Assembly: GCA_016200485.1 (NCBI GenBank)
Contig: JACQEP010000010.1
Coordinates: forward strand, 124,001 to 188,000
Reading direction: 5' to 3'
DNA length: 64,000 bases
DNA from: Gammaproteobacteria bacterium
GTDB lineage: Bacteria; Pseudomonadota; Gammaproteobacteria; Tenderiales; Tenderiaceae
The translations under genes and the position numbers were made by a program. Below the pieces are notes generated by a model. The model saw only the letters and a list, made by a program, of their open reading frames with translations. It had not been told where the DNA came from and did not search any database. Numbering within the stretch: the stretch's first letter is position 1; every line of letters begins with the position of its first letter. This document shows, piece by piece, positions 1 through 64,000 of this stretch.

Positions 1-466
1 TTCTCATCAGGCTATCGAAATTGTGCGAACAATTGTCTGTAGTGACACTATTATCGAACAAACAGACAAACACGAACCGATCTCGCGATTGCGGTGAAAG
101 CATCTCCAACAACTCATGATTCTCGACAAAGAGACCGCAGACGTCGGCGTTTTCGATGATGTAATCCAGATCGTGGCCAGTACTTTTGGGGTCAAGACCG
201 ACCGTGATGTCGCCGACGTACATTATTGCCTTGTCTGCGACCTCCCATTGGTAACAAGGCCGGGCCAATATTGCGATACAGCTGCCTTTTTCGATGCCTT
301 GCTCGCTCAGGGCTGTGGCAACACCGAGGATATCTCTGTAATACTCATGATGTGTTCGCGATATCCAGCCATTCGGGGTTTCTAAAAAGAAGGCGATGGC
401 ATCCGGTTTTTCATCAACCTTGCGTTCGATGGATTCAATCAGCGTCAGCGGGTGAGAGTTGGCCAT
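1..466 (-). CDS. AMP-forming acyl-CoA synthetase/ligase, N-terminal part (cut by window edge)
   Basis: The reverse strand is open from an ATG at 466 to the window edge, giving the first 155 codons. The translation starts MANSHPLTLIESIERK and continues with a pattern typical of the N-terminal domain of AMP-dependent ligases: a stretch reading ALSEQGIEKGSCIAIL, then an aromatic/Trp segment (YQWEVADKAIMYVGDI), a YIIENAD segment and LFVENHELLEML, which resembles long-chain acyl-CoA synthetases. The ATP-binding and catalytic motifs lie outside the window, so substrate cannot be judged. A Shine-Dalgarno AAGGA sits 6-8 bases before the ATG, and the gene begins 7 bases after the stop of the PP-loop enzyme upstream, so the two are very likely co-transcribed. 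Acyl-CoA ligases are known companions of XrtA/PEP-CTERM exopolysaccharide loci, but this one is not clearly that subfamily. Confidence 0.82.
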   Translation of the reverse strand, partial: MANSHPLTLIESIERKVDEKPDAIAFFLETPNGWISRTHHEYYRDILGVATALSEQGIEKGSCIAILARPCYQWEVADKAIMYVGDITVGLDPKSTGHDLDYIIENADVCGLFVENHELLEMLSPQSRDRFVFVCLFDNSVTTDNCSHNFDSLMR

Positions 467-473
467 TTTGTCC

Positions 474-1622
474 TTAACCGACGCCGATATCTTTTTTTGT
501 CAATCCGAGTTGCGCGAGGGTATCTATTACCGTTTTATTGATGAAGCGGCCGGTTTTGGTCGAGTATTCCAACATCTCGAAGAGATTCAGCCAGTAACCC
601 CGCTCGGATTTACCCTCGCGAACCATGCGTGCGAACTCCACCTCGAAGCTACTGTAGCCAAATCGTGCTACTTCAGCCATGCCGATTACGGGAATGACTG
701 CGTTATTGGTGAGCAGCGGGCTGCTACGTTTACTATCGATCAACCCGAGCCTGGATACTTCGCGGAGTATGAACGCCTCGTCGAGATCCCATACATAATA
801 GGGGAAGATAAAACGCGGTATCCGTTCTTTAGGGAAAAGTGAGCCGTCGAACCAGTGCTGCATTTCTTCCTCGGTAAACACCTCGCGTAACAGAATACCC
901 GCATGGGTCGTCAGCTTCGCCTGCTCCTGTTCGGGAGGAAACTCGAAACCAATGGGCCCGAAGACATTCTCGATTTGCACGCGGGAGAGACCGCATATCA
1001 CGAGCGGAATATCCATACGGGCGGCAAAATTCTTGGCGGTATCAAAAGTGATGTGCCCGTCGAACTGGTCGACGATGCTATAGCCAGTTTGCTTGTCCAG
1101 GTTGGTTAATGCGTAGCGAAAGGCTTTTTTTACAAACGACGGTTGGGGCCGCACCGTGATGTGGTCTACGTCGAATCGCCTGAGAATACGATTTGCGTTC
1201 TCCACTGCGTATGGGCTTAGGAAACCATTGTCTACCAGCATCGTTAGGATTCGCAGGCCCGGGTAATCGGTAACGAGGCGATGCAAAAGATAGGCACTGT
1301 CCTTGCCACCGCTGAACAGCAGAATGGCATCGTATGAACCCTTGGCCTGTCCTTGGTAGGTCTTGAGAATATCATTGATGGGATCCTCGCCGTAGTGCAC
1401 GGCTTCGGACGTTGTGGCAGGAGGAGCTGCCTGGTAATTACGACATTCCTGGCATAAACCGGTGTCATCCAGGGTACTTGCCATTTCAGGCAAAATACAG
1501 TTGCGACAGCGCCGTGACAGGTGTTGCCCTAACAACGGCTGGATAAAGCGCCACAGATAACGGGCAGTAAACTCTACAGTCCGCACTTCCCGAGCGAAAG
1601 TCGTCTTGTTATCCACGTCCAT
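474..1622 (-). CDS. PP-loop ATP pyrophosphatase, N-acetyl sugar amidotransferase-like
   Basis: About 382 residues. Two CxxC pairs (CRNC near residue 41 and CQEC near 59, counted from the upstream GTG at 1628) form a zinc-ribbon-like N-terminus, followed by an SGGKDS PP-loop near 106-111, the ATP-pyrophosphatase signature. This two-part arrangement is that of WbpG/PseA/LegA-type N-acetyl sugar amidotransferases, which turn a nucleotide-sugar acyl group into an amidine using ammonia, but similarity outside these motifs is loose. ATG at 1622 is chosen over GTG at 1628; neither has a strong ribosome site. It is followed 7 bases later by an AMP-forming ligase, and both sit beside PEP-CTERM genes, so a role in modifying a surface polysaccharide is inferred. 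It could also be a different N-type ATPase acting on another amide or thiol substrate. Confidence 0.72.
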   Translation of the reverse strand: MDVDNKTTFAREVRTVEFTARYLWRFIQPLLGQHLSRRCRNCILPEMASTLDDTGLCQECRNYQAAPPATTSEAVHYGEDPINDILKTYQGQAKGSYDAILLFSGGKDSAYLLHRLVTDYPGLRILTMLVDNGFLSPYAVENANRILRRFDVDHITVRPQPSFVKKAFRYALTNLDKQTGYSIVDQFDGHITFDTAKNFAARMDIPLVICGLSRVQIENVFGPIGFEFPPEQEQAKLTTHAGILLREVFTEEEMQHWFDGSLFPKERIPRFIFPYYVWDLDEAFILREVSRLGLIDSKRSSPLLTNNAVIPVIGMAEVARFGYSSFEVEFARMVREGKSERGYWLNLFEMLEYSTKTGRFINKTVIDTLAQLGLTKKDIGVG

Positions 1623-1848
1623 GGACACCCGCTGTCGAATTTATCGTCCCGTGTCACCTTTCATAGCTCATTGTATCTCATCATCCTTGCTGTGAGAGCG
1701 TTCCGTTTATATATCAAACGAAAAATGTCGGTGGTCTCCTTAAAGGGAACCATCTAATCCAGGCTTACAGGGGCCAGAAAACACTACAGCAAGAATCCTC
1801 AGCCTAAAATTTTCGCCTGCGAAGAGTGCACACTGTCTGCCGAACAAT

Positions 1849-1877
1849 AAAAAAGCCCGGAAGCTTGGCTCCCGGGC
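1849..1877 (-). terminator. Rho-independent terminator after the PEP-CTERM gene
   Basis: Read on the minus strand, a 10-bp stem with one G-T pair (GCCCGGGAGC / GCTTCCGGGC, loop CAA) is followed at once by six T residues. It lies 45-73 bases after the stop of the PEP-CTERM gene and separates it from the PP-loop enzyme. The rest of the 1623-1921 gap shows no gene. Confidence 0.85.
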
Positions 1878-1921
1878 CCATGATTATTATTTCTATCTTT
1901 TTTTAAATACTATTAAGAATA

Positions 1922-2872
1922 TTAAGATGCCTTGCGGCGACGGGCAACTGCGCCCAGCCCGGTCAACCCTGCACCCAACAGCAACAGGCTGCCCGGCTCA
2001 GGCACAGCACTCAGTACCGGATCTTCGCTCACCAGATGCCAGCCAAAACCCGCTGGGGCAGCACCGCGGAACTTACCGCAGCCTGCGCCTTCACAGTTGA
2101 TGCCCGTCAGATCATCCTGGCCGTTAAGGTTGTTGTCCTTCGCGGTACGGAAGTTACTCTGGGCAAAGGCATCGTGAAGATTGCCGAACGCATCGACGAT
2201 GGTATTCTGATCGAAACTGTTATTCGCTGCACCAGTTCCGTTGCTGGTCGTACCTACGGACATGTAGGTCGAGCTAGAACCCTGGGCCGGCGCGGTGGTT
2301 GCGTCGATGGTGCTAGCCAACGTGCTTAACGTAGCGTCAATCCCAGTATCGAACAGCAACGACAGCCAATGATACTGGCCCGCGTCGTTGATCCCCGTAT
2401 AGACTGACTCGCTAACCCAGCCACTCGAACCTAAGGCATAAGGATTAATGTTAGCAGGCAGGACATAAATGTCCATCATACCGCCCTGCATCTTGACCTG
2501 GGTACCGGTAGCGTTGGTCGAAAGAATATCCAGACCATAATACACGCCCCACAAATGCTCACCACCCGTGCCGTCGGTCCAACTGGCCGTGACATTGCTA
2601 ATTGGCTGATAGATCGAGCTGATCTGGAAAATGGCGTGCAAATCCGACGTGCCATTACCCACTGCACTAAGAGGAATGCTGAGATCACCCGTGGCAAGAC
2701 CATTGGTGGTTAACTGGTCCTGGGCTGTTTCCCAGTTCTGGTACTTGAGCTTGATTGAATCAGCCGCCAAACTGGGAGCCGCTTGTGCTGCGCCAGCTGC
2801 CAATAACGCGCCACTGAGTATGGCCGCCGTTACCCCCGCCTGCAGTTTGTTCATTTTAAATAAGGATTTCAC
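1922..2872 (-). CDS. PEP-CTERM sorting-domain protein (exosortase substrate)
   Basis: 316 residues with an N-terminal signal peptide (hydrophobic core after MNKLQAG, likely cut after AGAAQA) and a classic C-terminal PEP-CTERM signal in the last 28 residues: VPEPGS, a hydrophobic glycine-rich helix (LLLLGAGLTGLGAVA) and an RRRK basic tail. Such proteins are exported, processed by exosortase XrtA (not in this window) and released to, or held in, the extracellular matrix. The middle is rich in Thr, Ser, Asn and Gly with no recognised domain. The start is GTG at 2872 because AGGAG lies 7 bases upstream. A sigma-54 promoter 98 bases upstream and the neighbouring prsK/prsR genes suggest control by that two-component system. 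Confidence 0.93.
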   Translation of the reverse strand: MKSLFKMNKLQAGVTAAILSGALLAAGAAQAAPSLAADSIKLKYQNWETAQDQLTTNGLATGDLSIPLSAVGNGTSDLHAIFQISSIYQPISNVTASWTDGTGGEHLWGVYYGLDILSTNATGTQVKMQGGMMDIYVLPANINPYALGSSGWVSESVYTGINDAGQYHWLSLLFDTGIDATLSTLASTIDATTAPAQGSSSTYMSVGTTSNGTGAANNSFDQNTIVDAFGNLHDAFAQSNFRTAKDNNLNGQDDLTGINCEGAGCGKFRGAAPAGFGWHLVSEDPVLSAVPEPGSLLLLGAGLTGLGAVARRRKAS

Positions 2873-2969
2873 CGTTGTTCTCCTAAAAAAATTTTAAGGT
2901 GGCCATTTAAAGTTTTAAAGTTTCTCAACTCAAAATTTCTAACTTGTAAAAACTTCCCGATCATTACAA

Positions 2970-2986
2970 TGCACTATCCGTGCCAA
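2970..2986 (-). promoter_or_regulatory. Sigma-54 (RpoN) -24/-12 promoter of the PEP-CTERM gene
   Basis: On the minus strand the sequence is TTGGCACGGATAGTGCA. It has the invariant GG and GC dinucleotides separated by exactly 10 bases, and matches the TTGGCACRN4TTGCW consensus at all but one defined position. It lies about 98 bases before the GTG start. The activator for sigma-54 would be PrsR, encoded 6 kb upstream on the same strand. Confidence 0.85.
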
Positions 2987-3059
2987 AATTAAATAATCAT
3001 TAAAAAACATTATATTACGAGATTCCATTATCAATATTGTTCGATAATCTAACCGAAAG

Positions 3060-3076
3060 TGTAAAATTTTCCGACA
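3060..3076. promoter_or_regulatory. Putative enhancer site 1 (17-mer) upstream of the sigma-54 promoter
   Basis: TGTAAAATTTTCCGACA, an imperfect dyad with TGT and ACA ends around an AAAATTTT core. It is identical in 16 of 17 positions to 3193-3209 and lies about 75 bases upstream of the -24 element, a normal distance for a sigma-54 activator site. Binding by the Fis-type helix-turn-helix of PrsR is inferred. Confidence 0.55.
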
Positions 3077-3192
3077 CATCGCCGCATCACCCAAAAATCA
3101 ATAAAATATTTATTTATCAATAAGATAATATATTTTTAAGTATTCTCGCGCCTTTCCCCGCGGCCAAGTGATCAAAAACATACAAAAAACAC

Positions 3193-3209
3193 TGTAAAAT
3201 TTTTCGACA
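3193..3209. promoter_or_regulatory. Putative enhancer site 2 (17-mer) upstream of the sigma-54 promoter
   Basis: TGTAAAATTTTTCGACA, same orientation as the copy at 3060-3076 with one difference, and about 207 bases upstream of the -24 element. It ends a few bases from the prsT stop codon. Two like-oriented copies are what an oligomeric bacterial enhancer-binding protein would use. Confidence 0.5.
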
Positions 3210-3214
3210 ATCCC

Positions 3215-6022
3215 TCATTTTATTTTCAATAACAAGGTGTTGGCTTGGTTCCTATCATCAAAAGGGACACCGCTGGCAAGAACCTGCTCGAGGACGCTTT
3301 TGGCTTGCTGGGATTTGCCTTGGCGGACCAATGCGGAAGCGTAATGATAAGCGATGCCCCCATGGCGCGGCGCCCGCTTATAGGCATCAGCGAGCAGATC
3401 GACCGCTCGCTGCATATCGCCAGCATCAAGCACCAGCCAGCCGAGGGTATCAGCGATCAAGGGGTCATTTGGCTGAAGTTGGTAGGCCTTTTCGGCATAT
3501 TGCAAAGCACGCTTGTCTTTGCCTGACTGGCCGTAGATCCACGCCAAGTTATTGAGCGTACCAGGGTGATTCGGGAGCTGTTTAACGGCAGTTTCCAGCG
3601 CCTGACGCGCTTTATCCAGCTCACCGTGGCGCAAGTACAACTCGCCCACAGCGCTGCGGGTCACGGCATCATTAGGCTGTTTCACTAGCCAATCCAGTAA
3701 CAACCGTTCTGCCGCTGGCCCATCCCCGGTCAAGTCGCGAGCCAGCGCATAATCGCGCAATACGATCGCCGGAGCGCCCTTATGCATCGCTTGATCGTAA
3801 GCTTGCCAAGCTTGCGTCAAACGCCGTTGCTGCAGATAAGCCTCGGCTTCGAGAACATCGGCCTCTGGGCTAGCTGGGAAATCCTTGCGTATCTCTCCGG
3901 CCAACCGTAGTGTTTGGCTGGGCTGACCCTGCTGAAGTTCAAGGCGCGCCAATGCGGCCTTAGCCTCGATCTGCCGGGGGCGTAAACGCAGTGATTCATT
4001 AAGTGCCTTACGCGTTTCTTTAACATCACCCAACTTGGCCCAGGCCGTGGCCAGATGCAACTGCGCACTGGCTGCGCTGGGCGCGAGTTCCACGAGTTGC
4101 TTGAAGGTGGTGACGGCACTGGCGGACTCAGTGGCAAGCTGTGCTATCCCCAAGACCTCCAACAGTACCGGCGAAGGCTGCGTGACACGACGTACGCCGT
4201 CACTGCTTACGGCTAGTGCCTTGAGCGCATCGCCGCTATCGAGGTATAAACGCGCCAACTCAACATAAGGGCGATCAGACTCAGGGTGGGCCTTGATGGC
4301 ACGCTCCAGCTTTTGCACGGCAACCGCGATCTTGCGATCCCCCACATCAAAGCCGGCCAGGGCGATAAGACTATCAAGATGATTCGGATCTAGTTCCAAC
4401 ACTTTCTGGTACTGAACACGCGCCGCCGCCACATCCCTCTGCGACTGGGCAAGCTGGGCCAATTTAACCCGTGCCTCGATGAACTTGGGGTCCAGCGATA
4501 AGGCGTGCTCCAAAGACTGCCGCGCCTGCGAGTAATCGCGCTTAACTAGGTAAACCGATGCGGCAAGACTGTCTGGTAACGGACTTTTCGGAACACTACC
4601 CTTAAGGGAATCGATGGCTTGCAGTGCGGCATCGTAATTCTTATTGCGGATATGCGTCATGATACGCATCACAGCCGCCTCCGTTGATTTGGGATCGAGT
4701 TTTAATACTGCATCAAACTGTTCAAGTGCCAGTTCACTCTTACCTTGCGCATTAAACGCCTGCCCCAGAAGCATGCGTGTTTGTGCTGATTTTGGTTCTA
4801 TTTCAACGGCACGCTGCAAGTATGTGGCACCCGACCGCGGATCACCTTTTTGCAAATAAATCCTCCCGATCAAGCTGAGCACTCCGGGATCATCAGTATT
4901 CTTCCGGATGAACGGCTCAAGGGTATTAATCGCATTGTCGCTATTGCCACTGGCCGCCTGAACTGTTGCCAGCAATCTGCGGGTCAGCATCGCGTTCGGA
5001 TAAGCCGCCAGCAGCTGCGTTAACCGCGTCTCGGCCTGCTGCAAATGTCCCTGAGCCACATGGGCAACAGCCAAATAGTAATTAGCCACGGGATGACGGG
5101 GACTTGTCTTGAGAAAATTTTCCAGATGGGACTGCGCTTTAGCATAGTCTTTATTGTGAATCGCAAAACGACCTTCAATATAACTTAAGGCGGGGCTCTT
5201 AGGCATCCGCTTGCGCATGGCTTCAAGATCAACCTTGGCTTGATCTACTTGCCCACTGTCGAGCAATGCCACAGCTCGTGCATAAAGCGCACGGAAGTCA
5301 CCTGGAGCGACCTGGACTGCCTTGTTATAAGCCTCAAGGGTCTCTTTAGGATGACTCAGCGCGTCTTCGAACTCACCTAGGTAAAGCCATGCTGTAACGT
5401 TCTTTGGATCCTGTATCGTCGCCTTTGTAATCCATTCCTTAGCAGCGATAGAATTACCCTTATCCATTTCCAGATTGGAAAGCGCAAGCCACGTATCACT
5501 ACACTTGGAGTTAGCACATGCTTCCAGCGCCTCAGAGAGTTCGGCCTGAGCCATATCGCGCTGCCCCAGTTTCAGGTAGGCCTCCCCGCGCACGGTCAGC
5601 ACACCGGTGCGCACCTCCGCCGACACACCGCTCGGCACTGCGATTTCGTCGAGCACTCGCTTTGCCTCGCCTTGTGCCAGCAGCGCCTTGCCAAGCGGAA
5701 CCGCTATGGCAATGGAGGCAATGCCTAGATCGCGAGCCCGCAACAACTCTTTTTCCGCTGCCGTGGCATTGTCCAGCGCTAGATAGATTTTCCCCAGTAG
5801 CCAGCGGGCTTCAGCATTATTGGGATTTTTCTGGAGCGCATTTTTCAGATCAATCACACTGGCCTGCAATTCACCTTTATCCTGATACTCTTTCGCCCGC
5901 TCTACATATTCGGCATCAGTCAGATTGGCATCACTGCTACACCCCACAGCGCCAAGCACTAATGCCGCACTCACCATTGCACCTAACACTAACCGGCGCT
6001 TGAATCCATATTTAAATCGCAT
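3215..6022 (-). CDS. prsT: PEP-CTERM/XrtA system TPR-repeat lipoprotein PrsT
   Basis: 935 residues: a lipoprotein signal (lipobox LGAVGC, acylated Cys28) and then almost continuous tetratricopeptide repeats to the C-terminus, with recognisable A-x-x-x-L-G-x-x-Y and L-x-x-x-P-N pieces every 34 residues. The N-terminus (ADLT-like start, EYQDKGELQASVIDLKNAL) matches the PrsT family (TIGR02917 type, about 900 aa). PrsT is a constant companion of XrtA loci and is thought to be an envelope scaffold in exopolysaccharide or PEP-CTERM export. AGGAAAA precedes the ATG. It follows a second PrsT-like gene by 15 bases, so it is the last gene of the run prsK-prsR-TPR-prsT. Confidence 0.93.
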   Translation of the reverse strand: MRFKYGFKRRLVLGAMVSAALVLGAVGCSSDANLTDAEYVERAKEYQDKGELQASVIDLKNALQKNPNNAEARWLLGKIYLALDNATAAEKELLRARDLGIASIAIAVPLGKALLAQGEAKRVLDEIAVPSGVSAEVRTGVLTVRGEAYLKLGQRDMAQAELSEALEACANSKCSDTWLALSNLEMDKGNSIAAKEWITKATIQDPKNVTAWLYLGEFEDALSHPKETLEAYNKAVQVAPGDFRALYARAVALLDSGQVDQAKVDLEAMRKRMPKSPALSYIEGRFAIHNKDYAKAQSHLENFLKTSPRHPVANYYLAVAHVAQGHLQQAETRLTQLLAAYPNAMLTRRLLATVQAASGNSDNAINTLEPFIRKNTDDPGVLSLIGRIYLQKGDPRSGATYLQRAVEIEPKSAQTRMLLGQAFNAQGKSELALEQFDAVLKLDPKSTEAAVMRIMTHIRNKNYDAALQAIDSLKGSVPKSPLPDSLAASVYLVKRDYSQARQSLEHALSLDPKFIEARVKLAQLAQSQRDVAAARVQYQKVLELDPNHLDSLIALAGFDVGDRKIAVAVQKLERAIKAHPESDRPYVELARLYLDSGDALKALAVSSDGVRRVTQPSPVLLEVLGIAQLATESASAVTTFKQLVELAPSAASAQLHLATAWAKLGDVKETRKALNESLRLRPRQIEAKAALARLELQQGQPSQTLRLAGEIRKDFPASPEADVLEAEAYLQQRRLTQAWQAYDQAMHKGAPAIVLRDYALARDLTGDGPAAERLLLDWLVKQPNDAVTRSAVGELYLRHGELDKARQALETAVKQLPNHPGTLNNLAWIYGQSGKDKRALQYAEKAYQLQPNDPLIADTLGWLVLDAGDMQRAVDLLADAYKRAPRHGGIAYHYASALVRQGKSQQAKSVLEQVLASGVPFDDRNQANTLLLKIK

Positions 6023-6037
6023 TGGAATTTTCCTGCA

Positions 6038-8818
6038 TTATTTTGTCAATCGCTGCAACAAGGCTTGTGCCTGCGGCTTTTCCGGGAATTCATTTTGATC
6101 GCGCAACAGGCGCTCAACCTCTTTTTTTGCTTCGTCACGCCGTCCGGCTTTTTCATACGCTGCGGCCAAATGATAACTCAGCGATGGCATTTGCGGCGCA
6201 TTGGTACGGGCGTCCTGCAGCAGGCGCAATCCCTTATCGATCTGTCCCTGGTCGACCAAAATCCAGCCGAGGGTATCGGCAATCTCTGGTTTACCCTGGC
6301 CAATTTTGTAGGCTTTTTCCGCATATTGTACGGCGCTGGGGTCTTTTTGTTCCTGCAAGGCCACGGCCAGATTATTCAGCGCGACAACATGTTCCGGCTG
6401 GGCCTGGATGATCTTGCGATACTCTTCAATGGCACCACGATCTCCGGCTGATTGCAGGGCCATGGCCAAGTTCATACGTACATCGAGATCTTGCGGATTT
6501 CTGGCCAGCCACTGTTGTAAGGGGACATAGGGTTTATCAAGCTTGGCTTGGCTGCGTGCGCCATATAGCTTCAATGCCAAAAGTCGATTTGGATTCTTGG
6601 CAAAAACTTTTTCATAGGCAGCAACTGCCTCCTTAGGTTTGTTGTCGCTGCTAGCGATATCACCACTTAATTCATCGGCCAGGGCTGATTGATCGGGCTG
6701 CTGCTTACGCAAACGTTGCACGACATCCTGTGCCGCCTTCGTATCCTTATTCAGCATGTGAACTTTGACCAGAGCCGGATAAATCACCAACAGTTTATTG
6801 TCTTGCTTGAGGGCTCGTTCCAAGGTTGCAGCCGCATCTTTGTAAGACTTAGCCTGCATCTGCGCCTCGGCAACCAATAACAAAGGTTGCGGCGATTGCG
6901 GCATCTTGTCGGCCAGCTTCTTGAAGCTGGAGATGGCACTGCTATAGTCCTTGTTGGCCAGTTGCGCCTTGCCCAGCAATTGCAGGGTCGCAGGATTATC
7001 GGGATTCTGATCTGCCAGGGCACGGGCAGCATTGATCGCCTTGAGTGGCTCACCAAGGGCCAATTGATAATCGACCAGCATGGCCACTGGCTCGACGGCC
7101 TTGGGATCGGCAGCGCGCGCCTTCTCGAACCATTCCAGAGCGCCTTTTTCATCTTTGCTCATGGCCGCCAACCGGCCCAGCGCCAGCATAGCACCGATGT
7201 GTTTGGCATCTTGCTTCAGGATATCCTGATAATGCGCCTTGGCTTGATCGTTGGCACCTTTCGCCAAGGCCATCTGCGCCAGATTCATGTGTGCCGGGGC
7301 AAAACCAGGGTCAAGCTTGAGCGCCTGCTCGAAGGCTTTGCGGGCGTCATCCGCCTTGCCTGCGGCCATCAGACTGCTACCCAACAGATTCTGTGCCAGC
7401 GCGCTCTTGGGCTGTTTGGTGATCAGTGCCTTGGCGGATTTAATCGCATCTTCATATTTACCTTGGCGCAACTGGGTGTAGACCAGCAAGATGTCGGCTT
7501 GAACTACAGATTGATCCAGGCCAACCGCTGTTTTCAAATCATCCGTCGCCTCCGACATTTGTCCCGAAGCCATATGACCGAGCGCCAGCTGCGTGCGAAT
7601 CGAGGCTAAATCTGGCGCCAGCTCGGCGGCGCGCTCGAGATACTGTGTGCCTTTTTCCTGCTGCCCAGCCTGCAGGTAAGCGCTGCCCAACAATGCCTGC
7701 AACTGGGCATCATCCTTCTCTTGCGCGGCAACGACATCCAGTGTTTCGATCGCCTTGGCCGGTTGTTTCAATCGCATATAAGTCGCTGCCAGTAACTTGC
7801 GGGCAGGCACGTGATTGGGAACTGCGGCCACAAATTGCCCCAAACGATATTCAGCCTGTTCAAAATCGCCTTGCCCAAAATGCGTAGCCCCCAGCAGCAA
7901 CTGGGATGGGGCATGAGTGGGAATCACCTTCAACACTTCATTGGCGGCGTCCTTCGCACCCGCCAGGTCCTTGCGTTGAAACAGGATGGAGGCACGCAAA
8001 TAATTGGCCAACGGGTGTTGCGGCGACAGTTTTCTTACCTGTTCGATATCGGTAAGCGCAACATCCAATTTCCCGGTCGCCGCTTTCACCGTTGCCCTGC
8101 CCAGCAATGCCTGAATACTACGCGGCTTGAGTGCCACGGCTTTATCGAAGGCAGTAGCTGCGCCTGCCATGTCTTTATCACGCCGCAACAATTCACCGCG
8201 CAATATCCACGCGTCGGCTTCTTTTGGATGCACGCTGATTACTTTATCGACGTAGTTCTTTGCCGTGGCAGTATCCTGCCCCAAAAAGGCCAATCGTGCC
8301 TTACCCAACATAGCACTCGCATTATTGGCATCCAGCGCCAACGCGGCATCATAGGCCTTGGCCGCTTCCTCGGCAGCCCGGCGCTGAAGTTGTGCATCTC
8401 CTTGCAGTACCAACACATCAGCGCGCTTGGCGGCGGGTGCTTCAGCGCCCAGTTTGATTTCGCTTAGAATCTCCTTGGTCTTGCCCTGAATCAGATAGGC
8501 CTTGCCCAGCAAAGGCATCACCTCTTCCGGCTTGGCGCCTAATTTCAGCGCATGGGACAATTCCTTTTCTGCCCCCGGGCCGTCACCGCTCTCCACATAA
8601 ATTTCGCCCAGCAGCATACGCGCATCGCGATGATCCGGCGCTTGCTGAATTGCATTCTTGAGCTGAATCACGGCGGAAGAATATTGACCTTTGGCGGCAA
8701 AACCGCGCGCATCGTTCAACAACTGATCTACATTGGCGGCGCTAAACGTAAACGGCGCAGTCAATAACAAAACAGAAAAACTGCATCCGAGCGTGAAATT
8801 CTTTATTGAGATTTTCAT
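6038..8818 (-). CDS. Second PrsT-like TPR protein, secreted rather than lipidated
   Basis: 926 residues, the same length and architecture as the adjacent PrsT: a signal peptide (hydrophobic core GCSFSVLLLTAPFTFSA) followed by about 20 TPR units. The first repeat (ARGFAAKGQYSSAVIQLKNAIQQAPDHRDARMLLGEIYV) lines up with that of PrsT, so the two are tandem paralogues. Unlike PrsT, no lipobox cysteine is present, so it should be a soluble periplasmic protein cut by signal peptidase I. A strong AGGAGGG site precedes the ATG. The pair sits 55 bases after prsR. Division of labour between an anchored and a free scaffold is inference. Confidence 0.9.
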   Translation of the reverse strand: MKISIKNFTLGCSFSVLLLTAPFTFSAANVDQLLNDARGFAAKGQYSSAVIQLKNAIQQAPDHRDARMLLGEIYVESGDGPGAEKELSHALKLGAKPEEVMPLLGKAYLIQGKTKEILSEIKLGAEAPAAKRADVLVLQGDAQLQRRAAEEAAKAYDAALALDANNASAMLGKARLAFLGQDTATAKNYVDKVISVHPKEADAWILRGELLRRDKDMAGAATAFDKAVALKPRSIQALLGRATVKAATGKLDVALTDIEQVRKLSPQHPLANYLRASILFQRKDLAGAKDAANEVLKVIPTHAPSQLLLGATHFGQGDFEQAEYRLGQFVAAVPNHVPARKLLAATYMRLKQPAKAIETLDVVAAQEKDDAQLQALLGSAYLQAGQQEKGTQYLERAAELAPDLASIRTQLALGHMASGQMSEATDDLKTAVGLDQSVVQADILLVYTQLRQGKYEDAIKSAKALITKQPKSALAQNLLGSSLMAAGKADDARKAFEQALKLDPGFAPAHMNLAQMALAKGANDQAKAHYQDILKQDAKHIGAMLALGRLAAMSKDEKGALEWFEKARAADPKAVEPVAMLVDYQLALGEPLKAINAARALADQNPDNPATLQLLGKAQLANKDYSSAISSFKKLADKMPQSPQPLLLVAEAQMQAKSYKDAAATLERALKQDNKLLVIYPALVKVHMLNKDTKAAQDVVQRLRKQQPDQSALADELSGDIASSDNKPKEAVAAYEKVFAKNPNRLLALKLYGARSQAKLDKPYVPLQQWLARNPQDLDVRMNLAMALQSAGDRGAIEEYRKIIQAQPEHVVALNNLAVALQEQKDPSAVQYAEKAYKIGQGKPEIADTLGWILVDQGQIDKGLRLLQDARTNAPQMPSLSYHLAAAYEKAGRRDEAKKEVERLLRDQNEFPEKPQAQALLQRLTK

Positions 8819-8873
8819 ATTCCCTCCTACTGCCGTGAGGCAGGTTTGATATCGCGTCCGTTGCCAATAGAGA

Positions 8874-10241
8874 TCAGGATAGTTGCTTTAATCCGTATTT
8901 CGCCAATAAATCATAAAGCGTAGGCCGGCTCACGCCCAAGCTTTCTGCCGTCTGTGCGACATTATCGGGGAACATTGCCATTGCGCGCATAATGGCGGCA
9001 CGCTCGGCACTTTCCCTGACTTCCCGCAGATTGAGAGACGCACCTATCGCGCCTGTGGCCAGCTCCAATTCTTCCGCTGTCACCCGATTACCCTCCGCCA
9101 TGATGACTGCGCGCTTGAGTTTGTTTTCCAATTCACGGACATTGCCCGGCCAGGGGTGCGCTTCGATTGCGGCAATTGCATCATCGGTAAAGCCACGAAG
9201 ATTACGGTGATGCTCCTGTGCAAAACGGTCGAGAAACACACGCGCCAATAACACAGCATCACCCTCGCGTTCGCGCAAGGGCGGAATATTGATCGTAATT
9301 TCACTGATGCGATAATAAAGATCTTCGCGGAATCGCCCCGCCTGCACCAACTCCGTCAAGTTCTGATTGGTGGCGCAGACCACTCGTACATCAACCGGAA
9401 TTTCGCCCCGCCCTCCCAAGCGTTCGATCACCCGCTCTTGCAAGAAACGTAATAACTTTACTTGCAACTGCCCGGGGATATCGCCAATTTCATCGAGAAA
9501 CAGCGTACCGCTATCCGCGTATTCAATTTTGCCTTTGGTTTGTTTAACTGCCCCCGTAAAGGCGCCCTTCTCGTACCCGAACAATTCGCTCTCAAGCAGT
9601 GTCTCGGGAATGGCACCACAGTTAATGGCGATAAAGGGTTTGCTCTTGCGCTGACTCAAATCATGCAGGGCGCGGGCGATGACCTCCTTGCCGGTGCCAC
9701 TTTCTCCCAGGAGCAGGGTTGTCACATTCGTGGGCGCCACTTTTTCAACTGTGCGGCAAATTTTCATCATCTGCGGACTGCTGGCAAGGACCCCCTTGAC
9801 GGACGAACTGCCGAATTGCTGATTCAGCAACCGGTTTTCCGCTTCCAGCTCGAAGAGCTGATAGGCGCGCTCGACAATCATTCCCAGCACTTCGGCATCC
9901 ACCGGCTTCTGGTAATAATCATAGGCACCTTTGGCGATGGCCTTGACGGCATTCTCCCGCTCATCATTCCCTGTGACCACGATAATCTTGGTCGTGGGGG
10001 CGATACGCAAAATCTCATCCAGCGCCGCCAGTCCTTCGCTGGCATTTTCAGCATCCGGCGGCAACCCGAGATCCAGCAATACCACCGGCGGCTCATGGCG
10101 CCGCAAGGCCGTCAGTCCCTCCTCGCGATCACCCGCGATCACTACCTGATAGCCTTCAAAACACCACCGCAACTGGCTCTGCAAACCAGGATCATCTTCG
10201 ATGATCAGGAGCTTCTTCTGTTCCTGCTTGGAGCGACTCAA
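8874..10241 (-). CDS. prsR: PEP-CTERM-box sigma-54 response regulator PrsR
   Basis: 455 residues in three domains. The receiver (1-120) has the acidic cluster EDD at 15-17, phospho-acceptor Asp57 in VVLLDLGLP, and Lys112. The AAA+ sigma-54 interaction domain (about 150-380) has Walker A GESGTGKE (179-186), GAFTGA (226-231), which contacts RpoN, and a Walker B segment GTLFLDEIGD. A Fis-type helix-turn-helix closes the protein (VSRPTLYDLLAKYGL). This is the TIGR02915 family, found with exosortase systems. It overlaps prsK by 4 bases, so it is translated coupled to its kinase. Probable target: the sigma-54 promoter at 2970-2986. Confidence 0.95.
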   Translation of the reverse strand: MSRSKQEQKKLLIIEDDPGLQSQLRWCFEGYQVVIAGDREEGLTALRRHEPPVVLLDLGLPPDAENASEGLAALDEILRIAPTTKIIVVTGNDERENAVKAIAKGAYDYYQKPVDAEVLGMIVERAYQLFELEAENRLLNQQFGSSSVKGVLASSPQMMKICRTVEKVAPTNVTTLLLGESGTGKEVIARALHDLSQRKSKPFIAINCGAIPETLLESELFGYEKGAFTGAVKQTKGKIEYADSGTLFLDEIGDIPGQLQVKLLRFLQERVIERLGGRGEIPVDVRVVCATNQNLTELVQAGRFREDLYYRISEITINIPPLREREGDAVLLARVFLDRFAQEHHRNLRGFTDDAIAAIEAHPWPGNVRELENKLKRAVIMAEGNRVTAEELELATGAIGASLNLREVRESAERAAIMRAMAMFPDNVAQTAESLGVSRPTLYDLLAKYGLKQLS

Positions 10242-12352
10242 GGGCTCACCTCATCAGTTGCCACGTTACCAGAGGATAACGGTATCGAGATTTGAAACAA
10301 AGTACCCCTTCCGGGCTGACTCTTCACCTCAACCCGCCCCCCTAGCCCCAAAATAAATTCGCGACACTCATAAGCCCCGATCCCCATCCCAGCGTTGCCC
10401 TTGGTGGTATCAAAGGGCCGAAATAGCCTTTCGCGTACGAATTCGGCATCCATGCCGCAACCATTGTCTTCAATTTCGATCAGCGCCTCGTTCTTGTTGG
10501 ACTTCATCAGCCCCACCCGCACCCACCCCTCGGCAGGCGTAGCCTCTTGGGCATTCTGGATGATATGTTCAACCACCGCCGCCAGCCGGTCACGATCGGC
10601 AACCACACTCAACCCTTGTCTCTCGACCTCCAGGCGGGGAATAGGCCGGCTCCCGGCACGATGCCGCACCACTTCCTCCAGCACCGGGGCCAGCTTAATG
10701 GCGGTGGCCGCCAGCGCCGCAGGCCGCCCCTGCCGTAATTGCGCCAGCATCTTCTGCATCTTGGTCACGGAGTTTTCGACCGTCGCCATGGCATCGGCCA
10801 CGAACTCCGGATTATGGCTGAATTTTTTGGCATTCGTGGTCACCAAAGACAATTGACCGACAACATTCTTGAGATCATGCACCAGATAGGCCGACAAACG
10901 ATTAAAGGCCTCAAATTGCCGGGCGCTGGCCAACGCCGTACTCGCCTCGGCCAAGGCCAAATAGCTCGCCGCCTGCCGTGCCGCCGTCTTGAGCAAGTCG
11001 CGATCTTCCCAGTTGATGGGGCGTGCTGCACGCGACTCCGTAAGCAGGACAAATCCCAACAGCTCACTGCGTTGCAGCAAGGGGATAATTAGCCAGGCAC
11101 GAGGCACATCTTCCAACCAGGCGGGTAATTGCAGTTCACCGTATAGCTCAGGGTTGGTTTGATACTCCGCAAGATTGATCAACCAGTCGCGCTCGATCAT
11201 GAAGCGCGCGACCGGATCATCCGCCATCACTACCGTATGCCGATCCGGCACATTCCAAAGACCTGTCTGTTCATAGCGGCCATGTTCGTCCTTCAACCAC
11301 AGACAACCGCCGGTACTGTCCACCATCGTGGCCAGCACTTGTACTATCCGTTGCCGTAAACTGCCACTACCGACATCTTCAGTCGTAAGCGCCGCAATCA
11401 AGTTGAGCCATTCATCCCGGTAGTCATATTTGTAACTGAAAAAGTGTTTGCTCAGAAATACTTTAAAGCGTGCCCGGATGTGACCGGAAAACAATAAGAT
11501 GAGCAGTACAAAGCCGGCACCAAACAGAAAAATGACTTGCCCAATGCCACCCCAACTGCCGCCGTAATAACGGATCAGGTATCCGCCCGCCGCCATGGCA
11601 ATTAAATACCCACCCGTGGCCATCAATGCAGCGGTATGGAACACCACCCGCCGCGAGACAAACACATCCAGCGACCACTGCGGATTACGCACTGCCGCCA
11701 CTGCAATCAGCGGCACGGCAAAGACTTGGATCAAGCCCCGCGCCTCCCACAAACGGCCATCGAGATGTCGCAGCAATAAGGCATCCGAATACATAAAGAA
11801 ATCGTAGGCAAACATGCCGCCGATCCCCAGACACAGATATTTGATTGCCCAACGTTGTTCGGGGCGAGTGTTACGAAAAATCTGTTCCACCAGCGCCAGG
11901 GCGATGATCACCACCAGCACATGGCCAATAAAGCGCGGATCAAAACTGAGGACTGAATCCAGTGAGCCACCATGCATCCAGGCCACCAGATGCACCACCA
12001 TCAACAAGTTTGCAAGACTGAGCACCGTATAAAACGGCGCCCGCACCCCGGAAGAGAGTTGCCACTCGAAGGTATCATTGGCCTTGGGGCTGAGCAGGCG
12101 CACCAGGAAGACAATCCAGGCCATGTCGCGCAATAATTCTGCGACAAAGACCAGATCCGACTGTGGGTAGCCCAGCGCTGCATGGTACGTCATCATCAGC
12201 GACCACACCGCTGCCACTGCACACGCCACCAGCAACAGCGCGCCCTGCAACCGCCCGCGCCAGCTGGTCAATAACAATACGCTGAGCACTACATATGCCA
12301 GCGCTGACAGGCCGTAGGTTATAACTCCGACTTCAATATTGATTTCCGCCAT
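10238..12352 (-). CDS. prsK: PEP-CTERM system histidine kinase PrsK
   Basis: 704 residues. The N-terminal 300 residues are a multi-pass membrane sensor (about eight to ten hydrophobic helices), then a GAF-like domain (about 320-470), a dimerisation segment with His492 in LVHDLKN, and an HATPase domain with N-box (Asn600 in IIQNAQEA), G1 (EDNGCGM, 628-634) and G2 (GMGIGAYECREF, from 655). The layout and length fit PrsK (TIGR02916). It is the cognate kinase of PrsR, whose start overlaps its stop. The signal sensed is unknown. It follows the XrtA-type glycosyltransferase by 49 bases, consistent with one transcript. Confidence 0.94.
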   Translation of the reverse strand: MAEINIEVGVITYGLSALAYVVLSVLLLTSWRGRLQGALLLVACAVAAVWSLMMTYHAALGYPQSDLVFVAELLRDMAWIVFLVRLLSPKANDTFEWQLSSGVRAPFYTVLSLANLLMVVHLVAWMHGGSLDSVLSFDPRFIGHVLVVIIALALVEQIFRNTRPEQRWAIKYLCLGIGGMFAYDFFMYSDALLLRHLDGRLWEARGLIQVFAVPLIAVAAVRNPQWSLDVFVSRRVVFHTAALMATGGYLIAMAAGGYLIRYYGGSWGGIGQVIFLFGAGFVLLILLFSGHIRARFKVFLSKHFFSYKYDYRDEWLNLIAALTTEDVGSGSLRQRIVQVLATMVDSTGGCLWLKDEHGRYEQTGLWNVPDRHTVVMADDPVARFMIERDWLINLAEYQTNPELYGELQLPAWLEDVPRAWLIIPLLQRSELLGFVLLTESRAARPINWEDRDLLKTAARQAASYLALAEASTALASARQFEAFNRLSAYLVHDLKNVVGQLSLVTTNAKKFSHNPEFVADAMATVENSVTKMQKMLAQLRQGRPAALAATAIKLAPVLEEVVRHRAGSRPIPRLEVERQGLSVVADRDRLAAVVEHIIQNAQEATPAEGWVRVGLMKSNKNEALIEIEDNGCGMDAEFVRERLFRPFDTTKGNAGMGIGAYECREFILGLGGRVEVKSQPGRGTLFQISIPLSSGNVATDEVSP

Positions 12353-12401
12353 GGTCTAACCCAAAAAATATTGCAGCGATGAGTCAGACCAAGGCAGCAA
12401 C

Positions 12402-13805
12402 TCAACGCGCCCCCTGTCCCCACAACACCACTTCCGCCGTTTGGAACAAAATCAACAGATCAAGGAAAATGCTATAGTTTTTGACGTAATAAAGATCATA
12501 TTGCAATTTTTCCATGGCATCGTTCTCCGATGAACCATAGGGATAACGAATCTGCGCCCAGCCGGTAATTCCCGGTTTGACACGATGCCGCTCGGCGTAA
12601 TAGGGAATCTGCTCACTCAATTGTTCGACGAACTCCGGCCGCTCCGGCCGTGGACCGACGAAACTCATATCGCCCTTGAATACATTGAGCAATTGCGGCA
12701 GCTCATCGATGCGGCTCCGGCGCAGAAACTTTCCGACGCGCGTAATCCGGTCGTCGTTCTTTTTCGCCCACTGCGCCCCGTTTATCTCGGCATCGATCCG
12801 CATACTGCGGAACTTCAATACCTGAAACAAACGCCAATTCTGACCGACGCGCACCTGGCGATAAAGGATCGGGCCGGAGAATCCGCTCTCGATCCAGATC
12901 GCCAATGCTGCCAGCAACATGAATGGCCAGGCCAAAAACAACAGGAAACTACTGGCCGCAATATCAAAACAACGCTTGAACAGCAGTTGCAGCGGCCCCT
13001 GCTGAAAACCATCGGAGAATATCAGCCAGCTCGGGTGCAGGATATCAAGCCGGATTTTTCCGGTCTGGCGCTCGAAAAAGGTTTGAATATCCACCACGTC
13101 GATTCCGCTCATTTTGCAATCGAGCAAGTCATCCACCGCAAAATCCTTGCGCCGGTCTTCAACCGCCACCACAATCTCGCTGACATTATGCTTTTGCGCA
13201 AATTCGAGCAGCGGCGCCTCAAGATGAATCACTTTTTCCTGCGGCATCTGATCCTGCTCGCTGGCCACATGCACAAAGCCGAGGATGGTAAATCCCATTT
13301 GATCAATCTTGCGCCGTAACTGGTTAAATTGGACAGCCCGCTTACCGGCCCCCAGCACAATCACGCGGCGCTTCAATTGCTCCTGCCCTACTATGCGATA
13401 AAAGATGGTGCGGATGATAATGATACTGGCGACGCCGATCCCGAACCCAAGGGCAAAGGCGCCGCGCCCCAGAAACAACGGGGGAAAGCTGTAAAACAAA
13501 ACAATCATGCCGACCAGACCCAACAGGAAAGCGATACTGAAGCGCAACACCATCCCCAGGCGGCCATCACGGATGTTGTTTTTGTAGAGGCCGGTGGTGG
13601 CCATTGCCGCCAACATCACCAGGGCAAAGGTCAGTGCCTTCGGGGCGATCGGCATGACCTCGGCAATCGCGCCGCTATCTGCCCCCAGAAAACGCAGCTC
13701 CACTCCAAGACCCATGGCCGCTGCCAGAGCGAAAAACTCGAGCAACCCCAGCATCAAAAATGAACTCGGGATGTAGTGGCGGAAAATTCTCATCATTCTT
13801 GGCAA
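12402..13805 (-). CDS. XrtA/PEP-CTERM system sugar-1-phosphate transferase (TIGR03013-type)
   Basis: 467 residues. The first 120 residues form four or five membrane helices, followed by a CoA-binding-like Rossmann segment (KRRVIVLGAGKRAVQFNQL) and a C-terminal bacterial sugar transferase domain with another membrane helix. Signature pieces are KRCFDIAASSFLL, ILYRQVRVGQNWRLF, LKFRSMR, DELPQLLNVFKGDMS and VGPRPERPEFV. The enzyme moves a sugar-1-phosphate to undecaprenyl phosphate and so starts each exopolysaccharide repeat unit at the inner membrane. The TIGR03013 subfamily is restricted to exosortase loci. It is the first gene of the likely operon with prsK, prsR and the TPR genes; an AT-rich stretch at 13806-13953 probably holds the promoter. 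Confidence 0.92.
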   Translation of the reverse strand: MPRMMRIFRHYIPSSFLMLGLLEFFALAAAMGLGVELRFLGADSGAIAEVMPIAPKALTFALVMLAAMATTGLYKNNIRDGRLGMVLRFSIAFLLGLVGMIVLFYSFPPLFLGRGAFALGFGIGVASIIIIRTIFYRIVGQEQLKRRVIVLGAGKRAVQFNQLRRKIDQMGFTILGFVHVASEQDQMPQEKVIHLEAPLLEFAQKHNVSEIVVAVEDRRKDFAVDDLLDCKMSGIDVVDIQTFFERQTGKIRLDILHPSWLIFSDGFQQGPLQLLFKRCFDIAASSFLLFLAWPFMLLAALAIWIESGFSGPILYRQVRVGQNWRLFQVLKFRSMRIDAEINGAQWAKKNDDRITRVGKFLRRSRIDELPQLLNVFKGDMSFVGPRPERPEFVEQLSEQIPYYAERHRVKPGITGWAQIRYPYGSSENDAMEKLQYDLYYVKNYSIFLDLLILFQTAEVVLWGQGAR

Positions 13806-13953
13806 TACTCTTCCCAGATTAACTCATGGGGATTGAAAACGGTTTGATTGCAGGGAAATGCTCACCCTTGCTGTCGACCGTCCCCTACATTTTTATTAAA
13901 ATCATATATTAAAATAATCTAATATACTGATATTTTAGCTAATTGTTATTATA

Positions 13954-14448
13954 CTATAAGTGTTTATCGATCCCGCGTGTCTTCAGCCCCCAGGCAAAAA
14001 GAGAAAAAATACGCTGATTGGCCTTACGCAAGCGTGCCACCAGGGTGTGAATCAATTCCTTAAAAATGGGATACCCCAGCTCAGGGTGACTATCCAGAAA
14101 GGCCATCAGGCACTCCCCGTCCAGCACCGCCAGCTCAGTCTCTTCCAGTGCCATGACCGAGGCCGAGCGCGGCTGGCCATCAAATAACGGCAGCTCGCCA
14201 AACATCTCCCCCTCGCCCAGCTCGCTAAACCCCGGATGAATCCGCCGCTGATCATCGAGATCAACGTTTCCCAGGATACGGACCCGCCCTTTCAGAATCA
14301 GATAGACATCCTGACTCGTCTCCCCGGCATCAAATATTATTTCATTGGCTTGGACCGTCCGGCGGCGCCATGACCGGCCCTCGAGGAAATCAGGGTGTTC
14401 CAACAGTTTGAACATCGATGCGCTCACGCCCCTCACCCCCTTGGCCAT
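13954..14448 (-). CDS. Cyclic nucleotide-binding domain protein without DNA-binding domain
   Basis: 164 residues, essentially a single Crp-type effector domain. The motifs are IIFDAGETSQDVYLILKGRVRIL, GEGEMFGELPLFDGQPRSASVMA (phosphate-binding cassette with Arg) and ELAVLDGECL. The remaining 40 residues are too short for a Crp helix-turn-helix, so it probably acts as a sensor subunit rather than a transcription factor. The ATG at 14448 lacks a good ribosome site. A GTG seven codons later has AAGGGGG upstream and may be the true start. It lies between the exopolysaccharide control operon and divergent ugd. Confidence 0.82.
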   Translation of the reverse strand: MAKGVRGVSASMFKLLEHPDFLEGRSWRRRTVQANEIIFDAGETSQDVYLILKGRVRILGNVDLDDQRRIHPGFSELGEGEMFGELPLFDGQPRSASVMALEETELAVLDGECLMAFLDSHPELGYPIFKELIHTLVARLRKANQRIFSLFAWGLKTRGIDKHL

Positions 14449-14590
14449 TTTTCAAAGTATACCCACGAGCGACCGATATGTTAAAAAATAAAGAGTTCAG
14501 AAAGCTGACGGAAAGTACTATTTTTGCTATTGTTATCCGTTTGTTAGCTGAACAGCAAGATCCATCCACTCAAAACAAGGGCTAAAAGTA

Positions 14591-15922
14591 ATGAAACTTA
14601 CTGTTTATGGTTCCGGCTATGTCGGTCTGGTCACCGGGGCTTGTCTGGCCGACGTCGGCAACGATGTCCTCTGCGTCGACATCGATGCTCGCAAAACCGA
14701 AATGCTGCAGCGGGGCGAAGTCCCGATTTTCGAGCCTGGCCTCGCCGACATTGTCCAGCGCAACGCGGCTGCAGGAAGGCTCAGATTCACTACCGATGTC
14801 ACTGCTGGCGTCGCCCATGGCCTGTTCCAGTTCATTGCCGTCGGCACCCCCCCTGATGAAGACGGCTCGGCCGACCTGCAATATGTGCTGGCAGTCGCCC
14901 AGAGCATCGGCGAACATCTCGAGGATTATCGCATCGTGGTCGACAAATCGACTGTCCCGGTGGGTACCGCCGACAAGGTCAGGGCCAAGATTCATGAAGT
15001 CCTCAAGAAACGCGGCAAACAGGTTGAATTCGATGTTGTGTCGAATCCGGAATTCCTGAAAGAAGGCTCCGCCATCAACGACTTCATGAAACCAGACCGC
15101 GTCGTGATCGGCACCGACAATCCACGCACCACTGAATTGCTACGTATACTCTATGCCCCCTTTAATCGCAATCACGAGCGACTCGTGGTGATGGACATCC
15201 GCTCAGCGGAACTGACCAAATATGCCGCCAACGCCATGTTGGCGACGAAAATCAGTTTCATGAACGAGCTCGCCAATTTGGCGGAAAAACTCGGCGCTGA
15301 CATTGAGATGGTGCGATTGGGGATCGGCTCCGATCCGCGGATTGGTTATCAATTTATTTATCCTGGCTGCGGCTATGGCGGCTCTTGCTTCCCCAAGGAT
15401 GTTAAAGCGCTGGAATACACCGCCCGCGAAATCAACTATGAAGCACCGCTGCTCAAATCCCTGGAGCAAGTCAATAACCGGCAAAAGACACTGTTGTTCC
15501 GCAAGATCGACAAATTCTTCGGTGGCAATCTGCAAGGTAAGACCATTGCCCTCTGGGGACTCGCCTTTAAACCCAATACCGATGACATGCGTGATGCGCC
15601 CAGCCGGACATTAATGGAAGCGTTATGGGCCAAAGGTGCCAAGGTACAAGCATTTGATCCAGAAGGTATGCACGAGACGAAACGCATTTATGGTGAACGC
15701 CCAGATCTCACATTGTGTGATCATCCGGAAGCGGTACTTGAAAATGCCGATGTGCTGGTCATCTGCACCGAATGGAAAGTGTTCCGCAGTCCGGATTTCG
15801 ACACCATTAAGCGCAAATTAAAAACGCCGGTGATTTTTGATGGTCGCAATATCTATGACCCAATCCTGCTCAAATCGCTGGGGCTGCGCTATTTCGGCAT
15901 TGGCCGTGGTGAACAACCGTAA
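14591..15922 (+). CDS. ugd: UDP-glucose 6-dehydrogenase
   Basis: 443 residues, normal for the family. The N-terminal NAD-binding motif is [17 protein letters not shown], the central helix region includes [22 protein letters not shown], and the catalytic cysteine is in [10 protein letters not shown]. It oxidises UDP-glucose twice to UDP-glucuronate, a precursor of acidic exopolysaccharide. It is the first of three nucleotide-sugar genes on this strand. An imperfect inverted repeat (GTTCAG...CTGAAC, about 14495-14553) lies in the divergent promoter region and might be an operator; this is weak. Confidence 0.96.
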
Positions 15923-15957
15923 ACGCATTGAGTCACATTTTCAGTGGAGCACACAAT

Positions 15958-17241
15958 ATGTTCGATCTGAACAAAGTCAAAATCGGCATGATCGGCCTGG
16001 GTTATGTCGGCCTGCCGCTGGCCGTTGAATTTGGCAAGAAACTTCCGGTGGTCGGCCTCGACATCAGCAAAAAACGCATTGCCGAACTCAAGGCGGGTAA
16101 GGACAGTTCACTTGAGGTGGAACCCGAAGAACTCGTTAAGGCGACAAAGCTAAGCTATACCAGTGACGCGCTGGACAAGGACTTCGCCAGCTGCAATTTT
16201 TATATCGTCACCGTGCCCACACCCATTGACGAGTTCAAGCGCCCGGATCTTTCGCCGCTGGTCAGCGCCAGCAATACGCTAGGTAAAATCGTCAAAAAAG
16301 GCGATGTGGTAGTTTTTGAATCCACGGTCTATCCGGGCGCCACCGAAGAAGTCTGCATCCCGATTATTGAGCGTGAGTCCGGCCTGAAATATAACCAAGA
16401 CTTTTTCGCTGGCTACAGCCCCGAGCGCATCAATCCCGGTGACAAGGAACATCGCGTCATCAACATCCTTAAAGTCACCTCCGGTTCGACGCCGGAAGTG
16501 GCGGATTATGTCGATGCCGTTTACAAAAAAGTGATTATCGCCGGCACACATAAGGCCAGCAGCATCCGTGTTGCCGAAGCCGCCAAGGTTATTGAAAACA
16601 CACAGCGCGACGTCAACATCGCGTTGATCAATGAATTGGCGCTGATTTTCCACCGTCTGGGCATCGACACCGAAGAAGTTCTGATCGCTGCCGGCACCAA
16701 ATGGAACTTCCTGCCCTTCCGCCCTGGGCTGGTCGGCGGTCACTGCATCGGTGTCGATCCATATTATCTGACCCATAAAGCGCAAGAAATCGGTTACCAT
16801 CCGGAGATGATCCTGGCTGGTCGTCGCCTCAACGACAATATGGGCGCCCATGTCGCTGAGCGTGTAGTCAAATTGATGACCAAAAAACGTATTACGATCG
16901 TCGATTCCAAAGTTCTGGTATTAGGTCTCACCTTCAAGGAAAACTGCCCGGACCTACGCAACACTCGCGTCGTAGATATCATCAAGGAATTCAGCGACTA
17001 CCATGCCAAGGTTGACGTGTACGATCCGTGGATCAGCGCCGAAGAAGCACAACATGAATATGGCATCACGCCCATCGCCGAGATCAAACCCGGCACCTAT
17101 GATGCTGTGATCCTTGCCGTGGGACATCACCAATTCAAGGAAATGGGCGTCGACAAGATTCGCGCCCTGGGTAAACCGAACAGCGTGCTGTTCGATGTCA
17201 AATATCTGTTCCGTCCAGACCAAGTTGATGGCCGCTTGTAA
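15958..17241 (+). CDS. tviB: UDP-N-acetyl-D-hexosamine dehydrogenase (TviB/WbpO-like)
   Basis: 427 residues. It opens with the NAD-binding motif [17 protein letters not shown] and has the catalytic segment [19 protein letters not shown], typical of dehydrogenases for UDP-GlcNAc or UDP-GalNAc (VipA/TviB, WbpO) rather than UDP-glucose. The product would be a UDP-N-acetylhexosaminuronic acid for surface polysaccharide. The ATG at 15958 is chosen because GTGGAG precedes it and the family begins at this point; an upstream TTG at 15928 would add ten unrelated residues. The gene follows ugd by 35 bases. Choice between the two sugar epimers cannot be made by eye. Confidence 0.9.
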
Positions 17242-17253
17242 AAACAAATGACA

Positions 17254-17390
17254 GTCCGCCAATGAACGCGAATGTACGCAAATAAAATAAAGGTGAATTG
17301 TTATGTTCGTCGCCAGGACGTTATACATTTATGTACCGAATTAATAACTTTATTGACCCAATTTGCGTTTATTAGCGTTCATTTGCGGAT
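17254..17390. repeat. Inverted-repeat element, family A, copy 1
   Basis: 30-base arms at 17254-17283 and 17361-17390 pair in 25 of 30 positions (arm core AATGAACGC...ACGCAAAT). Overall length is 137 bases. The right arm is 29/30 identical to the right arm of the copy at 18436-18570, but the interior is different. The sequence type resembles short palindromic or MITE-like repeats common in environmental proteobacteria. Confidence 0.85.
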
Positions 17391-17414
17391 CACATACAAG
17401 ATAAAGGCATATCA

Positions 17415-18422
17415 ATGAAAGTTCTTATTACCGGCACCGCCGGTTTTATCGGTTCCACGCTTTCTCATTACCTCCTCAATCGTGGTGACGAAGTCATTGG
17501 ACTTGATAATCTCAATGATTATTATGATGTAAATCTGAAAAAAACGCGGCTGGCGCGATTGACCTCGCGCCAGGGCTTTACCGACATCCGTCTTGATCTT
17601 GAAGACCGTCAGGGCGTTGCCGGTTTATTTGCCAAATACAAACCACAGCGCGTTGTGCATCTGGCCGCGCAAGCGGGTGTACGTTATTCACTGCAAAATC
17701 CGCATGCCTACATCGACAGCAATATCATCGGCACCATGAATATTCTTGAAGGCTGCCGTCACAATAGTGTCGAGCATCTGGTCTACGCCTCCAGCAGCTC
17801 GGTCTACGGCGCCAATACCCAGATGCCGTTCTCGGTGCATGACAACATCGATCACCCGGTCAGCCTCTATGCCGCGACCAAGAAAGCAAATGAATTGATG
17901 GCGCACACCTACAGCCATCTCTATCGGCTGCCAACCACTGGCCTGCGTTTCTTTACTGTGTATGGTCCCTGGGGCCGGCCGGACATGGCGCTGTTCCTGT
18001 TCACCAAGGCGATCCTGGAAGGCAAACCGATCGATGTTTTCAACTACGGCAAGTGCCAACGTGACTTTACTTATATCGATGATATCGTCGAAGGGGTAGT
18101 GCGCACTCTGGATAAAATCCCAGAACCCAATCCAGACTGGAATGGCGACCATCCTGATCCCAGCACCAGCCTCGCACCCTACCGCATCTACAACATCGGC
18201 AATAACCAGCCGGTTGAGCTACTACGCTTCATTGAAATCATCGAAGAATGTTTAGGCATGAAGGCCCAGAAGAATCTGATGCCATTACAGCCAGGTGATG
18301 TACCCGCAACCTACGCCAATGTTGACGACTTGATTCGTGATGTTGGTTTCAAACCGGCGACGCCGATTGAAGCAGGTATCAGTAACTTCGTGAAGTGGTA
18401 TCGGGAGTATTATAAAAAATAG
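17415..18422 (+). CDS. UDP-glucuronate 4-epimerase (NAD-dependent epimerase)
   Basis: 335 residues of the extended short-chain dehydrogenase family. NAD-binding motif [11 protein letters not shown] is at the N-terminus, then the Ser/Tyr/Lys triad in [13 protein letters not shown] and [13 protein letters not shown], and the substrate segment [20 protein letters not shown] with [13 protein letters not shown]. These are the hallmarks of enzymes converting UDP-glucuronate to UDP-galacturonate (Gla/LspL/WbnF group). With ugd two genes upstream it would provide UDP-GalA for exopolysaccharide. The gene is bracketed by two like-oriented family A inverted-repeat elements, so it may have moved as a cassette. 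Confidence 0.93.
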
Positions 18423-18435
18423 CCCGCGAATATTG

Positions 18436-18570
18436 GTCCGCCAATGGACGCAAATAAACGCAAATATGAACAATAAATTATAGAGAACGTTTCTTCACCT
18501 ACCAGGTGAACATGGTCTTTCTATTTATCCATTCGATCTCATTTGCGTTTATTAGCGTTCATTCGCGGAT
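18436..18570. repeat. Inverted-repeat element, family A, copy 2
   Basis: Arms at 18436-18465 and 18541-18570 pair in about 26 of 30 positions; total length 135 bases, nearly that of copy 1. A small hairpin (TTCACCTACCAGGTGAA) lies inside. It starts 13 bases after the epimerase stop. Confidence 0.85.
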
Positions 18571-18580
18571 AACCTAAAAT

Positions 18581-18608
18581 AAAAAAGGGCGGGGTAAACC
18601 CGCCCTTT
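18581..18608 (-). terminator. Terminator after fba, possibly bidirectional
   Basis: A perfect 10-bp stem (AAAGGGCGGG / CCCGCCCTTT) with a 5-base loop. On the minus strand it is followed by a T-rich run (TTTTTTATTTT), so it ends the fba transcript. On the plus strand the tail is weaker but could stop the epimerase transcript. Confidence 0.88.
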
Positions 18609-18630
18609 CTCATTACTGCTATCAAGTGAC

Positions 18631-19695
18631 TTACTTGACCTTCGGCGTCAATTCGCCTTTATCGTAGCGCTTCTGCATCTGCTCCAGGTTCAACGGCTTG
18701 ATCTTGGAGGCATGCCCGGCGCAACCAAAAGATTCGAAACGAGCCTGACAGATGCCCTTCATCGCCTTGGTCGATTCTTTGAAGAACTTACGCGGATCGA
18801 AGTTGGACTTGTTTTCGGCCAGATGTTTACGGATTGCACCGGTGGAGGCCATACGCAAATCGGTATCGATATTGACCTTGCGCACACCGTTCTTGATACC
18901 TTCGACAATTTCTGCAACGGGCACACCATAGGTCTGCCCCATGTCGCCGCCGTAGTTGTTGATGATCGCAAGCCAATCTTCTGGCACCGAAGAAGAACCG
19001 TGCATCACCAGATGCACCGAGGGGATACGCGCGTGGATTTCCTTGACGCGGTCGATACGCAGCACTTTACCGGTAGGCTTCTTGCTGAACTTGTATGCAC
19101 CGTGGCTGGTACCGATGGCAATGGCCAGCGCGTCAACGCCGGTCTTCTTGACGAAATCAGCGGCTTCTTCCGGATCGGTCAACAGCATGGAGTGATCCAG
19201 CTCGCCTTCGGCGCCGTGGCCATCTTCTTCGCCCATCTTGCCGGTTTCCAGCGAACCCAGGCAACCCAGCTCACCTTCGACGGAAACACCGCAGGCATGC
19301 GCCAGTTCAACAACCTTGCGCGTAACATCGACGTTGTATTCGTAGCTGGAAGGCGTCTTGGCATCGGCCATCAACGAACCATCCATCATTACCGAGCTGA
19401 ATCCGGACTGGATGGAACGGAAGCAAACCGCGGGCTCTGAACCGTGATCCTGATGCATTACGATTGGAATGTGCGGATACATTTCTACCGCAGCCGCCAC
19501 CAAATGACGCAGGAAAGGCTCGCCCGCATAGGAACGGGCACCGGCAGAACCCTGCAGAATAACCGGGCTATTAACTTCATCAGCCGCTTGCATAATGGCG
19601 TGAATCTGTTCCATGTTGTTAACATTGAAGGCTGGTAAACCGAAGTTATTTTCGGCCGCATAGTCCAGCAATTGACGCAGAGAAATAAGTGCCAT
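18631..19695 (-). CDS. fba: Fructose-bisphosphate aldolase, class II
   Basis: 354 residues. Zinc-site histidine motif [19 protein letters not shown], and the glycine/serine phosphate loops HGSSSVP and [11 protein letters not shown] place it in class II, of the subtype (TIGR01521) that is common in autotrophic proteobacteria. It catalyses reversible cleavage of fructose-1,6-bisphosphate in glycolysis, gluconeogenesis and the Calvin cycle. It is the last gene of the minus-strand block tkt-gap-pgk-pyk-fba. An AGGAGA-type site precedes the start. Confidence 0.96.
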
Positions 19696-19748
19696 AGTAC
19701 TCTCCTTAAACTTACTGTTGATTACAAAACTTTAAACTGAACCTGCAA

Positions 19749-19777
19749 AAAGACAACCCACTGTTAACATGGGTGTT
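19749..19777 (-). terminator. Probable terminator after pyk
   Basis: On the minus strand an imperfect hairpin (arms ACACCCATG and CAGTGGGTTGT around TTAA) is followed by CTTTTT. It starts 8 bases after the pyruvate kinase stop. One or two bulged bases make it weaker than the fba terminator. Confidence 0.5.
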
Positions 19778-19784
19778 TTCTTTG

Positions 19785-21239
19785 TTAAATCTCGGTCGAA
19801 GAAGGTTCGTGCATATCGCCCACACGCACAATCTTCATGGCATTGGTACCCCCCAGCACACCCATCAAGTCGCCCTTGGTAATAATCACCAAATCGCCAT
19901 TACGTACCGCGCCACGGCGCATCAATTCGTCAATGGCTTCCTTGTTGACCAGCGCATGATCCGTCGACGTGACGCTGAAGCTAACCGGGCACACCCCGCG
20001 ATATAGTGTCACCTTACGCCGGGTCTCGACATGCGGCGTCAACGCATAGATCGGAATCGCCGAACTGATACGGGACATCCATAACGGCGTGGCGCCTGAC
20101 TCGGTCAACGCGGCAATGGCCTTCACGCCCAGATGATTCGCGGCGTACATCGCTGACATGGCAATCGCCTCATCAATGCGGCTAAAACGAGTGTTGATAC
20201 GATGGTCGGACATTGTCGCAATTTCTTGCTTCTCGGCGCTGATACAAATGCGCGCCATCGCTGCCACCGCCTTGGCCGGATACTTACCCGACGCCGTTTC
20301 AGCCGACAGCATGACAGCATCGGTGCCATCCAAGACCGCATTGGCGATATCAAATACTTCAGCGCGCGTTGGAATCGGGTTTTCGATCATCGACTCCATC
20401 ATTTGTGTCGCTGTAATCACCACCCGGTTCATGGCGCGTGCCAGCTTGATAATGCGCTTTTGCACCGCGGGCAACTCAGCATCGCCGATCTCGACACCCA
20501 GGTCGCCGCGCGCAACCATGATCGCATCGGAGGCGGCAATGATTTCTTCAATATCTTCTACCGCTTCTGCACGCTCAATCTTGGCGACGATGCCGCCATG
20601 GCCGCCCGCCTTGCGCAGCAACTCTCGAGCCAGATTCACATCTGCCGCACTGCGTGGAAATGAGATGGCGACATAGTCAGCCTGGATCTCGGCCGCAATC
20701 TTGATGTCTTCACGATCTTTGTCGGTCAATGCTGCCGCGGACAAGCCGCCACCCATCCGATTGATGCCTTTGTTGTTGGACAAGATGCCGCCAACCTGGA
20801 CTTTACAAATGATTTCCTGACCCGCAACTTCTTCCACCCACAATACAATCCTGCCGTCATCCAGCAGCAAGGTATCGCCACGATTGACATCATTGACCAA
20901 GTCTTTGTAGGCGATACCCACCCGCTCGACGTCACCGTCATTTTTACCACAGGCGGCATCCAGCACAAAACGACCGCCTTCAGTCAGCAACACCTTGCCT
21001 TCCTTAAAGCGTTCGGTACGAATCTTTGGACCTTGCAGATCGGCTAATACACCCACTTGGCGACCATGTGCCTGCGCGCGATTGCGCAGCAGTTCCACGC
21101 GTTTTTTATGCTCTTCGGGCGAGCCATGAGAAAAATTAGCCCTCACCACATCCACCCCTGCCTGGATCAAATCATCCAGCACCTTGGGATCGTCAGTCGC
21201 GGGCCCCATTGTCGCAACGATTTTCGTGCGTCTAAACAT
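19785..21239 (-). CDS. pyk: Pyruvate kinase
   Basis: 484 residues. The N-terminal RTKIVATMGPAT and VRANFSHG motifs, ADLQGPKIR, and the active-site signature around IVAKIERAEAVEDIEEI and ITATQMMESMI are all intact. It makes pyruvate and ATP from phosphoenolpyruvate. It lies between fba and pgk on the same strand, with apparent terminators on both sides, so it may be partly uncoupled from its neighbours. Confidence 0.96.
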   Translation of the reverse strand: MFRRTKIVATMGPATDDPKVLDDLIQAGVDVVRANFSHGSPEEHKKRVELLRNRAQAHGRQVGVLADLQGPKIRTERFKEGKVLLTEGGRFVLDAACGKNDGDVERVGIAYKDLVNDVNRGDTLLLDDGRIVLWVEEVAGQEIICKVQVGGILSNNKGINRMGGGLSAAALTDKDREDIKIAAEIQADYVAISFPRSAADVNLARELLRKAGGHGGIVAKIERAEAVEDIEEIIAASDAIMVARGDLGVEIGDAELPAVQKRIIKLARAMNRVVITATQMMESMIENPIPTRAEVFDIANAVLDGTDAVMLSAETASGKYPAKAVAAMARICISAEKQEIATMSDHRINTRFSRIDEAIAMSAMYAANHLGVKAIAALTESGATPLWMSRISSAIPIYALTPHVETRRKVTLYRGVCPVSFSVTSTDHALVNKEAIDELMRRGAVRNGDLVIITKGDLMGVLGGTNAMKIVRVGDMHEPSSTEI

Positions 21240-21322
21240 ACTTTGAATAAGTTACCTATCTAGTTTTCAATAAACCAAAACAACGCCCCCTTATCAGAGG
21301 GCCGTTATCCGCTCGTTGATTA

Positions 21323-22498
21323 TTACTTGGCGCGTTCTTCCAGGATCGCCACCGCAGGCAATATTTTACCTTCCAGAAACTCCAGGAAGGCGCCACCGCC
21401 TGTCGAAATATAGGAGACCTTATCGGCGATGCCATATTTGTCGACGGCCGCCAGCGTATCACCACCACCTGCAATCGAAAACGCCGGACTATTGGCGATC
21501 GCCAGCGCCAACGTCTTCGTACCTTCGCCAAACTGATCAAATTCAAATACACCGACCGGACCGTTCCAGACAATCGTGCCCGCAGTCTTCAGCTTGTCAG
21601 CCAGCATCTTTGCTGTCTTCGGACCCACATCAAAAATCATGTCGTCATCGGTAACGTCTTTGACATCTTTGATGGTCGCCACTGCGGTCGGCGAAAATTC
21701 CTTGCCGCACACGACATCCACCGGAATTGGCACTTCAGCGCCGCGCTTGGCCATCTTGTCCATGATCTTTTTCGCTTCAGCGACCAAATCCGCTTCTGCC
21801 AGCGATTTTCCAATCTTCAGACCAGCCGCCAGCATGAACGTATTAGCAATACCGCCGCCCACGATCAGGCTGTCCACTTTATCTGCCATCGAAGCCAGGA
21901 TGGTCAATTTGGTGGACACTTTGGAACCCGCAACAATCGCTGCCAGCGGGCGTTTTGGGCTTTGCAGTGCTTTACCCAAGGCATCCAGCTCGGCCGCCAG
22001 CAATGGGCCGGCGCAGGCAATCTTGGCGAATTTGGCGACGCCATGGGTCGAGGCCTCCGCGCGGTGCGCGGTACCAAATGCATCCATCACGAACACGTCA
22101 CACAGGGCGGCATATTTCTTAGCCAAATCGTCGTTGTTCTTTTTCTCGCCCTTGTTGAAACGGACGTTTTCAAACAACACAACTTCACCCGCAGCAATAT
22201 CGATACCATTCAGATATTCCTTGGCCAGACGCACAGGCTTGCCCAGCAGCTTGCTCATGTGATCCGCCACCGGCTGGGTGGAATTTTCTTCGCTGTAGAC
22301 GCCTTCTTCCGGACGGCCGAGATGCGACATGACCATCACCTTGGCGCCAGCTTTTACAGCGCGCTCAATCGTCGGTAGCGTGGCGCGGATACGCGCATCG
22401 CTGGTCACCTTGCCGTCTTTGACTGGCACATTCAGGTCGGCTCGAATCAATACCCGCTTACCTGCGAGATCAAGGTCAGTCATTTTGATTACAGACAT
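21323..22498 (-). CDS. pgk: Phosphoglycerate kinase
   Basis: 391 residues from the ATG at 22498, where the conserved N-terminus [25 protein letters not shown] begins within a few residues and AGGAG lies 9 bases upstream; an in-frame start 25 codons earlier adds sequence foreign to the family. Substrate helices (MSHLGRP) and the nucleotide loop near the C-terminus ([15 protein letters not shown]) are present. The enzyme interconverts 1,3-bisphosphoglycerate and 3-phosphoglycerate. It follows gap in the same direction. Confidence 0.96.
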
Positions 22499-22566
22499 GA
22501 ATACATCTCCTGAGGTTTTGATAGAAATTTGGTGAAAGTGTTCTCTCAGCAAATTTCTCTCTAGAG

Positions 22567-22594
22567 AAGGCATGGGAGATCACTCCCATGCCTT
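22567..22594. other. Strong intercistronic hairpin between gap and pgk
   Basis: A perfect 12-bp stem (AAGGCATGGGAG / CTCCCATGCCTT) with loop ATCA. On the minus strand it is not followed by a T run, so it is more likely an RNA stability or processing element that lets gap mRNA outlast pgk than a terminator. Confidence 0.7.
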
Positions 22595-22616
22595 TCAATA
22601 CATTACCTGAAACGAA

Positions 22617-23651
<1,035 letters not shown>

Positions 23652-23657
23652 TTAATC

Positions 23658-23693
23658 GCCAGGGCGCGAAACAGCAATGTCATGCACCCTGGC
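23658..23693 (-). terminator. Possible attenuator or terminator between tkt and gap
   Basis: Seven-bp stem GCCAGGG / CCCTGGC with a long 22-base loop, followed on the minus strand by GATTAAAAAGATTTTT. The long loop and interrupted T run make full termination doubtful. Confidence 0.4.
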
Positions 23694-23704
23694 TGTGCGT
23701 TTTT

Positions 23705-25702
23705 TTACAGTACGCCCTCGACAGCCTTCACGACATTCTCAACCGTGAAGCCGAAGTGCTTGAACAGTTCACCGGCCGGTGCCGATTCGCCGAAGCGATC
23801 CAGGCCCACGACCTTGCCATTCAAACCGACGTACTTGTACCAGGAAGCGGTAACGCCCGCTTCCACCGCTACGCGCGCCGTCACCTTGGAAGGCAGCACG
23901 GATTCGCGATAAGAGGCATCTTGCGCATCGAAGACATCGACCGCAGGCATCGACACAACACGCACTTTCTTACCTTTACCCGCCAGTTCTTTCTGCGCGC
24001 CAATCGCCAGTGCAACTTCGGAACCGGTCGCAATGATGATGACATCCGGCGTACCTGCACAGTCGCTCAACACATAGCCGCCACGGGTGATATCCGCCAA
24101 CTGCTGGTTACTGCGTTGCTGATGATTCAGGTTTTGACGCGATAGGATCAATGCAGTCGGCCCACTCTTCTTCTCGATGGCAGACTTCCACGCAACTGCG
24201 GTTTCCACCGCATCACACGGACGCCACACACTCATGTTCGGAATCATGCGCAGGGTTGCCGTCTGTTCCACCGGCTGATGGGTCGGACCATCTTCGCCCA
24301 GACCGATCGAGTCATGTGTGTAGACATAGATCACGCGCTGATGCATCAACGCCGACATGCGCAATGCGTTGCGCGCATATTCGGAGAACATCAGGAAGGT
24401 GCCGCCGAACGGTACGAAACCACCGTGCAACGCGATACCGTTCATGATGTGCGACATACCAAACTCACGCACGCCGTAATGAATGTAGTTGCCATCGCTG
24501 ACGGTGCTGCTGATCGCCTTGGAACCTGACCATGTGGTCAAGTTGGAAGGCGCCAAATCGGCGGAACCACCGAGGATTTCCGGCAGCAACTTGGCATAAC
24601 CGTTAATGGAGTTTTGCGAGGCCTTACGGGTCGCAATCGTTTCACCCTTTTCAACTACGCTCTTAACAAAGGCGGCTGCTTGCTCAGTCCAGTTCGCTGG
24701 CAGTTCACCCTTGATCACGCGACGCTCGAACTCTACAGCCAATGCCGGATGTGCTGCTTTATACGCAGCAAATTTCTTGTTCCACTCGGACTCCAGCTTG
24801 GAACCTTTTTCCTTGGCGCTCCAACCGGCATAAATCTCATCCGGAATCACAAACGGCTCGTGTTTCCAGCCCAGGTTTTCACGAGTGGCTTTGATTTCGT
24901 CGTTACCTAGCGGTGCACCGTGACAATCGTGACTGCCGCACAGATTTGGCGCGCCGTAACCGATGACGGTCTTGCAGCAAATCAATGACGGCTTGTCATT
25001 GACCGAACGCGCTTCCTGTATCGCCTTGCGGATCGCATCGGCGTCATGGCCATCGACGGCACGGACGACATGCCAGCCATAGGCTTCAAAACGCTTGGCG
25101 GTATCGTCAGTGAACCAGCCTTCGACGTGACCGTCGATGGAGATGCCATTGTCGTCCCAGAAGGCGATCAGTTTGCCCAGGCCCAAGGTACCGGCCAGCG
25201 AGCAGGCCTCATGCGAGATACCTTCCATCATGCAACCGTCACCCATGAACACATAGGTGTAGTGGTCGACGATGTGGTGACCATCGCGATTGAACTGGCC
25301 GGCTAGCATTTTCTCGGCAATTGCCATACCAACGCCATTGGTGATGCCCTGACCCAGCGGACCGGTGGTCGTTTCGACACCAGGGGTATAACCATACTCA
25401 GGGTGGCCCGGGGTTTTGGAATGCAACTGGCGGAAACGCTTCAGCTCGTCGATCGGCAAATCGTAGCCCGCAAGGTGCAACAACGAATAAACCAGCATCG
25501 AACCATGGCCGTTCGACAGGATGAAACGGTCGCGGTCGACCCATTTCGGGTTGGTGGGGTTGTGCTTGAGGAAACCATTCCACAGCACTTCGGCAATATC
25601 GGCCATCCCCATCGGGGCACCCGGATGTCCGGAATTCGCTTTTTGCACCGCATCCATACTCAGCGCACGGATGGCATTGGCTAACTCTTTACGAGAGGGC
25701 AT
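23705..25702 (-). CDS. tkt: Transketolase
   Basis: 665 residues, full length. The thiamine-diphosphate segment [18 protein letters not shown], the N-terminal [18 protein letters not shown], and the pyrimidine-domain motif [17 protein letters not shown]-like sequence ([20 protein letters not shown]) are conserved. It transfers two-carbon units in the pentose phosphate and Calvin cycles. It heads the minus-strand block tkt-gap-pgk-pyk-fba and is divergent from metK. A TATACT box lies about 50 bases upstream at 25754-25759 but lacks a clear -35. Confidence 0.96.
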
Positions 25703-26102
25703 GTAACGCTCCTGAATTCTTGGATTTGTTTAAAATCAGATAGTTAACAAAAAAGTATAGAACACCTGCCCGTCGACATGACCGGGAAAGCGCGCCATAT
25801 TACCATAATTCGGTCTCAATCAACACGTTGCTGGAATTACTGCTCCCCTCGCGAATCCGGCACCGAAACTTCATATTTCTTATAATGTTACTGCGTGTAT
25901 TTATGCAAAAAATATCGACTCACTATGTGGATTCTGCCCCACTCACCGCTGAACGGCAACCTTCGAAATCACTAGGATAAAACCAGGCCTAAAAGAGTTG
26001 GCAAAACGGGCGCAACGTTATATCCTCCGGCCCTTGGCGCTACAACAGGCCGTTCCTTAGGTTTTGGGGTGACTTAACAGGCTTTTTCGGAGCATATTAC
26101 AA
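25703..26102. other. Divergent promoter region between tkt and metK
   Basis: 400 bases without a gene. A TATAAT hexamer on the plus strand (25881-25886) is a candidate -10 for metK, with no convincing -35, and would give a leader of about 210 bases. A TATACT on the minus strand (25754-25759) may serve tkt. I see no SAM-riboswitch core in the metK leader, although its length leaves room for a structured RNA. Confidence 0.4.
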
Positions 26103-27263
26103 ATGGCAAATAGCTACTTATTCACGTCCGAGTCGGTGTCAGAAGGGCATCCGGACAAAATCGCTGACCAAATTTCTGACGCCGTTCTCGACGCCATCCT
26201 CGAACAGGACAAGTCTGCTCGCGTCGCCTGCGAAACCCTGGTCAAGACCGGCATGGTCATCGTCGCCGGCGAGATTACCACCTCGGCCTGGGTCGACATG
26301 GAATCCATCGCCCGCCAGACGGTGAAAGAAATTGGCTACAACAGCTCCGACATGGGGTTCGACTGGGAATCCTGCGCTGTCCTGAACGCGATCGGCAAGC
26401 AGTCGCCCGACATCGCCGTCGGCGTGGATGAAACCGTTTCCCACGAACAAGGTGCCGGCGACCAAGGCCTGATGTTTGGTTATGCCTGTAACGAAACCGA
26501 CGTCCTGATGCCCGCCCCCATCACATATGCTCACCGTCTGGTCAAACGCCAGGCCGAGGTGCGCAAGAACGGTACCCTGCCCTGGTTGCGGCCGGATGCC
26601 AAAAGCCAGGTGACCTTCGTCTACGAAAACGGCAAACCCGTCGCGATTGATGCCGTGGTTCTGTCGACCCAACACAGTCCTGATGTCACCAACAAGGTGC
26701 TGCAGGAAGCGGTAATGGACGAGATCATCAAGCACGTGCTGCCTGCTGAATGGCTGACCAAGAAGACTCGCTATTATATCAACCCGACCGGCCGTTTCGT
26801 GATCGGTGGCCCGATGGGCGATTGCGGCCTGACCGGCCGTAAGATCATCGTCGACTCCTACGGCGGCATGGCCCGTCACGGTGGCGGCGCCTTCTCCGGC
26901 AAGGATCCATCCAAGGTTGACCGTTCGGCCGCCTATGCGGGCCGCTATGTCGCCAAGAACGTGGTTGCCGCAGGCCTGGCTGATAAGTGCGAGATCCAGA
27001 TTTCCTACGCCATCGGCGTCGCTGAGCCGACCTCGATCACTGTCGATACCTTCGGCACCGGCAAGATTGCCGACGAGCGCATTACAACACTGGTGCGCGA
27101 GTACTTCGACCTGCGCCCGAGAGGCCTGATCGCGATGCTGGATTTGAAACGTCCGATCTACAAAGCGACGGCCGCCTACGGTCACTTTGGCCGCGAAGAG
27201 CCGGGCTTTAGCTGGGAGAAGACTGACAAGGCCGACGCTTTGAAAGCGGCGGCTGGGATTTAA
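26103..27263 (+). CDS. metK: S-adenosylmethionine synthetase
   Basis: 386 residues. Signatures: N-terminal [21 protein letters not shown]-type start, [12 protein letters not shown], the phosphate loop [15 protein letters not shown] and [16 protein letters not shown]. It forms AdoMet from methionine and ATP. It is followed by ahcY and metF, so the window carries most of the activated-methyl cycle; metK has its own leader and ahcY has a separate riboswitch. Confidence 0.97.
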
Positions 27264-27270
27264 GTACACA

Positions 27271-27437
27271 AAACCCAACGCGGAGACACGGAGACGCAAA
27301 GGTAATTAAATCTGGCAAGAAAATACATCTTCCCTCCCCCTTATAGGGAGAAGGAGTCTTGGCACGATGTATTAAACCGTCAGCCAAAATTATCTGTTTT
27401 GAACATCTCCGCGCCTTTGCGTCTCTGCGTTGGCTTT
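27271..27437. repeat. Inverted-repeat element, family B, with another element nested inside
   Basis: Outer arms begin at 27271 (AAACCCAACGCGGAGAC...) and end at about 27437 (...GTCTCTGCGTTGGCTTT), pairing over roughly 25-30 bases with gaps. The core AACCCAACGCGG reappears at 43031 and, inverted, at 43065 and 55683. It lies between metK and the SAH riboswitch. Confidence 0.75.
27320..27374. repeat. Nested inverted repeat, family F, inside family B element
   Basis: Arms AATACATC (from 27321) and GATGTATT (to 27373) enclose a C-rich/G-rich hairpin (CTCCCCCTTATAGGGAG). The same plan, with AAATACATC and GATGTATTT ends around a CTCCCTCCC/GGGAGGGA hairpin, is found at 48893-48957. It looks like one element inserted in another. 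Confidence 0.6.
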
Positions 27438-27476
27438 TAGATTTTTCTAATCTGTGATGCCCACACGGGCACCGGT

Positions 27477-27557
27477 GGTTCGAGGAGCGTTGCAACAGGT
27501 ATCATCCTGCCAGGCTCGAACCGCCGGGTCTTTGATGTTAAAGACAACGGCGCTCAG
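27477..27557 (+). promoter_or_regulatory. S-adenosylhomocysteine (SAH) riboswitch
   Basis: The leader of ahcY contains the SAH-riboswitch core. P1 is a perfect 8-bp helix GGTTCGAG (27477-27484) with CTCGAACC (27515-27522). Inside are the conserved GAGGAGCGTTGCAAC and CCAGGCTCG strings and a CAGG/CCTG hairpin. Downstream is a GTCTTT/AAAGAC hairpin and then AACGGCGCTC, whose CGCTC (27551-27555) pairs with GAGCG (27484-27488) as the pseudoknot. Binding of SAH should raise expression of ahcY, which removes SAH. The ribosome site GGAGG follows 10 bases after the pseudoknot, so translational control is likely. Confidence 0.95.
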
Positions 27558-27576
27558 TTTACTTGGAGGCAATGCC

Positions 27577-28995
27577 ATGAAAGCTGTCGCTGCAAATTTT
27601 ACTGATTACAAAGTTGCTGATATTAGTCTCGCGAGCTGGGGCCGTAAGGAAATCGCCATCGCCGAGACTGAAATGCCGGGCCTGATGGCCCTGCGTGAAG
27701 AATTCGGCGCCAAAAAACCGCTCAAGGGTGCCCGCGTCACGGGCAGCCTGCACATGACCATTCAGACCGCCGTGCTGATTGAAACGCTGGTCGAACTCGG
27801 TGCCGAAGTGCGTTGGGCCTCCTGCAACATCTACTCCACCCAGGATCACGCTGCTGCTGCGATCGCCGCCGCCGGGATTCCTGTGTATGCCTGGAAGGGC
27901 GAGTCGCTGGAAGACTACTGGTGGTGCACCGAGCAAGTCCTCACCTGGCCGGATGGCAAGGGTCCGAACATGATCCTCGACGACGGCGGTGATGCCACCA
28001 TGCTGGTGCACAAGGGCACCGAATTCGAAAAAGCCGGTAAAGTTCCAGAAGCACAGCCCGGTGCCAACGAAGAGTGGAAAGTATTCCTCAACCTGTGCAA
28101 GAAGAGTCTGGCTGCCCATCCGAAAAAATGGACCGAGATCGGCAAGGGCGTGCGCGGCGTAACCGAAGAAACCACCACTGGCGTCCATCGCTTGTATCAG
28201 ATGCAGGAACGCGGCGAACTGCTGTGGCCGGCAATGAACGTCAACGACTCAGTCACCAAGTCCAAGTTCGACAACCTCTACGGCTGCCGCGAATCTTTGA
28301 TCGACGGCATCAAGCGCGCGACTGACGTGATGATCGCGGGCAAGATTTGCGTCGTACTCGGCTACGGCGACGTGGGCAAGGGGTGCGCGCAAGCGTTCCG
28401 TGGCATGGGCGCAACGGTGTGGGTCACCGAAATCGACCCGATCTGCGCCTTGCAGGCGGCGATGGAAGGTTATCGCGTTGTGACGATGGATGACGTTGCC
28501 TCGCAAGGCCATATCTTCGTCACTACGACCGGCAATGTGAATGTCATCACTCACGATCACATGCAGGCAATGAAAGATGAGGCGATCGTCTGCAACATCG
28601 GTCACTTCGATTCTGAGATCGATATCGCCTCGCTTGAGAAATACAAGTGGGAAGAGATCAAGCCACAAGTCGATCACGTCATCTTCCCCGATGGCAAGAA
28701 GATCATCGTACTGGCCAAGGGCCGCCTGGTAAATCTTGGTTGCGCCACGGGTCATCCGAGCTTCGTCATGTCAGCCTCGTTCTCGAACCAGACCATCGCC
28801 CAGATGGAACTGTTCCAGCACGCAGCGAAGTACGAAAAGAAGGTGTATGTACTGCCGAAGATTCTGGACGAAAAAGTCGCGCGCGCCCATCTGAAGAAGA
28901 TCGGCGTCAACCTGACTACACTCACCAAAGAGCAGGCTGAGTACATCAGCGTGCCGGTAGAAGGTCCGTACAAACCGAATCATTACCGGTATTGA
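27577..28995 (+). CDS. ahcY: S-adenosylhomocysteine hydrolase
   Basis: 472 residues from ATG at 27577, chosen because GGAGG lies 7 bases upstream and the family starts here ([17 protein letters not shown]); an open frame extending upstream runs through the riboswitch and is not coding. NAD-binding [16 protein letters not shown] and the C-terminal KPNHYRY are intact. It splits SAH to adenosine and homocysteine, relieving inhibition of methyltransferases. Expression is likely controlled by the SAH riboswitch in its leader; metF follows. Confidence 0.97.
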
Positions 28996-29038
28996 TGTGA
29001 TGTGAATGGATTTGCGCTAATCACGCAAACCCATGTCT

Positions 29039-29072
29039 GGCGGGTTAGGTGCACACGTGGGCCTAACCCGCC
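29039..29072. repeat. Hairpin repeat between ahcY and metF
   Basis: Perfect 11-bp arms GGCGGGTTAGG / CCTAACCCGCC with a 12-base loop. No T run follows on either strand. This is a type of short palindrome common in intergenic DNA of environmental proteobacteria; it may also act as an mRNA stability hairpin. Confidence 0.75.
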
Positions 29073-29094
29073 CTACATTTAATGATGCGACCCC

Positions 29095-29940
29095 ATGAAC
29101 TCACAAAAAAATCCTTCGCGCACGTATAGTTTCGAATTCTTTCCGCCCAAGACCGCCGAAGGCGCGGAAAAATTACACGCCGTAGTCGCTGAATTGGCGA
29201 CACTGAAACCCAAATATTTTTCAGTTACCTTTGGTGCCGGTGGCAGCACGCAGGAAGGCACTTACGACACGGTGCGCAAAATTCAGGCCTCCGGCCACTC
29301 TGCTGCGCCGCATCTTTCCTGCATCGGCTCCACCCGCGACAGCATTCGCAAGATTCTGAACAGTTATCTCGACATCGGCGTTACGCGCATTGTTGCCCTG
29401 CGCGGTGACATGCCTTCCGGCACGCGTGAGGCTGGCGAATTTCGCTATGCGAACGAATTGGTAGAATTTATCCGCAAAGAAACCGGCAATCGCTTTCATA
29501 TCGAAGTTGCCGCCTATCCTGAGTTTCATCCGCAGGCACCCTCTGCGCAGCAAGACCTGCTCAATTTCAAACGCAAGGTTGAGGCGGGCGCCAACAGTGC
29601 CATTACCCAATATTTTTACAACATCGACGCCTATCTTCGCTTCGTCGATGATTGCGCCAAACTTGGCGTCAACATCCCGATCGTGCCGGGCATCATGCCG
29701 ATCACCAATTACACACAATTGGCACGCTTCTCCGAAATGTGCGGCGCGGAAATTCCGCGATGGATACGCAAACGCATGGAAGGCTTTGGCGATGACAAGG
29801 CAAGCATTGTCGCCTTTGGTGAAGAAGTGATCACCAATATGTGTCGCAAATTGTTAGACAATGGCGCGCCTGGCCTACACTTCTATTCCATGAATCAAAG
29901 CAGTCCCAGCATGGCGATTTGGCGCAATTTGGGCCTGTAA
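29095..29940 (+). CDS. metF: Methylenetetrahydrofolate reductase
   Basis: 281 residues, a typical bacterial MetF TIM barrel. It starts with the conserved YSFEFFPPKTAEGAEKL segment, followed by VTFGAGGSTQEGTYDTV, VALRGDMP and the GIMPITNYTQLARFSEMCGAEIP region. It reduces 5,10-methylene-THF to 5-methyl-THF, the methyl donor for methionine synthesis. Position directly after ahcY matches the common ahcY-metF pairing, so it is probably also under the SAH riboswitch by read-through. Confidence 0.96.
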   Translation: MNSQKNPSRTYSFEFFPPKTAEGAEKLHAVVAELATLKPKYFSVTFGAGGSTQEGTYDTVRKIQASGHSAAPHLSCIGSTRDSIRKILNSYLDIGVTRIVALRGDMPSGTREAGEFRYANELVEFIRKETGNRFHIEVAAYPEFHPQAPSAQQDLLNFKRKVEAGANSAITQYFYNIDAYLRFVDDCAKLGVNIPIVPGIMPITNYTQLARFSEMCGAEIPRWIRKRMEGFGDDKASIVAFGEEVITNMCRKLLDNGAPGLHFYSMNQSSPSMAIWRNLGL

Positions 29941-30009
29941 CTACATCTTGGCGTAAGCGCCTGATTTGGCGTTATCATGGTGTTTTGATCACCAGGCCAA
30001 TCGACTGAC

Positions 30010-31359
30010 ATGACCAATCAAGAGCTGATCCAACGCGACCTGAACGTGTTGTGGCACCCCTGCACCCAGATGAAGGATCACGAATTCCTGCCGCTGATCC
30101 CCATCAAGCGCGGTGAGGGTGTGTGGCTGGAAGATTTCGAAGGCAAGCGCTATCTGGATGCCATCAGCTCATGGTGGGTCAACCTCTTTGGCCACGGTCA
30201 TCCCCATATCAATGCCGCACTGAAACGGCAGATTGATACACTGGAACATGTGATTCTGGCCGGATTCAGTCATGAACCGGTCGTTAAACTTTCCGAAAAG
30301 CTGGTTGAAATAACACCTCCAGGCTTGAACCGCTGTTTTTTTAGTGACAATGGTTCCTCCGCCGTCGAAGTTGCGCTCAAAATGAGTTTTCACTATTGGC
30401 GCAATCGCGGCGTCCTTGGTAAAACCAAATTCGTCAGCCTGAGCAATAGTTATCATGGTGAAACACTGGGCGCACTGGCGGTGGGCGATGTTGCACTTTA
30501 CAAAGAAACCTACGCACCGCTGCTGATGGAAACGATCATCGCACCCTCTCCCGATTGCTTTCAGCGCGAGACAGGCGGCTCCTGGGAAGAACATAGCCGC
30601 CGCATGTTTGAATCTATGGAACGCTTGTTGGCCGAACGCCACGAGGAGGTTAGCGCCGTCATTATCGAACCGCTGGTGCAATGCGCCGGTTCGATGCGCA
30701 TGTATCACCCGATTTATCTCAACTTATTACGCCAGGCCTGTGATCGTTACGGCGTGCATTTAATCGCCGATGAAATCGCGGTCGGCTTCGGCCGCACCGG
30801 AACCATGTTTGCCTGCGAACAGGCCGCCATTACGCCGGACTTCATGTGTTTATCAAAGGGACTCACGGGTGGTTATCTGCCACTGGCAGTCACCTTGGCC
30901 ACCAATGAAATATATCAGGCCTTTTACGATGATTACCCAACGCAAAAGGCGTTCCTGCATTCTCACAGCTACACCGGTAATCCACTCGGTTGCGCAGCGG
31001 CACTGGCAACGCTGGAGATTTTCGAACGCGAGCCGGTATTGGAGAATAATCGCCGACTGGCAAAAGCAATGTTGGATGCGACATCACATCTTCACAATCA
31101 TCCACACGTTGCCGAAGTCAGACAAACCGGCATGGTCCTGGCGATTGAGATCGTCAAAGACAAACGCACGAAACAAGCTTATCCTTGGCAGGAACGACGT
31201 GGATTACGCGCCTATCAATACGCGCTCAGCCAAGGTGCGCTGTTACGCCCTCTCGGCAATGTGATCTATTTCATGCCACCGTATGTGATCTCCGAAGAAC
31301 AGATCCGTTGGTTGGCAGGAATCGCCACCCATGCCATCGATATCGCTACCCGAGATTGA
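30010..31359 (+). CDS. bioA: Adenosylmethionine-8-amino-7-oxononanoate aminotransferase
   Basis: 449 residues of the class III aminotransferase family. It starts with the BioA-type DLNVLWHPCTQMKDHE, has YLDAISSWWVNLFGHGHP, and the PLP-lysine segment DFMCLSKGLTGGYLPL. The enzyme makes 7,8-diaminopelargonate in biotin synthesis with AdoMet as amino donor. No other bio gene is nearby. rsmE begins 3 bases after its stop, so the two are probably co-transcribed. Confidence 0.95.
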   Translation: MTNQELIQRDLNVLWHPCTQMKDHEFLPLIPIKRGEGVWLEDFEGKRYLDAISSWWVNLFGHGHPHINAALKRQIDTLEHVILAGFSHEPVVKLSEKLVEITPPGLNRCFFSDNGSSAVEVALKMSFHYWRNRGVLGKTKFVSLSNSYHGETLGALAVGDVALYKETYAPLLMETIIAPSPDCFQRETGGSWEEHSRRMFESMERLLAERHEEVSAVIIEPLVQCAGSMRMYHPIYLNLLRQACDRYGVHLIADEIAVGFGRTGTMFACEQAAITPDFMCLSKGLTGGYLPLAVTLATNEIYQAFYDDYPTQKAFLHSHSYTGNPLGCAAALATLEIFEREPVLENNRRLAKAMLDATSHLHNHPHVAEVRQTGMVLAIEIVKDKRTKQAYPWQERRGLRAYQYALSQGALLRPLGNVIYFMPPYVISEEQIRWLAGIATHAIDIATRD

Positions 31360-31362
31360 TCC

Positions 31363-32097
31363 ATGCGCATCCCAAGAATTTACACTCCACAACCGTTGCA
31401 CGCTGGCGACAAAATTACACTGGACGAGAACGCCTTTAGCCATGCGGTGCGTGTTTTACGCCTAGATGCTGGTGATGCATTAACGCTGTTTAATGGTCAG
31501 GGTGGCGAATATACTGCTGTACTCATTGAAGCAAATCGCAAACTGGCGGTCGCTGAAGTTCAAAGTTTTAGTAATCGCGAAGTCGAGTCACCACTGAACA
31601 TTAGTTTAGGACAATGCATTTCACGTGGCGAAAAAATGGATTACACCATCCAAAAAGCTGTAGAGCTGGGTGTAACTGCTATCACACCCTTGTTCAGCGA
31701 ACGTTGTGGTGTACGTCTTGACACTGAACGTATGGAACGCAAGCTCGAACATTGGCAGTCGATTGTGGTGGGTGCTTGTGAACAATCCGGCCGTAACCGC
31801 GTCCCCATGGTTCATCCACCACAAGCACTCACTGACTGGTTAGCCACATGCCCGCCAGGATTGCGCCTGGTACTTAGCCCTACGGCAACGGCAACACTAC
31901 ATGACTTGGCAACGCCCAATGCACCATTGTCACTGTTATTGGGCCCTGAAGGCGGCCTGACGAACGCTGAAATCGACACCGCTATCAAATCTGGCTTTAG
32001 TGGCATCCGTCTTGGGCCACGCGTTCTACGCACCGAAACCGCGGCCGTCGCCACGTTGAGCGCCATTCAAACTCTTTGGGGCGATTTAGGCGCCTGA
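31363..32097 (+). CDS. rsmE: 16S rRNA (uracil-1498-N3)-methyltransferase
   Basis: 244 residues. An N-terminal PUA-like part (HAVRVLRLDAGDALTLFNGQGGEY) is followed by a SPOUT-fold domain with KAVELGVTAITPLFSERC, LLGPEGGLTNAEI and LGPRVLRTETAAVATLSAIQ, the trefoil-knot AdoMet site. It methylates U1498 of the 30S subunit. It overlaps nothing and follows bioA by 3 bases. Confidence 0.95.
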   Translation: MRIPRIYTPQPLHAGDKITLDENAFSHAVRVLRLDAGDALTLFNGQGGEYTAVLIEANRKLAVAEVQSFSNREVESPLNISLGQCISRGEKMDYTIQKAVELGVTAITPLFSERCGVRLDTERMERKLEHWQSIVVGACEQSGRNRVPMVHPPQALTDWLATCPPGLRLVLSPTATATLHDLATPNAPLSLLLGPEGGLTNAEIDTAIKSGFSGIRLGPRVLRTETAAVATLSAIQTLWGDLGA

Positions 32098-32172
32098 TTC
32101 TTCCTGCATAGCCGACGCCACCTGATTTACGATAGTATCGTCTTTGGCAATTAACAACGCTAGCACTGGACT

Positions 32173-33477
32173 ATGATTATAGAAGACGTCCCCCATCTCG
32201 CCACCAGCTTGTCAGGCCCATTGCTCGTCCTGGAGGCAGCACTCCTCGATCGCCAACCCTTGATCGAGGCTTGGCTACGTCAACGATGGCTGGAAACCCC
32301 GGCCCCCTTTTATACTTCGGTGGATTTACGCAACTCTGGTTTTAAACTAGCCCCCGTAGATACCAATTTATTTCCGGCCGGTTTTAATAATCTTAATTCG
32401 GCATTTATGCCGCTCTGTATCCAGTCAGCCCAGACCGCGATCGAACGCGTCTGTCCGACTGCGCGCAAATTATTACTCATCCCGGAAAGCCACACCCGAA
32501 ATCCGTTTTATTTTGAGAGCCTCGCCACACTACAAAGCATTTTGACCTCCGCCGGACTGGAAGTACGCCTTGGATCATTACGCGAGGATTTAACCAGCCC
32601 CGAGGAATTTAGTCTTGCCTCTGGGCGATCCCTTATCATTGAACAGATTCAGCGGGATGAAGACGTCTTGCAGGTCAATGGCTTCATCCCCTGTGCCATA
32701 CTGCTTAACAACGATTTGTCGAGCGGTGTGCCCGACATTCTTAAAGGCATAGCCCAAACCATCATCCCACCCTTGGAGCTTGGCTGGGCCAGCCGCCGTA
32801 AATCCGATCACTTCGCCCATTATCAGCGCGTCGCCCAGGAGTTCGCCGAAATAATTAACATTGATCCGTGGCTGATCAATCCGCTATTTCGCCACTGCGG
32901 AAAAATAGATTTTATGAAGCGCGAAGGTGAAGCCTGCCTCGCGCGCAATGTCGGCGCTTTACTAAGCGCCATTCAAGATAAATACGACGAATATGGCCTC
33001 AAAGAAAAACCCTTTGTCTGTGTAAAGGCTGACTCCGGTACCTATGGCATGGGCATCATGATGGTGCAATCACAGGAAGAAGTATTGGAACTCAATCGTA
33101 AACAACGCACCAAAATGGCTGCCTCCAAGGGCGGTCAGTCCGTAACCCAGGTCATTTTGCAAGAAGGTGTTTATACGTTTGAAACTTTCGGCCCACAGCA
33201 GTCGGTCGCAGAACCTGTGATTTACATGATCGATCGCTTTGTGGTGGGCGGCTTTTACCGTGTCCACAAAGAACGCGGTCCCACCGAGAATCTCAATGCA
33301 CCCGGCATGCATTTCGAGCCATTGGCATTTTCTAATCCCTGCAACACGCCGGATCAAAAGCAGTCTCCGGATGCTGGACCTAATCGCTTTTATGCCTATG
33401 GTGTCATCGCGCGACTTGCGCTGCTGGCTGCCGCCAGAGAAATCGCCGCCGTTTCACCGGCTGAGGCCAGCGCATGA
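32173..33477 (+). CDS. gshA: Glutamate-cysteine ligase (ferrooxidans-type GshA)
   Basis: 434 residues. The sequence (SVDLRNSGFKLAPVDTNLFPAGFNNL near residue 45-70, PESHTRNPFYFE, VKADSGTYGMGIMMVQ) is that of the TIGR02049 family first noted in Acidithiobacillus ferrooxidans, unrelated to the E. coli type. It forms gamma-glutamylcysteine, the first step of glutathione synthesis. gshB lies downstream, separated by a 177-base gap occupied almost entirely by an inverted-repeat element. Confidence 0.92.
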   Translation: MIIEDVPHLATSLSGPLLVLEAALLDRQPLIEAWLRQRWLETPAPFYTSVDLRNSGFKLAPVDTNLFPAGFNNLNSAFMPLCIQSAQTAIERVCPTARKLLLIPESHTRNPFYFESLATLQSILTSAGLEVRLGSLREDLTSPEEFSLASGRSLIIEQIQRDEDVLQVNGFIPCAILLNNDLSSGVPDILKGIAQTIIPPLELGWASRRKSDHFAHYQRVAQEFAEIINIDPWLINPLFRHCGKIDFMKREGEACLARNVGALLSAIQDKYDEYGLKEKPFVCVKADSGTYGMGIMMVQSQEEVLELNRKQRTKMAASKGGQSVTQVILQEGVYTFETFGPQQSVAEPVIYMIDRFVVGGFYRVHKERGPTENLNAPGMHFEPLAFSNPCNTPDQKQSPDAGPNRFYAYGVIARLALLAAAREIAAVSPAEASA

Positions 33478-33481
33478 GCGC

Positions 33482-33663
33482 AAACCCGCATTTCTCACCC
33501 ACCCACTACTGCGGCCGCCGATCTAGCGGCATCTTTCGGGCGTACTCGCTTTTGGCGTCTCAACATAGCGTCAACTATGCCTTCGCCACCAAAAGCTCCG
33601 TGCACCCGAAATCTACCGCCATCTCGGCACCCTCGCTACGCGGGCAGGTGAAAAATGCGGATT
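33482..33663. repeat. Long imperfect inverted repeat (about 180 bases) whose right arm reaches into gshB
   Basis: The left arm starts AAACCCGCATTTCTCACC (33482) and the right arm is the inverse of AATCCGCATTTTTCACC (ends 33663). Inner pairings continue: CTAGCGGCATCTTTCGGG with CCCGAAATCTACCGCC, CGCTTTTGGCG with CGCCACCAAAAGC, and a central CATAG/CTATG hairpin. The whole spans the gshA-gshB gap. The AGGTG ribosome site, the ATG and the first codons of gshB lie within its right arm. Confidence 0.85.
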
Positions 33664-34614
33664 AAACTTGGCGTAGTGATGGACCCGATTGATTCGATCA
33701 ATCCCAAAAAAGATTCCACGCTCGCCATGCTGCACGCCGCTCAAAAACGCGGATGGGAGCTACGTTATCTGGAACAGCACGATTTGTTTTTGCGCGACGG
33801 ACAGGCCTTTGGTCAAACCCGAAACCTTACCGTACACGACGATCTCAAACACTGGTTTACACTGGGAAAGACATCCACTGTCCCATTGCACACCCTGGAT
33901 GTGATTCTGATGCGCAAAGATCCACCACTGGACATGCAATATATACATGCCACCTACATGCTGGAAATTGCCGAAGCGGCGGGTGTAATGGTGATCAACA
34001 AACCGCAAAGCCTGCGCGATGCCAATGAGAAGCTCTATACCGCCTGGTTTTCACAATGCTGCCCGCCGACGTTGGTGAGCCGTGACATGGCGCACCTACG
34101 TGAATTTTTGCGCGAGCAACATGACATCATTGTCAAACCACTGGAAGGCATGGGTGGCATGTCCATATTTCGCTTGCAGCGACACGACCCGAACATCAGT
34201 GTGGTACTGGAAACGATAACCGGGCTGGGGACGCGTTATGTCATGGCGCAGCGTTATATCCCGGAAATCTCCGCTGGCGATAAACGCATCCTGTTGATTG
34301 ATGGGGAGCCAGTTCCTTACGCCTTGGCGCGCATCCCAGCGCCGGGCGAGACGCGCGGCAATCTGGCCGCCGGTGGTCGCGGCGAAGGGGTTGCATTAAC
34401 TGAGCGCGATCGGTGGATCTGCGCCCAGATCGGCCCCGCGCTGCGCAACAAGGGTTTGTTATTTGTTGGGATCGATGTCATTGGCGATTATCTCACCGAG
34501 ATCAACGTCACCAGTCCCACCTGCATCCGCGAACTTGATGCCCTTTACAATTTGGATATCGCAGGCCAATTGATGGATTGCATTCAGACCAAATTGAATT
34601 CAAAGCAGAAGTAA
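33655..34614 (+). CDS. gshB: Glutathione synthetase
   Basis: 319 residues. It starts MRIKLGVVMDPIDSINPKKDST as in GshB, and carries the ATP-grasp segments DIIVKPLEGMGGMSIFRL, LLIDGEPVPYALARIP and GLLFVGIDVIGDYLTEINVTSPT. It joins glycine to gamma-glutamylcysteine. AGGTG lies 5 bases before the ATG, but both belong to the right arm of the inverted-repeat element, so initiation may be affected by hairpin folding. The downstream apbE start overlaps its stop (TAATG). Confidence 0.95.
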   Translation: MRIKLGVVMDPIDSINPKKDSTLAMLHAAQKRGWELRYLEQHDLFLRDGQAFGQTRNLTVHDDLKHWFTLGKTSTVPLHTLDVILMRKDPPLDMQYIHATYMLEIAEAAGVMVINKPQSLRDANEKLYTAWFSQCCPPTLVSRDMAHLREFLREQHDIIVKPLEGMGGMSIFRLQRHDPNISVVLETITGLGTRYVMAQRYIPEISAGDKRILLIDGEPVPYALARIPAPGETRGNLAAGGRGEGVALTERDRWICAQIGPALRNKGLLFVGIDVIGDYLTEINVTSPTCIRELDALYNLDIAGQLMDCIQTKLNSKQK

Positions 34615-35684
34615 TGCCCTACAAAGTCATGCGCGCTTATTCTCATCTTAGATTTGTAATCATCGGTTTTGGCATCACACTACTCAGCCTGCTAGCCGCC
34701 TGCGAACGCGTGCCCGAGGTTTATCAGCAACAAGTACTCGCACTAGGCACACTGGTCGACATCAGCATTTATGGCATTGATGACAAAAAAGCGCATGCCG
34801 CCGTCGACGCCATCACCGGACAACTGGAGGCCATCCAACACCACTGGCACGCCTGGCAACCGAGCCGCCTCACCGAAATCAACGCAAAACTCCAGGCTGG
34901 AGAAGCAGTAACACTGTCACCGGACGAGAGCAGGATTTTTCAACAGGCCATCGATGTCTCCAAACGCAGCGATTATTTATTTGATCCCGCCATTGGCAAA
35001 ATGGTGACGCTGTGGGGCTTTCACAGTGACGAGCGCCCCATCACACCGCCGCCCTCCCGCACAGAGATTCAGGTGCTGTTACAGCAACACCCAAGCATGG
35101 CCGATCTGACGCTTGAAAATAATATTCTGCGCAGCCGTAATCCCGCCGTACAAATTGATTTCGGAGGTTTCGCCAAAGGCGTTGCCATTGACCTGGCCAT
35201 CGCTGAGCTTAAACGTCTTGGCATCGACAATGCCATCGTCAATGCCGGTGGCGATCTGCGCGTGATTGGCCACAAGGGTAAACAGCCGTGGCGTATCGGC
35301 ATCCGCCATCCGCGCGTCAGTGGCGTAATCGCCTCGATCGAAACTCAGGGCGATGAAAGCGTTTACACCTCCGGCGATTACGAGCGCTATTTCGACTATC
35401 AAGGACACCGTTATCACCACATCATCGACCCGCGCAGCGGCATGCCGGTACAGGGCGTGACATCAGTCACTGTGATTCACACCGATGCTGCGATCGCAGA
35501 GGCTGCCGATAAGGCACTCTTCATCGTCGGTACAAATGGTTTTGCCAAAATGGCTTCGCAATTAAACATCAGCCAAGCAATGTTGGTCGATAATGAAGGC
35601 ACAGTGTATTTAACACCCGCCATGGAAAAACGCATCCACTTTGAGATTGAACCCAAACCCAAGACCATCATCGTGCAACCATGA
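34614..35684 (+). CDS. apbE: FAD:protein FMN transferase (ApbE), lipoprotein
   Basis: 356 residues. A lipoprotein signal (lipobox LLAAC, Cys30) anchors it to the envelope. Family motifs: LGTLVDISIYG, DPAIGKMVTLWGFHS, VQIDFGGFAKGVAIDLA, NAGGDLRVIGHKG and HIIDPRSGMPVQG. ApbE transfers FMN from FAD to a Thr/Ser of proteins such as NqrB/C, RnfG or NosR. The start at 34614 gives TAATG coupling with gshB. The next gene, a NusG-domain-II protein, overlaps by 4 bases, and a Gx-type membrane protein lies 1.6 kb on; that trio recurs in many bacteria. Confidence 0.93.
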   Translation: MPYKVMRAYSHLRFVIIGFGITLLSLLAACERVPEVYQQQVLALGTLVDISIYGIDDKKAHAAVDAITGQLEAIQHHWHAWQPSRLTEINAKLQAGEAVTLSPDESRIFQQAIDVSKRSDYLFDPAIGKMVTLWGFHSDERPITPPPSRTEIQVLLQQHPSMADLTLENNILRSRNPAVQIDFGGFAKGVAIDLAIAELKRLGIDNAIVNAGGDLRVIGHKGKQPWRIGIRHPRVSGVIASIETQGDESVYTSGDYERYFDYQGHRYHHIIDPRSGMPVQGVTSVTVIHTDAAIAEAADKALFIVGTNGFAKMASQLNISQAMLVDNEGTVYLTPAMEKRIHFEIEPKPKTIIVQP

Positions 35685-36040
35685 AACGCGGTGATTATGT
35701 GATTCTGTTTCTGGCACTGGCGCTGCTGCCTGTGCTCTATTTTCACTTCTGGAATCTTGGCGGCCATGGCGATCGGGTCGTTATCCGCAGCCTTAACAAT
35801 AAACCTCAAAGCTATCCGCTGCAACAAAACCGCCGCATCGAGATTCAAGGGGCCAAAGGGCCTAGCATTATCGAGATTCATGATGGTCAGGTGCGGTTTA
35901 TTGAATCGCCCTGCCTTAACAAACAATGTATTCATAGCGGCTGGCTACGACGAAGCGGTGAAATAGCCGCCTGCCTGCCCAATGGCGTTAGCGTGCAAGT
36001 AACCGGTCAAAACAAACCTTATGACGCCATAAATTTTTAG
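35681..36040 (+). CDS. NusG domain II-containing membrane-anchored protein
   Basis: 119 residues. One N-terminal membrane helix (YVILFLALALLPVLYFHFW) is followed by a small beta domain with the pattern VRFIESPCLNKQCIHSGWLRRSGEIAACLPNGV, the NusG-II fold with conserved Cys residues (SPCxxKxC). Despite the name it is not a transcription factor; such proteins travel with ApbE and Gx transporters and are thought to act at the membrane in flavin or redox functions. It overlaps apbE by 4 bases (ATGA), so it is in the same operon. Confidence 0.88.
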   Translation: MKRGDYVILFLALALLPVLYFHFWNLGGHGDRVVIRSLNNKPQSYPLQQNRRIEIQGAKGPSIIEIHDGQVRFIESPCLNKQCIHSGWLRRSGEIAACLPNGVSVQVTGQNKPYDAINF

Positions 36041-36078
36041 CAGCCCCTTAGCAGGCTCCCAAACTAATTTTTCTGGAA

Positions 36079-37035
36079 TTACTCCGCCACTTCACCAAGT
36101 GCCTTACGCAAGATTTTATCAAGATCGATAGGACTGAATTTCGGTACATAATAGTCGGCCCCCACAGCTCTTCCCAACTTGACATTCGCCTCCGCTGAAA
36201 GAGATGAGTGCATCACCACTGGCAGTTTTGCACAAACAGAATCATCCTTTATTTTCTTGGTTAACACATAGCCATCCATCTCTGGCATTTCTACATCAGT
36301 CAGAATCACTTGCACACTATCAGTCAACTGCGTGCCATGATCCGCGGCTTGCTGCTTAAGCTCCTGCAATTTATCCCATGCTTCCAACCCATTGTTGGCA
36401 GCGATATAATTGAGCCCCATCTTTTCCAAAGTTCGGATGATCTGTTTACGGGCAATCGATGAATCATCGGCAAACAGAACAGTTTTGGGGACCGAAACGG
36501 CACTCACTCCATGATAGAGCGTCTTTTCGTCTTCTTCGGACTCTGTGGTTTCGGCCAGAATCTTTTCAACATCCAGCACCATGACAATGCGGCCATCATC
36601 AAGCTCAGAAACCGCAGTAATCAAACCGCCCATACGATGCGCCATCATCGGTGGCGGCACCTTGATCTGATTCCAATCCATACGCAGGATATGCTCAACC
36701 GAGTGCACCAGAAAACCAATCATGTATTTGTTATATTCACTCACAATTAAAATACCCGGCGGCTCATCAACCTCAAGCTGACAAAAATGCGCCAGGTTAA
36801 TCACGGGGATCATCGTCCCTCGCAGACTGACCATCCCCTCAACACCGGGTGGCACGTCCGGTGCGCGGGTAATCGCAGGCACATGCAGAACCTCACGCAC
36901 CTTAAAGACATTGATGCCGAACACTTCCTCACGCTTACTCTTTTGATTAACACCAAGACTAAACAATAAAATTTCTAGCCGATTAGTCCCCGCAAGACGA
37001 GTACGCTCATCTACCGATTGCATTAATTTAGTCAT
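36079..37035 (-). CDS. cheV: Chemotaxis coupling protein CheV
   Basis: 318 residues. CheW-like domain at the N-terminus (about 20-165; EEVFGINVFKVREVLHVPAI, VVSLRGTMIPVINL-type motif, DGRIVMVLDVEKIL) and a receiver at the C-terminus (about 185-315) with phospho-acceptor in VILTDVEMPEMDGY and a KFSP lysine. It couples receptors to CheA with phosphorylation-dependent adaptation. CAGGAAA precedes the ATG. It is inserted in opposite orientation between the NusG-II gene and the Gx transporter gene. Confidence 0.92.
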   Translation of the reverse strand: MTKLMQSVDERTRLAGTNRLEILLFSLGVNQKSKREEVFGINVFKVREVLHVPAITRAPDVPPGVEGMVSLRGTMIPVINLAHFCQLEVDEPPGILIVSEYNKYMIGFLVHSVEHILRMDWNQIKVPPPMMAHRMGGLITAVSELDDGRIVMVLDVEKILAETTESEEDEKTLYHGVSAVSVPKTVLFADDSSIARKQIIRTLEKMGLNYIAANNGLEAWDKLQELKQQAADHGTQLTDSVQVILTDVEMPEMDGYVLTKKIKDDSVCAKLPVVMHSSLSAEANVKLGRAVGADYYVPKFSPIDLDKILRKALGEVAE

Positions 37036-37201
37036 AACCGTATTTTCCTGAAGATAACCTGGCTTTGTCTTCTTTATTAAATCGGCAGCACTACATCAAA
37101 GCTAAGCGCTACCAGCCTTACTTAATGATCTTTTACAATTGCCTCAAGCCTAACCCCTCAATTGAAAATGCTGACAGAATTTCATTTTTAAACCCGGGGA
37201 A

Positions 37202-37230
37202 TTGACAGTATGCATTAATACCGCATACTG
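37202..37230 (+). promoter_or_regulatory. Sigma-70 promoter with overlapping operator-like dyad
   Basis: TTGACA at 37202-37207 and CATACT at 37224-37229 with 16-base spacing form a good promoter 28 bases before the Gx gene. A perfect inverted repeat CAGTATGC (37206-37213) / GCATACTG (37223-37230), spacer 9, sits exactly over it. Extended, it is an 11-1-11 arrangement with 9 of 11 pairs, similar in plan to binding sites of Rrf2-family regulators such as NsrR; the identity of the repressor is inference. Confidence 0.7.
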
Positions 37231-37257
37231 GAAACTACACTTTACTATTTCTTGCAA

Positions 37258-37788
37258 ATGAGCAAACAGCCCATCAAACTCAGCATCCCAACTACCCGTG
37301 ACGATCACCGTATCGCCTGGCTCACCGCGCTTGCGATCACGATTCACATCGCCGAGGCCGCGCTCCCCAGTCCCTTGCCGGGTGTAAAACCGGGCCTGGC
37401 TAACGTCGTTACCCTGCTCTGCCTGCTGCTCTACGGCTGGCGGATTGCGGCCTGGGTCGCCGTGCTGCGGGTCGTGGTCGGTTCCTTATTGCTGGGAAGC
37501 TTTCTCACGCCGACGTTCGTTCTCAGCCTGTCCGGCGCCGCCGCCAGCATCCTGGTTCTGGGCTTCGCCAAGCAGATTGCAGGCGCTCACCTTGGCCCGG
37601 TCGGTTATAGTATGCTGGCGGCCATGACCCACATGGCCGCCCAGTTTTTCACTGCCTATATGTTTTTTATCCCGCACGAAGGTTTATTCCACTTGCTGCC
37701 GATACTAATGACAGTGGCCATCGTGTTTGGGGTGATGAGTGGCCTGATTGCAAAACAAGTGCTTGATCGCTTGGAAGAAAAGACATGA
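37258..37788 (+). CDS. Gx transporter family membrane protein
   Basis: 176 residues from the ATG at 37258 (a TTG two codons earlier is also in frame). After a short soluble start, five or six hydrophobic helices carry Gly-rich motifs (LPGVKPGLANVVTLLCLLLYGW, GSFLTPTFVLSLSGAAASI). This is the family annotated as Gx transporter or heptaprenyl diphosphate synthase component I, found with ApbE and NusG-II proteins; the substrate is unknown. It lies under the promoter at 37202-37230 and overlaps tonB by 4 bases. Confidence 0.88.
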   Translation: MSKQPIKLSIPTTRDDHRIAWLTALAITIHIAEAALPSPLPGVKPGLANVVTLLCLLLYGWRIAAWVAVLRVVVGSLLLGSFLTPTFVLSLSGAAASILVLGFAKQIAGAHLGPVGYSMLAAMTHMAAQFFTAYMFFIPHEGLFHLLPILMTVAIVFGVMSGLIAKQVLDRLEEKT

Positions 37789-38675
37789 GCGTCATCTATA
37801 CCAATGCCCGGGTTTCGGCACGCGACCGGTTTGCGTTCACCCTCTTTTTATCTATCGCCGTCAATGCCGTGATCATCTTGGGGGTCACCTTCGACCTGGT
37901 CGACCAGAAAAAAGAAGATAACGCCCCGCTGACGACGATTGATGTCATTCTGGTGCAGGACAATAATTCTGAAACGCCCGACCAAGCGGATTTCCTGGCG
38001 CAATCCAATCAATCGGGCGCAGGCAATGCCCAGGGCAAGACACGCCCCACCACCATCGAAAGCGCAACTCCACTGGATGTCCCGGTAGACGGCGACTCGG
38101 CCAACATTCAACCCCGGCAATCTCCCAGCGATGTCGCCACCACCAAGGCACCCGAGGTACTGACCGCCTATGTCGGCCCGACCAAGATCGCGACCCAGAG
38201 CGATTCCGCGCCTGATCCCGCCACACAGCCCAGCGTCGCTGAAATGGTACGCCGCAGCAAAGAAATCATAAACCTGAGCGCCGAGATCAGCGAGTCAATG
38301 GAGATTTATTCCAAAAAACCCAAACACCGCTACATATCTTCCAACACCAAGGCCTTCCGCGATGCTGCCTATCTGGATGACTGGCGCCGCAAGATCGAAT
38401 ACATCGGCAACCTCAATTACCCGGAAGAGGCCAAGCGCCGCGATCTGTCAGGCAATCTGGTACTGGACGTCGCCATACGCGCCGATGGCGCCATCGATAC
38501 CATCGCTATCCGCCGCTCCTCCGGACAAAAAGTGCTGGATGATGCCGCCGTGCGCATCGTACGCATGGCCGCGCCTTACTCCCCACTACCCCCTGAAATG
38601 CGCAAAGATACCGATGTTTTGCATGTCATCCGCACCTGGCTGTTTGAATCCGGCAACCGTCTGAGCACGCAATAA
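37785..38675 (+). CDS. tonB: TonB-family energy transducer
   Basis: 296 residues: an N-terminal membrane helix (FTLFLSIAVNAVIILGVTF, about 17-36), a long linker rich in Pro, Ser, Thr and Gln rather than the usual Pro-Lys repeats, and a C-terminal TonB domain (about 205-290) with YPEEAKRRDLSGNLVLDVAI and SSGQKVLDDAAVRIVRMAAPYSPLP. It would transmit proton-motive force to outer-membrane receptors. Start codon overlaps the stop of the Gx gene (ATGA). Its place before yqgE-ruvX-pyrR-pyrB is conserved in many gammaproteobacteria. Confidence 0.92.
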   Translation: MSVIYTNARVSARDRFAFTLFLSIAVNAVIILGVTFDLVDQKKEDNAPLTTIDVILVQDNNSETPDQADFLAQSNQSGAGNAQGKTRPTTIESATPLDVPVDGDSANIQPRQSPSDVATTKAPEVLTAYVGPTKIATQSDSAPDPATQPSVAEMVRRSKEIINLSAEISESMEIYSKKPKHRYISSNTKAFRDAAYLDDWRRKIEYIGNLNYPEEAKRRDLSGNLVLDVAIRADGAIDTIAIRRSSGQKVLDDAAVRIVRMAAPYSPLPPEMRKDTDVLHVIRTWLFESGNRLSTQ

Positions 38676-38691
38676 TTTGTAGATAATATTT

Positions 38692-38841
38692 ACCACAGAG
38701 GCACAGAGGAGTGCATGGATGCACGAGGTAGGGCAACGCAGGAGCAGTTGCCGAGAACACGGAGATTTTATGGCGATGAGCGCTGGCGCGATTTGAGTTT
38801 TATGGATTTTGAATAACGGAATTTCTCTGTGCCTCTGTGGT
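38692..38841. repeat. Inverted-repeat element between tonB and yqgE
   Basis: Perfect 17-bp arms ACCACAGAGGCACAGAG (38692-38708) and its inverse (38825-38841), 150 bases overall. An inner palindrome GTGCATGGATGCAC (38711-38724) is shared with the palindrome at 43029-43078. It is non-coding and of MITE-like size. Confidence 0.88.
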
Positions 38842-38892
38842 GAATAGACTTATAGACTTGTCGTTAGCCGTCAAACCGTCGATACTTGTCGC

Positions 38893-39456
38893 ATGAACGA
38901 CATCATGGACCTGACCAATCACTTCCTGATCGCCATGCCACAATTGGCCGATCCGAATTTTTTTCAAAGTGTGACATACATCTGCGAGCACAACGCCGAT
39001 GGCACGATGGGCTTGATCATCAACCGGCCAACGGAAATGACGCTGGGCGATATTTTCAGCCATCTGGAAATCGATGGCAGTGACCCAACCACCGGCCAGC
39101 AACCCGTCTATTTTGGCGGCCCGGTGCATCAGGATCGCGGCTTCGTACTCCACACCCCCAGCAAGAACTGGAACGGCACCCTGTTTGTCAGCGACGATGT
39201 CGCCGTCACCGCCTCCAGCGACATCCTGACCGACATGGCCCACGCCCAAGGCCCGAAGAAAGCCTTGGTCGCACTCGGCTACGCCGGCTGGGGCCCCGGC
39301 CAACTGGAAGCAGAAATCCGTCAGAATAGCTGGCTCAGCGTCCCGGCCACTGCCGAGATCATTTTCGATCTGCCCCATGACAAACGCTGGGCCGCCGCCG
39401 CGACCCTCCTGGGCGTTGATCTCAAACAACTCTCTGATCACATTGGCCACGCATGA
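38893..39456 (+). CDS. yqgE: YqgE/AlgH family protein
   Basis: 187 residues, a whole DUF179 domain: LTNHFLIAMPQLADPNF at the start, GTMGLIINRPTEMTLGDIF, VYFGGPVHQDRGFVLH, ALGYAGWGPGQLEAEI and the C-terminal WAAAATLLGVD. The family's biochemical role is unsettled (AlgH was first linked to alginate regulation in Pseudomonas). It is nearly always next to ruvX, as here. The start at 38893 has no strong ribosome site; an ATG four codons later is possible. Confidence 0.93.
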   Translation: MNDIMDLTNHFLIAMPQLADPNFFQSVTYICEHNADGTMGLIINRPTEMTLGDIFSHLEIDGSDPTTGQQPVYFGGPVHQDRGFVLHTPSKNWNGTLFVSDDVAVTASSDILTDMAHAQGPKKALVALGYAGWGPGQLEAEIRQNSWLSVPATAEIIFDLPHDKRWAAAATLLGVDLKQLSDHIGHA

Positions 39457-39695
39457 ACCTAAAACCGGTAGTTGACCGCTGCAAAAGAGGTTTAGTGTCA
39501 TGACTCCAATTTGTGTTGTCGTGAATTATAGATTCACCCCTCAGCTAAGTCCGCTATGGGGCGGATTACACGGTTTTTACGGCACATGGCGGCGTTGCAA
39601 CTCCTTGGAATGGAATCACCATTCCTCGTCGTTGCGCCTTGCCCTGCACCCTAAAAACCGCGCACTCCACCCCATCCAACCACCGGTTTTAGGTT
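39456..39695. repeat. Inverted-repeat element filling the yqgE-ruvX gap
   Basis: Outer arms AACCTAAAACCGGTAGTTG (39456-39474) and the inverse of AACCTAAAACCGGTGGTTG (39677-39695) differ at one base. Inside, 39570-39661 forms another long imperfect hairpin (CGGTTTTTACGG...CCTAAAAACCG, GGAATGG...CCATTCC). It starts inside the last codons of yqgE and ends 2 bases before the ruvX ATG, supplying the AGGT ribosome site. Confidence 0.87.
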
Positions 39696-39697
39696 AA

Positions 39698-40123
39698 ATG
39701 TCCACCCGCACCGCCCTGGGATTCGACTACGGCCGTAAACGGATCGGGGTCGCCACCGGCCAGGAGCTGACCGCCACCACCCAGCCACTGGCCACCGTCA
39801 ATGTCAGCAACGATCAGCCGGACTGGGATCACATCAGCCGCCTGATCGGCGACTGGCACCCGGACATCCTGATCGTCGGCCTGCCGATGAACATGGACGG
39901 GACTGAGCACGAAATCAGCGAACGCGCGCGGCGTTTCTCCCGGCAACTGGCAGGCCGCTATCAATTACCCGTGGAATTGGTGGATGAACGACTGACCTCG
40001 CTGGAGGCCGAAGACATCCTCGCCGAACAACGGCGTACGGGGCACATTCGCCGCCGCGTTGCCAAACACACTGTCGATCAGATAGCGGCGGAATTAATCC
40101 TGAAGACCTGGATGGGGGGTTAA
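39698..40123 (+). CDS. ruvX: Putative pre-16S rRNA nuclease / Holliday junction resolvase (YqgF)
   Basis: 141 residues with an RNase-H fold: GFDYGRKRIGVATGQ with the catalytic Asp at the start, IVGLPMNMDGTE in the middle, VELVDERLTSLEAE, and the terminal Asp in KHTVDQIAAELIL. It trims the 5' end of 16S rRNA. The ribosome site AGGT lies in the right arm of the inverted-repeat element that fills the gap to yqgE. pyrR follows 80 bases downstream. Confidence 0.94.
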   Translation: MSTRTALGFDYGRKRIGVATGQELTATTQPLATVNVSNDQPDWDHISRLIGDWHPDILIVGLPMNMDGTEHEISERARRFSRQLAGRYQLPVELVDERLTSLEAEDILAEQRRTGHIRRRVAKHTVDQIAAELILKTWMGG

Positions 40124-40203
40124 CCGGGACCACGATCCAAATTCCATTGGAACAGGTACAATGGCGAATCAAACCCGTTGTTGCCGCGCAAAGGAATCGC
40201 ACC

Positions 40204-40713
40204 ATGATGCAACAAATCAATTTCGATCAAGTCTTTGATGACATGGCGGCCAAACTCAAGGCCCAGACCGCTCACATCACCACCGGCACACCCGTCATGA
40301 TCGGTATCCATTCCGGCGGCGTATGGGTGGCTGAACAATTACACAAACGTCTTGGCCTGCGCGATCCGCTCGGCCATCTCGATATTTCTTTTTACCGCGA
40401 CGACTTTACCCGCATCGGCATGAACCCGCAGGTCAAACCTTCGCATTTGCCGTTCAATGTCGATGATCGACACATCATCCTGGTCGATGATGTGCTCCAC
40501 ACCGGCCGCACCATACGCGCTGCGCTCAATGAAATTTTCGATTATGGCCGACCGGCGGCCGTGCTCTTGGCAGCATTGATCGACCGGGGCGGCCGCGAGC
40601 TGCCGATTGAAGCCAATGTCGTGGGCATGCGCATAGAACTCCAATCCGACCAGAACATCAAACTCAAGGGTCCGACACCGCTCAGCCTTCATATTGCAGA
40701 AAAAGACAAATAA
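40204..40713 (+). CDS. pyrR: Bifunctional pyr operon regulator / uracil phosphoribosyltransferase
   Basis: 169 residues. The PRPP-binding motif IILVDDVLHTGRTIRAAL is intact, with HSGGVWVAEQLHKRLG and the SFYRDDFTRIG segment. In Gram-positive bacteria PyrR attenuates the pyr operon by binding RNA; in gammaproteobacteria it sits before pyrB and may regulate it or salvage uracil. The ATG at 40204 has AAGGAA about 9 bases upstream; an in-frame ATG at 40147 would add 19 residues not seen in the family. No anti-terminator loop upstream of pyrB is evident. Confidence 0.93.
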   Translation: MMQQINFDQVFDDMAAKLKAQTAHITTGTPVMIGIHSGGVWVAEQLHKRLGLRDPLGHLDISFYRDDFTRIGMNPQVKPSHLPFNVDDRHIILVDDVLHTGRTIRAALNEIFDYGRPAAVLLAALIDRGGRELPIEANVVGMRIELQSDQNIKLKGPTPLSLHIAEKDK

Positions 40714-40740
40714 GCAGACAATAACGACCCAAGGTAACTG

Positions 40741-41721
40741 ATGAGCGTAAAAAACTTTCAACTCGACGATCAGGGCCGCTTGCGCCACTTCCTCACCATT
40801 GAGGGCCTGAAACGTCAAATGCTGGTCGATATCCTCGACACGGCCGAATCTTTTTCCGGCGTCGTCGATCAAGCGGTTAAAAAAGTCCCTCTGCTGCGTG
40901 GCAAAACCGTCGTCAACCTGTTTTTCGAATCCAGTACTCGCACCCGCACTACCTTCGAGTTAGCTGCCAAACGGTTGTCGGCCGACGTACTCAACATCAA
41001 TGTCGCCGTCTCCGCTACCACCAAGGGCGAGACCTTGCTCGATACCTTGCACAATCTACAAGCCATGCACTGCGACATGTTTGTCGTGCGCCATGCCGAG
41101 AGCGGCGCTGCACATTTTATTGCCCGCCATGTCGCGCCTCACATCAGCGTTATCAACGCCGGTGACGGCCGCCATGCGCATCCGACGCAGGCGATGCTCG
41201 ATGCCTTCACTATCCGCCGCTGCAAGGGTGATTTTTATCCGCTGAATGTCGCGATTGTTGGCGACATCCTGCACTCACGCGTCGCGCGCTCGCAAATTCA
41301 TGCCTTGACCACCCTCGGCGTCAATGAAGTACGCGTCATCGCCCCGAAAACACTGTTGCCAAAAGATGTTGAAACGCTCGGCGTACATGTCTATCACGAT
41401 CTCAAACAAGGCCTGCGCGATGTCGATGTCATCATCATGCTGCGGCTGCAAAATGAACGCATGCAAGGCCAATTGCTACCAAGCGAACATGAATACTTCC
41501 AGCTCTACGGTCTGACCGAAGACACACTTGCTTATGCCAAACCCGATGCCATTGTTATGCATCCTGGCCCCATTAATCGCGGCGTGGAAATCGACTCGCA
41601 GGTGGCTGATGGCCCGCGCTCAGTCATCCTGCAACAAGTGACGCATGGCACTGCAGTGCGCATGGCCGTGATGTCGATGTGCATGGGCAGTCACATCAAA
41701 GCGGAAGGGAGCACCGCCTGA
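40741..41721 (+). CDS. pyrB: Aspartate carbamoyltransferase catalytic subunit
   Basis: 326 residues. Carbamoyl-phosphate site [36 protein letters not shown], and aspartate-loop [11 protein letters not shown] are intact. It makes carbamoyl-aspartate in pyrimidine synthesis. Its stop overlaps the start of the next gene (TGATG), a dihydroorotase homologue that lacks metal-binding His residues. That pairing is the pyrBC' arrangement of Pseudomonas, in which the pseudo-dihydroorotase is a structural partner of PyrB. Confidence 0.96.
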
Positions 41722-43001
41722 TGCGTATTACAATTGCCAATGGCCGCATCCTCGACCCCGCCAATAAATTTGATCAACGCAGCGATCTGCACATCGCCAG
41801 TGGCCGCATTGTTGCAATCGGCGCTGCGCCTGCCGGATTCACGCCCGATCAAACGATAGACGCCCGTGAACGTCTGGTTTGCCCAGGGCTCGTCGACCTC
41901 TCCGCGCGGCTGCGTGAACCCGGCTATGAACACAAGGCCACGATTGCCACCGAAACGCGCGCTGCTGCAGCCGCCGGCATCACCACCTTGGCCTGCCCGC
42001 CGGACACGCAACCGGTCATCGACACGCCTGCGGTGATCAAATTGATCCGCCACCGCGCCGAAGAAGCGGGTAAGGCGCGCGTGGTTTGCCTGGGCGCTGC
42101 CACGCAAGGACTCAAGGGTGAACGTATCAGTGAAATGGCCGCCCTGAAACAAGCCGGTTGCGCCGGGATCAGCAATTCGCTCATTCCGATCGCCAATCCG
42201 CTGGTGATGCGCCGGATCATGGAATACGCCGCGACCTTCGATATCACCGTCTTCCTGTTTGCGGAAGACCCCAGCCTGCGCAACAGTGGCTGCATGCATG
42301 AAGGCGCCGTCAGCACCCGCCTGGGCCTGCCCGGCATCCCTGAGGCCGCCGAGACTGTCGCTGTCGCCCGCGATCTGGCCCTGATCGCCGACACCGGTGT
42401 CCGTGCCCACTTCTGCCGCCTCTCGTCGAGCAAGGCAGTACAAATGATCGCCCGCGCCCAATATGACGGCCTGCGCGTCAGCGCCGACGTCAGCGCCCAT
42501 CACCTTTATCTCACCGAGATGGACGTTGCCGATTTCAACAGCCAGTGCCATGTCCGGCCGCCACTACGCAATCAACGCGACATGATCGGGCTACGCGAAG
42601 GATTAATCTCCGGTGTCATCAGCGCCATCTGTTCCGATCATCAGCCGCATGAAAACGATGCCAAGCTGGCACCATTCCGCGAGACGGGCAGCGGCATCTC
42701 GGCCCTGGAAACATTGTTGCCATTGAGCTTAAGACTCGCTGATGAAACTAATCTCAGCCTGCTCGACATCCTCTCGCGGCTGACCATCGAACCGGCACGC
42801 ATCCTCGGCCTGGATGTCGGCACCTTGGGTATTGGCGCGATTGCCGATGTGATTGTAGTCGATCCCAACCACTATTGGACCATTAACCGCGACTCGTGGC
42901 TGAGTCGTGGCCAGAACACACCGTTCACCGGCTGGGACCTCAAAGGCCGCGTCACACATACCTTGTTCGAAGGCAGATTGGTTCACGAACTGAATGCTTG
43001 A
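41721..43001 (+). CDS. pyrC': Non-catalytic dihydroorotase homologue PyrC'
   Basis: 426 residues of the amidohydrolase family. Full dihydroorotases have an HxH metal motif in PGLVDLHVHLREPG; here it reads PGLVDLSARLREPG (Ser61-Ala62-Arg63), so both histidines are gone, while the ICSDHQPHEND segment near 310 remains. This matches the inactive PyrC' subunit (PyrX) known from Pseudomonas, which is needed for assembly of aspartate transcarbamoylase. A true PyrC should therefore be encoded elsewhere. The start at 41721 gives TGATG overlap with pyrB; an earlier in-frame ATG inside pyrB is rejected. Confidence 0.92.
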   Translation: MRITIANGRILDPANKFDQRSDLHIASGRIVAIGAAPAGFTPDQTIDARERLVCPGLVDLSARLREPGYEHKATIATETRAAAAAGITTLACPPDTQPVIDTPAVIKLIRHRAEEAGKARVVCLGAATQGLKGERISEMAALKQAGCAGISNSLIPIANPLVMRRIMEYAATFDITVFLFAEDPSLRNSGCMHEGAVSTRLGLPGIPEAAETVAVARDLALIADTGVRAHFCRLSSSKAVQMIARAQYDGLRVSADVSAHHLYLTEMDVADFNSQCHVRPPLRNQRDMIGLREGLISGVISAICSDHQPHENDAKLAPFRETGSGISALETLLPLSLRLADETNLSLLDILSRLTIEPARILGLDVGTLGIGAIADVIVVDPNHYWTINRDSWLSRGQNTPFTGWDLKGRVTHTLFEGRLVHELNA

Positions 43002-43028
43002 CCGCTGGCGAAATTGGAATAAAACTCG

Positions 43029-43078
43029 AAAACCCAACGCGGACGAGTGCATGGATGCACTCGTCCGCGTTGGGTTTT
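43029..43078. repeat. 50-base perfect palindrome after pyrC'
   Basis: 24-base arms match perfectly (left arm starts AAAACCCAACGCGGACGAG; loop GG), ending in TTTT on both strands. It lies between pyrC' and the PyrK-like gene, 19 bases before its ATG. The arm contains the family B core AACCCAACGCGG and the centre GTGCATGGATGCAC is shared with the element at 38692. It may slow transcription but the T run is only four. Confidence 0.95.
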
Positions 43079-43097
43079 GAGATATAGAATCTACAAT

Positions 43098-43766
43098 ATG
43101 CCTATCAACGCAACAGTAATCGAACAGACCGATTGCAATCACGGCTGGCAACGCATACGTATCCAGATTCCAAATCTGGCCACGTCGCCACAACCCGGAC
43201 AACATTTGATATTTGCCGATCAGCAGTTAGCAATTATGCAAAGCGACAATCGCGGCAACATCGACTGTCTGCTATCCCCCGATCAACCAAAGCTCACCAC
43301 CGGCCCCATTAAAATCAACGGCCTTGGTGGTCAACCACTACAGCTTGATCCGCGATTTAAATATCCATTACTGATCGGACAGAATCAGGGGATCGCATCC
43401 ATGATCTTCTTCAGCGCCACGATCAGACGCCAAACCGATCTCCGCCCCTTAGTATTATTGGGCAGTCACCGAGGATTTCCTTTCCGCCCACAACCGAGTC
43501 AGATCCTGGTATCAGGATTAGCCGTTGCTGCCGCACCATTATTGGAAAATTGGAAAGTTGCCAGCCGCTTGGCGACAACTACAGAACAGCCAGGATGCCA
43601 TGAAGGCACGGCAGTCGAACTCGCCGCAAATTGGCTCTCGAATTTGAACACCGCAGAAATAAAACAGGTGGCAATTTACGTCAGCGGTGACGCCATCACC
43701 TGTCAGTCAGCCGCGCAACTTGCGACCGAGTATCGCCTTGTTATCCAGAGCGCTAACGACGTTTAG
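43098..43766 (+). CDS. PyrK-like ferredoxin-reductase-fold protein of unknown function
   Basis: 222 residues. The order of motifs recalls dihydroorotate dehydrogenase electron-transfer subunits: an N-terminal beta-barrel half (QPGQHLIFADQQLAIM), then a nucleotide-binding-like half with YPLLIGQNQGIASMIFFSATIRR and LVLLGSHRGFPFRPQPS. The cysteine cluster that binds the 2Fe-2S centre in PyrK is missing, and the glycine motif is degenerate. It lies directly after pyrC', so a pyrimidine-linked function is plausible but unproven. ATG at 43098 is chosen; an upstream frame reads through the palindrome. Its end overlaps pilU, convergent, by 14 bases. Confidence 0.7.
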   Translation: MPINATVIEQTDCNHGWQRIRIQIPNLATSPQPGQHLIFADQQLAIMQSDNRGNIDCLLSPDQPKLTTGPIKINGLGGQPLQLDPRFKYPLLIGQNQGIASMIFFSATIRRQTDLRPLVLLGSHRGFPFRPQPSQILVSGLAVAAAPLLENWKVASRLATTTEQPGCHEGTAVELAANWLSNLNTAEIKQVAIYVSGDAITCQSAAQLATEYRLVIQSANDV

Positions 43767-44955
43767 GCGTGCGCAAAGGATAAAGCGTCCCCTTCTCTTT
43801 CTCTTCGCTCCCTTCCAGCGTAATCCCATCCATTGCCGAACTCAGTTGATCCACCCCTGATTCGGAACCCAACTTGATCATCAAACGCACTTCATTCGGT
43901 GAATCGGCATACAACACGGCATCGTCATAACTAATCTCGCCCGCTTTGTACAACTCATACAACGCATAGTCAAAGGTGCGCATTCCTTGCTGCGTCGACT
44001 TCTTCATCACATCATGCAACAAATGCACTTCACCACGCAAAATCAAGTCCGAGACCAGCGGCGTATTCACCAGTATCTCCGTCGCTACTCTTCGCCCCAC
44101 GCCACTCGCCATCGGCACCAAACGCTGAGCTACGATCGCCTTCAAATTCAGCGATAAATCCATCATCAGCTGTTGCCGCCGATCCTCCGGGAAGAAATGG
44201 ACGATGCGATCCAGGGCCTGCTGGGCATTCGTCGCGTGCAATGTCGTTATTACCAAGTGTCCGGTTTCGGCAAATGAAATCGCGTGCTCCATGGTCTCAC
44301 GAGTGCGAACCTCGCCGATCATAATCACGTCGGGCGACTGGCGCAGAGTGTTCTTCAGCGCATTATCAAAAGAATGAGTATCAATCCCGACTTCGCGTTG
44401 CGTCACAATGCAATTCTGGTGCGCATGCACATATTCAACAGGATCTTCAATACTGACGATATGGCCATGACTATGCTTGTTGCGATAACCGATCATTGCC
44501 GCCAGCGAAGTCGATTTCCCCGAACTCGTCGCCCCGACCATAATGATCATGCCACGCTTGGCCATCACCAGGTCATTCAAAAATGAGGGCAGTCCTAAAG
44601 ATTCAATTGTGGGGATCTCGGTCTTGATCCGACGTAATACCATCCCCACTTCATTTTGCTGCTGAAACACGTTGACGCGGAAGCGACCGATCTCTGGATG
44701 GCCAATGGCAAAATTCAGTTCCAGCATCTCATCGAAATCACTCGCCTGGGCCGGTGTCATCACCCCATATACCAGCGCCCCGACCTGTTCCTGCGTCAAT
44801 GGCGTTTTGGATAAAGACCGCATCTTGCCATCCAGCTTCATGCTCGGCGGCACACCCACGGTGATAAACAAATCTGAAGCATCTTCTTCGGCAACGATCT
44901 TGAGCAAGGACCAGATATTGGCCGGCTCAAAACAATAGAGTTTTTTTGGAGTCAC
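43753..44955 (-). CDS. pilU: Type IV pilus retraction ATPase PilU
   Basis: 400 residues. The start (EEDASDLFITVGVPPSMKLDGKM) is typical of PilU; Walker A GATSSGKST, Asp box VSIEDPVEYVHAH, Walker B QSPDVIMIGEVRTRETM and His box TGHLVITTLHATNA follow in order. PilU helps PilT retract type IV pili in twitching motility. It normally stands beside pilT, which is not in this window. Last residues overlap the convergent PyrK-like gene. Confidence 0.93.
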   Translation of the reverse strand: MTPKKLYCFEPANIWSLLKIVAEEDASDLFITVGVPPSMKLDGKMRSLSKTPLTQEQVGALVYGVMTPAQASDFDEMLELNFAIGHPEIGRFRVNVFQQQNEVGMVLRRIKTEIPTIESLGLPSFLNDLVMAKRGMIIMVGATSSGKSTSLAAMIGYRNKHSHGHIVSIEDPVEYVHAHQNCIVTQREVGIDTHSFDNALKNTLRQSPDVIMIGEVRTRETMEHAISFAETGHLVITTLHATNAQQALDRIVHFFPEDRRQQLMMDLSLNLKAIVAQRLVPMASGVGRRVATEILVNTPLVSDLILRGEVHLLHDVMKKSTQQGMRTFDYALYELYKAGEISYDDAVLYADSPNEVRLMIKLGSESGVDQLSSAMDGITLEGSEEKEKGTLYPLRTPKRR

Positions 44956-45258
44956 AGACCCACCTTATATATATGCCACGATAATGGAAGACTAATATAG
45001 ATCGGCCGATTGCTCACCATAATTTAGCCGTTTCGGCATGAATCGGAAAGTGGCTATTAAACAAGGGATTAGAGAGCAATTTAAGGGGGTATTAATTTAG
45101 ACACCGTCTAAATAAGGGGGCGTAAAAAACCCACAGAAAACTTCTTTGCCGATAACAATGGCCGGAAATAAGCCGGTAGGTAGGGGCGGGTTTTAAACCC
45201 GCCCCTACTAACACAAATGTCTTGATAATCATATAGCCCCAAAACGTACGGCGCCATA
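44956..45258. other. Gap between the large lipoprotein gene and pilU
   Basis: 303 bases with no gene. It contains a perfect 8-bp hairpin ATTTAGAC/GTCTAAAT (45095-45113, loop ACC) and the palindrome at 45180-45208. Neither has a T run that would mark a strong terminator. Confidence 0.5.
45180..45208. repeat. Palindromic repeat, 14-bp arms
   Basis: GTAGGGGCGGGTTT and its exact inverse flank a single T. Palindromes with this GTAGGGGCGGGTTT arm are a familiar type of dispersed intergenic repeat; here it follows the stop of the large lipoprotein gene by about 50 bases. Confidence 0.85.
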
Positions 45259-48219
45259 CTAATTTGCTTGTGCTGGACGAGAAACCTGATACAACTTGTC
45301 CGCTGTCAAAAGATTGTTTTTACGCACAGTCATCAAATCAATATTCGCTGTATCTCCTGTATCATGAACAGCCTCAATAAGAATCTTATTCTGCACCGCC
45401 CAGTCAATTTTCTGATCAAAACTATGCATCGCATAACTTGCAAACGCGGTAGGATCGGCGACATCAGTGTCATCATCAATCCCTAATGACGGAGTGACCA
45501 ACCATCGCTCAACAGTGACTTGAGCTCCTGCAGGAACAAGATACCGGTCATTCACGGGAGTAATCTCAGAGTTGGTGGTTTTATTAAAAACCTTAAATGT
45601 TCCCGGAAAAAACCCTTTACTCTCTTTCAAGAAAGAAGGCGTCAATGTATTCACCGGACCTAAGGTTGATACATAACTATAAGTCTCGCGCTGCTCCAGT
45701 GACGAAACATTGGCACAGACACCACCCCAATTACTGACCATCGCCACCTGAGCAGGATCAGCTTGAACCGGATCATTCAACGAGTAATCAACCCAAGCGC
45801 CATTAGGCATGGGATAGAAACTACTATCAAAATCCGGCAACGATGTCCAACTACCCGCTGCCGAAGGCACATCTTGATACACTCGATACGAACCGCTAAC
45901 CACAGGTAACGTCGGTGGATGTTCCAACTGCCAGCCAGTCACCGTATAGTTGTACACTGAGGCAATGGATTGTGCGTTTCCAACTTGCGGACAACCATCT
46001 ACCGTCAGCGTAGCCAAATCCGCAAATGTGCCACGCCATTCAGTGCTCGTGGTTCTGATCACTTCATGCTCGCGAATTCTTTGTTCTATGAAGCGCTCAG
46101 CCATGTGCTGCCCGACATCCTGAACCCTAATGTAATAAGGTCGCCCTGTCATATTCGTGAAGCTGTACTCCGCATCCTTGAAAGTCACACCATGCAACCC
46201 GCCACGATTAGTAAAGGCTGTCCCGAGAAATAACGCAGAGCCCTTATCGCTTGACATCACCGCCCCTTGGGCAAAGGCTGGCACCACAAAATTTGGCTTA
46301 AAGGTGAACAGCTTCTCTTTGCTTGGATTGCCTGCCTCATCGAATGCCCGCACTCGCAAACTGATCACGTCATTGGGCGTTAACTTCAACCAATTGGCGT
46401 AAAGTTTTTCCGTTGCCAGAGGAAGCAAATATTCTCCATTGACCATGGCCAATGGAACCCATGGACTCATTACCACCCCATCTTTTTCTATCTGCAGGGA
46501 AACTGAGATTTTATCTGGCACAGAACCAGCAACGTCAAAGGACGCCGGATCATTCACCTTAAAGGCGAAATAAGGAATAAGACTAGCCTTCAAATTAGCG
46601 CGCGCGATGAGCGTTCCGCGAAGCCCGACTTTATCGGTTTCAAAATATACCGACTCAACACTGGCATCGGTAAGCAACTTCGATGTTACTACACCATTAC
46701 CATCCAAAAATCGCGCTTCACCATGCCCAAGAACTGTTGCCAAAATCTCTGGCACCGCCTGATCTACAAGCACATCGATTTTAGAGGTAACCTGATTACC
46801 GATAACATCGGTCACTACCGTAGTGATCGAATTTTTTCCCTTAGTGAGAGGTATGTTGTCGACTCGCCAAGTCTTCTTTGTGATATCGGGCGTCACGAAC
46901 TGATTGCCAATCTTGATACTGGACAACGCTGCGCCATTCTCGATATACCCTCCCGTGAGCGTAATCGAACTCAAATTGGTCACCGCGACCGGATCTGGGT
47001 TTAGATTCGGCCCTTCGTTATCAAATTTCAACAGGAACGTCTTCTCAATTTTATTACCAAGCATATCGGTGGCCACGGCTCTTACTTTGTGATCGCCATC
47101 GACAAAACTAGTTGTGACAATCTTGATTGCCGGTTGATTTGGATCAGCGGCATCCCCGATCACTGTTCCATCCACGTCGAAACGAACTTGTTTAAGCACA
47201 ATCGTTTCACTCGGCATGACGCTAAAAGGTAGCTCCCCGTTGTAATACCAATTTTCACGCACAAAACTGGTCAGCGTTACCTTGCCATCAATGGCAGGTA
47301 CCCCACTCGGCACCAGTCCATCACTATTTTCTAACAATGCCTTGGCTCGCGGCAGAAGGTCATTCATGACAATTCCCGTGGCGTTCTTATCACCCGCCGC
47401 CAGAGTGACCATGTGCTGCGCCAAATCGAGACGGTACACAGAGGGATTAAGCGGCTGCCCGGCGAACTCCAGCGCCATTGGTTGCCCATTAACGGAATTT
47501 AGCCCAACACCATCAAGAACACCATCCGCCTGAATATCGTTATAAATAATCTGCGTCAGCTCCATGGTGCTGAATACTGCACCTGGCGCGGCATTACCAC
47601 GCTTCGTTGCCCAATCCGCCCAACTGGACATCGCTGCCAGATAAAATCCGTAATACTGTCCGTCGCGATCGACTGCCGATGTATCGCTAATGCTAAACGG
47701 ATGGGTGTTGATAATGTCCACCTGAAACAGCTTCGAAATCTCTGCATTGGATTTGGTTACTGCATCCCCGACCGCCACACCGTGTGCGGCCTTATACTCT
47801 GCCAACCCAGCCGCGATATGCGTCAACGGCGTCACCATCAATGACAGCGGCTCTCCGGAACGGTACAACGTGACCGCACGCAACACCTGATCGGAGTCGA
47901 CATCAATGTGCGCGCCACTGACCAGATCGGTGAATGCACCGCCCCGTGCTTCGATTAAGACCGGGCGATCTTTGCTCTGCAATCGCAACGCGTAGGCGCC
48001 ATCGGCAGCCGATACACTCGAAGTCGCTAACAATTCTCCCTGACGACCATCATCAAACGCATAGACGCTAACCGTGGCGCCACTGACGGGATCATCAACC
48101 ACATAACCGCTGACACTGCCAAAGGGACGCTCGGCCGGCAATTCCGGCTCAGTGACGCCATTACACGCCGCTAACACTGCCGCAGCAGCAACCCACCCCA
48201 AATAATTTTTTATCTTCAT
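45259..48219 (-). CDS. Very large Ig-like surface lipoprotein
   Basis: 986 residues from the ATG at 48219. Lipobox VLAAC with Cys19. Residues 35-110 resemble a carboxypeptidase regulatory-like domain (FGSVSGYVVDDPVSGATVSVYAFD, DGAYALRL). Then come a helical region (about 120-310), two or three bacterial Ig-like or cadherin-like modules (DGDHKVRAVATDMLGNKIEKTFLLKFDNEGP, INSITTVVTDVIGNQVTSKIDVLVDQ-type pattern), and a C-terminal 300 residues without a family match. No PEP-CTERM tail is present. It is probably exposed on the outer membrane, and the Ig modules suggest adhesion. It follows a predicted beta-barrel gene and an XrtA-type ATPase gene on the same strand. Confidence 0.8.
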   Translation of the reverse strand: MKIKNYLGWVAAAAVLAACNGVTEPELPAERPFGSVSGYVVDDPVSGATVSVYAFDDGRQGELLATSSVSAADGAYALRLQSKDRPVLIEARGGAFTDLVSGAHIDVDSDQVLRAVTLYRSGEPLSLMVTPLTHIAAGLAEYKAAHGVAVGDAVTKSNAEISKLFQVDIINTHPFSISDTSAVDRDGQYYGFYLAAMSSWADWATKRGNAAPGAVFSTMELTQIIYNDIQADGVLDGVGLNSVNGQPMALEFAGQPLNPSVYRLDLAQHMVTLAAGDKNATGIVMNDLLPRAKALLENSDGLVPSGVPAIDGKVTLTSFVRENWYYNGELPFSVMPSETIVLKQVRFDVDGTVIGDAADPNQPAIKIVTTSFVDGDHKVRAVATDMLGNKIEKTFLLKFDNEGPNLNPDPVAVTNLSSITLTGGYIENGAALSSIKIGNQFVTPDITKKTWRVDNIPLTKGKNSITTVVTDVIGNQVTSKIDVLVDQAVPEILATVLGHGEARFLDGNGVVTSKLLTDASVESVYFETDKVGLRGTLIARANLKASLIPYFAFKVNDPASFDVAGSVPDKISVSLQIEKDGVVMSPWVPLAMVNGEYLLPLATEKLYANWLKLTPNDVISLRVRAFDEAGNPSKEKLFTFKPNFVVPAFAQGAVMSSDKGSALFLGTAFTNRGGLHGVTFKDAEYSFTNMTGRPYYIRVQDVGQHMAERFIEQRIREHEVIRTTSTEWRGTFADLATLTVDGCPQVGNAQSIASVYNYTVTGWQLEHPPTLPVVSGSYRVYQDVPSAAGSWTSLPDFDSSFYPMPNGAWVDYSLNDPVQADPAQVAMVSNWGGVCANVSSLEQRETYSYVSTLGPVNTLTPSFLKESKGFFPGTFKVFNKTTNSEITPVNDRYLVPAGAQVTVERWLVTPSLGIDDDTDVADPTAFASYAMHSFDQKIDWAVQNKILIEAVHDTGDTANIDLMTVRKNNLLTADKLYQVSRPAQAN

Positions 48220-48233
48220 GGCATTCACCAACG

Positions 48234-48845
48234 TTAGAATCGATACAGAAACAATAGCGAAATGGAAGAAGTTTTCACTCCCTCCTTGTTATCCAATGGC
48301 ATGGCATGCTCGAGCTTTACCCCGATATCCCAATCCCAATCCAGACGCCATTCACTCGACGCATTGATAATGACCGCAGTCTCGCTTTCATTGCGATCTG
48401 GCAACACCTGATTGAGATAGCCTTGAGCATCAATGGTGTAACGTTCATGGAATTGATCACGCGAGAATTGCAGCCCGCCTCCGAACCATGGTGTCCAGAC
48501 GGGGCCCAGATTAATACTGTGTTGTAGTGACATGCGCAAACCCGTTTGTTTGATCGTTTGCCCGATCAAGTCCGTGGTCGCCTGCAATGACCCCTTTTGA
48601 TAGAACAACTCTTCCCAATGGCGCCACCCCGACCCCATGCGCTGGGAATACACTAAGTTGAACGGCCGAGCCGCCCAATCGCCATAACTAGAACCATTAG
48701 GATCAATTACCGAAAAATAGGCACTGCCAAAGGTCATCCCGACACGGCCCGTTTGCACCGGCATGCCGATCGCCACGGCATGGACAGGTTCGACCATCGC
48801 GACAAAACTTCCAATAACCATCCCCACGAACCACCCTGTTCGCAT
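48234..48845 (-). CDS. Predicted outer-membrane beta-barrel protein
   Basis: 203 residues with a signal peptide (GMVIGSFVAMVEPVHAVA) and alternating-polarity strands (FNLVYSQRMGSGWRHWEELFYQKG, TPWFGGGLQFSRDQFHERY, LDWDWDIGVKLEHAM). The last strand ends in a terminal Phe (SISLLFLYRF), the usual signal for BAM insertion. No named family is recognised. It lies 14 bases before the large lipoprotein gene and after the ATPase gene on the same strand, so the products may form a surface complex. Confidence 0.72.
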   Translation of the reverse strand: MRTGWFVGMVIGSFVAMVEPVHAVAIGMPVQTGRVGMTFGSAYFSVIDPNGSSYGDWAARPFNLVYSQRMGSGWRHWEELFYQKGSLQATTDLIGQTIKQTGLRMSLQHSINLGPVWTPWFGGGLQFSRDQFHERYTIDAQGYLNQVLPDRNESETAVIINASSEWRLDWDWDIGVKLEHAMPLDNKEGVKTSSISLLFLYRF

Positions 48846-48872
48846 AACGCCACCCCATTATTGTTTTGTAGT

Positions 48873-48980
48873 TATACTATTAACCCGGCGACTAAATACA
48901 TCGCGCTCAAACTCCCTCCCTCTTGCAGGGGGAGGGAACTAATGTTCAGATGTATTTAACTGCCAAGTTAGTAATAGTAT
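48873..48980. repeat. Nested inverted repeat, family F
   Basis: Outer arms from ATACTATTA (48873) and TAATAGTAT (to 48980) pair with gaps; inner arms AAATACATC (from 48894) and GATGTATTT (to 48957) pair exactly; a third level is CTCCCTCC/GGGAGGGA. It sits between the ATPase and the beta-barrel genes. Confidence 0.72.
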
Positions 48981-48983
48981 TTT

Positions 48984-51254
48984 TTAATGTACTTGATGCA
49001 CTAAACGCTTAATGACAAAACGATTTCCTTCTTGCACAACGCTCACCTGAATTCGACCACTACTTACCAGCGGTGACTCCGTACTCTTACGCCACACACT
49101 AGCCTCGAAATTACCGGTACCTAATAATTTTCCATCAACGTCTTGCCACTTAACGTCACTGATATCCATTCGCCGCATATCAGTCGAATCAAACAACTCT
49201 TTGTAATCACGAGCAATACGCTTATTACCCTGACTGCCATCGGCTGATGCATCCTTGGCGAACAACCCGACAAGCGACGACAGTTCACCATTGTTGTAAC
49301 TCTGCTCCAAAGTGAACAATAGCTCCGTCAAAGCCAACTCACGCCGCGATAACCGTTCATCTATTTGTGGATTAGCCTTGGTGACTTCAGCCGCCGCAAC
49401 GCTTTGGGCCGATAGCCTGTCTTCTGCTGTTTCTATCTTTGCGACCGGTGGTGGCGCCACGAGTGCATTTGCCTCTTTCACTGCCCCACCATTTTGAGCT
49501 TCGATTTTATTGTCGGCCACAGATGATTTTGACGTTGCAGATGATGCTTGTGGTTTATTAACTGCTGGCAACGATCTCGCCATAGAAACTTTCGGGGCTA
49601 ACTCCGCTGACATTGCGCGAACATCACGCTTTTGAACAGCAGCTTCTTCCATCACCGATTTATTTGTCTCGACCCGCTTCTCATTCTTTTTAACTTGTGG
49701 TTCCGGAACAGGCGTTACCGCTGGAGCTTCTGGCTCAGCAGGTAATTCAGCAACCACCGTCGCCTCAGCAGGAGACGCGCCGCTTTCTGAGGACATTGTT
49801 ACTGTTTCAGGCGTCTCAATGGGGATACGCCCATCAATCGTCGTCTCATTGCCTACAGCCCGTACTTTGTTCTCAATCAAACTCCAAAGTGATCCAAACA
49901 TTGACGATTGCATCAACCACCAGGCACCGATACTCGCCACCATCAACGTCGAGCCAAGCCCCCACCATAAACCCTTTCCTGCACGATGATTAGCGATTAC
50001 TTTTGCGGGTTGTACAGGTACTGCTATCGGAACATCGTTATTAGCGGTAGCATTATCAGCAACAGCATTATTATGGCGTAGCGGTAACACGATAACCTTG
50101 GCCGGTTCTCGCGGTTTAATCTCTGTTTCAGCATCCTCCGCTCTTAGCGGTATAGGCTCGTTATCAACATCAGGTATGGTTTCCGGCGCCGGAGTGTAAA
50201 CACGTCCGAAACGGTCAACTTCAGGCGTATTATCCATAACCGGAGGCTGATTGCGAACGTTACCAGTATCTTCTACTTCCTCTATCGCCGGAGACATAAC
50301 ACTCGATTCGGATGCGAGATTGTGATGATCACTGTCCCTAATCGGCAGCTGTTCATTTGACACAGCATTTGGATCCGGCAATGGTGCAAGTTTTTCTTCC
50401 GCCAGCGATAGCGCATCCAACTGGGTAAAATCCCAACCCGCACCCGCCTCATACCGTAATTCAGCAATCATGGCATGCACAGCGCCGGCATCAATCAGAT
50501 GTTTCTCATCGAGATAGGCAGACAAGAAGAGTCGCTCACAGAATACATTGATCAACCGTGGCAGACCTTTACTACAACGACATATGAGCGCCAAAGCTTC
50601 GCCGGTAATAGACGGATCACCGCTCCAGCCTGCGAGACGTAAACGATGCTCAATATAGGCGCGGGTTTCCTCGGCTGAAATGGGTTGTAAATGGCAAGCC
50701 GCGATAATGCGCTGCGAGAGCTGCTCCATATCAGGATCGGCCAGAATCTGCCGTAACTGTTGCTGCCCCAACAAAATAATTTGCAACAGTGCTTTATTGC
50801 CCAGCTGGAAATTAGACAACATGCGCAATTCTTCCAGCGACTGCACAGGAAGATTCTGCGCCTCATCCACAATCAATAACACGCGCTTGCCATTCTGCAC
50901 GGTAGTGGTAAAAAAACGCTCGATAGCAGTCAGAAGCTCAGACTTGCTCGTGCCAGAGGGGCGCACACCAAAGGCATCTGCCGCCGCCCGCAATACATCA
51001 TCCGCACTCAGATTGGTACTCGACAGGGTAGCCACGACCGAGGTTTGTGCCGACAATTCCGCCAGCAGAGTTTGCAGCAACATGGTCTTGCCGGTCCCCG
51101 GCACGCCGGTAACGGCAACAAACCCCTGCCCCTGCTGTAAGCCATAACGCAAATACGCCAATCCGCGCTTATGACCGGCGCTCGGATAAAAAAAACGGGG
51201 ATCGGGGGCTAGCCGGAAAGGATTCGCCTTCAGGCCATAAAATGATTCGTACAT
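48984..51254 (-). CDS. XrtA/ExeA-type AAA+ ATPase with membrane anchor and NTF2-like end
   Basis: 756 residues. The N-terminal 270 residues match the XrtA-associated/GspA ATPase type: MYESFYGLKANPFRLAPDPRF-like start, Walker A GVPGTGKT (50-57), Walker B RVLLIVDEAQ (124-133), LLGQQQLRQIL, GLPRLINVFCERLFLSAY. Family members that accompany exosortase are about 270-350 residues. Here a 150-residue acidic linker leads to one membrane helix (about 428-449), then a Pro/Ala/Glu-rich spacer and an NTF2-like domain (about 640-756; LEQSYNNGELSSLVGLFAKDA). The plan is that of GspA/ExeA, but with an NTF2-like domain in place of a peptidoglycan-binding domain. It leads a probable transcription unit with the beta-barrel and lipoprotein genes. 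Confidence 0.87.
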   Translation of the reverse strand: MYESFYGLKANPFRLAPDPRFFYPSAGHKRGLAYLRYGLQQGQGFVAVTGVPGTGKTMLLQTLLAELSAQTSVVATLSSTNLSADDVLRAAADAFGVRPSGTSKSELLTAIERFFTTTVQNGKRVLLIVDEAQNLPVQSLEELRMLSNFQLGNKALLQIILLGQQQLRQILADPDMEQLSQRIIAACHLQPISAEETRAYIEHRLRLAGWSGDPSITGEALALICRCSKGLPRLINVFCERLFLSAYLDEKHLIDAGAVHAMIAELRYEAGAGWDFTQLDALSLAEEKLAPLPDPNAVSNEQLPIRDSDHHNLASESSVMSPAIEEVEDTGNVRNQPPVMDNTPEVDRFGRVYTPAPETIPDVDNEPIPLRAEDAETEIKPREPAKVIVLPLRHNNAVADNATANNDVPIAVPVQPAKVIANHRAGKGLWWGLGSTLMVASIGAWWLMQSSMFGSLWSLIENKVRAVGNETTIDGRIPIETPETVTMSSESGASPAEATVVAELPAEPEAPAVTPVPEPQVKKNEKRVETNKSVMEEAAVQKRDVRAMSAELAPKVSMARSLPAVNKPQASSATSKSSVADNKIEAQNGGAVKEANALVAPPPVAKIETAEDRLSAQSVAAAEVTKANPQIDERLSRRELALTELLFTLEQSYNNGELSSLVGLFAKDASADGSQGNKRIARDYKELFDSTDMRRMDISDVKWQDVDGKLLGTGNFEASVWRKSTESPLVSSGRIQVSVVQEGNRFVIKRLVHQVH

Positions 51255-51609
51255 TGCTCTCTTCTCTCTATCTGCCCGGATAGTGTCGCCACTAAGTCTG
51301 TATTATAGTTATAAAATTTCACTATTGCCCCCCGGAATTATACAGGATTAGAGAGGGGGTAGAGGGGATTTTAGGCAAATACCATAAAATGAACCAGAAT
51401 ATTACCCCTGTTCAAACATTACAAAATAAATCATTAATATGTTGATTATTATAGAGTTATCCACTAAAAATTTCCAGCAAGATTTCCCCTTTAAAATTAT
51501 GTAGAATAGTCGGGTATTAGGCCTGGTCGCCAAACTGTGACTCCGTTCGCAACGGCCGATACTATAGATATCTACAATCGTATTACCGCTTAGGCTAACC
51601 GAGACGACT
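51255..51609. other. Divergent control region between the ATPase gene and the transglycosylase gene
   Basis: 355 bases, AT-rich, no gene. TAGAAT at about 51504 is a candidate -10 on the plus strand with no good -35. I found no sigma-54 element and no copy of the 17-base motif seen near the PEP-CTERM gene. Confidence 0.4.
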
Positions 51610-52236
51610 ATGAGATACGCTGTACGCGTCGCGACACTGACACTTACCGGATTGCTGGCCACCCCGCTGGCGATGGCCGACATCTATGTCTATCGCGATG
51701 CCGACGGCGTTATCAACTACACCAATATTCCTCCCGCCAAAAAACGGATCAAAATCGATAAGGTCTACCGTGAACCCCGGCGCACTGATAGTCCGCAGCG
51801 TTATGTGACCTATCAAGCCACAACACCTCTACTCGCCGCCCGTCCACCGGCCGAATTGAAATCCATCGTTGCCGAAGCCGCTGAGGCCTATAAGGTCGAT
51901 GAGGCTTTGGTACACGCCATCATTCAGGCAGAATCCGCCTATAACACGTATGCGATCTCGCCCAAAGGTGCACGTGGCCTGATGCAGTTAATGCCGGCAA
52001 CCGCCCATCGTTACGGCGTGCGTAATACCTTCGACCCTGAACAGAACATCTGGGGCGGCGTGCGTTATATGCGTGACTTGCTAGTCATGTTTAATCAGGA
52101 TGTACGACTTGCTGTGGCCGCCTACAATGCCGGCGAGAATGCCGTGATACGCCACCGTGGCATTCCTCCTTATGATGAAACGCGGACTTATGTGCAGCGG
52201 GTGATGGAGTTGCATCTCCGCTACCAGGCTGGTTAG
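51610..52236 (+). CDS. Lytic transglycosylase with SLT domain and DUF4124 N-terminus
   Basis: 208 residues. A signal peptide ends near AMA (residue 23), then a DUF4124-type strand pair (DIYVYRDADGVINYTNIPP) and an SLT catalytic domain from residue 85 with catalytic Glu108 in IIQAESAYN, GARGLMQLMPATAHRYGV, and VAAYNAGENAV. It cuts peptidoglycan glycan strands in the periplasm and may open space for an envelope machine such as pili or the nearby surface system. It overlaps the convergent Hpt gene by 4 bases. Confidence 0.92.
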   Translation: MRYAVRVATLTLTGLLATPLAMADIYVYRDADGVINYTNIPPAKKRIKIDKVYREPRRTDSPQRYVTYQATTPLLAARPPAELKSIVAEAAEAYKVDEALVHAIIQAESAYNTYAISPKGARGLMQLMPATAHRYGVRNTFDPEQNIWGGVRYMRDLLVMFNQDVRLAVAAYNAGENAVIRHRGIPPYDETRTYVQRVMELHLRYQAG

Positions 52237-52997
52237 TGCTTCGTCCTCTCGATAATCTTTTTCACTGCCTGTCTCAATTCAGCCACTAGCTGGGTGTCAC
52301 GTTTAATAATCGCATCGGGCTTAAAGGGACCAGGCACATTCATGTCTCGCCCCGAAGTCAGCATGATGAAGGGCGCGTCATTATCCGCTATCCCCGACAT
52401 GCGCAACGCACTCATTACCGCCAATCCATTCAAGCCTTCGAGCTGATAGCCGCTGACCACAAATGCATAGCGCGAATATAATAATCGTTCCAGGGCAATC
52501 AGCCCATTCCGCTCGACTGTCAATTCCACAGGCAATTGCGCCAGCGACTGTCGGCATAACATGACCGTGGTATTCGACGACTCGATAATCAACCCCGGAT
52601 ATTGATTACTCAAACGAGCGCGGCGCAATTCATTGAGCTGCTCGTGTACACCGGCATAAGTTCTCCCTGCTGCCGCAACATCCGTCGCCTCACGCAGTAA
52701 ATCCACATATTTGAGTAAAATATCCACTTGCTGCGCCAATAACTTCGGGGCATCAATGTCAATCGTGCTCAATTGATCCTCAAACTGGTGGCAGATGCTA
52801 CTGTGCTCGCCAAAGCCATGGGTACCCGCCGAACCTTTGATGCTGTGCACATTGCGATAGAGTTCTTCGTAACGACCTTCCTCACCGCGCCCCAGTTGCA
52901 ATACCAGATCCTCGACCCGATCCAGCTTTGTCGGCAGCTCATCCAGGTAAGCGCGCCGCAGCCGTTCCAGTAATTTTTGTGCTTGTTCCAAATCCAT
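52233..52997 (-). CDS. Hpt protein with degenerate receiver domain
   Basis: 254 residues. An Hpt domain (about 1-115) has the phospho-histidine His51 in NVHSIKGSAGTHGFG. The second half (from 135) folds like a receiver, with SALRMSGIADNDAPFIMLTSG and Lys232 in AIIKRD, but the phospho-acceptor position is Gly183 (VVSGYQLEGLNG instead of a D-containing motif) and the N-terminal acidic pair is reduced to a single Glu. It can therefore accept phosphate at His but not at the receiver. No cognate kinase is adjacent, so its pathway is unknown. Confidence 0.82.
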   Translation of the reverse strand: MDLEQAQKLLERLRRAYLDELPTKLDRVEDLVLQLGRGEEGRYEELYRNVHSIKGSAGTHGFGEHSSICHQFEDQLSTIDIDAPKLLAQQVDILLKYVDLLREATDVAAAGRTYAGVHEQLNELRRARLSNQYPGLIIESSNTTVMLCRQSLAQLPVELTVERNGLIALERLLYSRYAFVVSGYQLEGLNGLAVMSALRMSGIADNDAPFIMLTSGRDMNVPGPFKPDAIIKRDTQLVAELRQAVKKIIERTKH

Positions 52998-53088
52998 TGC
53001 GCGATACCCCTAACAAAACATGCTATTTCAGGTAATATAGATGGCGTTGTTAATAAATCGGACGCTATGCAGAAATTATTGAGGGTCT

Positions 53089-53535
53089 ATGCTTCGGCGC
53101 AAGAATAACTTTTGGGAAAGTGTTCCTTTATCCAAAATGACACTATCGCAATGGGAATCGCTGTGCGATGGTTGTGGCCGTTGCTGCCTTAACAAGCTCG
53201 AAGACGAAAATGGTGAAATATTTTTTACAAACATTGCCTGCCGGTTTCTCGATAACGCCAGCTGTCGTTGCCAGCGTTATGAGCAACGCACGAAAGTGGT
53301 TCCTGATTGCTTGGCGCTGAGTCTGGATAATCCGCATGATTTTCGACTGCTTCCCGAAACATGCGCTTATCGTCGTCTCAGCGAAGGGAAATCGTTACCT
53401 TCCTGGCATCCTTTGATCACCGGAGACCCAGATTCAATCCATCATGCTGGAATATCCGTGCAAGACAAATGCATCTCTGAAGAAAAAGTGTTACGCCGCC
53501 ACTGGGATTCACATATCATCAAACTATCCACTTGA
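53089..53535 (+). CDS. YcgN family cysteine-cluster protein
   Basis: 148 residues. The family pattern WESLCDGCGRCCLNKL is at residues 24-39, followed by FTNIACRFLD, CRCQRYEQRTKVVPDC and LPETCAYRRLSEGKSLPSWHPLITGD, giving eight or more conserved cysteines thought to bind a metal or iron-sulphur cluster. Function is unknown (UPF0260). The next gene begins 12 bases later on the same strand. Confidence 0.92.
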   Translation: MLRRKNNFWESVPLSKMTLSQWESLCDGCGRCCLNKLEDENGEIFFTNIACRFLDNASCRCQRYEQRTKVVPDCLALSLDNPHDFRLLPETCAYRRLSEGKSLPSWHPLITGDPDSIHHAGISVQDKCISEEKVLRRHWDSHIIKLST

Positions 53536-53547
53536 AGAAATTTATTC

Positions 53548-54132
53548 ATGAATATCAAATTGATTATTAAAATACTGTGCGGCGCATCGCTGGTCGCGAC
53601 ATCGACACTCGGCCACACAGACACGGCGGGGCTCAATTTCAATGAAGATGGGGTAGAAGCCCACTATCAGAAACAATTGATCGAATACAAAGAATATCGC
53701 ATCCTGCCAAGCTATAGTTTTCTCTACTCTCAAGAAACCTGGCCTCATAATTTCCTGCTGCGGGCGGATGGCGAGATCATCAGTTATACCCAGACCTTTG
53801 GCGATGGTTATACCGCCGCTCCCAAAGTTGTTGCCTTGATTGCTCAATATCAAAACAATGACATAATCGCCCCGGCCATCGGCGGTGCCGCACACTTCCC
53901 CAAAGGTGGAAAAATTCCTTTCGACATTGATGCCGATGCCTTTTGGGCGCCACCGCCGTTCGCATTGATTGATGGCCAATTTATGTGGGGAATGTCGATC
54001 CAAGGACATTATCCGTTACCGCAGGACAATGAATTGCGATTTGGTTATCGTAAAATCAATGCCAGCGCTGATCAGGGACCACACGGATCGCTTGATCAAG
54101 GTATCTTTGTTGGTTTTGCGTCATTTTTTTAA
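53548..54132 (+). CDS. Secreted protein of unknown function
   Basis: 194 residues. A signal peptide (IKILCGASLVATSTLGHTDTA) precedes a sequence rich in aromatics and short beta strands (HNFLLRADGEIISYTQTFGDGYTAA, FMWGMSIQGHYPLPQDNELRFGYRKI), ending in VGFASFF with a terminal Phe, which favours an outer-membrane barrel or a periplasmic beta protein. No family is recognised. It lies between the cysteine-cluster gene and an inositol-phosphatase gene and is probably co-transcribed with them. Confidence 0.6.
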   Translation: MNIKLIIKILCGASLVATSTLGHTDTAGLNFNEDGVEAHYQKQLIEYKEYRILPSYSFLYSQETWPHNFLLRADGEIISYTQTFGDGYTAAPKVVALIAQYQNNDIIAPAIGGAAHFPKGGKIPFDIDADAFWAPPPFALIDGQFMWGMSIQGHYPLPQDNELRFGYRKINASADQGPHGSLDQGIFVGFASFF

Positions 54133-54146
54133 ATGCACCTCATGCC

Positions 54147-54965
54147 ATGATCACAACATCACCCGGCTTAGACGAATTGCGTTCGATTATCAGAACTGCC
54201 GCGCGTGAGGAATTATTGCCGCGCTTACATTGCGTCGAGCGCAGTTTCAAGGCTGACCAAAGCATCGTCACCGATGCCGACCTAGCTACTCAGCAACGCA
54301 TACAATGCGACCTGGAAGCACGCTGGCCACAGTATCAATTCTTGGGCGAGGAAATGTCGGCGGAGGAACAGGAACACCTGTTCGCTCAATCGAGCACCGG
54401 TCTCTGGTGTCTTGATCCGCTGGATGGCACCAGTAACTTCGCCGCCGGCATACCCTATTTTGGTGTCTCACTCTCTTTACTGATCAACAACGACATCATG
54501 CTCGGACTGGTCTACGATCCGGTACGTGACGAATGTTTTTACGCCCAACGCAATGGGGGAGCCTTTCTCAACGGCGAACGATTGGGCGCGCACCGTCCCG
54601 AACCCCCGCTGGCCCAGGGGATAGGCCTGGTCGATCTGAAACGCCTGCCCCAGCCACTGGCGCAACGTCTGGCAGCGACACCACCTTATGCCTCACAACG
54701 CAGCTTCGGTTCGGTCGCCCTCGATTGGTGCTGGCTGGCCGCTGGCCGCTGCCACGTCTACCTCCACGGCCGCCAAAACTTGTGGGACTATGGCGCCGGA
54801 CTCCTGATCTTCAGCGAGACGGGCGGCCACGCCTGCACCTTGGATGGGGAACCGGTATTTCAGGCCAGCCTCAAGCCTCGTTCAGCCGTCGCCGCCCTGG
54901 AATCTTCTTTATTTCATGAATGGACGAGCTGGCTCGGCTTGCCTGGCGACGCCGATCTGCGATAA
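54147..54965 (+). CDS. Inositol monophosphatase family protein
   Basis: 272 residues. Metal-binding motifs are complete: GEEMSA, WCLDPLDGTSNFAAGIPYFGVS and the C-terminal LWDYGAGLLIFSETGGHA. The family includes SuhB, CysQ and fructose-1,6-bisphosphatases; substrate cannot be chosen from sequence alone. It starts 14 bases after the previous gene and precedes a small membrane protein. Confidence 0.92.
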   Translation: MITTSPGLDELRSIIRTAAREELLPRLHCVERSFKADQSIVTDADLATQQRIQCDLEARWPQYQFLGEEMSAEEQEHLFAQSSTGLWCLDPLDGTSNFAAGIPYFGVSLSLLINNDIMLGLVYDPVRDECFYAQRNGGAFLNGERLGAHRPEPPLAQGIGLVDLKRLPQPLAQRLAATPPYASQRSFGSVALDWCWLAAGRCHVYLHGRQNLWDYGAGLLIFSETGGHACTLDGEPVFQASLKPRSAVAALESSLFHEWTSWLGLPGDADLR

Positions 54966-54998
54966 TTGCGCCCCATATTCGCGGTAAAGATAACCCTC

Positions 54999-55592
54999 AT
55001 GTCAAACAAACCTGTTTCCCGGCGTAACCTGCGCAAGGCCATCCTTAAGCGCTTTGAACAATCATTTGACCTGTCACGGCTCGATTATGTGCGCCGCACC
55101 AAGGCAGGACAAGATAGAGCGAAGCTGATCGGTGTATTCGCCGCCATGCTGGTCTATTTCTCGTTGTTCGGACTGGTGTTTTACAGCTGGAACCAGCACT
55201 GGATCGACGATAGCGCCATGAACAAGATGGGCTGGATACTGATGGTGCCCGCCTCTGTTGTCGGCGCAGTCGCCTGGCTGATTGCCGCCAATCGCTTTGA
55301 ATTTCCCGTGCGTCAGGATATCCGCTATCACATCGATGATTTTGAAACTGCACAGGGTATGTTATGGCGCTATCAACCCTTGCTCGAAAAATTGACCCTC
55401 AAAAAAATTAACATCACTGAATTGATTGAAGCGTCACGTAATGATCGTCTGGTGATGATGGCGCCGGAAGATGTCTGTGCCACAATCCGCGCTCTGCATG
55501 GCTTGTTAACTCAAGGCGGCCCGGCGCTATTTACCCCGGAGGATATCGCAGCAGTCGCCGCCAATTTCGCGGATCTGGAGGACGAAGCATAA
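54999..55592 (+). CDS. Small membrane protein of unknown function
   Basis: 197 residues from ATG at 54999. A basic N-terminus (RRNLRKAILKRFEQSFDLSRLDYVRRTKAG) is followed by two membrane helices (LIGVFAAMLVYFSLFGLVFY and ILMVPASVVGAVAWLIAA) and a soluble C-terminal half with no family match (ITELIEASRNDRLVMMAPEDV). An upstream in-frame start 11 codons earlier is less likely. It lies 33 bases after the phosphatase gene. Confidence 0.65.
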   Translation: MSNKPVSRRNLRKAILKRFEQSFDLSRLDYVRRTKAGQDRAKLIGVFAAMLVYFSLFGLVFYSWNQHWIDDSAMNKMGWILMVPASVVGAVAWLIAANRFEFPVRQDIRYHIDDFETAQGMLWRYQPLLEKLTLKKINITELIEASRNDRLVMMAPEDVCATIRALHGLLTQGGPALFTPEDIAAVAANFADLEDEA

Positions 55593-55599
55593 TCCACTT

Positions 55600-55697
55600 A
55601 AAAACCCATCAACGCAAAGATGCAAAAAAAAATCAACAAATCCGCGTCAACACCCGCCTTATCCTACAAAAACCTCTGCGCCTCCGCGTTGGGTTTT
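55600..55697. repeat. Inverted-repeat element, family B, diverged
   Basis: Right end TCCGCGTTGGGTTTTA (55683-55698) is the inverse of the family B core seen at 27271 and 43029. The left end (AAAACCCATCAACGCAAAGATGC, cut here to its start AAAACCCATC) pairs only partly. It lies 7 bases after one gene and 1 base before the stop of the convergent hydrolase gene. Confidence 0.65.
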
Positions 55698-55698
55698 A

Positions 55699-56607
55699 TT
55701 ACGGCATTTTTCTTTGCAAATAATCCAGCCAACGCTGACGCACTTCTGGATCTCTAAAGCTTTCGATATGACGCTTTCCCGGCAACAACCATAACTCTTT
55801 GGGTTCATGCGCTGCCGCAAACAAGACCTCGGCATGATGCGGCGGCACGATCTGATCCTGATCGCCATGCATAATCAAGACCGGCATTGACGGCAGGTTG
55901 GCAATCGCGGTCACAGGATCATAATCACGACTGATCGTTAGCGTCGGTAACCATTGCAACGGCCAGGTCAGCCAGAGGCTATCCATTTTTTCCTGGACAA
56001 TCGCCCGATAACTGCTAAAGGTACTATCGATCGTCAATGCCCTGATTTTATCGCGCTGCTGACCATGGGCAGCAAAATAAGTCGCCAAGGCACCGCCCAG
56101 GCTTTGCCCCAGAATCACTACACGTTCCGGACCAACATCCGCCCGCTTCAGCACATAGGCAAACGCCTGATCAAGATCGCTTAACATGTGATCAAGCGAT
56201 GCCTGCCCTTGAGAACGGCCATAACCACGATAATCGAGCAGAAAGACGTTGTATCCCGCTGCGGGCAGCCAATAGACACTGCCGATGTGAGTGCTGATGT
56301 TTTCAGCATTACCGTGGAGGAAAAAAACTGTGCCTTTGGCCGTGGATACGGCAGGCAGAAACCAGGCATGCAAGGTGATATCGGTATCAACCTTGATGTA
56401 AACATCTTCGTACTGCAAACCAAGCCGTTCTGGCGAAATGATTTGCTGTCGATGTGGCTGAAAGAACATGCTCGCACAACCTGTCAGACCGAAGAGCAGC
56501 CCGATCAGCAGTAGCGTTCTAACAAGTTGTTGAAAAACTCCCCTCCTTGGACAAGGAGGGGGGGACGCGAAGCGGACGGGGTGGTTGAAAACGGTGACAG
56601 AATACAT
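55699..56607 (-). CDS. Alpha/beta hydrolase lipoprotein
   Basis: 302 residues. After the initiator ATG at 56607, about 27 odd residues (YSVTVFNHPVRFASPPPCPRRG) come before a normal lipoprotein signal with lipobox LTGC (Cys44). The hydrolase fold follows: FFLHGNAENISTHIG (oxyanion), YRGYGRSQG, nucleophile Ser169 in GQSLGG, Asp in MHGDQDQIVPP and His in GKRHIES. The odd N-terminus is encoded by an inverted-repeat element (56528-56681). The in-frame ATG lies inside it, and no alternative start is seen next to the signal peptide, so the element seems to have captured or replaced the original start. Confidence 0.85.
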   Translation of the reverse strand: MYSVTVFNHPVRFASPPPCPRRGVFQQLVRTLLLIGLLFGLTGCASMFFQPHRQQIISPERLGLQYEDVYIKVDTDITLHAWFLPAVSTAKGTVFFLHGNAENISTHIGSVYWLPAAGYNVFLLDYRGYGRSQGQASLDHMLSDLDQAFAYVLKRADVGPERVVILGQSLGGALATYFAAHGQQRDKIRALTIDSTFSSYRAIVQEKMDSLWLTWPLQWLPTLTISRDYDPVTAIANLPSMPVLIMHGDQDQIVPPHHAEVLFAAAHEPKELWLLPGKRHIESFRDPEVRQRWLDYLQRKMP

Positions 56608-56681
56608 ACAGTTCTTTCTCGCCGTAACTTGTGTAGATACCTATGCCCTCAGGGAGAGGGAACTAAACACACTTTTCAACA
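56528..56681. repeat. Inverted-repeat element, family D, overlapping the hydrolase start
   Basis: Ends TGTTGAAAAA (56528-56537) and TTTTCAACA (56673-56681) are inverted. Inside is a perfect 10-bp hairpin CCCCTCCTTG/CAAGGAGGGG (56541-56562) and a second G-rich stretch (GGGAGAGGGAACTAA) also found at 48930. It covers the gap between the hydrolase and DUF4105 genes and runs into the hydrolase reading frame. Confidence 0.78.
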
Positions 56682-56693
56682 GCCCGCTAAACG

Positions 56694-58619
56694 CTAGAAA
56701 TAATGCTGCCAGGCGATTTCGGCCGTTGACCATACCCGTTCATATTCCTGTTGTTGCGACAAATTAACCCGTATCGCACTGTCATTGGTAATCACAACGT
56801 TTTGTTCCAGGCGCAACTGATGACGCGTCTGGTGCTCACCTACCCCATAACGCAAAACCTTGGCCCCAGCCTCTAGCCGCCAAAGCGGATTCACCTGCCA
56901 TAACATCCCCACACTCGGCCCCAAGCCCAATGATACATGCTTATCCAGACGATCATGCGCAGCTAATCCACCCTCAATCATGGCATAGATTCTTTGCGCC
57001 ACATTACGCTGCTGTGTCAACCCTGCTCCACCCTCAACGGTAAATAACAAAGGCTCGCTGCCATCATGCAACCGCTTACGCTCAAATGCCGTGCGTATTT
57101 TCCAGGAAACCGGTTTGATAAAACGATTGCGTGGCACCAAAGAAACGATGGATACCGGCACCCATGACTCTAATCGTGTGGGTCCGCTATTCCAATGGCG
57201 AAAACTAAAATCCAGGAAATCAATCTGCGCACCCTCTTCGTATCCCGCCTGTGGATCAAGCAGATCATGATAGGCGGGCCGCACTCTCAGCTGCTGATAC
57301 CACTGATCCTGATAACCTAAGCCCAAGGCCAGCCGCGCCGTGGCATGTCCCTGTTCCGGCCGTACCGCAGGCGTGGGTACCGGCGAAAATGCTGGCCCGG
57401 TATCCACCTTGCTACGCGCCGCATACAATTCGAAGAGCAATGGACCCGCCTCGGTATCGGTGCGATGCCCCTTGGCAATATCGTAATTGAGATAGGCGTG
57501 CGTAAACTCAAGTGTTTTTGCCTGCTCAGCGACTGTTAGCCCCTTGAACTCCTGACTATTCACATCAAGGGCGCGATTAGCCAGCGCTTGCGTCATGCGC
57601 TGCCTATCGTCATCAACAAACTGCAATTGATGCTTTAACTCCGTAATACCCGCTGGGCGATAAACCGCGTCGCCCACCAAATCCTTTTGCTCGACCACGC
57701 TACGAATGGTATCCGCGGGGATAGCCCACCAGCGAAACTCACGCGTTAACTCCAGCTCTGGACGCGCCACCTCAAACAATGACAACAGATGATAGGAACA
57801 ATTTTCATCGAAGAAATAATAGTCAAAACGAATTCCGCGCAACTCCCAGAGATGCCTTAACATTTGCTCAATTTCTGGCTCGGTAAAATTGAGTCGATAT
57901 TCCCAGATATCGCGATTCTCCATCTCGCTGTATTCACGTACCTTGAGATAATAGGGCATGACCGAGAACATACCAGCGTAACCACCAATCAGGCCGTTGA
58001 CTGCAAATGTGACGCCATTGTCTTTTTCATCTACGACTGCTGCATAATTCACTGCGTAGGCTAGCAATCGCGTCTTTTCGGTCTGATCCTTGGCGTCGAC
58101 ACGTAACAAGGTGTGACCAAACATCGAGGCCGGATTATTGAGATAAGCTGCGGGAAAAATTAAAGTTACACCTGCCGGATTCAGACTTGCAAACCACTGT
58201 TCGAATCGCGCACAAGACTGTGGAATTAATTGAGTATCGTCAAAATTCAATTGCTGTCGCAGCCAATGATAACGGGCGATAAATGTGCATTGGGCATGCT
58301 GTGATTCGGGGTTCTCCAGCGGATTTACTGGCGGCTCAAAGAAACGGCGCAAGGTCGCATCCAATTCGGCTTCAGGATTGGTTTTGCCATCGGGTGCATT
58401 AAGAAAGGCAGGGTCATCGGCCAGGCTATGCACACCCGGCAATACGAGATTGGGATAATAATGCAACAAGGCGTGCCATTCAGGGGCAGCAGAGAGCTGT
58501 TTGCTATGAGCCGCTGCAATTAATTCATCGACATAGGCTGCGCTGGCGCTTAATGGTAACAATACCAGCAGCATTATCGAGCGTAGCAATTTTTGAATTA
58601 AGGATGAGCGGTATTTCAT
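56694..58619 (-). CDS. DUF4105 (Lnb N-terminal domain-like) outer-envelope protein
   Basis: 641 residues from ATG at 58619. A signal peptide (LLRSIMLLVLLPLSASA) is followed by a DUF4105 module (about 130-330) with TLIFPAAYLNNPASMFGHT, YFFDENCSYHLLSLFEVARP and RWWAIPADTIRSV; the histidine and cysteine (NxASMFGHT, ENCSYH) resemble a cysteine-protease-like or Lnb-type catalytic pair. The C-terminal half (about 400-641) has barrel-like strands and a terminal Phe. The function of the family is not established. It lies downstream of the DUF3015 gene on the same strand, as often seen. Confidence 0.82.
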   Translation of the reverse strand: MKYRSSLIQKLLRSIMLLVLLPLSASAAYVDELIAAAHSKQLSAAPEWHALLHYYPNLVLPGVHSLADDPAFLNAPDGKTNPEAELDATLRRFFEPPVNPLENPESQHAQCTFIARYHWLRQQLNFDDTQLIPQSCARFEQWFASLNPAGVTLIFPAAYLNNPASMFGHTLLRVDAKDQTEKTRLLAYAVNYAAVVDEKDNGVTFAVNGLIGGYAGMFSVMPYYLKVREYSEMENRDIWEYRLNFTEPEIEQMLRHLWELRGIRFDYYFFDENCSYHLLSLFEVARPELELTREFRWWAIPADTIRSVVEQKDLVGDAVYRPAGITELKHQLQFVDDDRQRMTQALANRALDVNSQEFKGLTVAEQAKTLEFTHAYLNYDIAKGHRTDTEAGPLLFELYAARSKVDTGPAFSPVPTPAVRPEQGHATARLALGLGYQDQWYQQLRVRPAYHDLLDPQAGYEEGAQIDFLDFSFRHWNSGPTRLESWVPVSIVSLVPRNRFIKPVSWKIRTAFERKRLHDGSEPLLFTVEGGAGLTQQRNVAQRIYAMIEGGLAAHDRLDKHVSLGLGPSVGMLWQVNPLWRLEAGAKVLRYGVGEHQTRHQLRLEQNVVITNDSAIRVNLSQQQEYERVWSTAEIAWQHYF

Positions 58620-58649
58620 CAAGCGCGAACCATTTTTCAATCTTATCGC

Positions 58650-58688
58650 TAAAACAGAAACGCCCGCTAGCCGTCATGGCTAGTGGGC
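58650..58688 (-). terminator. Terminator between DUF3015 and DUF4105 genes
   Basis: An 11-bp stem with one mismatch (GCCCACTAGCC / GGCTAGCGGGC, loop ATGAC) is followed on the minus strand by GTTTCTGTTTT. It ends the DUF3015 transcript. Confidence 0.75.
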
Positions 58689-58732
58689 ATCCAAACTCAA
58701 TAAAATGGTAATTAAAACGATCCGATTTAGTT

Positions 58733-58755
58733 CCTTCCCCCTAGAAGGGGGAAGG
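58733..58755. repeat. C/G-rich hairpin after DUF3015
   Basis: Perfect 10-bp arms CCTTCCCCCT / AGGGGGAAGG with loop AGA. It resembles the inner hairpins of the elements at 27320, 48893 and 56541. No T run follows. Confidence 0.7.
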
Positions 58756-58768
58756 AGTCGTACTATAT

Positions 58769-59260
58769 TTAGACTTTGGTTGCATAACTTGCAAAAGCTT
58801 CGTCAGCGGCCAACACATCTTTCAAACCAAGACGCACTTGCTCAGCCGTGACCGCATCGGAACTGAAGATGTGCGAGAAGTTGGCCTTGGTCAATTGGTA
58901 AAACGCCGCCTTTTGCGATTCTTCAACCCCGATCAGCGCGGCCAGCGACTCCAGTGCCTCACCTTGACCGACGGACATGTCGCGGGCCAACTTGTTCATG
59001 TTACCGTCCAGAAACATGGCCATCTTCCAGCTGGAAGAGACTGTGCCGTCCTGAGTACAACCGGAAGTACCCGAGGTAACACCGAAGGTTTGATTACCGA
59101 ATGTGCCATTGGTGGTAGCCGCCAATACTTGCGGTGCAATACCCGACTGTCCCTCAAACACCTTGGAACCCCAGCCGCAGGTACCGACGTTGTTCTGGCC
59201 GGCGAAGGCTACCGATGAAAGAGAAGCCGCCAGTACTGTAAACATCAATTTCCGTTTCAT
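58769..59260 (-). CDS. DUF3015 family secreted protein
   Basis: 163 residues. A signal peptide (FTVLAASLSSVAFA) is followed by NNVGTCGWGSKVFEGQSG, the start of the DUF3015 domain, with GTSGCTQDG giving a second conserved Cys; together they probably form a disulphide. The role is unknown; members are small periplasmic proteins often next to DUF4105 genes. A GGGGGAAACATG-type ribosome site (AGGGGGAAAC) is good. Strong terminator and hairpin follow. Confidence 0.9.
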   Translation of the reverse strand: MKRKLMFTVLAASLSSVAFAGQNNVGTCGWGSKVFEGQSGIAPQVLAATTNGTFGNQTFGVTSGTSGCTQDGTVSSSWKMAMFLDGNMNKLARDMSVGQGEALESLAALIGVEESQKAAFYQLTKANFSHIFSSDAVTAEQVRLGLKDVLAADEAFASYATKV

Positions 59261-59366
59261 GTTTCCCCCTTGCTGTTGGATGAATAGTAACGTGACTGCA
59301 ATTAACCCACTACACCCTCACTATACGCCACACCTGATCAGCGTCAAGCGCCTCAAAAACACCCGA

Positions 59367-59618
59367 TCAGGAATGCAAATCCGGTCTATCTTCACGCGGC
59401 ATTTGCAGAAACCAGCCCTGTTCAGCAAGTTGCTTCATAACCGCAGCGGTATTTTCCTGGGCAAGCTTGCGTTCTGGTGTCAGTTCAAACTCCAGCACCC
59501 GCTCCAACGGCTCAATCAGTTTGCGCAAGCCCTCGGGCACACTGGAAACATCGGCGGCAACAGGCAAATAAAGGTAGGTAAATTCCTTGCGCTTGCTACG
59601 ATATACGGCGCATTTCAT
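59367..59618 (-). CDS. YcgL domain-containing protein
   Basis: 83 residues from ATG at 59618. The start MKCAVYRSKRKEFTYLYLP and the segment LIEPLERVLEFELTPERKLAQENTAAVMKQLAEQGWFLQMP are characteristic of YcgL (UPF0745), a small cytoplasmic protein of unknown function in gammaproteobacteria. An in-frame extension of 16 residues upstream is rejected. It supports a gammaproteobacterial host. Confidence 0.92.
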   Translation of the reverse strand: MKCAVYRSKRKEFTYLYLPVAADVSSVPEGLRKLIEPLERVLEFELTPERKLAQENTAAVMKQLAEQGWFLQMPREDRPDLHS

Positions 59619-59749
59619 GATTAGGTACCCCTGAGTTATTATTGTCTCATTATAGCACGCGCCCAAAATCCAACCCGCGCTACAGACTTGACGCTATTTG
59701 CTTCATAATGGCTTTATAGTCCACCCCAACCGCGAGGCATGTCTTCGGG

Positions 59750-60907
59750 ATGACCACTAAACGCATACGGCTGCTCGTAATTTTTATCGCCATTCTGATA
59801 TTACTGATTGGTGCCGGTTGGTATTGGTCTCGCCCGAAGCCGATCCCGGTCACGGTGGCACAGGTTTCGCGTGGCGAAGTTGAAGCAACGGTCTCTAACA
59901 CGCGAGCGGGTACCATCAAGGCCTGCCGTCGCGCCGGACTCTCTCCCGCCGTCGGCGGTCAAATCGCCAAATTACCAGTCAAGGAAGGCCATCAGGTACG
60001 CGCTGGTGAATTGCTGCTTGAACTTTGGAATGATGATTTACAGGCGCAGTTACGGCTTGCGGAACAGGAACATCAAAGCGCACGTGCACGGGCTGAGTCG
60101 GCATGTTTGCAATCTGATGTCGCGGATCGTGATGCCAATCGTTTATTGAAACTGCAAAAATCCGGCGCCGTCAGCGAAGAACAGATCGATCAGGCCGTCA
60201 CCAAGGCCAAGGCCAGCCAGGCCGAGTGCCATGCCGCCAAGACACAAACCGGTGTCAGCAGCGCCAGGATGGATGTGATCGCCGCCAATCTGGCACGCAC
60301 ACTTTTGATCGCGCCCTTCGATGGCGTGGTCGCCAAAATCAACGGCGAGTTGAATGAATATGTTACTCCTTCACCGCCAGGCATTGCCACCTTGCCGGTG
60401 GTTGATCTGGTAGATACACACTGCTTCTATGTTGTCGCGCCGATTGATGAAGTGGATGCACCCAACATTACCGCCGGCATGCCCGCACGCATCACACTCG
60501 ATGCCTTTGCCAACCAGCGCTTTGTTGGGAAAGTACGGCGAATTGCCGATTATGTGCTTGACCGGGAAAAACAGGCGCGCACGATCGATATTGAGGTAGA
60601 GTTCACACTGGATAAATCGACACCCACACTATTGGCTGGTTATAGCGCCGATGCCGAGATTATTCTCTCAACGCATAAGAATGTATTACGCATCCCGACG
60701 CTCGCGGTGATGGAAGGGCCTCGTGTGCTTGTATTTAATCCAGACACCGAAAAACTCAGTCTGCGTCAAATTAAAACTGCGATCTCCAATTGGGACTTTA
60801 CCGAGGTCAGCGAGGGATTGCAGGAGGGCGAACACGTTGTCACCTCACTGGATCGTCCCGGTGTTGAAGATGGCGCCCATGCCATTGCTGACACAAGCGC
60901 CAAATGA
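59750..60907 (+). CDS. HlyD/MacA-type periplasmic adaptor
   Basis: 385 residues. An N-terminal membrane helix (LLVIFIAILILLIGAGWYW) is followed by a lipoyl half (GGQIAKLPVKEGHQVRAGELLLELWNDDLQAQLRLAEQEHQSA), a coiled coil (about 90-155), the second lipoyl half (LLIAPFDGVVAKINGELNEYV) and beta-barrel/MPD parts. It links an inner-membrane exporter to an outer-membrane channel. Its stop overlaps the ABC ATPase gene by 4 bases, so it is the first gene of an export operon. The start at 59750 has CGGGATGA upstream, a weak site. Confidence 0.92.
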   Translation: MTTKRIRLLVIFIAILILLIGAGWYWSRPKPIPVTVAQVSRGEVEATVSNTRAGTIKACRRAGLSPAVGGQIAKLPVKEGHQVRAGELLLELWNDDLQAQLRLAEQEHQSARARAESACLQSDVADRDANRLLKLQKSGAVSEEQIDQAVTKAKASQAECHAAKTQTGVSSARMDVIAANLARTLLIAPFDGVVAKINGELNEYVTPSPPGIATLPVVDLVDTHCFYVVAPIDEVDAPNITAGMPARITLDAFANQRFVGKVRRIADYVLDREKQARTIDIEVEFTLDKSTPTLLAGYSADAEIILSTHKNVLRIPTLAVMEGPRVLVFNPDTEKLSLRQIKTAISNWDFTEVSEGLQEGEHVVTSLDRPGVEDGAHAIADTSAK

Positions 60908-61581
60908 TCATCCTGGAGGGCATTGTTCGCGATTTCAGCGTTGGCGACTCAGTGGTTCATGCCCTGCGTGATATCAATCTCACGATCACACCCGGTGATT
61001 ATATTTCACTGATGGGGCCATCGGGCTCTGGAAAATCGACCTTACTCCATATTCTCGGCTTACTCGACCGCCCCAGCCAAGGCAGTTACCATTTAAATGG
61101 TACTCTGGTGAGTGAGCTTGATGAAAATACGCTGGCTAAAACACGGCGTGAACGCATTGGCTTCGTATTTCAATTTTTTCATTTGATCCCGCGCTTAACC
61201 GCCGCCGATAACGTTGCGCTGCCACTGACCTTGGCCGGAATTGAACCCGATGTGCGCAAAGAAAAAGTAACACGCGCATTGCAGCAGCTTGGACTCAGCG
61301 ACCGCGCCGACCATCGACCGGATCAACTTTCCGGCGGGCAACGGCAACGGGTCGCCATTGCCCGGGCGATGATTACCGAGCCGGAAATGATCCTGGCCGA
61401 TGAACCCACCGGCAATCTTGATCGTGCCTCTGGCCACGAAGTGATTGAAACCCTGGAATTGCTGAATCGCGAAAAGGGAATCACGTTGATCGTTGTCACC
61501 CATGACCCTGAAATCGGGAAACGGGCTCGACGTCAGATTCATATGATCGATGGCCGCATCGAAGAGGACGTGCAGAAATGA
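60904..61581 (+). CDS. ABC exporter ATP-binding protein (MacB/LolD-type)
   Basis: 225 residues. Walker [10 protein letters not shown], the LolD/MacB X-loop ([30 protein letters not shown]), signature [15 protein letters not shown], Walker [11 protein letters not shown] and switch THDPEIG are present. It powers the two FtsX-like permeases that follow. 4-base overlaps on both sides show translational coupling. Confidence 0.95.
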
Positions 61582-62786
61582 TGCGGCCGGAAGATGTCCT
61601 GCATTACACCGCGCAGGCGCTTACCGGAAATCGCCGCCGCAGTCTGCTGATGTTACTTGCGATGGCGATTGGCGTCGGTGCCGTGGTGATGTTAACCGCG
61701 CTCGGCGAAGGTGCACGCCGTTATGTCACCAATCAATTCTCTGATCTAGGCACCAATCTCGTCATTGTGTTTCCCGGTCGCTCCGAAACAGTCGGCGGCC
61801 CGCCACCGATGCTGGGCGAAACACCGCGCGACCTGACGCTTGCCGACGCGCTGTCACTTTATCGCAGCCTGGCGGTACAACACGTCGCACCACTCGTCAT
61901 CGGCGCTGCGCCTGTCTCCTGGAAACAACGCGAACGTGAAGTCATGATTCTCGGCTCGACTTCTGCACTGGAACAGATCCGGCATCTGGAACTGGCGCAA
62001 GGACGCTTCCTCCCCAAAACTGATCCCGAACGTGGTGCGCCGTTTTGCGTCATCGGCCCGACGGTAAAACAGGAACTGTTCGGCAATACTCCAGCGCTTG
62101 GTCAATGGTTGCGCATCGGCGATTATCGTTTTCGTGTCATCGGCGTACTTTCCGCCAAGGGACAATCATTGGGGACTGATTTGAACGATATGGTGGTCAT
62201 TCCTGTCGCCTCGGCGCAAACCTTATTCAACACCGAATCCCTGTTCCGGATTTTAGTTCAGGCCAAAGGCCGCGACTCACTCGATGAAGCGCAATCGGCC
62301 ATCAAATCCATCATGCGCGATCGTCACGATGGCGAGGAGGATGTGACCGTGATTACTCAGGACGCGGTACTGGCCACGTTTGATCGCATTTTTACTGCCC
62401 TGACGTTTACGGTCGGTGGCATTGCCGCCGTGAGTTTGGCGGTCGCTGGCATTTTGATCATGAATATCATGCTGGTGGCGATTTCACAACGCACCGCCGA
62501 AATTGGACTGCTCAAAGCCTTGGGCGCACCTGCCAGCGAAATTCTTACCTTATTTTTGAGCGAGGCCGGACTGCTCTCCTTGCTCGGCGGATTGATTGGA
62601 TTAGCAGTTGGCTTGCTGGGCACAGCCCTGCTCGGCCACATTTTTCCAACCTTCCCAATTTCGGCTCCCAACTGGGCCATCATCGGCGCGCTGAGCGTGG
62701 CCTTGATCACGGGCCTTGTCTTTGGCTGGCTGCCCGCACGCCGTGCCGCACAGCTCGACCCGGTACAAGCGCTGACACGCAGATAA
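61578..62786 (+). CDS. MacB-like ABC permease 1 (FtsX domain)
   Basis: 402 residues. One membrane helix at the N-terminus (LLMLLAMAIGVGAVVMLTALGEGAR), a periplasmic MacB_PCD domain (about 50-250), and three C-terminal helices with the FtsX pattern (SQRTAEIGLLKALGAPASEI, FGWLPARRAAQLDPVQALTRR). In MacB-like pumps, force is passed from the ATPase through the membrane to the periplasmic domain. It overlaps the ATPase by 4 bases and is followed 4 bases later by a homologous permease. Confidence 0.94.
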   Translation: MMRPEDVLHYTAQALTGNRRRSLLMLLAMAIGVGAVVMLTALGEGARRYVTNQFSDLGTNLVIVFPGRSETVGGPPPMLGETPRDLTLADALSLYRSLAVQHVAPLVIGAAPVSWKQREREVMILGSTSALEQIRHLELAQGRFLPKTDPERGAPFCVIGPTVKQELFGNTPALGQWLRIGDYRFRVIGVLSAKGQSLGTDLNDMVVIPVASAQTLFNTESLFRILVQAKGRDSLDEAQSAIKSIMRDRHDGEEDVTVITQDAVLATFDRIFTALTFTVGGIAAVSLAVAGILIMNIMLVAISQRTAEIGLLKALGAPASEILTLFLSEAGLLSLLGGLIGLAVGLLGTALLGHIFPTFPISAPNWAIIGALSVALITGLVFGWLPARRAAQLDPVQALTRR

Positions 62787-62790
62787 TAAT

Positions 62791-63990
62791 ATGCGCACTC
62801 AAGACAGCATCTTTCTTGCCCTGAGCGCGGTTCGCAGTCAACGCTTGCGCAGCTTTCTGACCACTCTCGGCATTGCTGTGGGTATTGCGGCCGTAGTGTT
62901 GTTGACTGCCATCGGCGAAGGCATACACCGTTTCGTACTAGAGGAATTTACGCAATTCGGCACACATTTGTTGAGCGTCAGCCCAGGGCGCACCACGACC
63001 CATGGCATTCCGGGCGCCGTAATCAGCAACGTGCGTCCGTTGAGCTTGAGCGACTCCGAAGCGCTGCGTCATATTCCCCAGGTACTCGGTGTGGTGCCGG
63101 TCGTACAAGGCAATGCTGCCGTCGAGATTGGCAACCGTAGCCGTCGCGCGACGCTCTTCGGCGTAGGCCCGCAAGCACCAGACGTATGGCAGTTTAAAGT
63201 GGCGCTCGGGCAATTTTTGCCTGCCGATGATCCCATCAACCCGCGCGCATTTGTTGTGCTTGGCAGTAAAGTCCGCACTGAACTCTTTGGTCACGCCAGC
63301 CCACTGGGAGGGATTGTGCGCATTGGCGGCTTTCGTTATCGCGTCATTGGCGTCATGGAATCCAAGGGCCAATTACTCGGCTTTGATCTCGATGATGCCA
63401 TTTATCTCCATACCGCGCGCGCGATGGAAGTGTTCAATCGCGAAAGCCTGATGGAAATTGATGTGCTTTATGCCACAGACGCCAATCCAGACACAATTTC
63501 TAATCGCATTAAACAAGTCATCAAGGCCCGCCATGGTGAAGATGACATTACCATCGTTACCCAGGAAGAAATGCTCAAGACACTTAACACTATACTCAAC
63601 GCACTAACACTCGCTGTCGGCGCGATTGGCAGCATTTCGTTGCTGGTCGGTGGCATTGGTATTCTCACCATCATGACCATCGCTGTCACTGAACGCACCA
63701 ACGAAATCGGTTTACTGCGCGCACTGGGCGCGGAACGCCGCCAGATTCAATGGCTATTTCTCAGCGAAGCTGTGACCTTGGGAATGATCGGCGGCCTGGC
63801 CGGCATGCTTATCGGTGTTGGCGGCAGCTTGTTATTGCACTGGCTGATTCCCGCTTTGCCGACGCATATTTCCACGTTTTACTTGATTTTGGCGGAATTG
63901 GTCGCCATCAGTATCGGTTTGCTTGCCGGCCTGCTACCCGCCCGCCGCGCCGCCAGACTCGACCCGATTGAGGCACTACGAGCTGAATAA
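62791..63990 (+). CDS. MacB-like ABC permease 2 (FtsX domain)
   Basis: 399 residues, homologous over its whole length to permease 1, with TLGIAVGIAAVVLLTAIGEGIHRF at the start, a periplasmic domain, and ERTNEIGLLRALGAERRQIQ and LLPARRAARLDPIEAL at the end. Two different permeases suggest a heterodimeric transporter, unlike MacB, which is a homodimer fused to its ATPase. The substrate is unknown. The window ends 10 bases later, so an outer-membrane partner could be next. Confidence 0.94.
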   Translation: MRTQDSIFLALSAVRSQRLRSFLTTLGIAVGIAAVVLLTAIGEGIHRFVLEEFTQFGTHLLSVSPGRTTTHGIPGAVISNVRPLSLSDSEALRHIPQVLGVVPVVQGNAAVEIGNRSRRATLFGVGPQAPDVWQFKVALGQFLPADDPINPRAFVVLGSKVRTELFGHASPLGGIVRIGGFRYRVIGVMESKGQLLGFDLDDAIYLHTARAMEVFNRESLMEIDVLYATDANPDTISNRIKQVIKARHGEDDITIVTQEEMLKTLNTILNALTLAVGAIGSISLLVGGIGILTIMTIAVTERTNEIGLLRALGAERRQIQWLFLSEAVTLGMIGGLAGMLIGVGGSLLLHWLIPALPTHISTFYLILAELVAISIGLLAGLLPARRAARLDPIEALRAE

Positions 63991-64000
63991 CATCCTGGTT

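Follow-up and report, generated by a model that had tools for sequence, protein, structure and literature searches.

A conserved three-gene unit in Gammaproteobacteria pairing a TIGR03015-type ATPase with an NTF2-like tail, a predicted eight-stranded outer-membrane barrel and an Ig-like lipoprotein

Introduction

ATPases of the TIGR03015 type belong to XrtA and exopolysaccharide (EPS) loci, Slam proteins are larger barrels with a periplasmic TPR part, and Ig-like folds are common and are, by themselves, no proof of adhesion. ExeA, an AAA ATPase, has a single membrane helix and a periplasmic domain needed for assembly of the outer-membrane secretin; its ATPase domain is required both for complex formation and for secretin assembly (PMC4098917). 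In the case of Slam-dependent surface lipoproteins, an outer-membrane barrel and a surface lipoprotein are encoded together (PMC5449769). RcsF, finally, binds the periplasmic part of OmpA and not its barrel, a precedent which calls for caution before any complex of a barrel and a lipoprotein is read as a conduit (PMC7553776). The locus described here touches on two open questions, namely, the delivery of large Gram-negative lipoproteins to the surface and the means by which ATPases in the cytoplasm can act on the outer membrane.

The window, by which we mean the whole stretch of 64,000 nucleotides that was analysed (contig JACQEP010000010.1 of assembly GCA_016200485.1), comes from a member of a marine, electrode-associated family. 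An earlier note, made from its sequence, had singled out three same-strand genes, for an AAA+ ATPase, an outer-membrane barrel and a giant Ig-like lipoprotein, as a candidate surface system powered by a GspA-like ATPase, and all three open reading frames are present on the minus strand between 45259 and 51254. The resemblance to GspA/ExeA (which works with GspB/ExeB) is a fair one, as the window protein belongs to the same broad AAA+ family and likewise combines one membrane helix with a large periplasmic part and a link to an outer-membrane structure. Unlike GspA/ExeA, it carries an NTF2-like domain instead of a peptidoglycan-binding one (none is found among the Pfam matches shown for the full ATPase or for its tail), no GspB or secretin gene lies nearby, and its partner is an eight-stranded barrel. 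Its AAA+ domain scores over the cut-off of the XrtA/PEP-CTERM ATPase family, yet the protein adds a membrane helix and an NTF2 tail to that domain, is encoded outside the XrtA locus and has counterparts in trios of exosortase-free genomes. The same succession of cytoplasmic module, membrane helix and NTF2 tail is seen in AAA+ and DnaJ proteins of EPS clusters, whose neighbours, however, are Wza, Wzc, Wzy, YjbH and SLBB proteins in place of a barrel and a lipoprotein. While the joint encoding of barrel and lipoprotein recalls Slam, the window barrel, with 203 residues, eight strands and no extra domain, does not have the make-up of a Slam translocon. Similarly, the lipoprotein shares a stalk of Ig-like modules with giant adhesins such as SiiE and MpAFP, but is lipid-anchored, about 1000 residues long and equipped with a conserved C-terminal domain of its own.

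Results and Discussion

The first gene of the trio (48984..51254, minus strand) encodes 756 residues in which, as the earlier note had proposed, an AAA+ ATPase is followed by a single membrane helix and an NTF2/SnoaL-like C-terminal domain, the latter two being joined by a Pro/Ala-rich linker. The predicted cytoplasmic AAA+ domain (residues 1-271; 50442..51254, minus strand) passes the TIGR03015 cut-off with 327.3 vs 324.5 bits over positions 1-269 of the 269-position model, and both its Walker A (GVPGTGKT at residue 50) and its Walker B motif (VDEAQN at residue 129) are intact. The predicted helix, GLWWGLGSTLMVASIGAWWLM (residues 428-448; 49911..49973, minus strand), was read from the sequence as a hydrophobic, Trp-rich segment; a simple hydropathy scan finds the helix in most relatives, but its Trp residues hide it from the scan in the window protein. 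As for the C-terminal domain (residues 623-756; 48987..49388, minus strand), the assignment comes from the family, namely, the tail can be aligned across ten relatives as a fold of the NTF2/SnoaL type. The SnoaL_2 profile reaches 27.6 bits against a cut-off of 27 in one relative (L094) and stays below the cut-off in another (L088), the tail of the window ATPase has no Pfam match of its own, and weak PDB matches are to NTF2-fold proteins. The window ATPase is 54% identical to the copy in the XrtA region of the same genome, and in two relatives (L089 8115-12559 and L092 14288-18627) the ATPase gene is duplicated in tandem before the barrel, one copy being devoid of the NTF2 tail. A single origin of the trio's ATPase is not borne out by the ATPase tree, in which the trio ATPases do not form one clade and well-supported branches force at least three label changes.

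The second gene (48234..48845, minus strand) encodes a protein of 203 residues with a signal peptide and a C-terminal Phe, in agreement with the outer-membrane barrel proposed before. Its AF2 model, built from 15 sequences, has a pLDDT of 89 and eight long, meandering strands, and it fits OmpA, NspA and OmpW at Z 15-17, OmpX-type proteins belonging to the same fold. Together, these features point to an eight-stranded outer-membrane barrel. Profile searches add little to this picture: no Pfam family exceeds its cut-off on the barrel (OMP_b-brl appears at E 0.038 only), and a PDB profile search with it returned nothing. The outer loops of OmpA-type barrels are usually their variable part, whereas 10 of the 17 near-invariant residues here fall in or at the predicted outward loops L1-L3. 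In particular, loop L3 (residues 134-151; 48393..48446, minus strand), predicted to be extracellular by the usual topology rule for such proteins, is the best conserved long segment, with the family motif RHTVDxDGFL...DR, and its conservation exceeds that of the strands.

Why would the outer loops be conserved? One way to account for them is to take the barrel for an outer-membrane enzyme, similar to PagP, PagL or OmpT, which acts on the lipoprotein or on lipids. The polar loop residues R135, D139 and R151 are conserved, and PagL, PagP and OmpT do occur among the fold matches, but the match is only to the general barrel fold and the 17 conserved positions include no catalytic set of invariant Ser or His; we consider this explanation very improbable. 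The loops would also be explained if they met a conserved partner outside the cell, for which the C-terminal domain of the lipoprotein is the simplest candidate.

The start codon of that lipoprotein, an ATG at 48219, lies 14 bp behind the stop codon of the barrel gene. The 986-residue product (45259..48219, minus strand) has a LAAC lipobox whose Cys19 is invariant in all 15 aligned rows, with Asn at position +2 and no Asp, as expected of a lipoprotein of the outer membrane, and it is further marked by a conserved LPxERP motif after the lipobox and a C-terminal YxxSR. Its modules follow one another as lipid anchor, transthyretin-like domain, helical region, Ig/FN3-like stalk (residues 313-645; 46285..47283, minus strand) and C-terminal beta domain (residues 655-986; 45262..46257, minus strand), of which the last has two cysteines, Cys743 and Cys835, that are invariant in closer relatives. 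The Ig-like modules claimed earlier are thus borne out: Big_13 matches the stalk at residues 417-490, and the stalk modules match Ig/FN3 domains both of bacterial adhesins (SiiE, MpAFP) and of glycan enzymes. The fold search barely covered the C-terminal domain, a PDB profile search with the lipoprotein returned nothing, and reading its sequence revealed no type I secretion signal. Giant lipoproteins of Vibrio, longer than 2400 residues (L112 9938-19339 and L113 9986-17224), share the N-terminal module of the window lipoprotein, and the one in V. sinus is encoded near a PAAR-repeat protein.

Are the three genes found together elsewhere? Profile searches in 369 gammaproteobacterial genomes, drawn as a sample and including several fragmented metagenome assemblies, matched the lipoprotein in 29 genomes, the barrel in 18, which are spread over eight families, and the NTF2 tail in 27. 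Every one of the 18 barrel genomes also has the lipoprotein family (1.4 expected; Fisher p 2e-23, ignoring phylogeny), and 17 of them have the NTF2-tail family (1.3 expected; Fisher p 2e-21, again ignoring phylogeny). What is more, the order of ATPase-NTF2, barrel and lipoprotein recurs in 12 genomes from five families, uncut in nine (G000, G001, G004, G005, G032, G062, G206, G215 and G318) and truncated by the end of a contig in three (G003, G010 and G091). The earlier note had named a failure to co-occur in relatives as one outcome that would count against it, and the opposite was found. The gaps within the trio are usually shorter than 75 bp, that between ATPase and barrel being mostly 16-70 bp, with 184 bp in G004. 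A scan of genome contigs with a narrower alignment gave six loci, and a viral collection yielded no relative. Recurring in at least five bacterial families, the trio is therefore a real, undescribed unit: neither Pfam nor NCBIfam names it as a system, and no account of it turned up in a limited search of the literature. Each part is of a known kind; it is the combination, the NTF2 tail on such an ATPase and the exchange of AAA+ for DnaJ described below that are not named in these databases.

The tie is closest between the barrel and the C-terminal domain of the lipoprotein. Namely, 16 of the 17 uncut lipoproteins that keep this domain have a barrel beside them, and the contig of the remaining one ends in a barrel fragment (the last part of the protein), while 15 of the 20 lipoproteins without the domain have no barrel, a result biased by the lipoprotein profile having been built from barrel-adjacent copies. 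Eleven genomes have the N-terminal half of the lipoprotein family and no barrel. Given this near-constant adjacency, and the correlation between barrel and lipoprotein distances (rho 0.76), the barrel and the C-terminal domain look like an obligate pair.

The ATPase is less strictly bound to this pair. Barrel and lipoprotein lack an adjacent ATPase on a Tenderia plasmid, on contig C46 of G032, on contig C8 of G046, in G074, G179 and G294, and on two further contigs of G032; on the plasmid (L087 1-14832, CP013100.1) and the latter two contigs (L096 and L097), their genes end clusters of the conjugation type, with ParB, TraC/VirB4-like and TrbI-like proteins. Conversely, the ATPase-NTF2 protein persists without the pair in G002 and G007, and its function is therefore not confined to the pair. 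In G046, DnaJ stands in for AAA+ in the gene ahead of the barrel, while the membrane helix and the NTF2 tail are kept, which makes the NTF2 domain the constant part.

One could take these observations to mean that two separate units are merely often found together, one being the pair, serving as a surface-contact or mating adhesin as on conjugative elements, and the other an unrelated envelope ATPase. Such a view draws on the ATPase standing alone in G007 and G002, on the pair standing alone on the G004 plasmid, in G074 and on contigs C46, C53 and C62 of G032, and on the conjugation clusters that end with the pair on the Tenderia plasmid and, twice, in G032. It is nevertheless unlikely, since an NTF2-tailed protein is present somewhere in 17 of the 18 barrel genomes, five families share the same order with small gaps, and the NTF2 tail stays in front of the barrel even where DnaJ has replaced AAA+.

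The same observations bear on the export machine that the earlier note had favoured, in which the AAA+ ATPase would power transport of the lipoprotein to the surface through or by way of the barrel. The conserved gene order and co-occurrence, the chain of predicted compartments from cytoplasm to surface and the intact Walker motifs are all in keeping with it. An eight-stranded OmpA-type barrel, however, offers no channel for a protein; on a plasmid, as in other genomes, the pair does without a neighbouring ATPase; and the AAA+ domain gives way to DnaJ in G046. Finally, ExeA, the closest characterised ATPase of this type, assembles a pore and does not power export (PMC4098917). Of the original proposal, the conserved unit spanning the envelope is supported and ATPase-powered export is not; we regard the latter as improbable.

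How does the trio relate to the XrtA system of the same genome? The earlier note had remarked that the XrtA locus is about 35 kb away from the ATPase, and PrsT, PrsR, PrsK and EpsB are indeed encoded at 3.2-13.8 kb of the window. The XrtA/PEP-CTERM set as a whole (window 1922-13805) contains two PrsT copies, PrsR, PrsK and an EpsB-type transferase, as well as a gene product weakly matching PepA, a PEP-CTERM protein associated with flocculation. The exosortase lies 18 kb outside the window, about 67 kb from the ATPase, and three genomes with the trio (G032, G062 and G206) have no exosortase; the ATPase is thus not tied to an exosortase locus here. That said, relatives with NTF2 tails on AAA+ or DnaJ proteins were found inside polysaccharide-export clusters at at least 10 of the 30 other loci examined, with Wza, Wzc and Wzy in some and YjbH with a multi-SLBB Wza in others. 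From the clusters of these relatives and the exosortase-free trios, we infer that the ATPase is related by descent to EPS-associated ATPases, yet that the trio is not a part of the XrtA system. The proteins built of DnaJ, membrane helix and NTF2 domain in Wza/Wzc/Wzy or YjbH clusters are at L220, L221, L226, L236, L238, L239, L240 and L242, and next to the genes of many of them lie two further genes, one TPR-like and uncharacterised, the other small and FecR-like. A putative second barrel in the EPS clusters (c236) was discarded, as it reads as a non-barrel membrane protein.

Another explanation is that the ATPase-NTF2 protein belongs to exopolysaccharide secretion, while barrel and lipoprotein retain or organise polysaccharide on the surface, adhesion being an indirect effect only. 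Besides the family's usual place in XrtA/EPS loci and the NTF2-tailed proteins just described, the enrichment of exosortase in barrel genomes (12 of 18, vs 34% of genomes overall) is in line with it. Against it, searches with the same queries found no polysaccharide genes within about 10 kb of any trio, three trio genomes do without exosortase, and on the plasmid the pair adjoins conjugation genes. We hold this explanation to be possible, if on the doubtful side.

Our preferred reading, which we put forward tentatively and with somewhat less than even confidence, is that the trio is a conserved module for putting a long adhesin-like lipoprotein in place at the outer membrane, its product being a surface adhesin or a matrix-anchoring structure. 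Here, lipoprotein and barrel would form an obligate outer-membrane pair, with the conserved outer loops of the barrel holding the lipoprotein, or orienting it, on the outside of the cell. The periplasm would be spanned by the inner-membrane protein with its NTF2-like domain, and AAA+ or, in one lineage, DnaJ would act from the cytoplasm to assemble or position the pair, in the manner of ExeA/GspA; alternatively, the inner-membrane protein might couple the pair to the cell's exopolysaccharide system. As the ATPase- and DnaJ-NTF2 relatives sit in polysaccharide-export clusters, the ATPase is more plausibly an assembly or positioning factor of the GspA/ExeA kind than an export motor. Of all this, the joint occurrence, the gene order, the domain make-up, the modelled fold of the barrel and its conserved loops were observed, and the surface position of the lipoprotein, contact between the three proteins, the part played by the ATPase and adhesion are inferred.

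In a wider and more speculative sense, these proteins could represent a class of envelope-spanning display systems that has gone unrecognised. The cytoplasmic modules (AAA+ or DnaJ) of such systems would be interchangeable and would act on clients in the outer membrane via a periplasmic NTF2-like domain common to all, the clients being the obligate barrel and adhesin-like lipoprotein in the present case and polysaccharide exporters elsewhere; we deem this generalisation unlikely. In either case, a barrel is tied to a lipoprotein across eight families, and the two frequently adjoin an inner-membrane protein that varies in its cytoplasmic part but keeps its periplasmic domain, so that the roles of the barrel loops, of the NTF2 domain and of ATP hydrolysis become separately testable. 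The hosts include the family of the electrode-dwelling Candidatus Tenderia electrophaga, for which surface attachment matters.

The gap between ATPase and barrel is longer in the window (138 bp) because it is filled by a palindromic dispersed repeat (48846..48983, minus strand; folding z-score -5.2), partial copies of which occur at many places in the same genome. This repeat looks like a miniature mobile repeat, and a conserved regulatory element in the gap, considered at one point, is ruled out by it; a search for a sigma-54/PrsR link gave matches to the -24/-12 pattern at chance level. The trio is flanked in the window by SLT and PilU genes. The lytic transglycosylase gene to which the earlier note had drawn attention is real and divergent, but adjoins the module in the window genome only, relatives having an Hpt-domain gene, YcgN or others there. 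On the other side, a gene for a PilT/PilU-type retraction ATPase (window 43753-44955) follows downstream on the same strand, and a glutamate dehydrogenase gene takes its place in relatives. With other genes in their places, both the transglycosylase and PilU were dropped as parts of the module. The spacer between the trio and the PilT/PilU-type gene measures 303 bp and contains a GC-rich palindrome.
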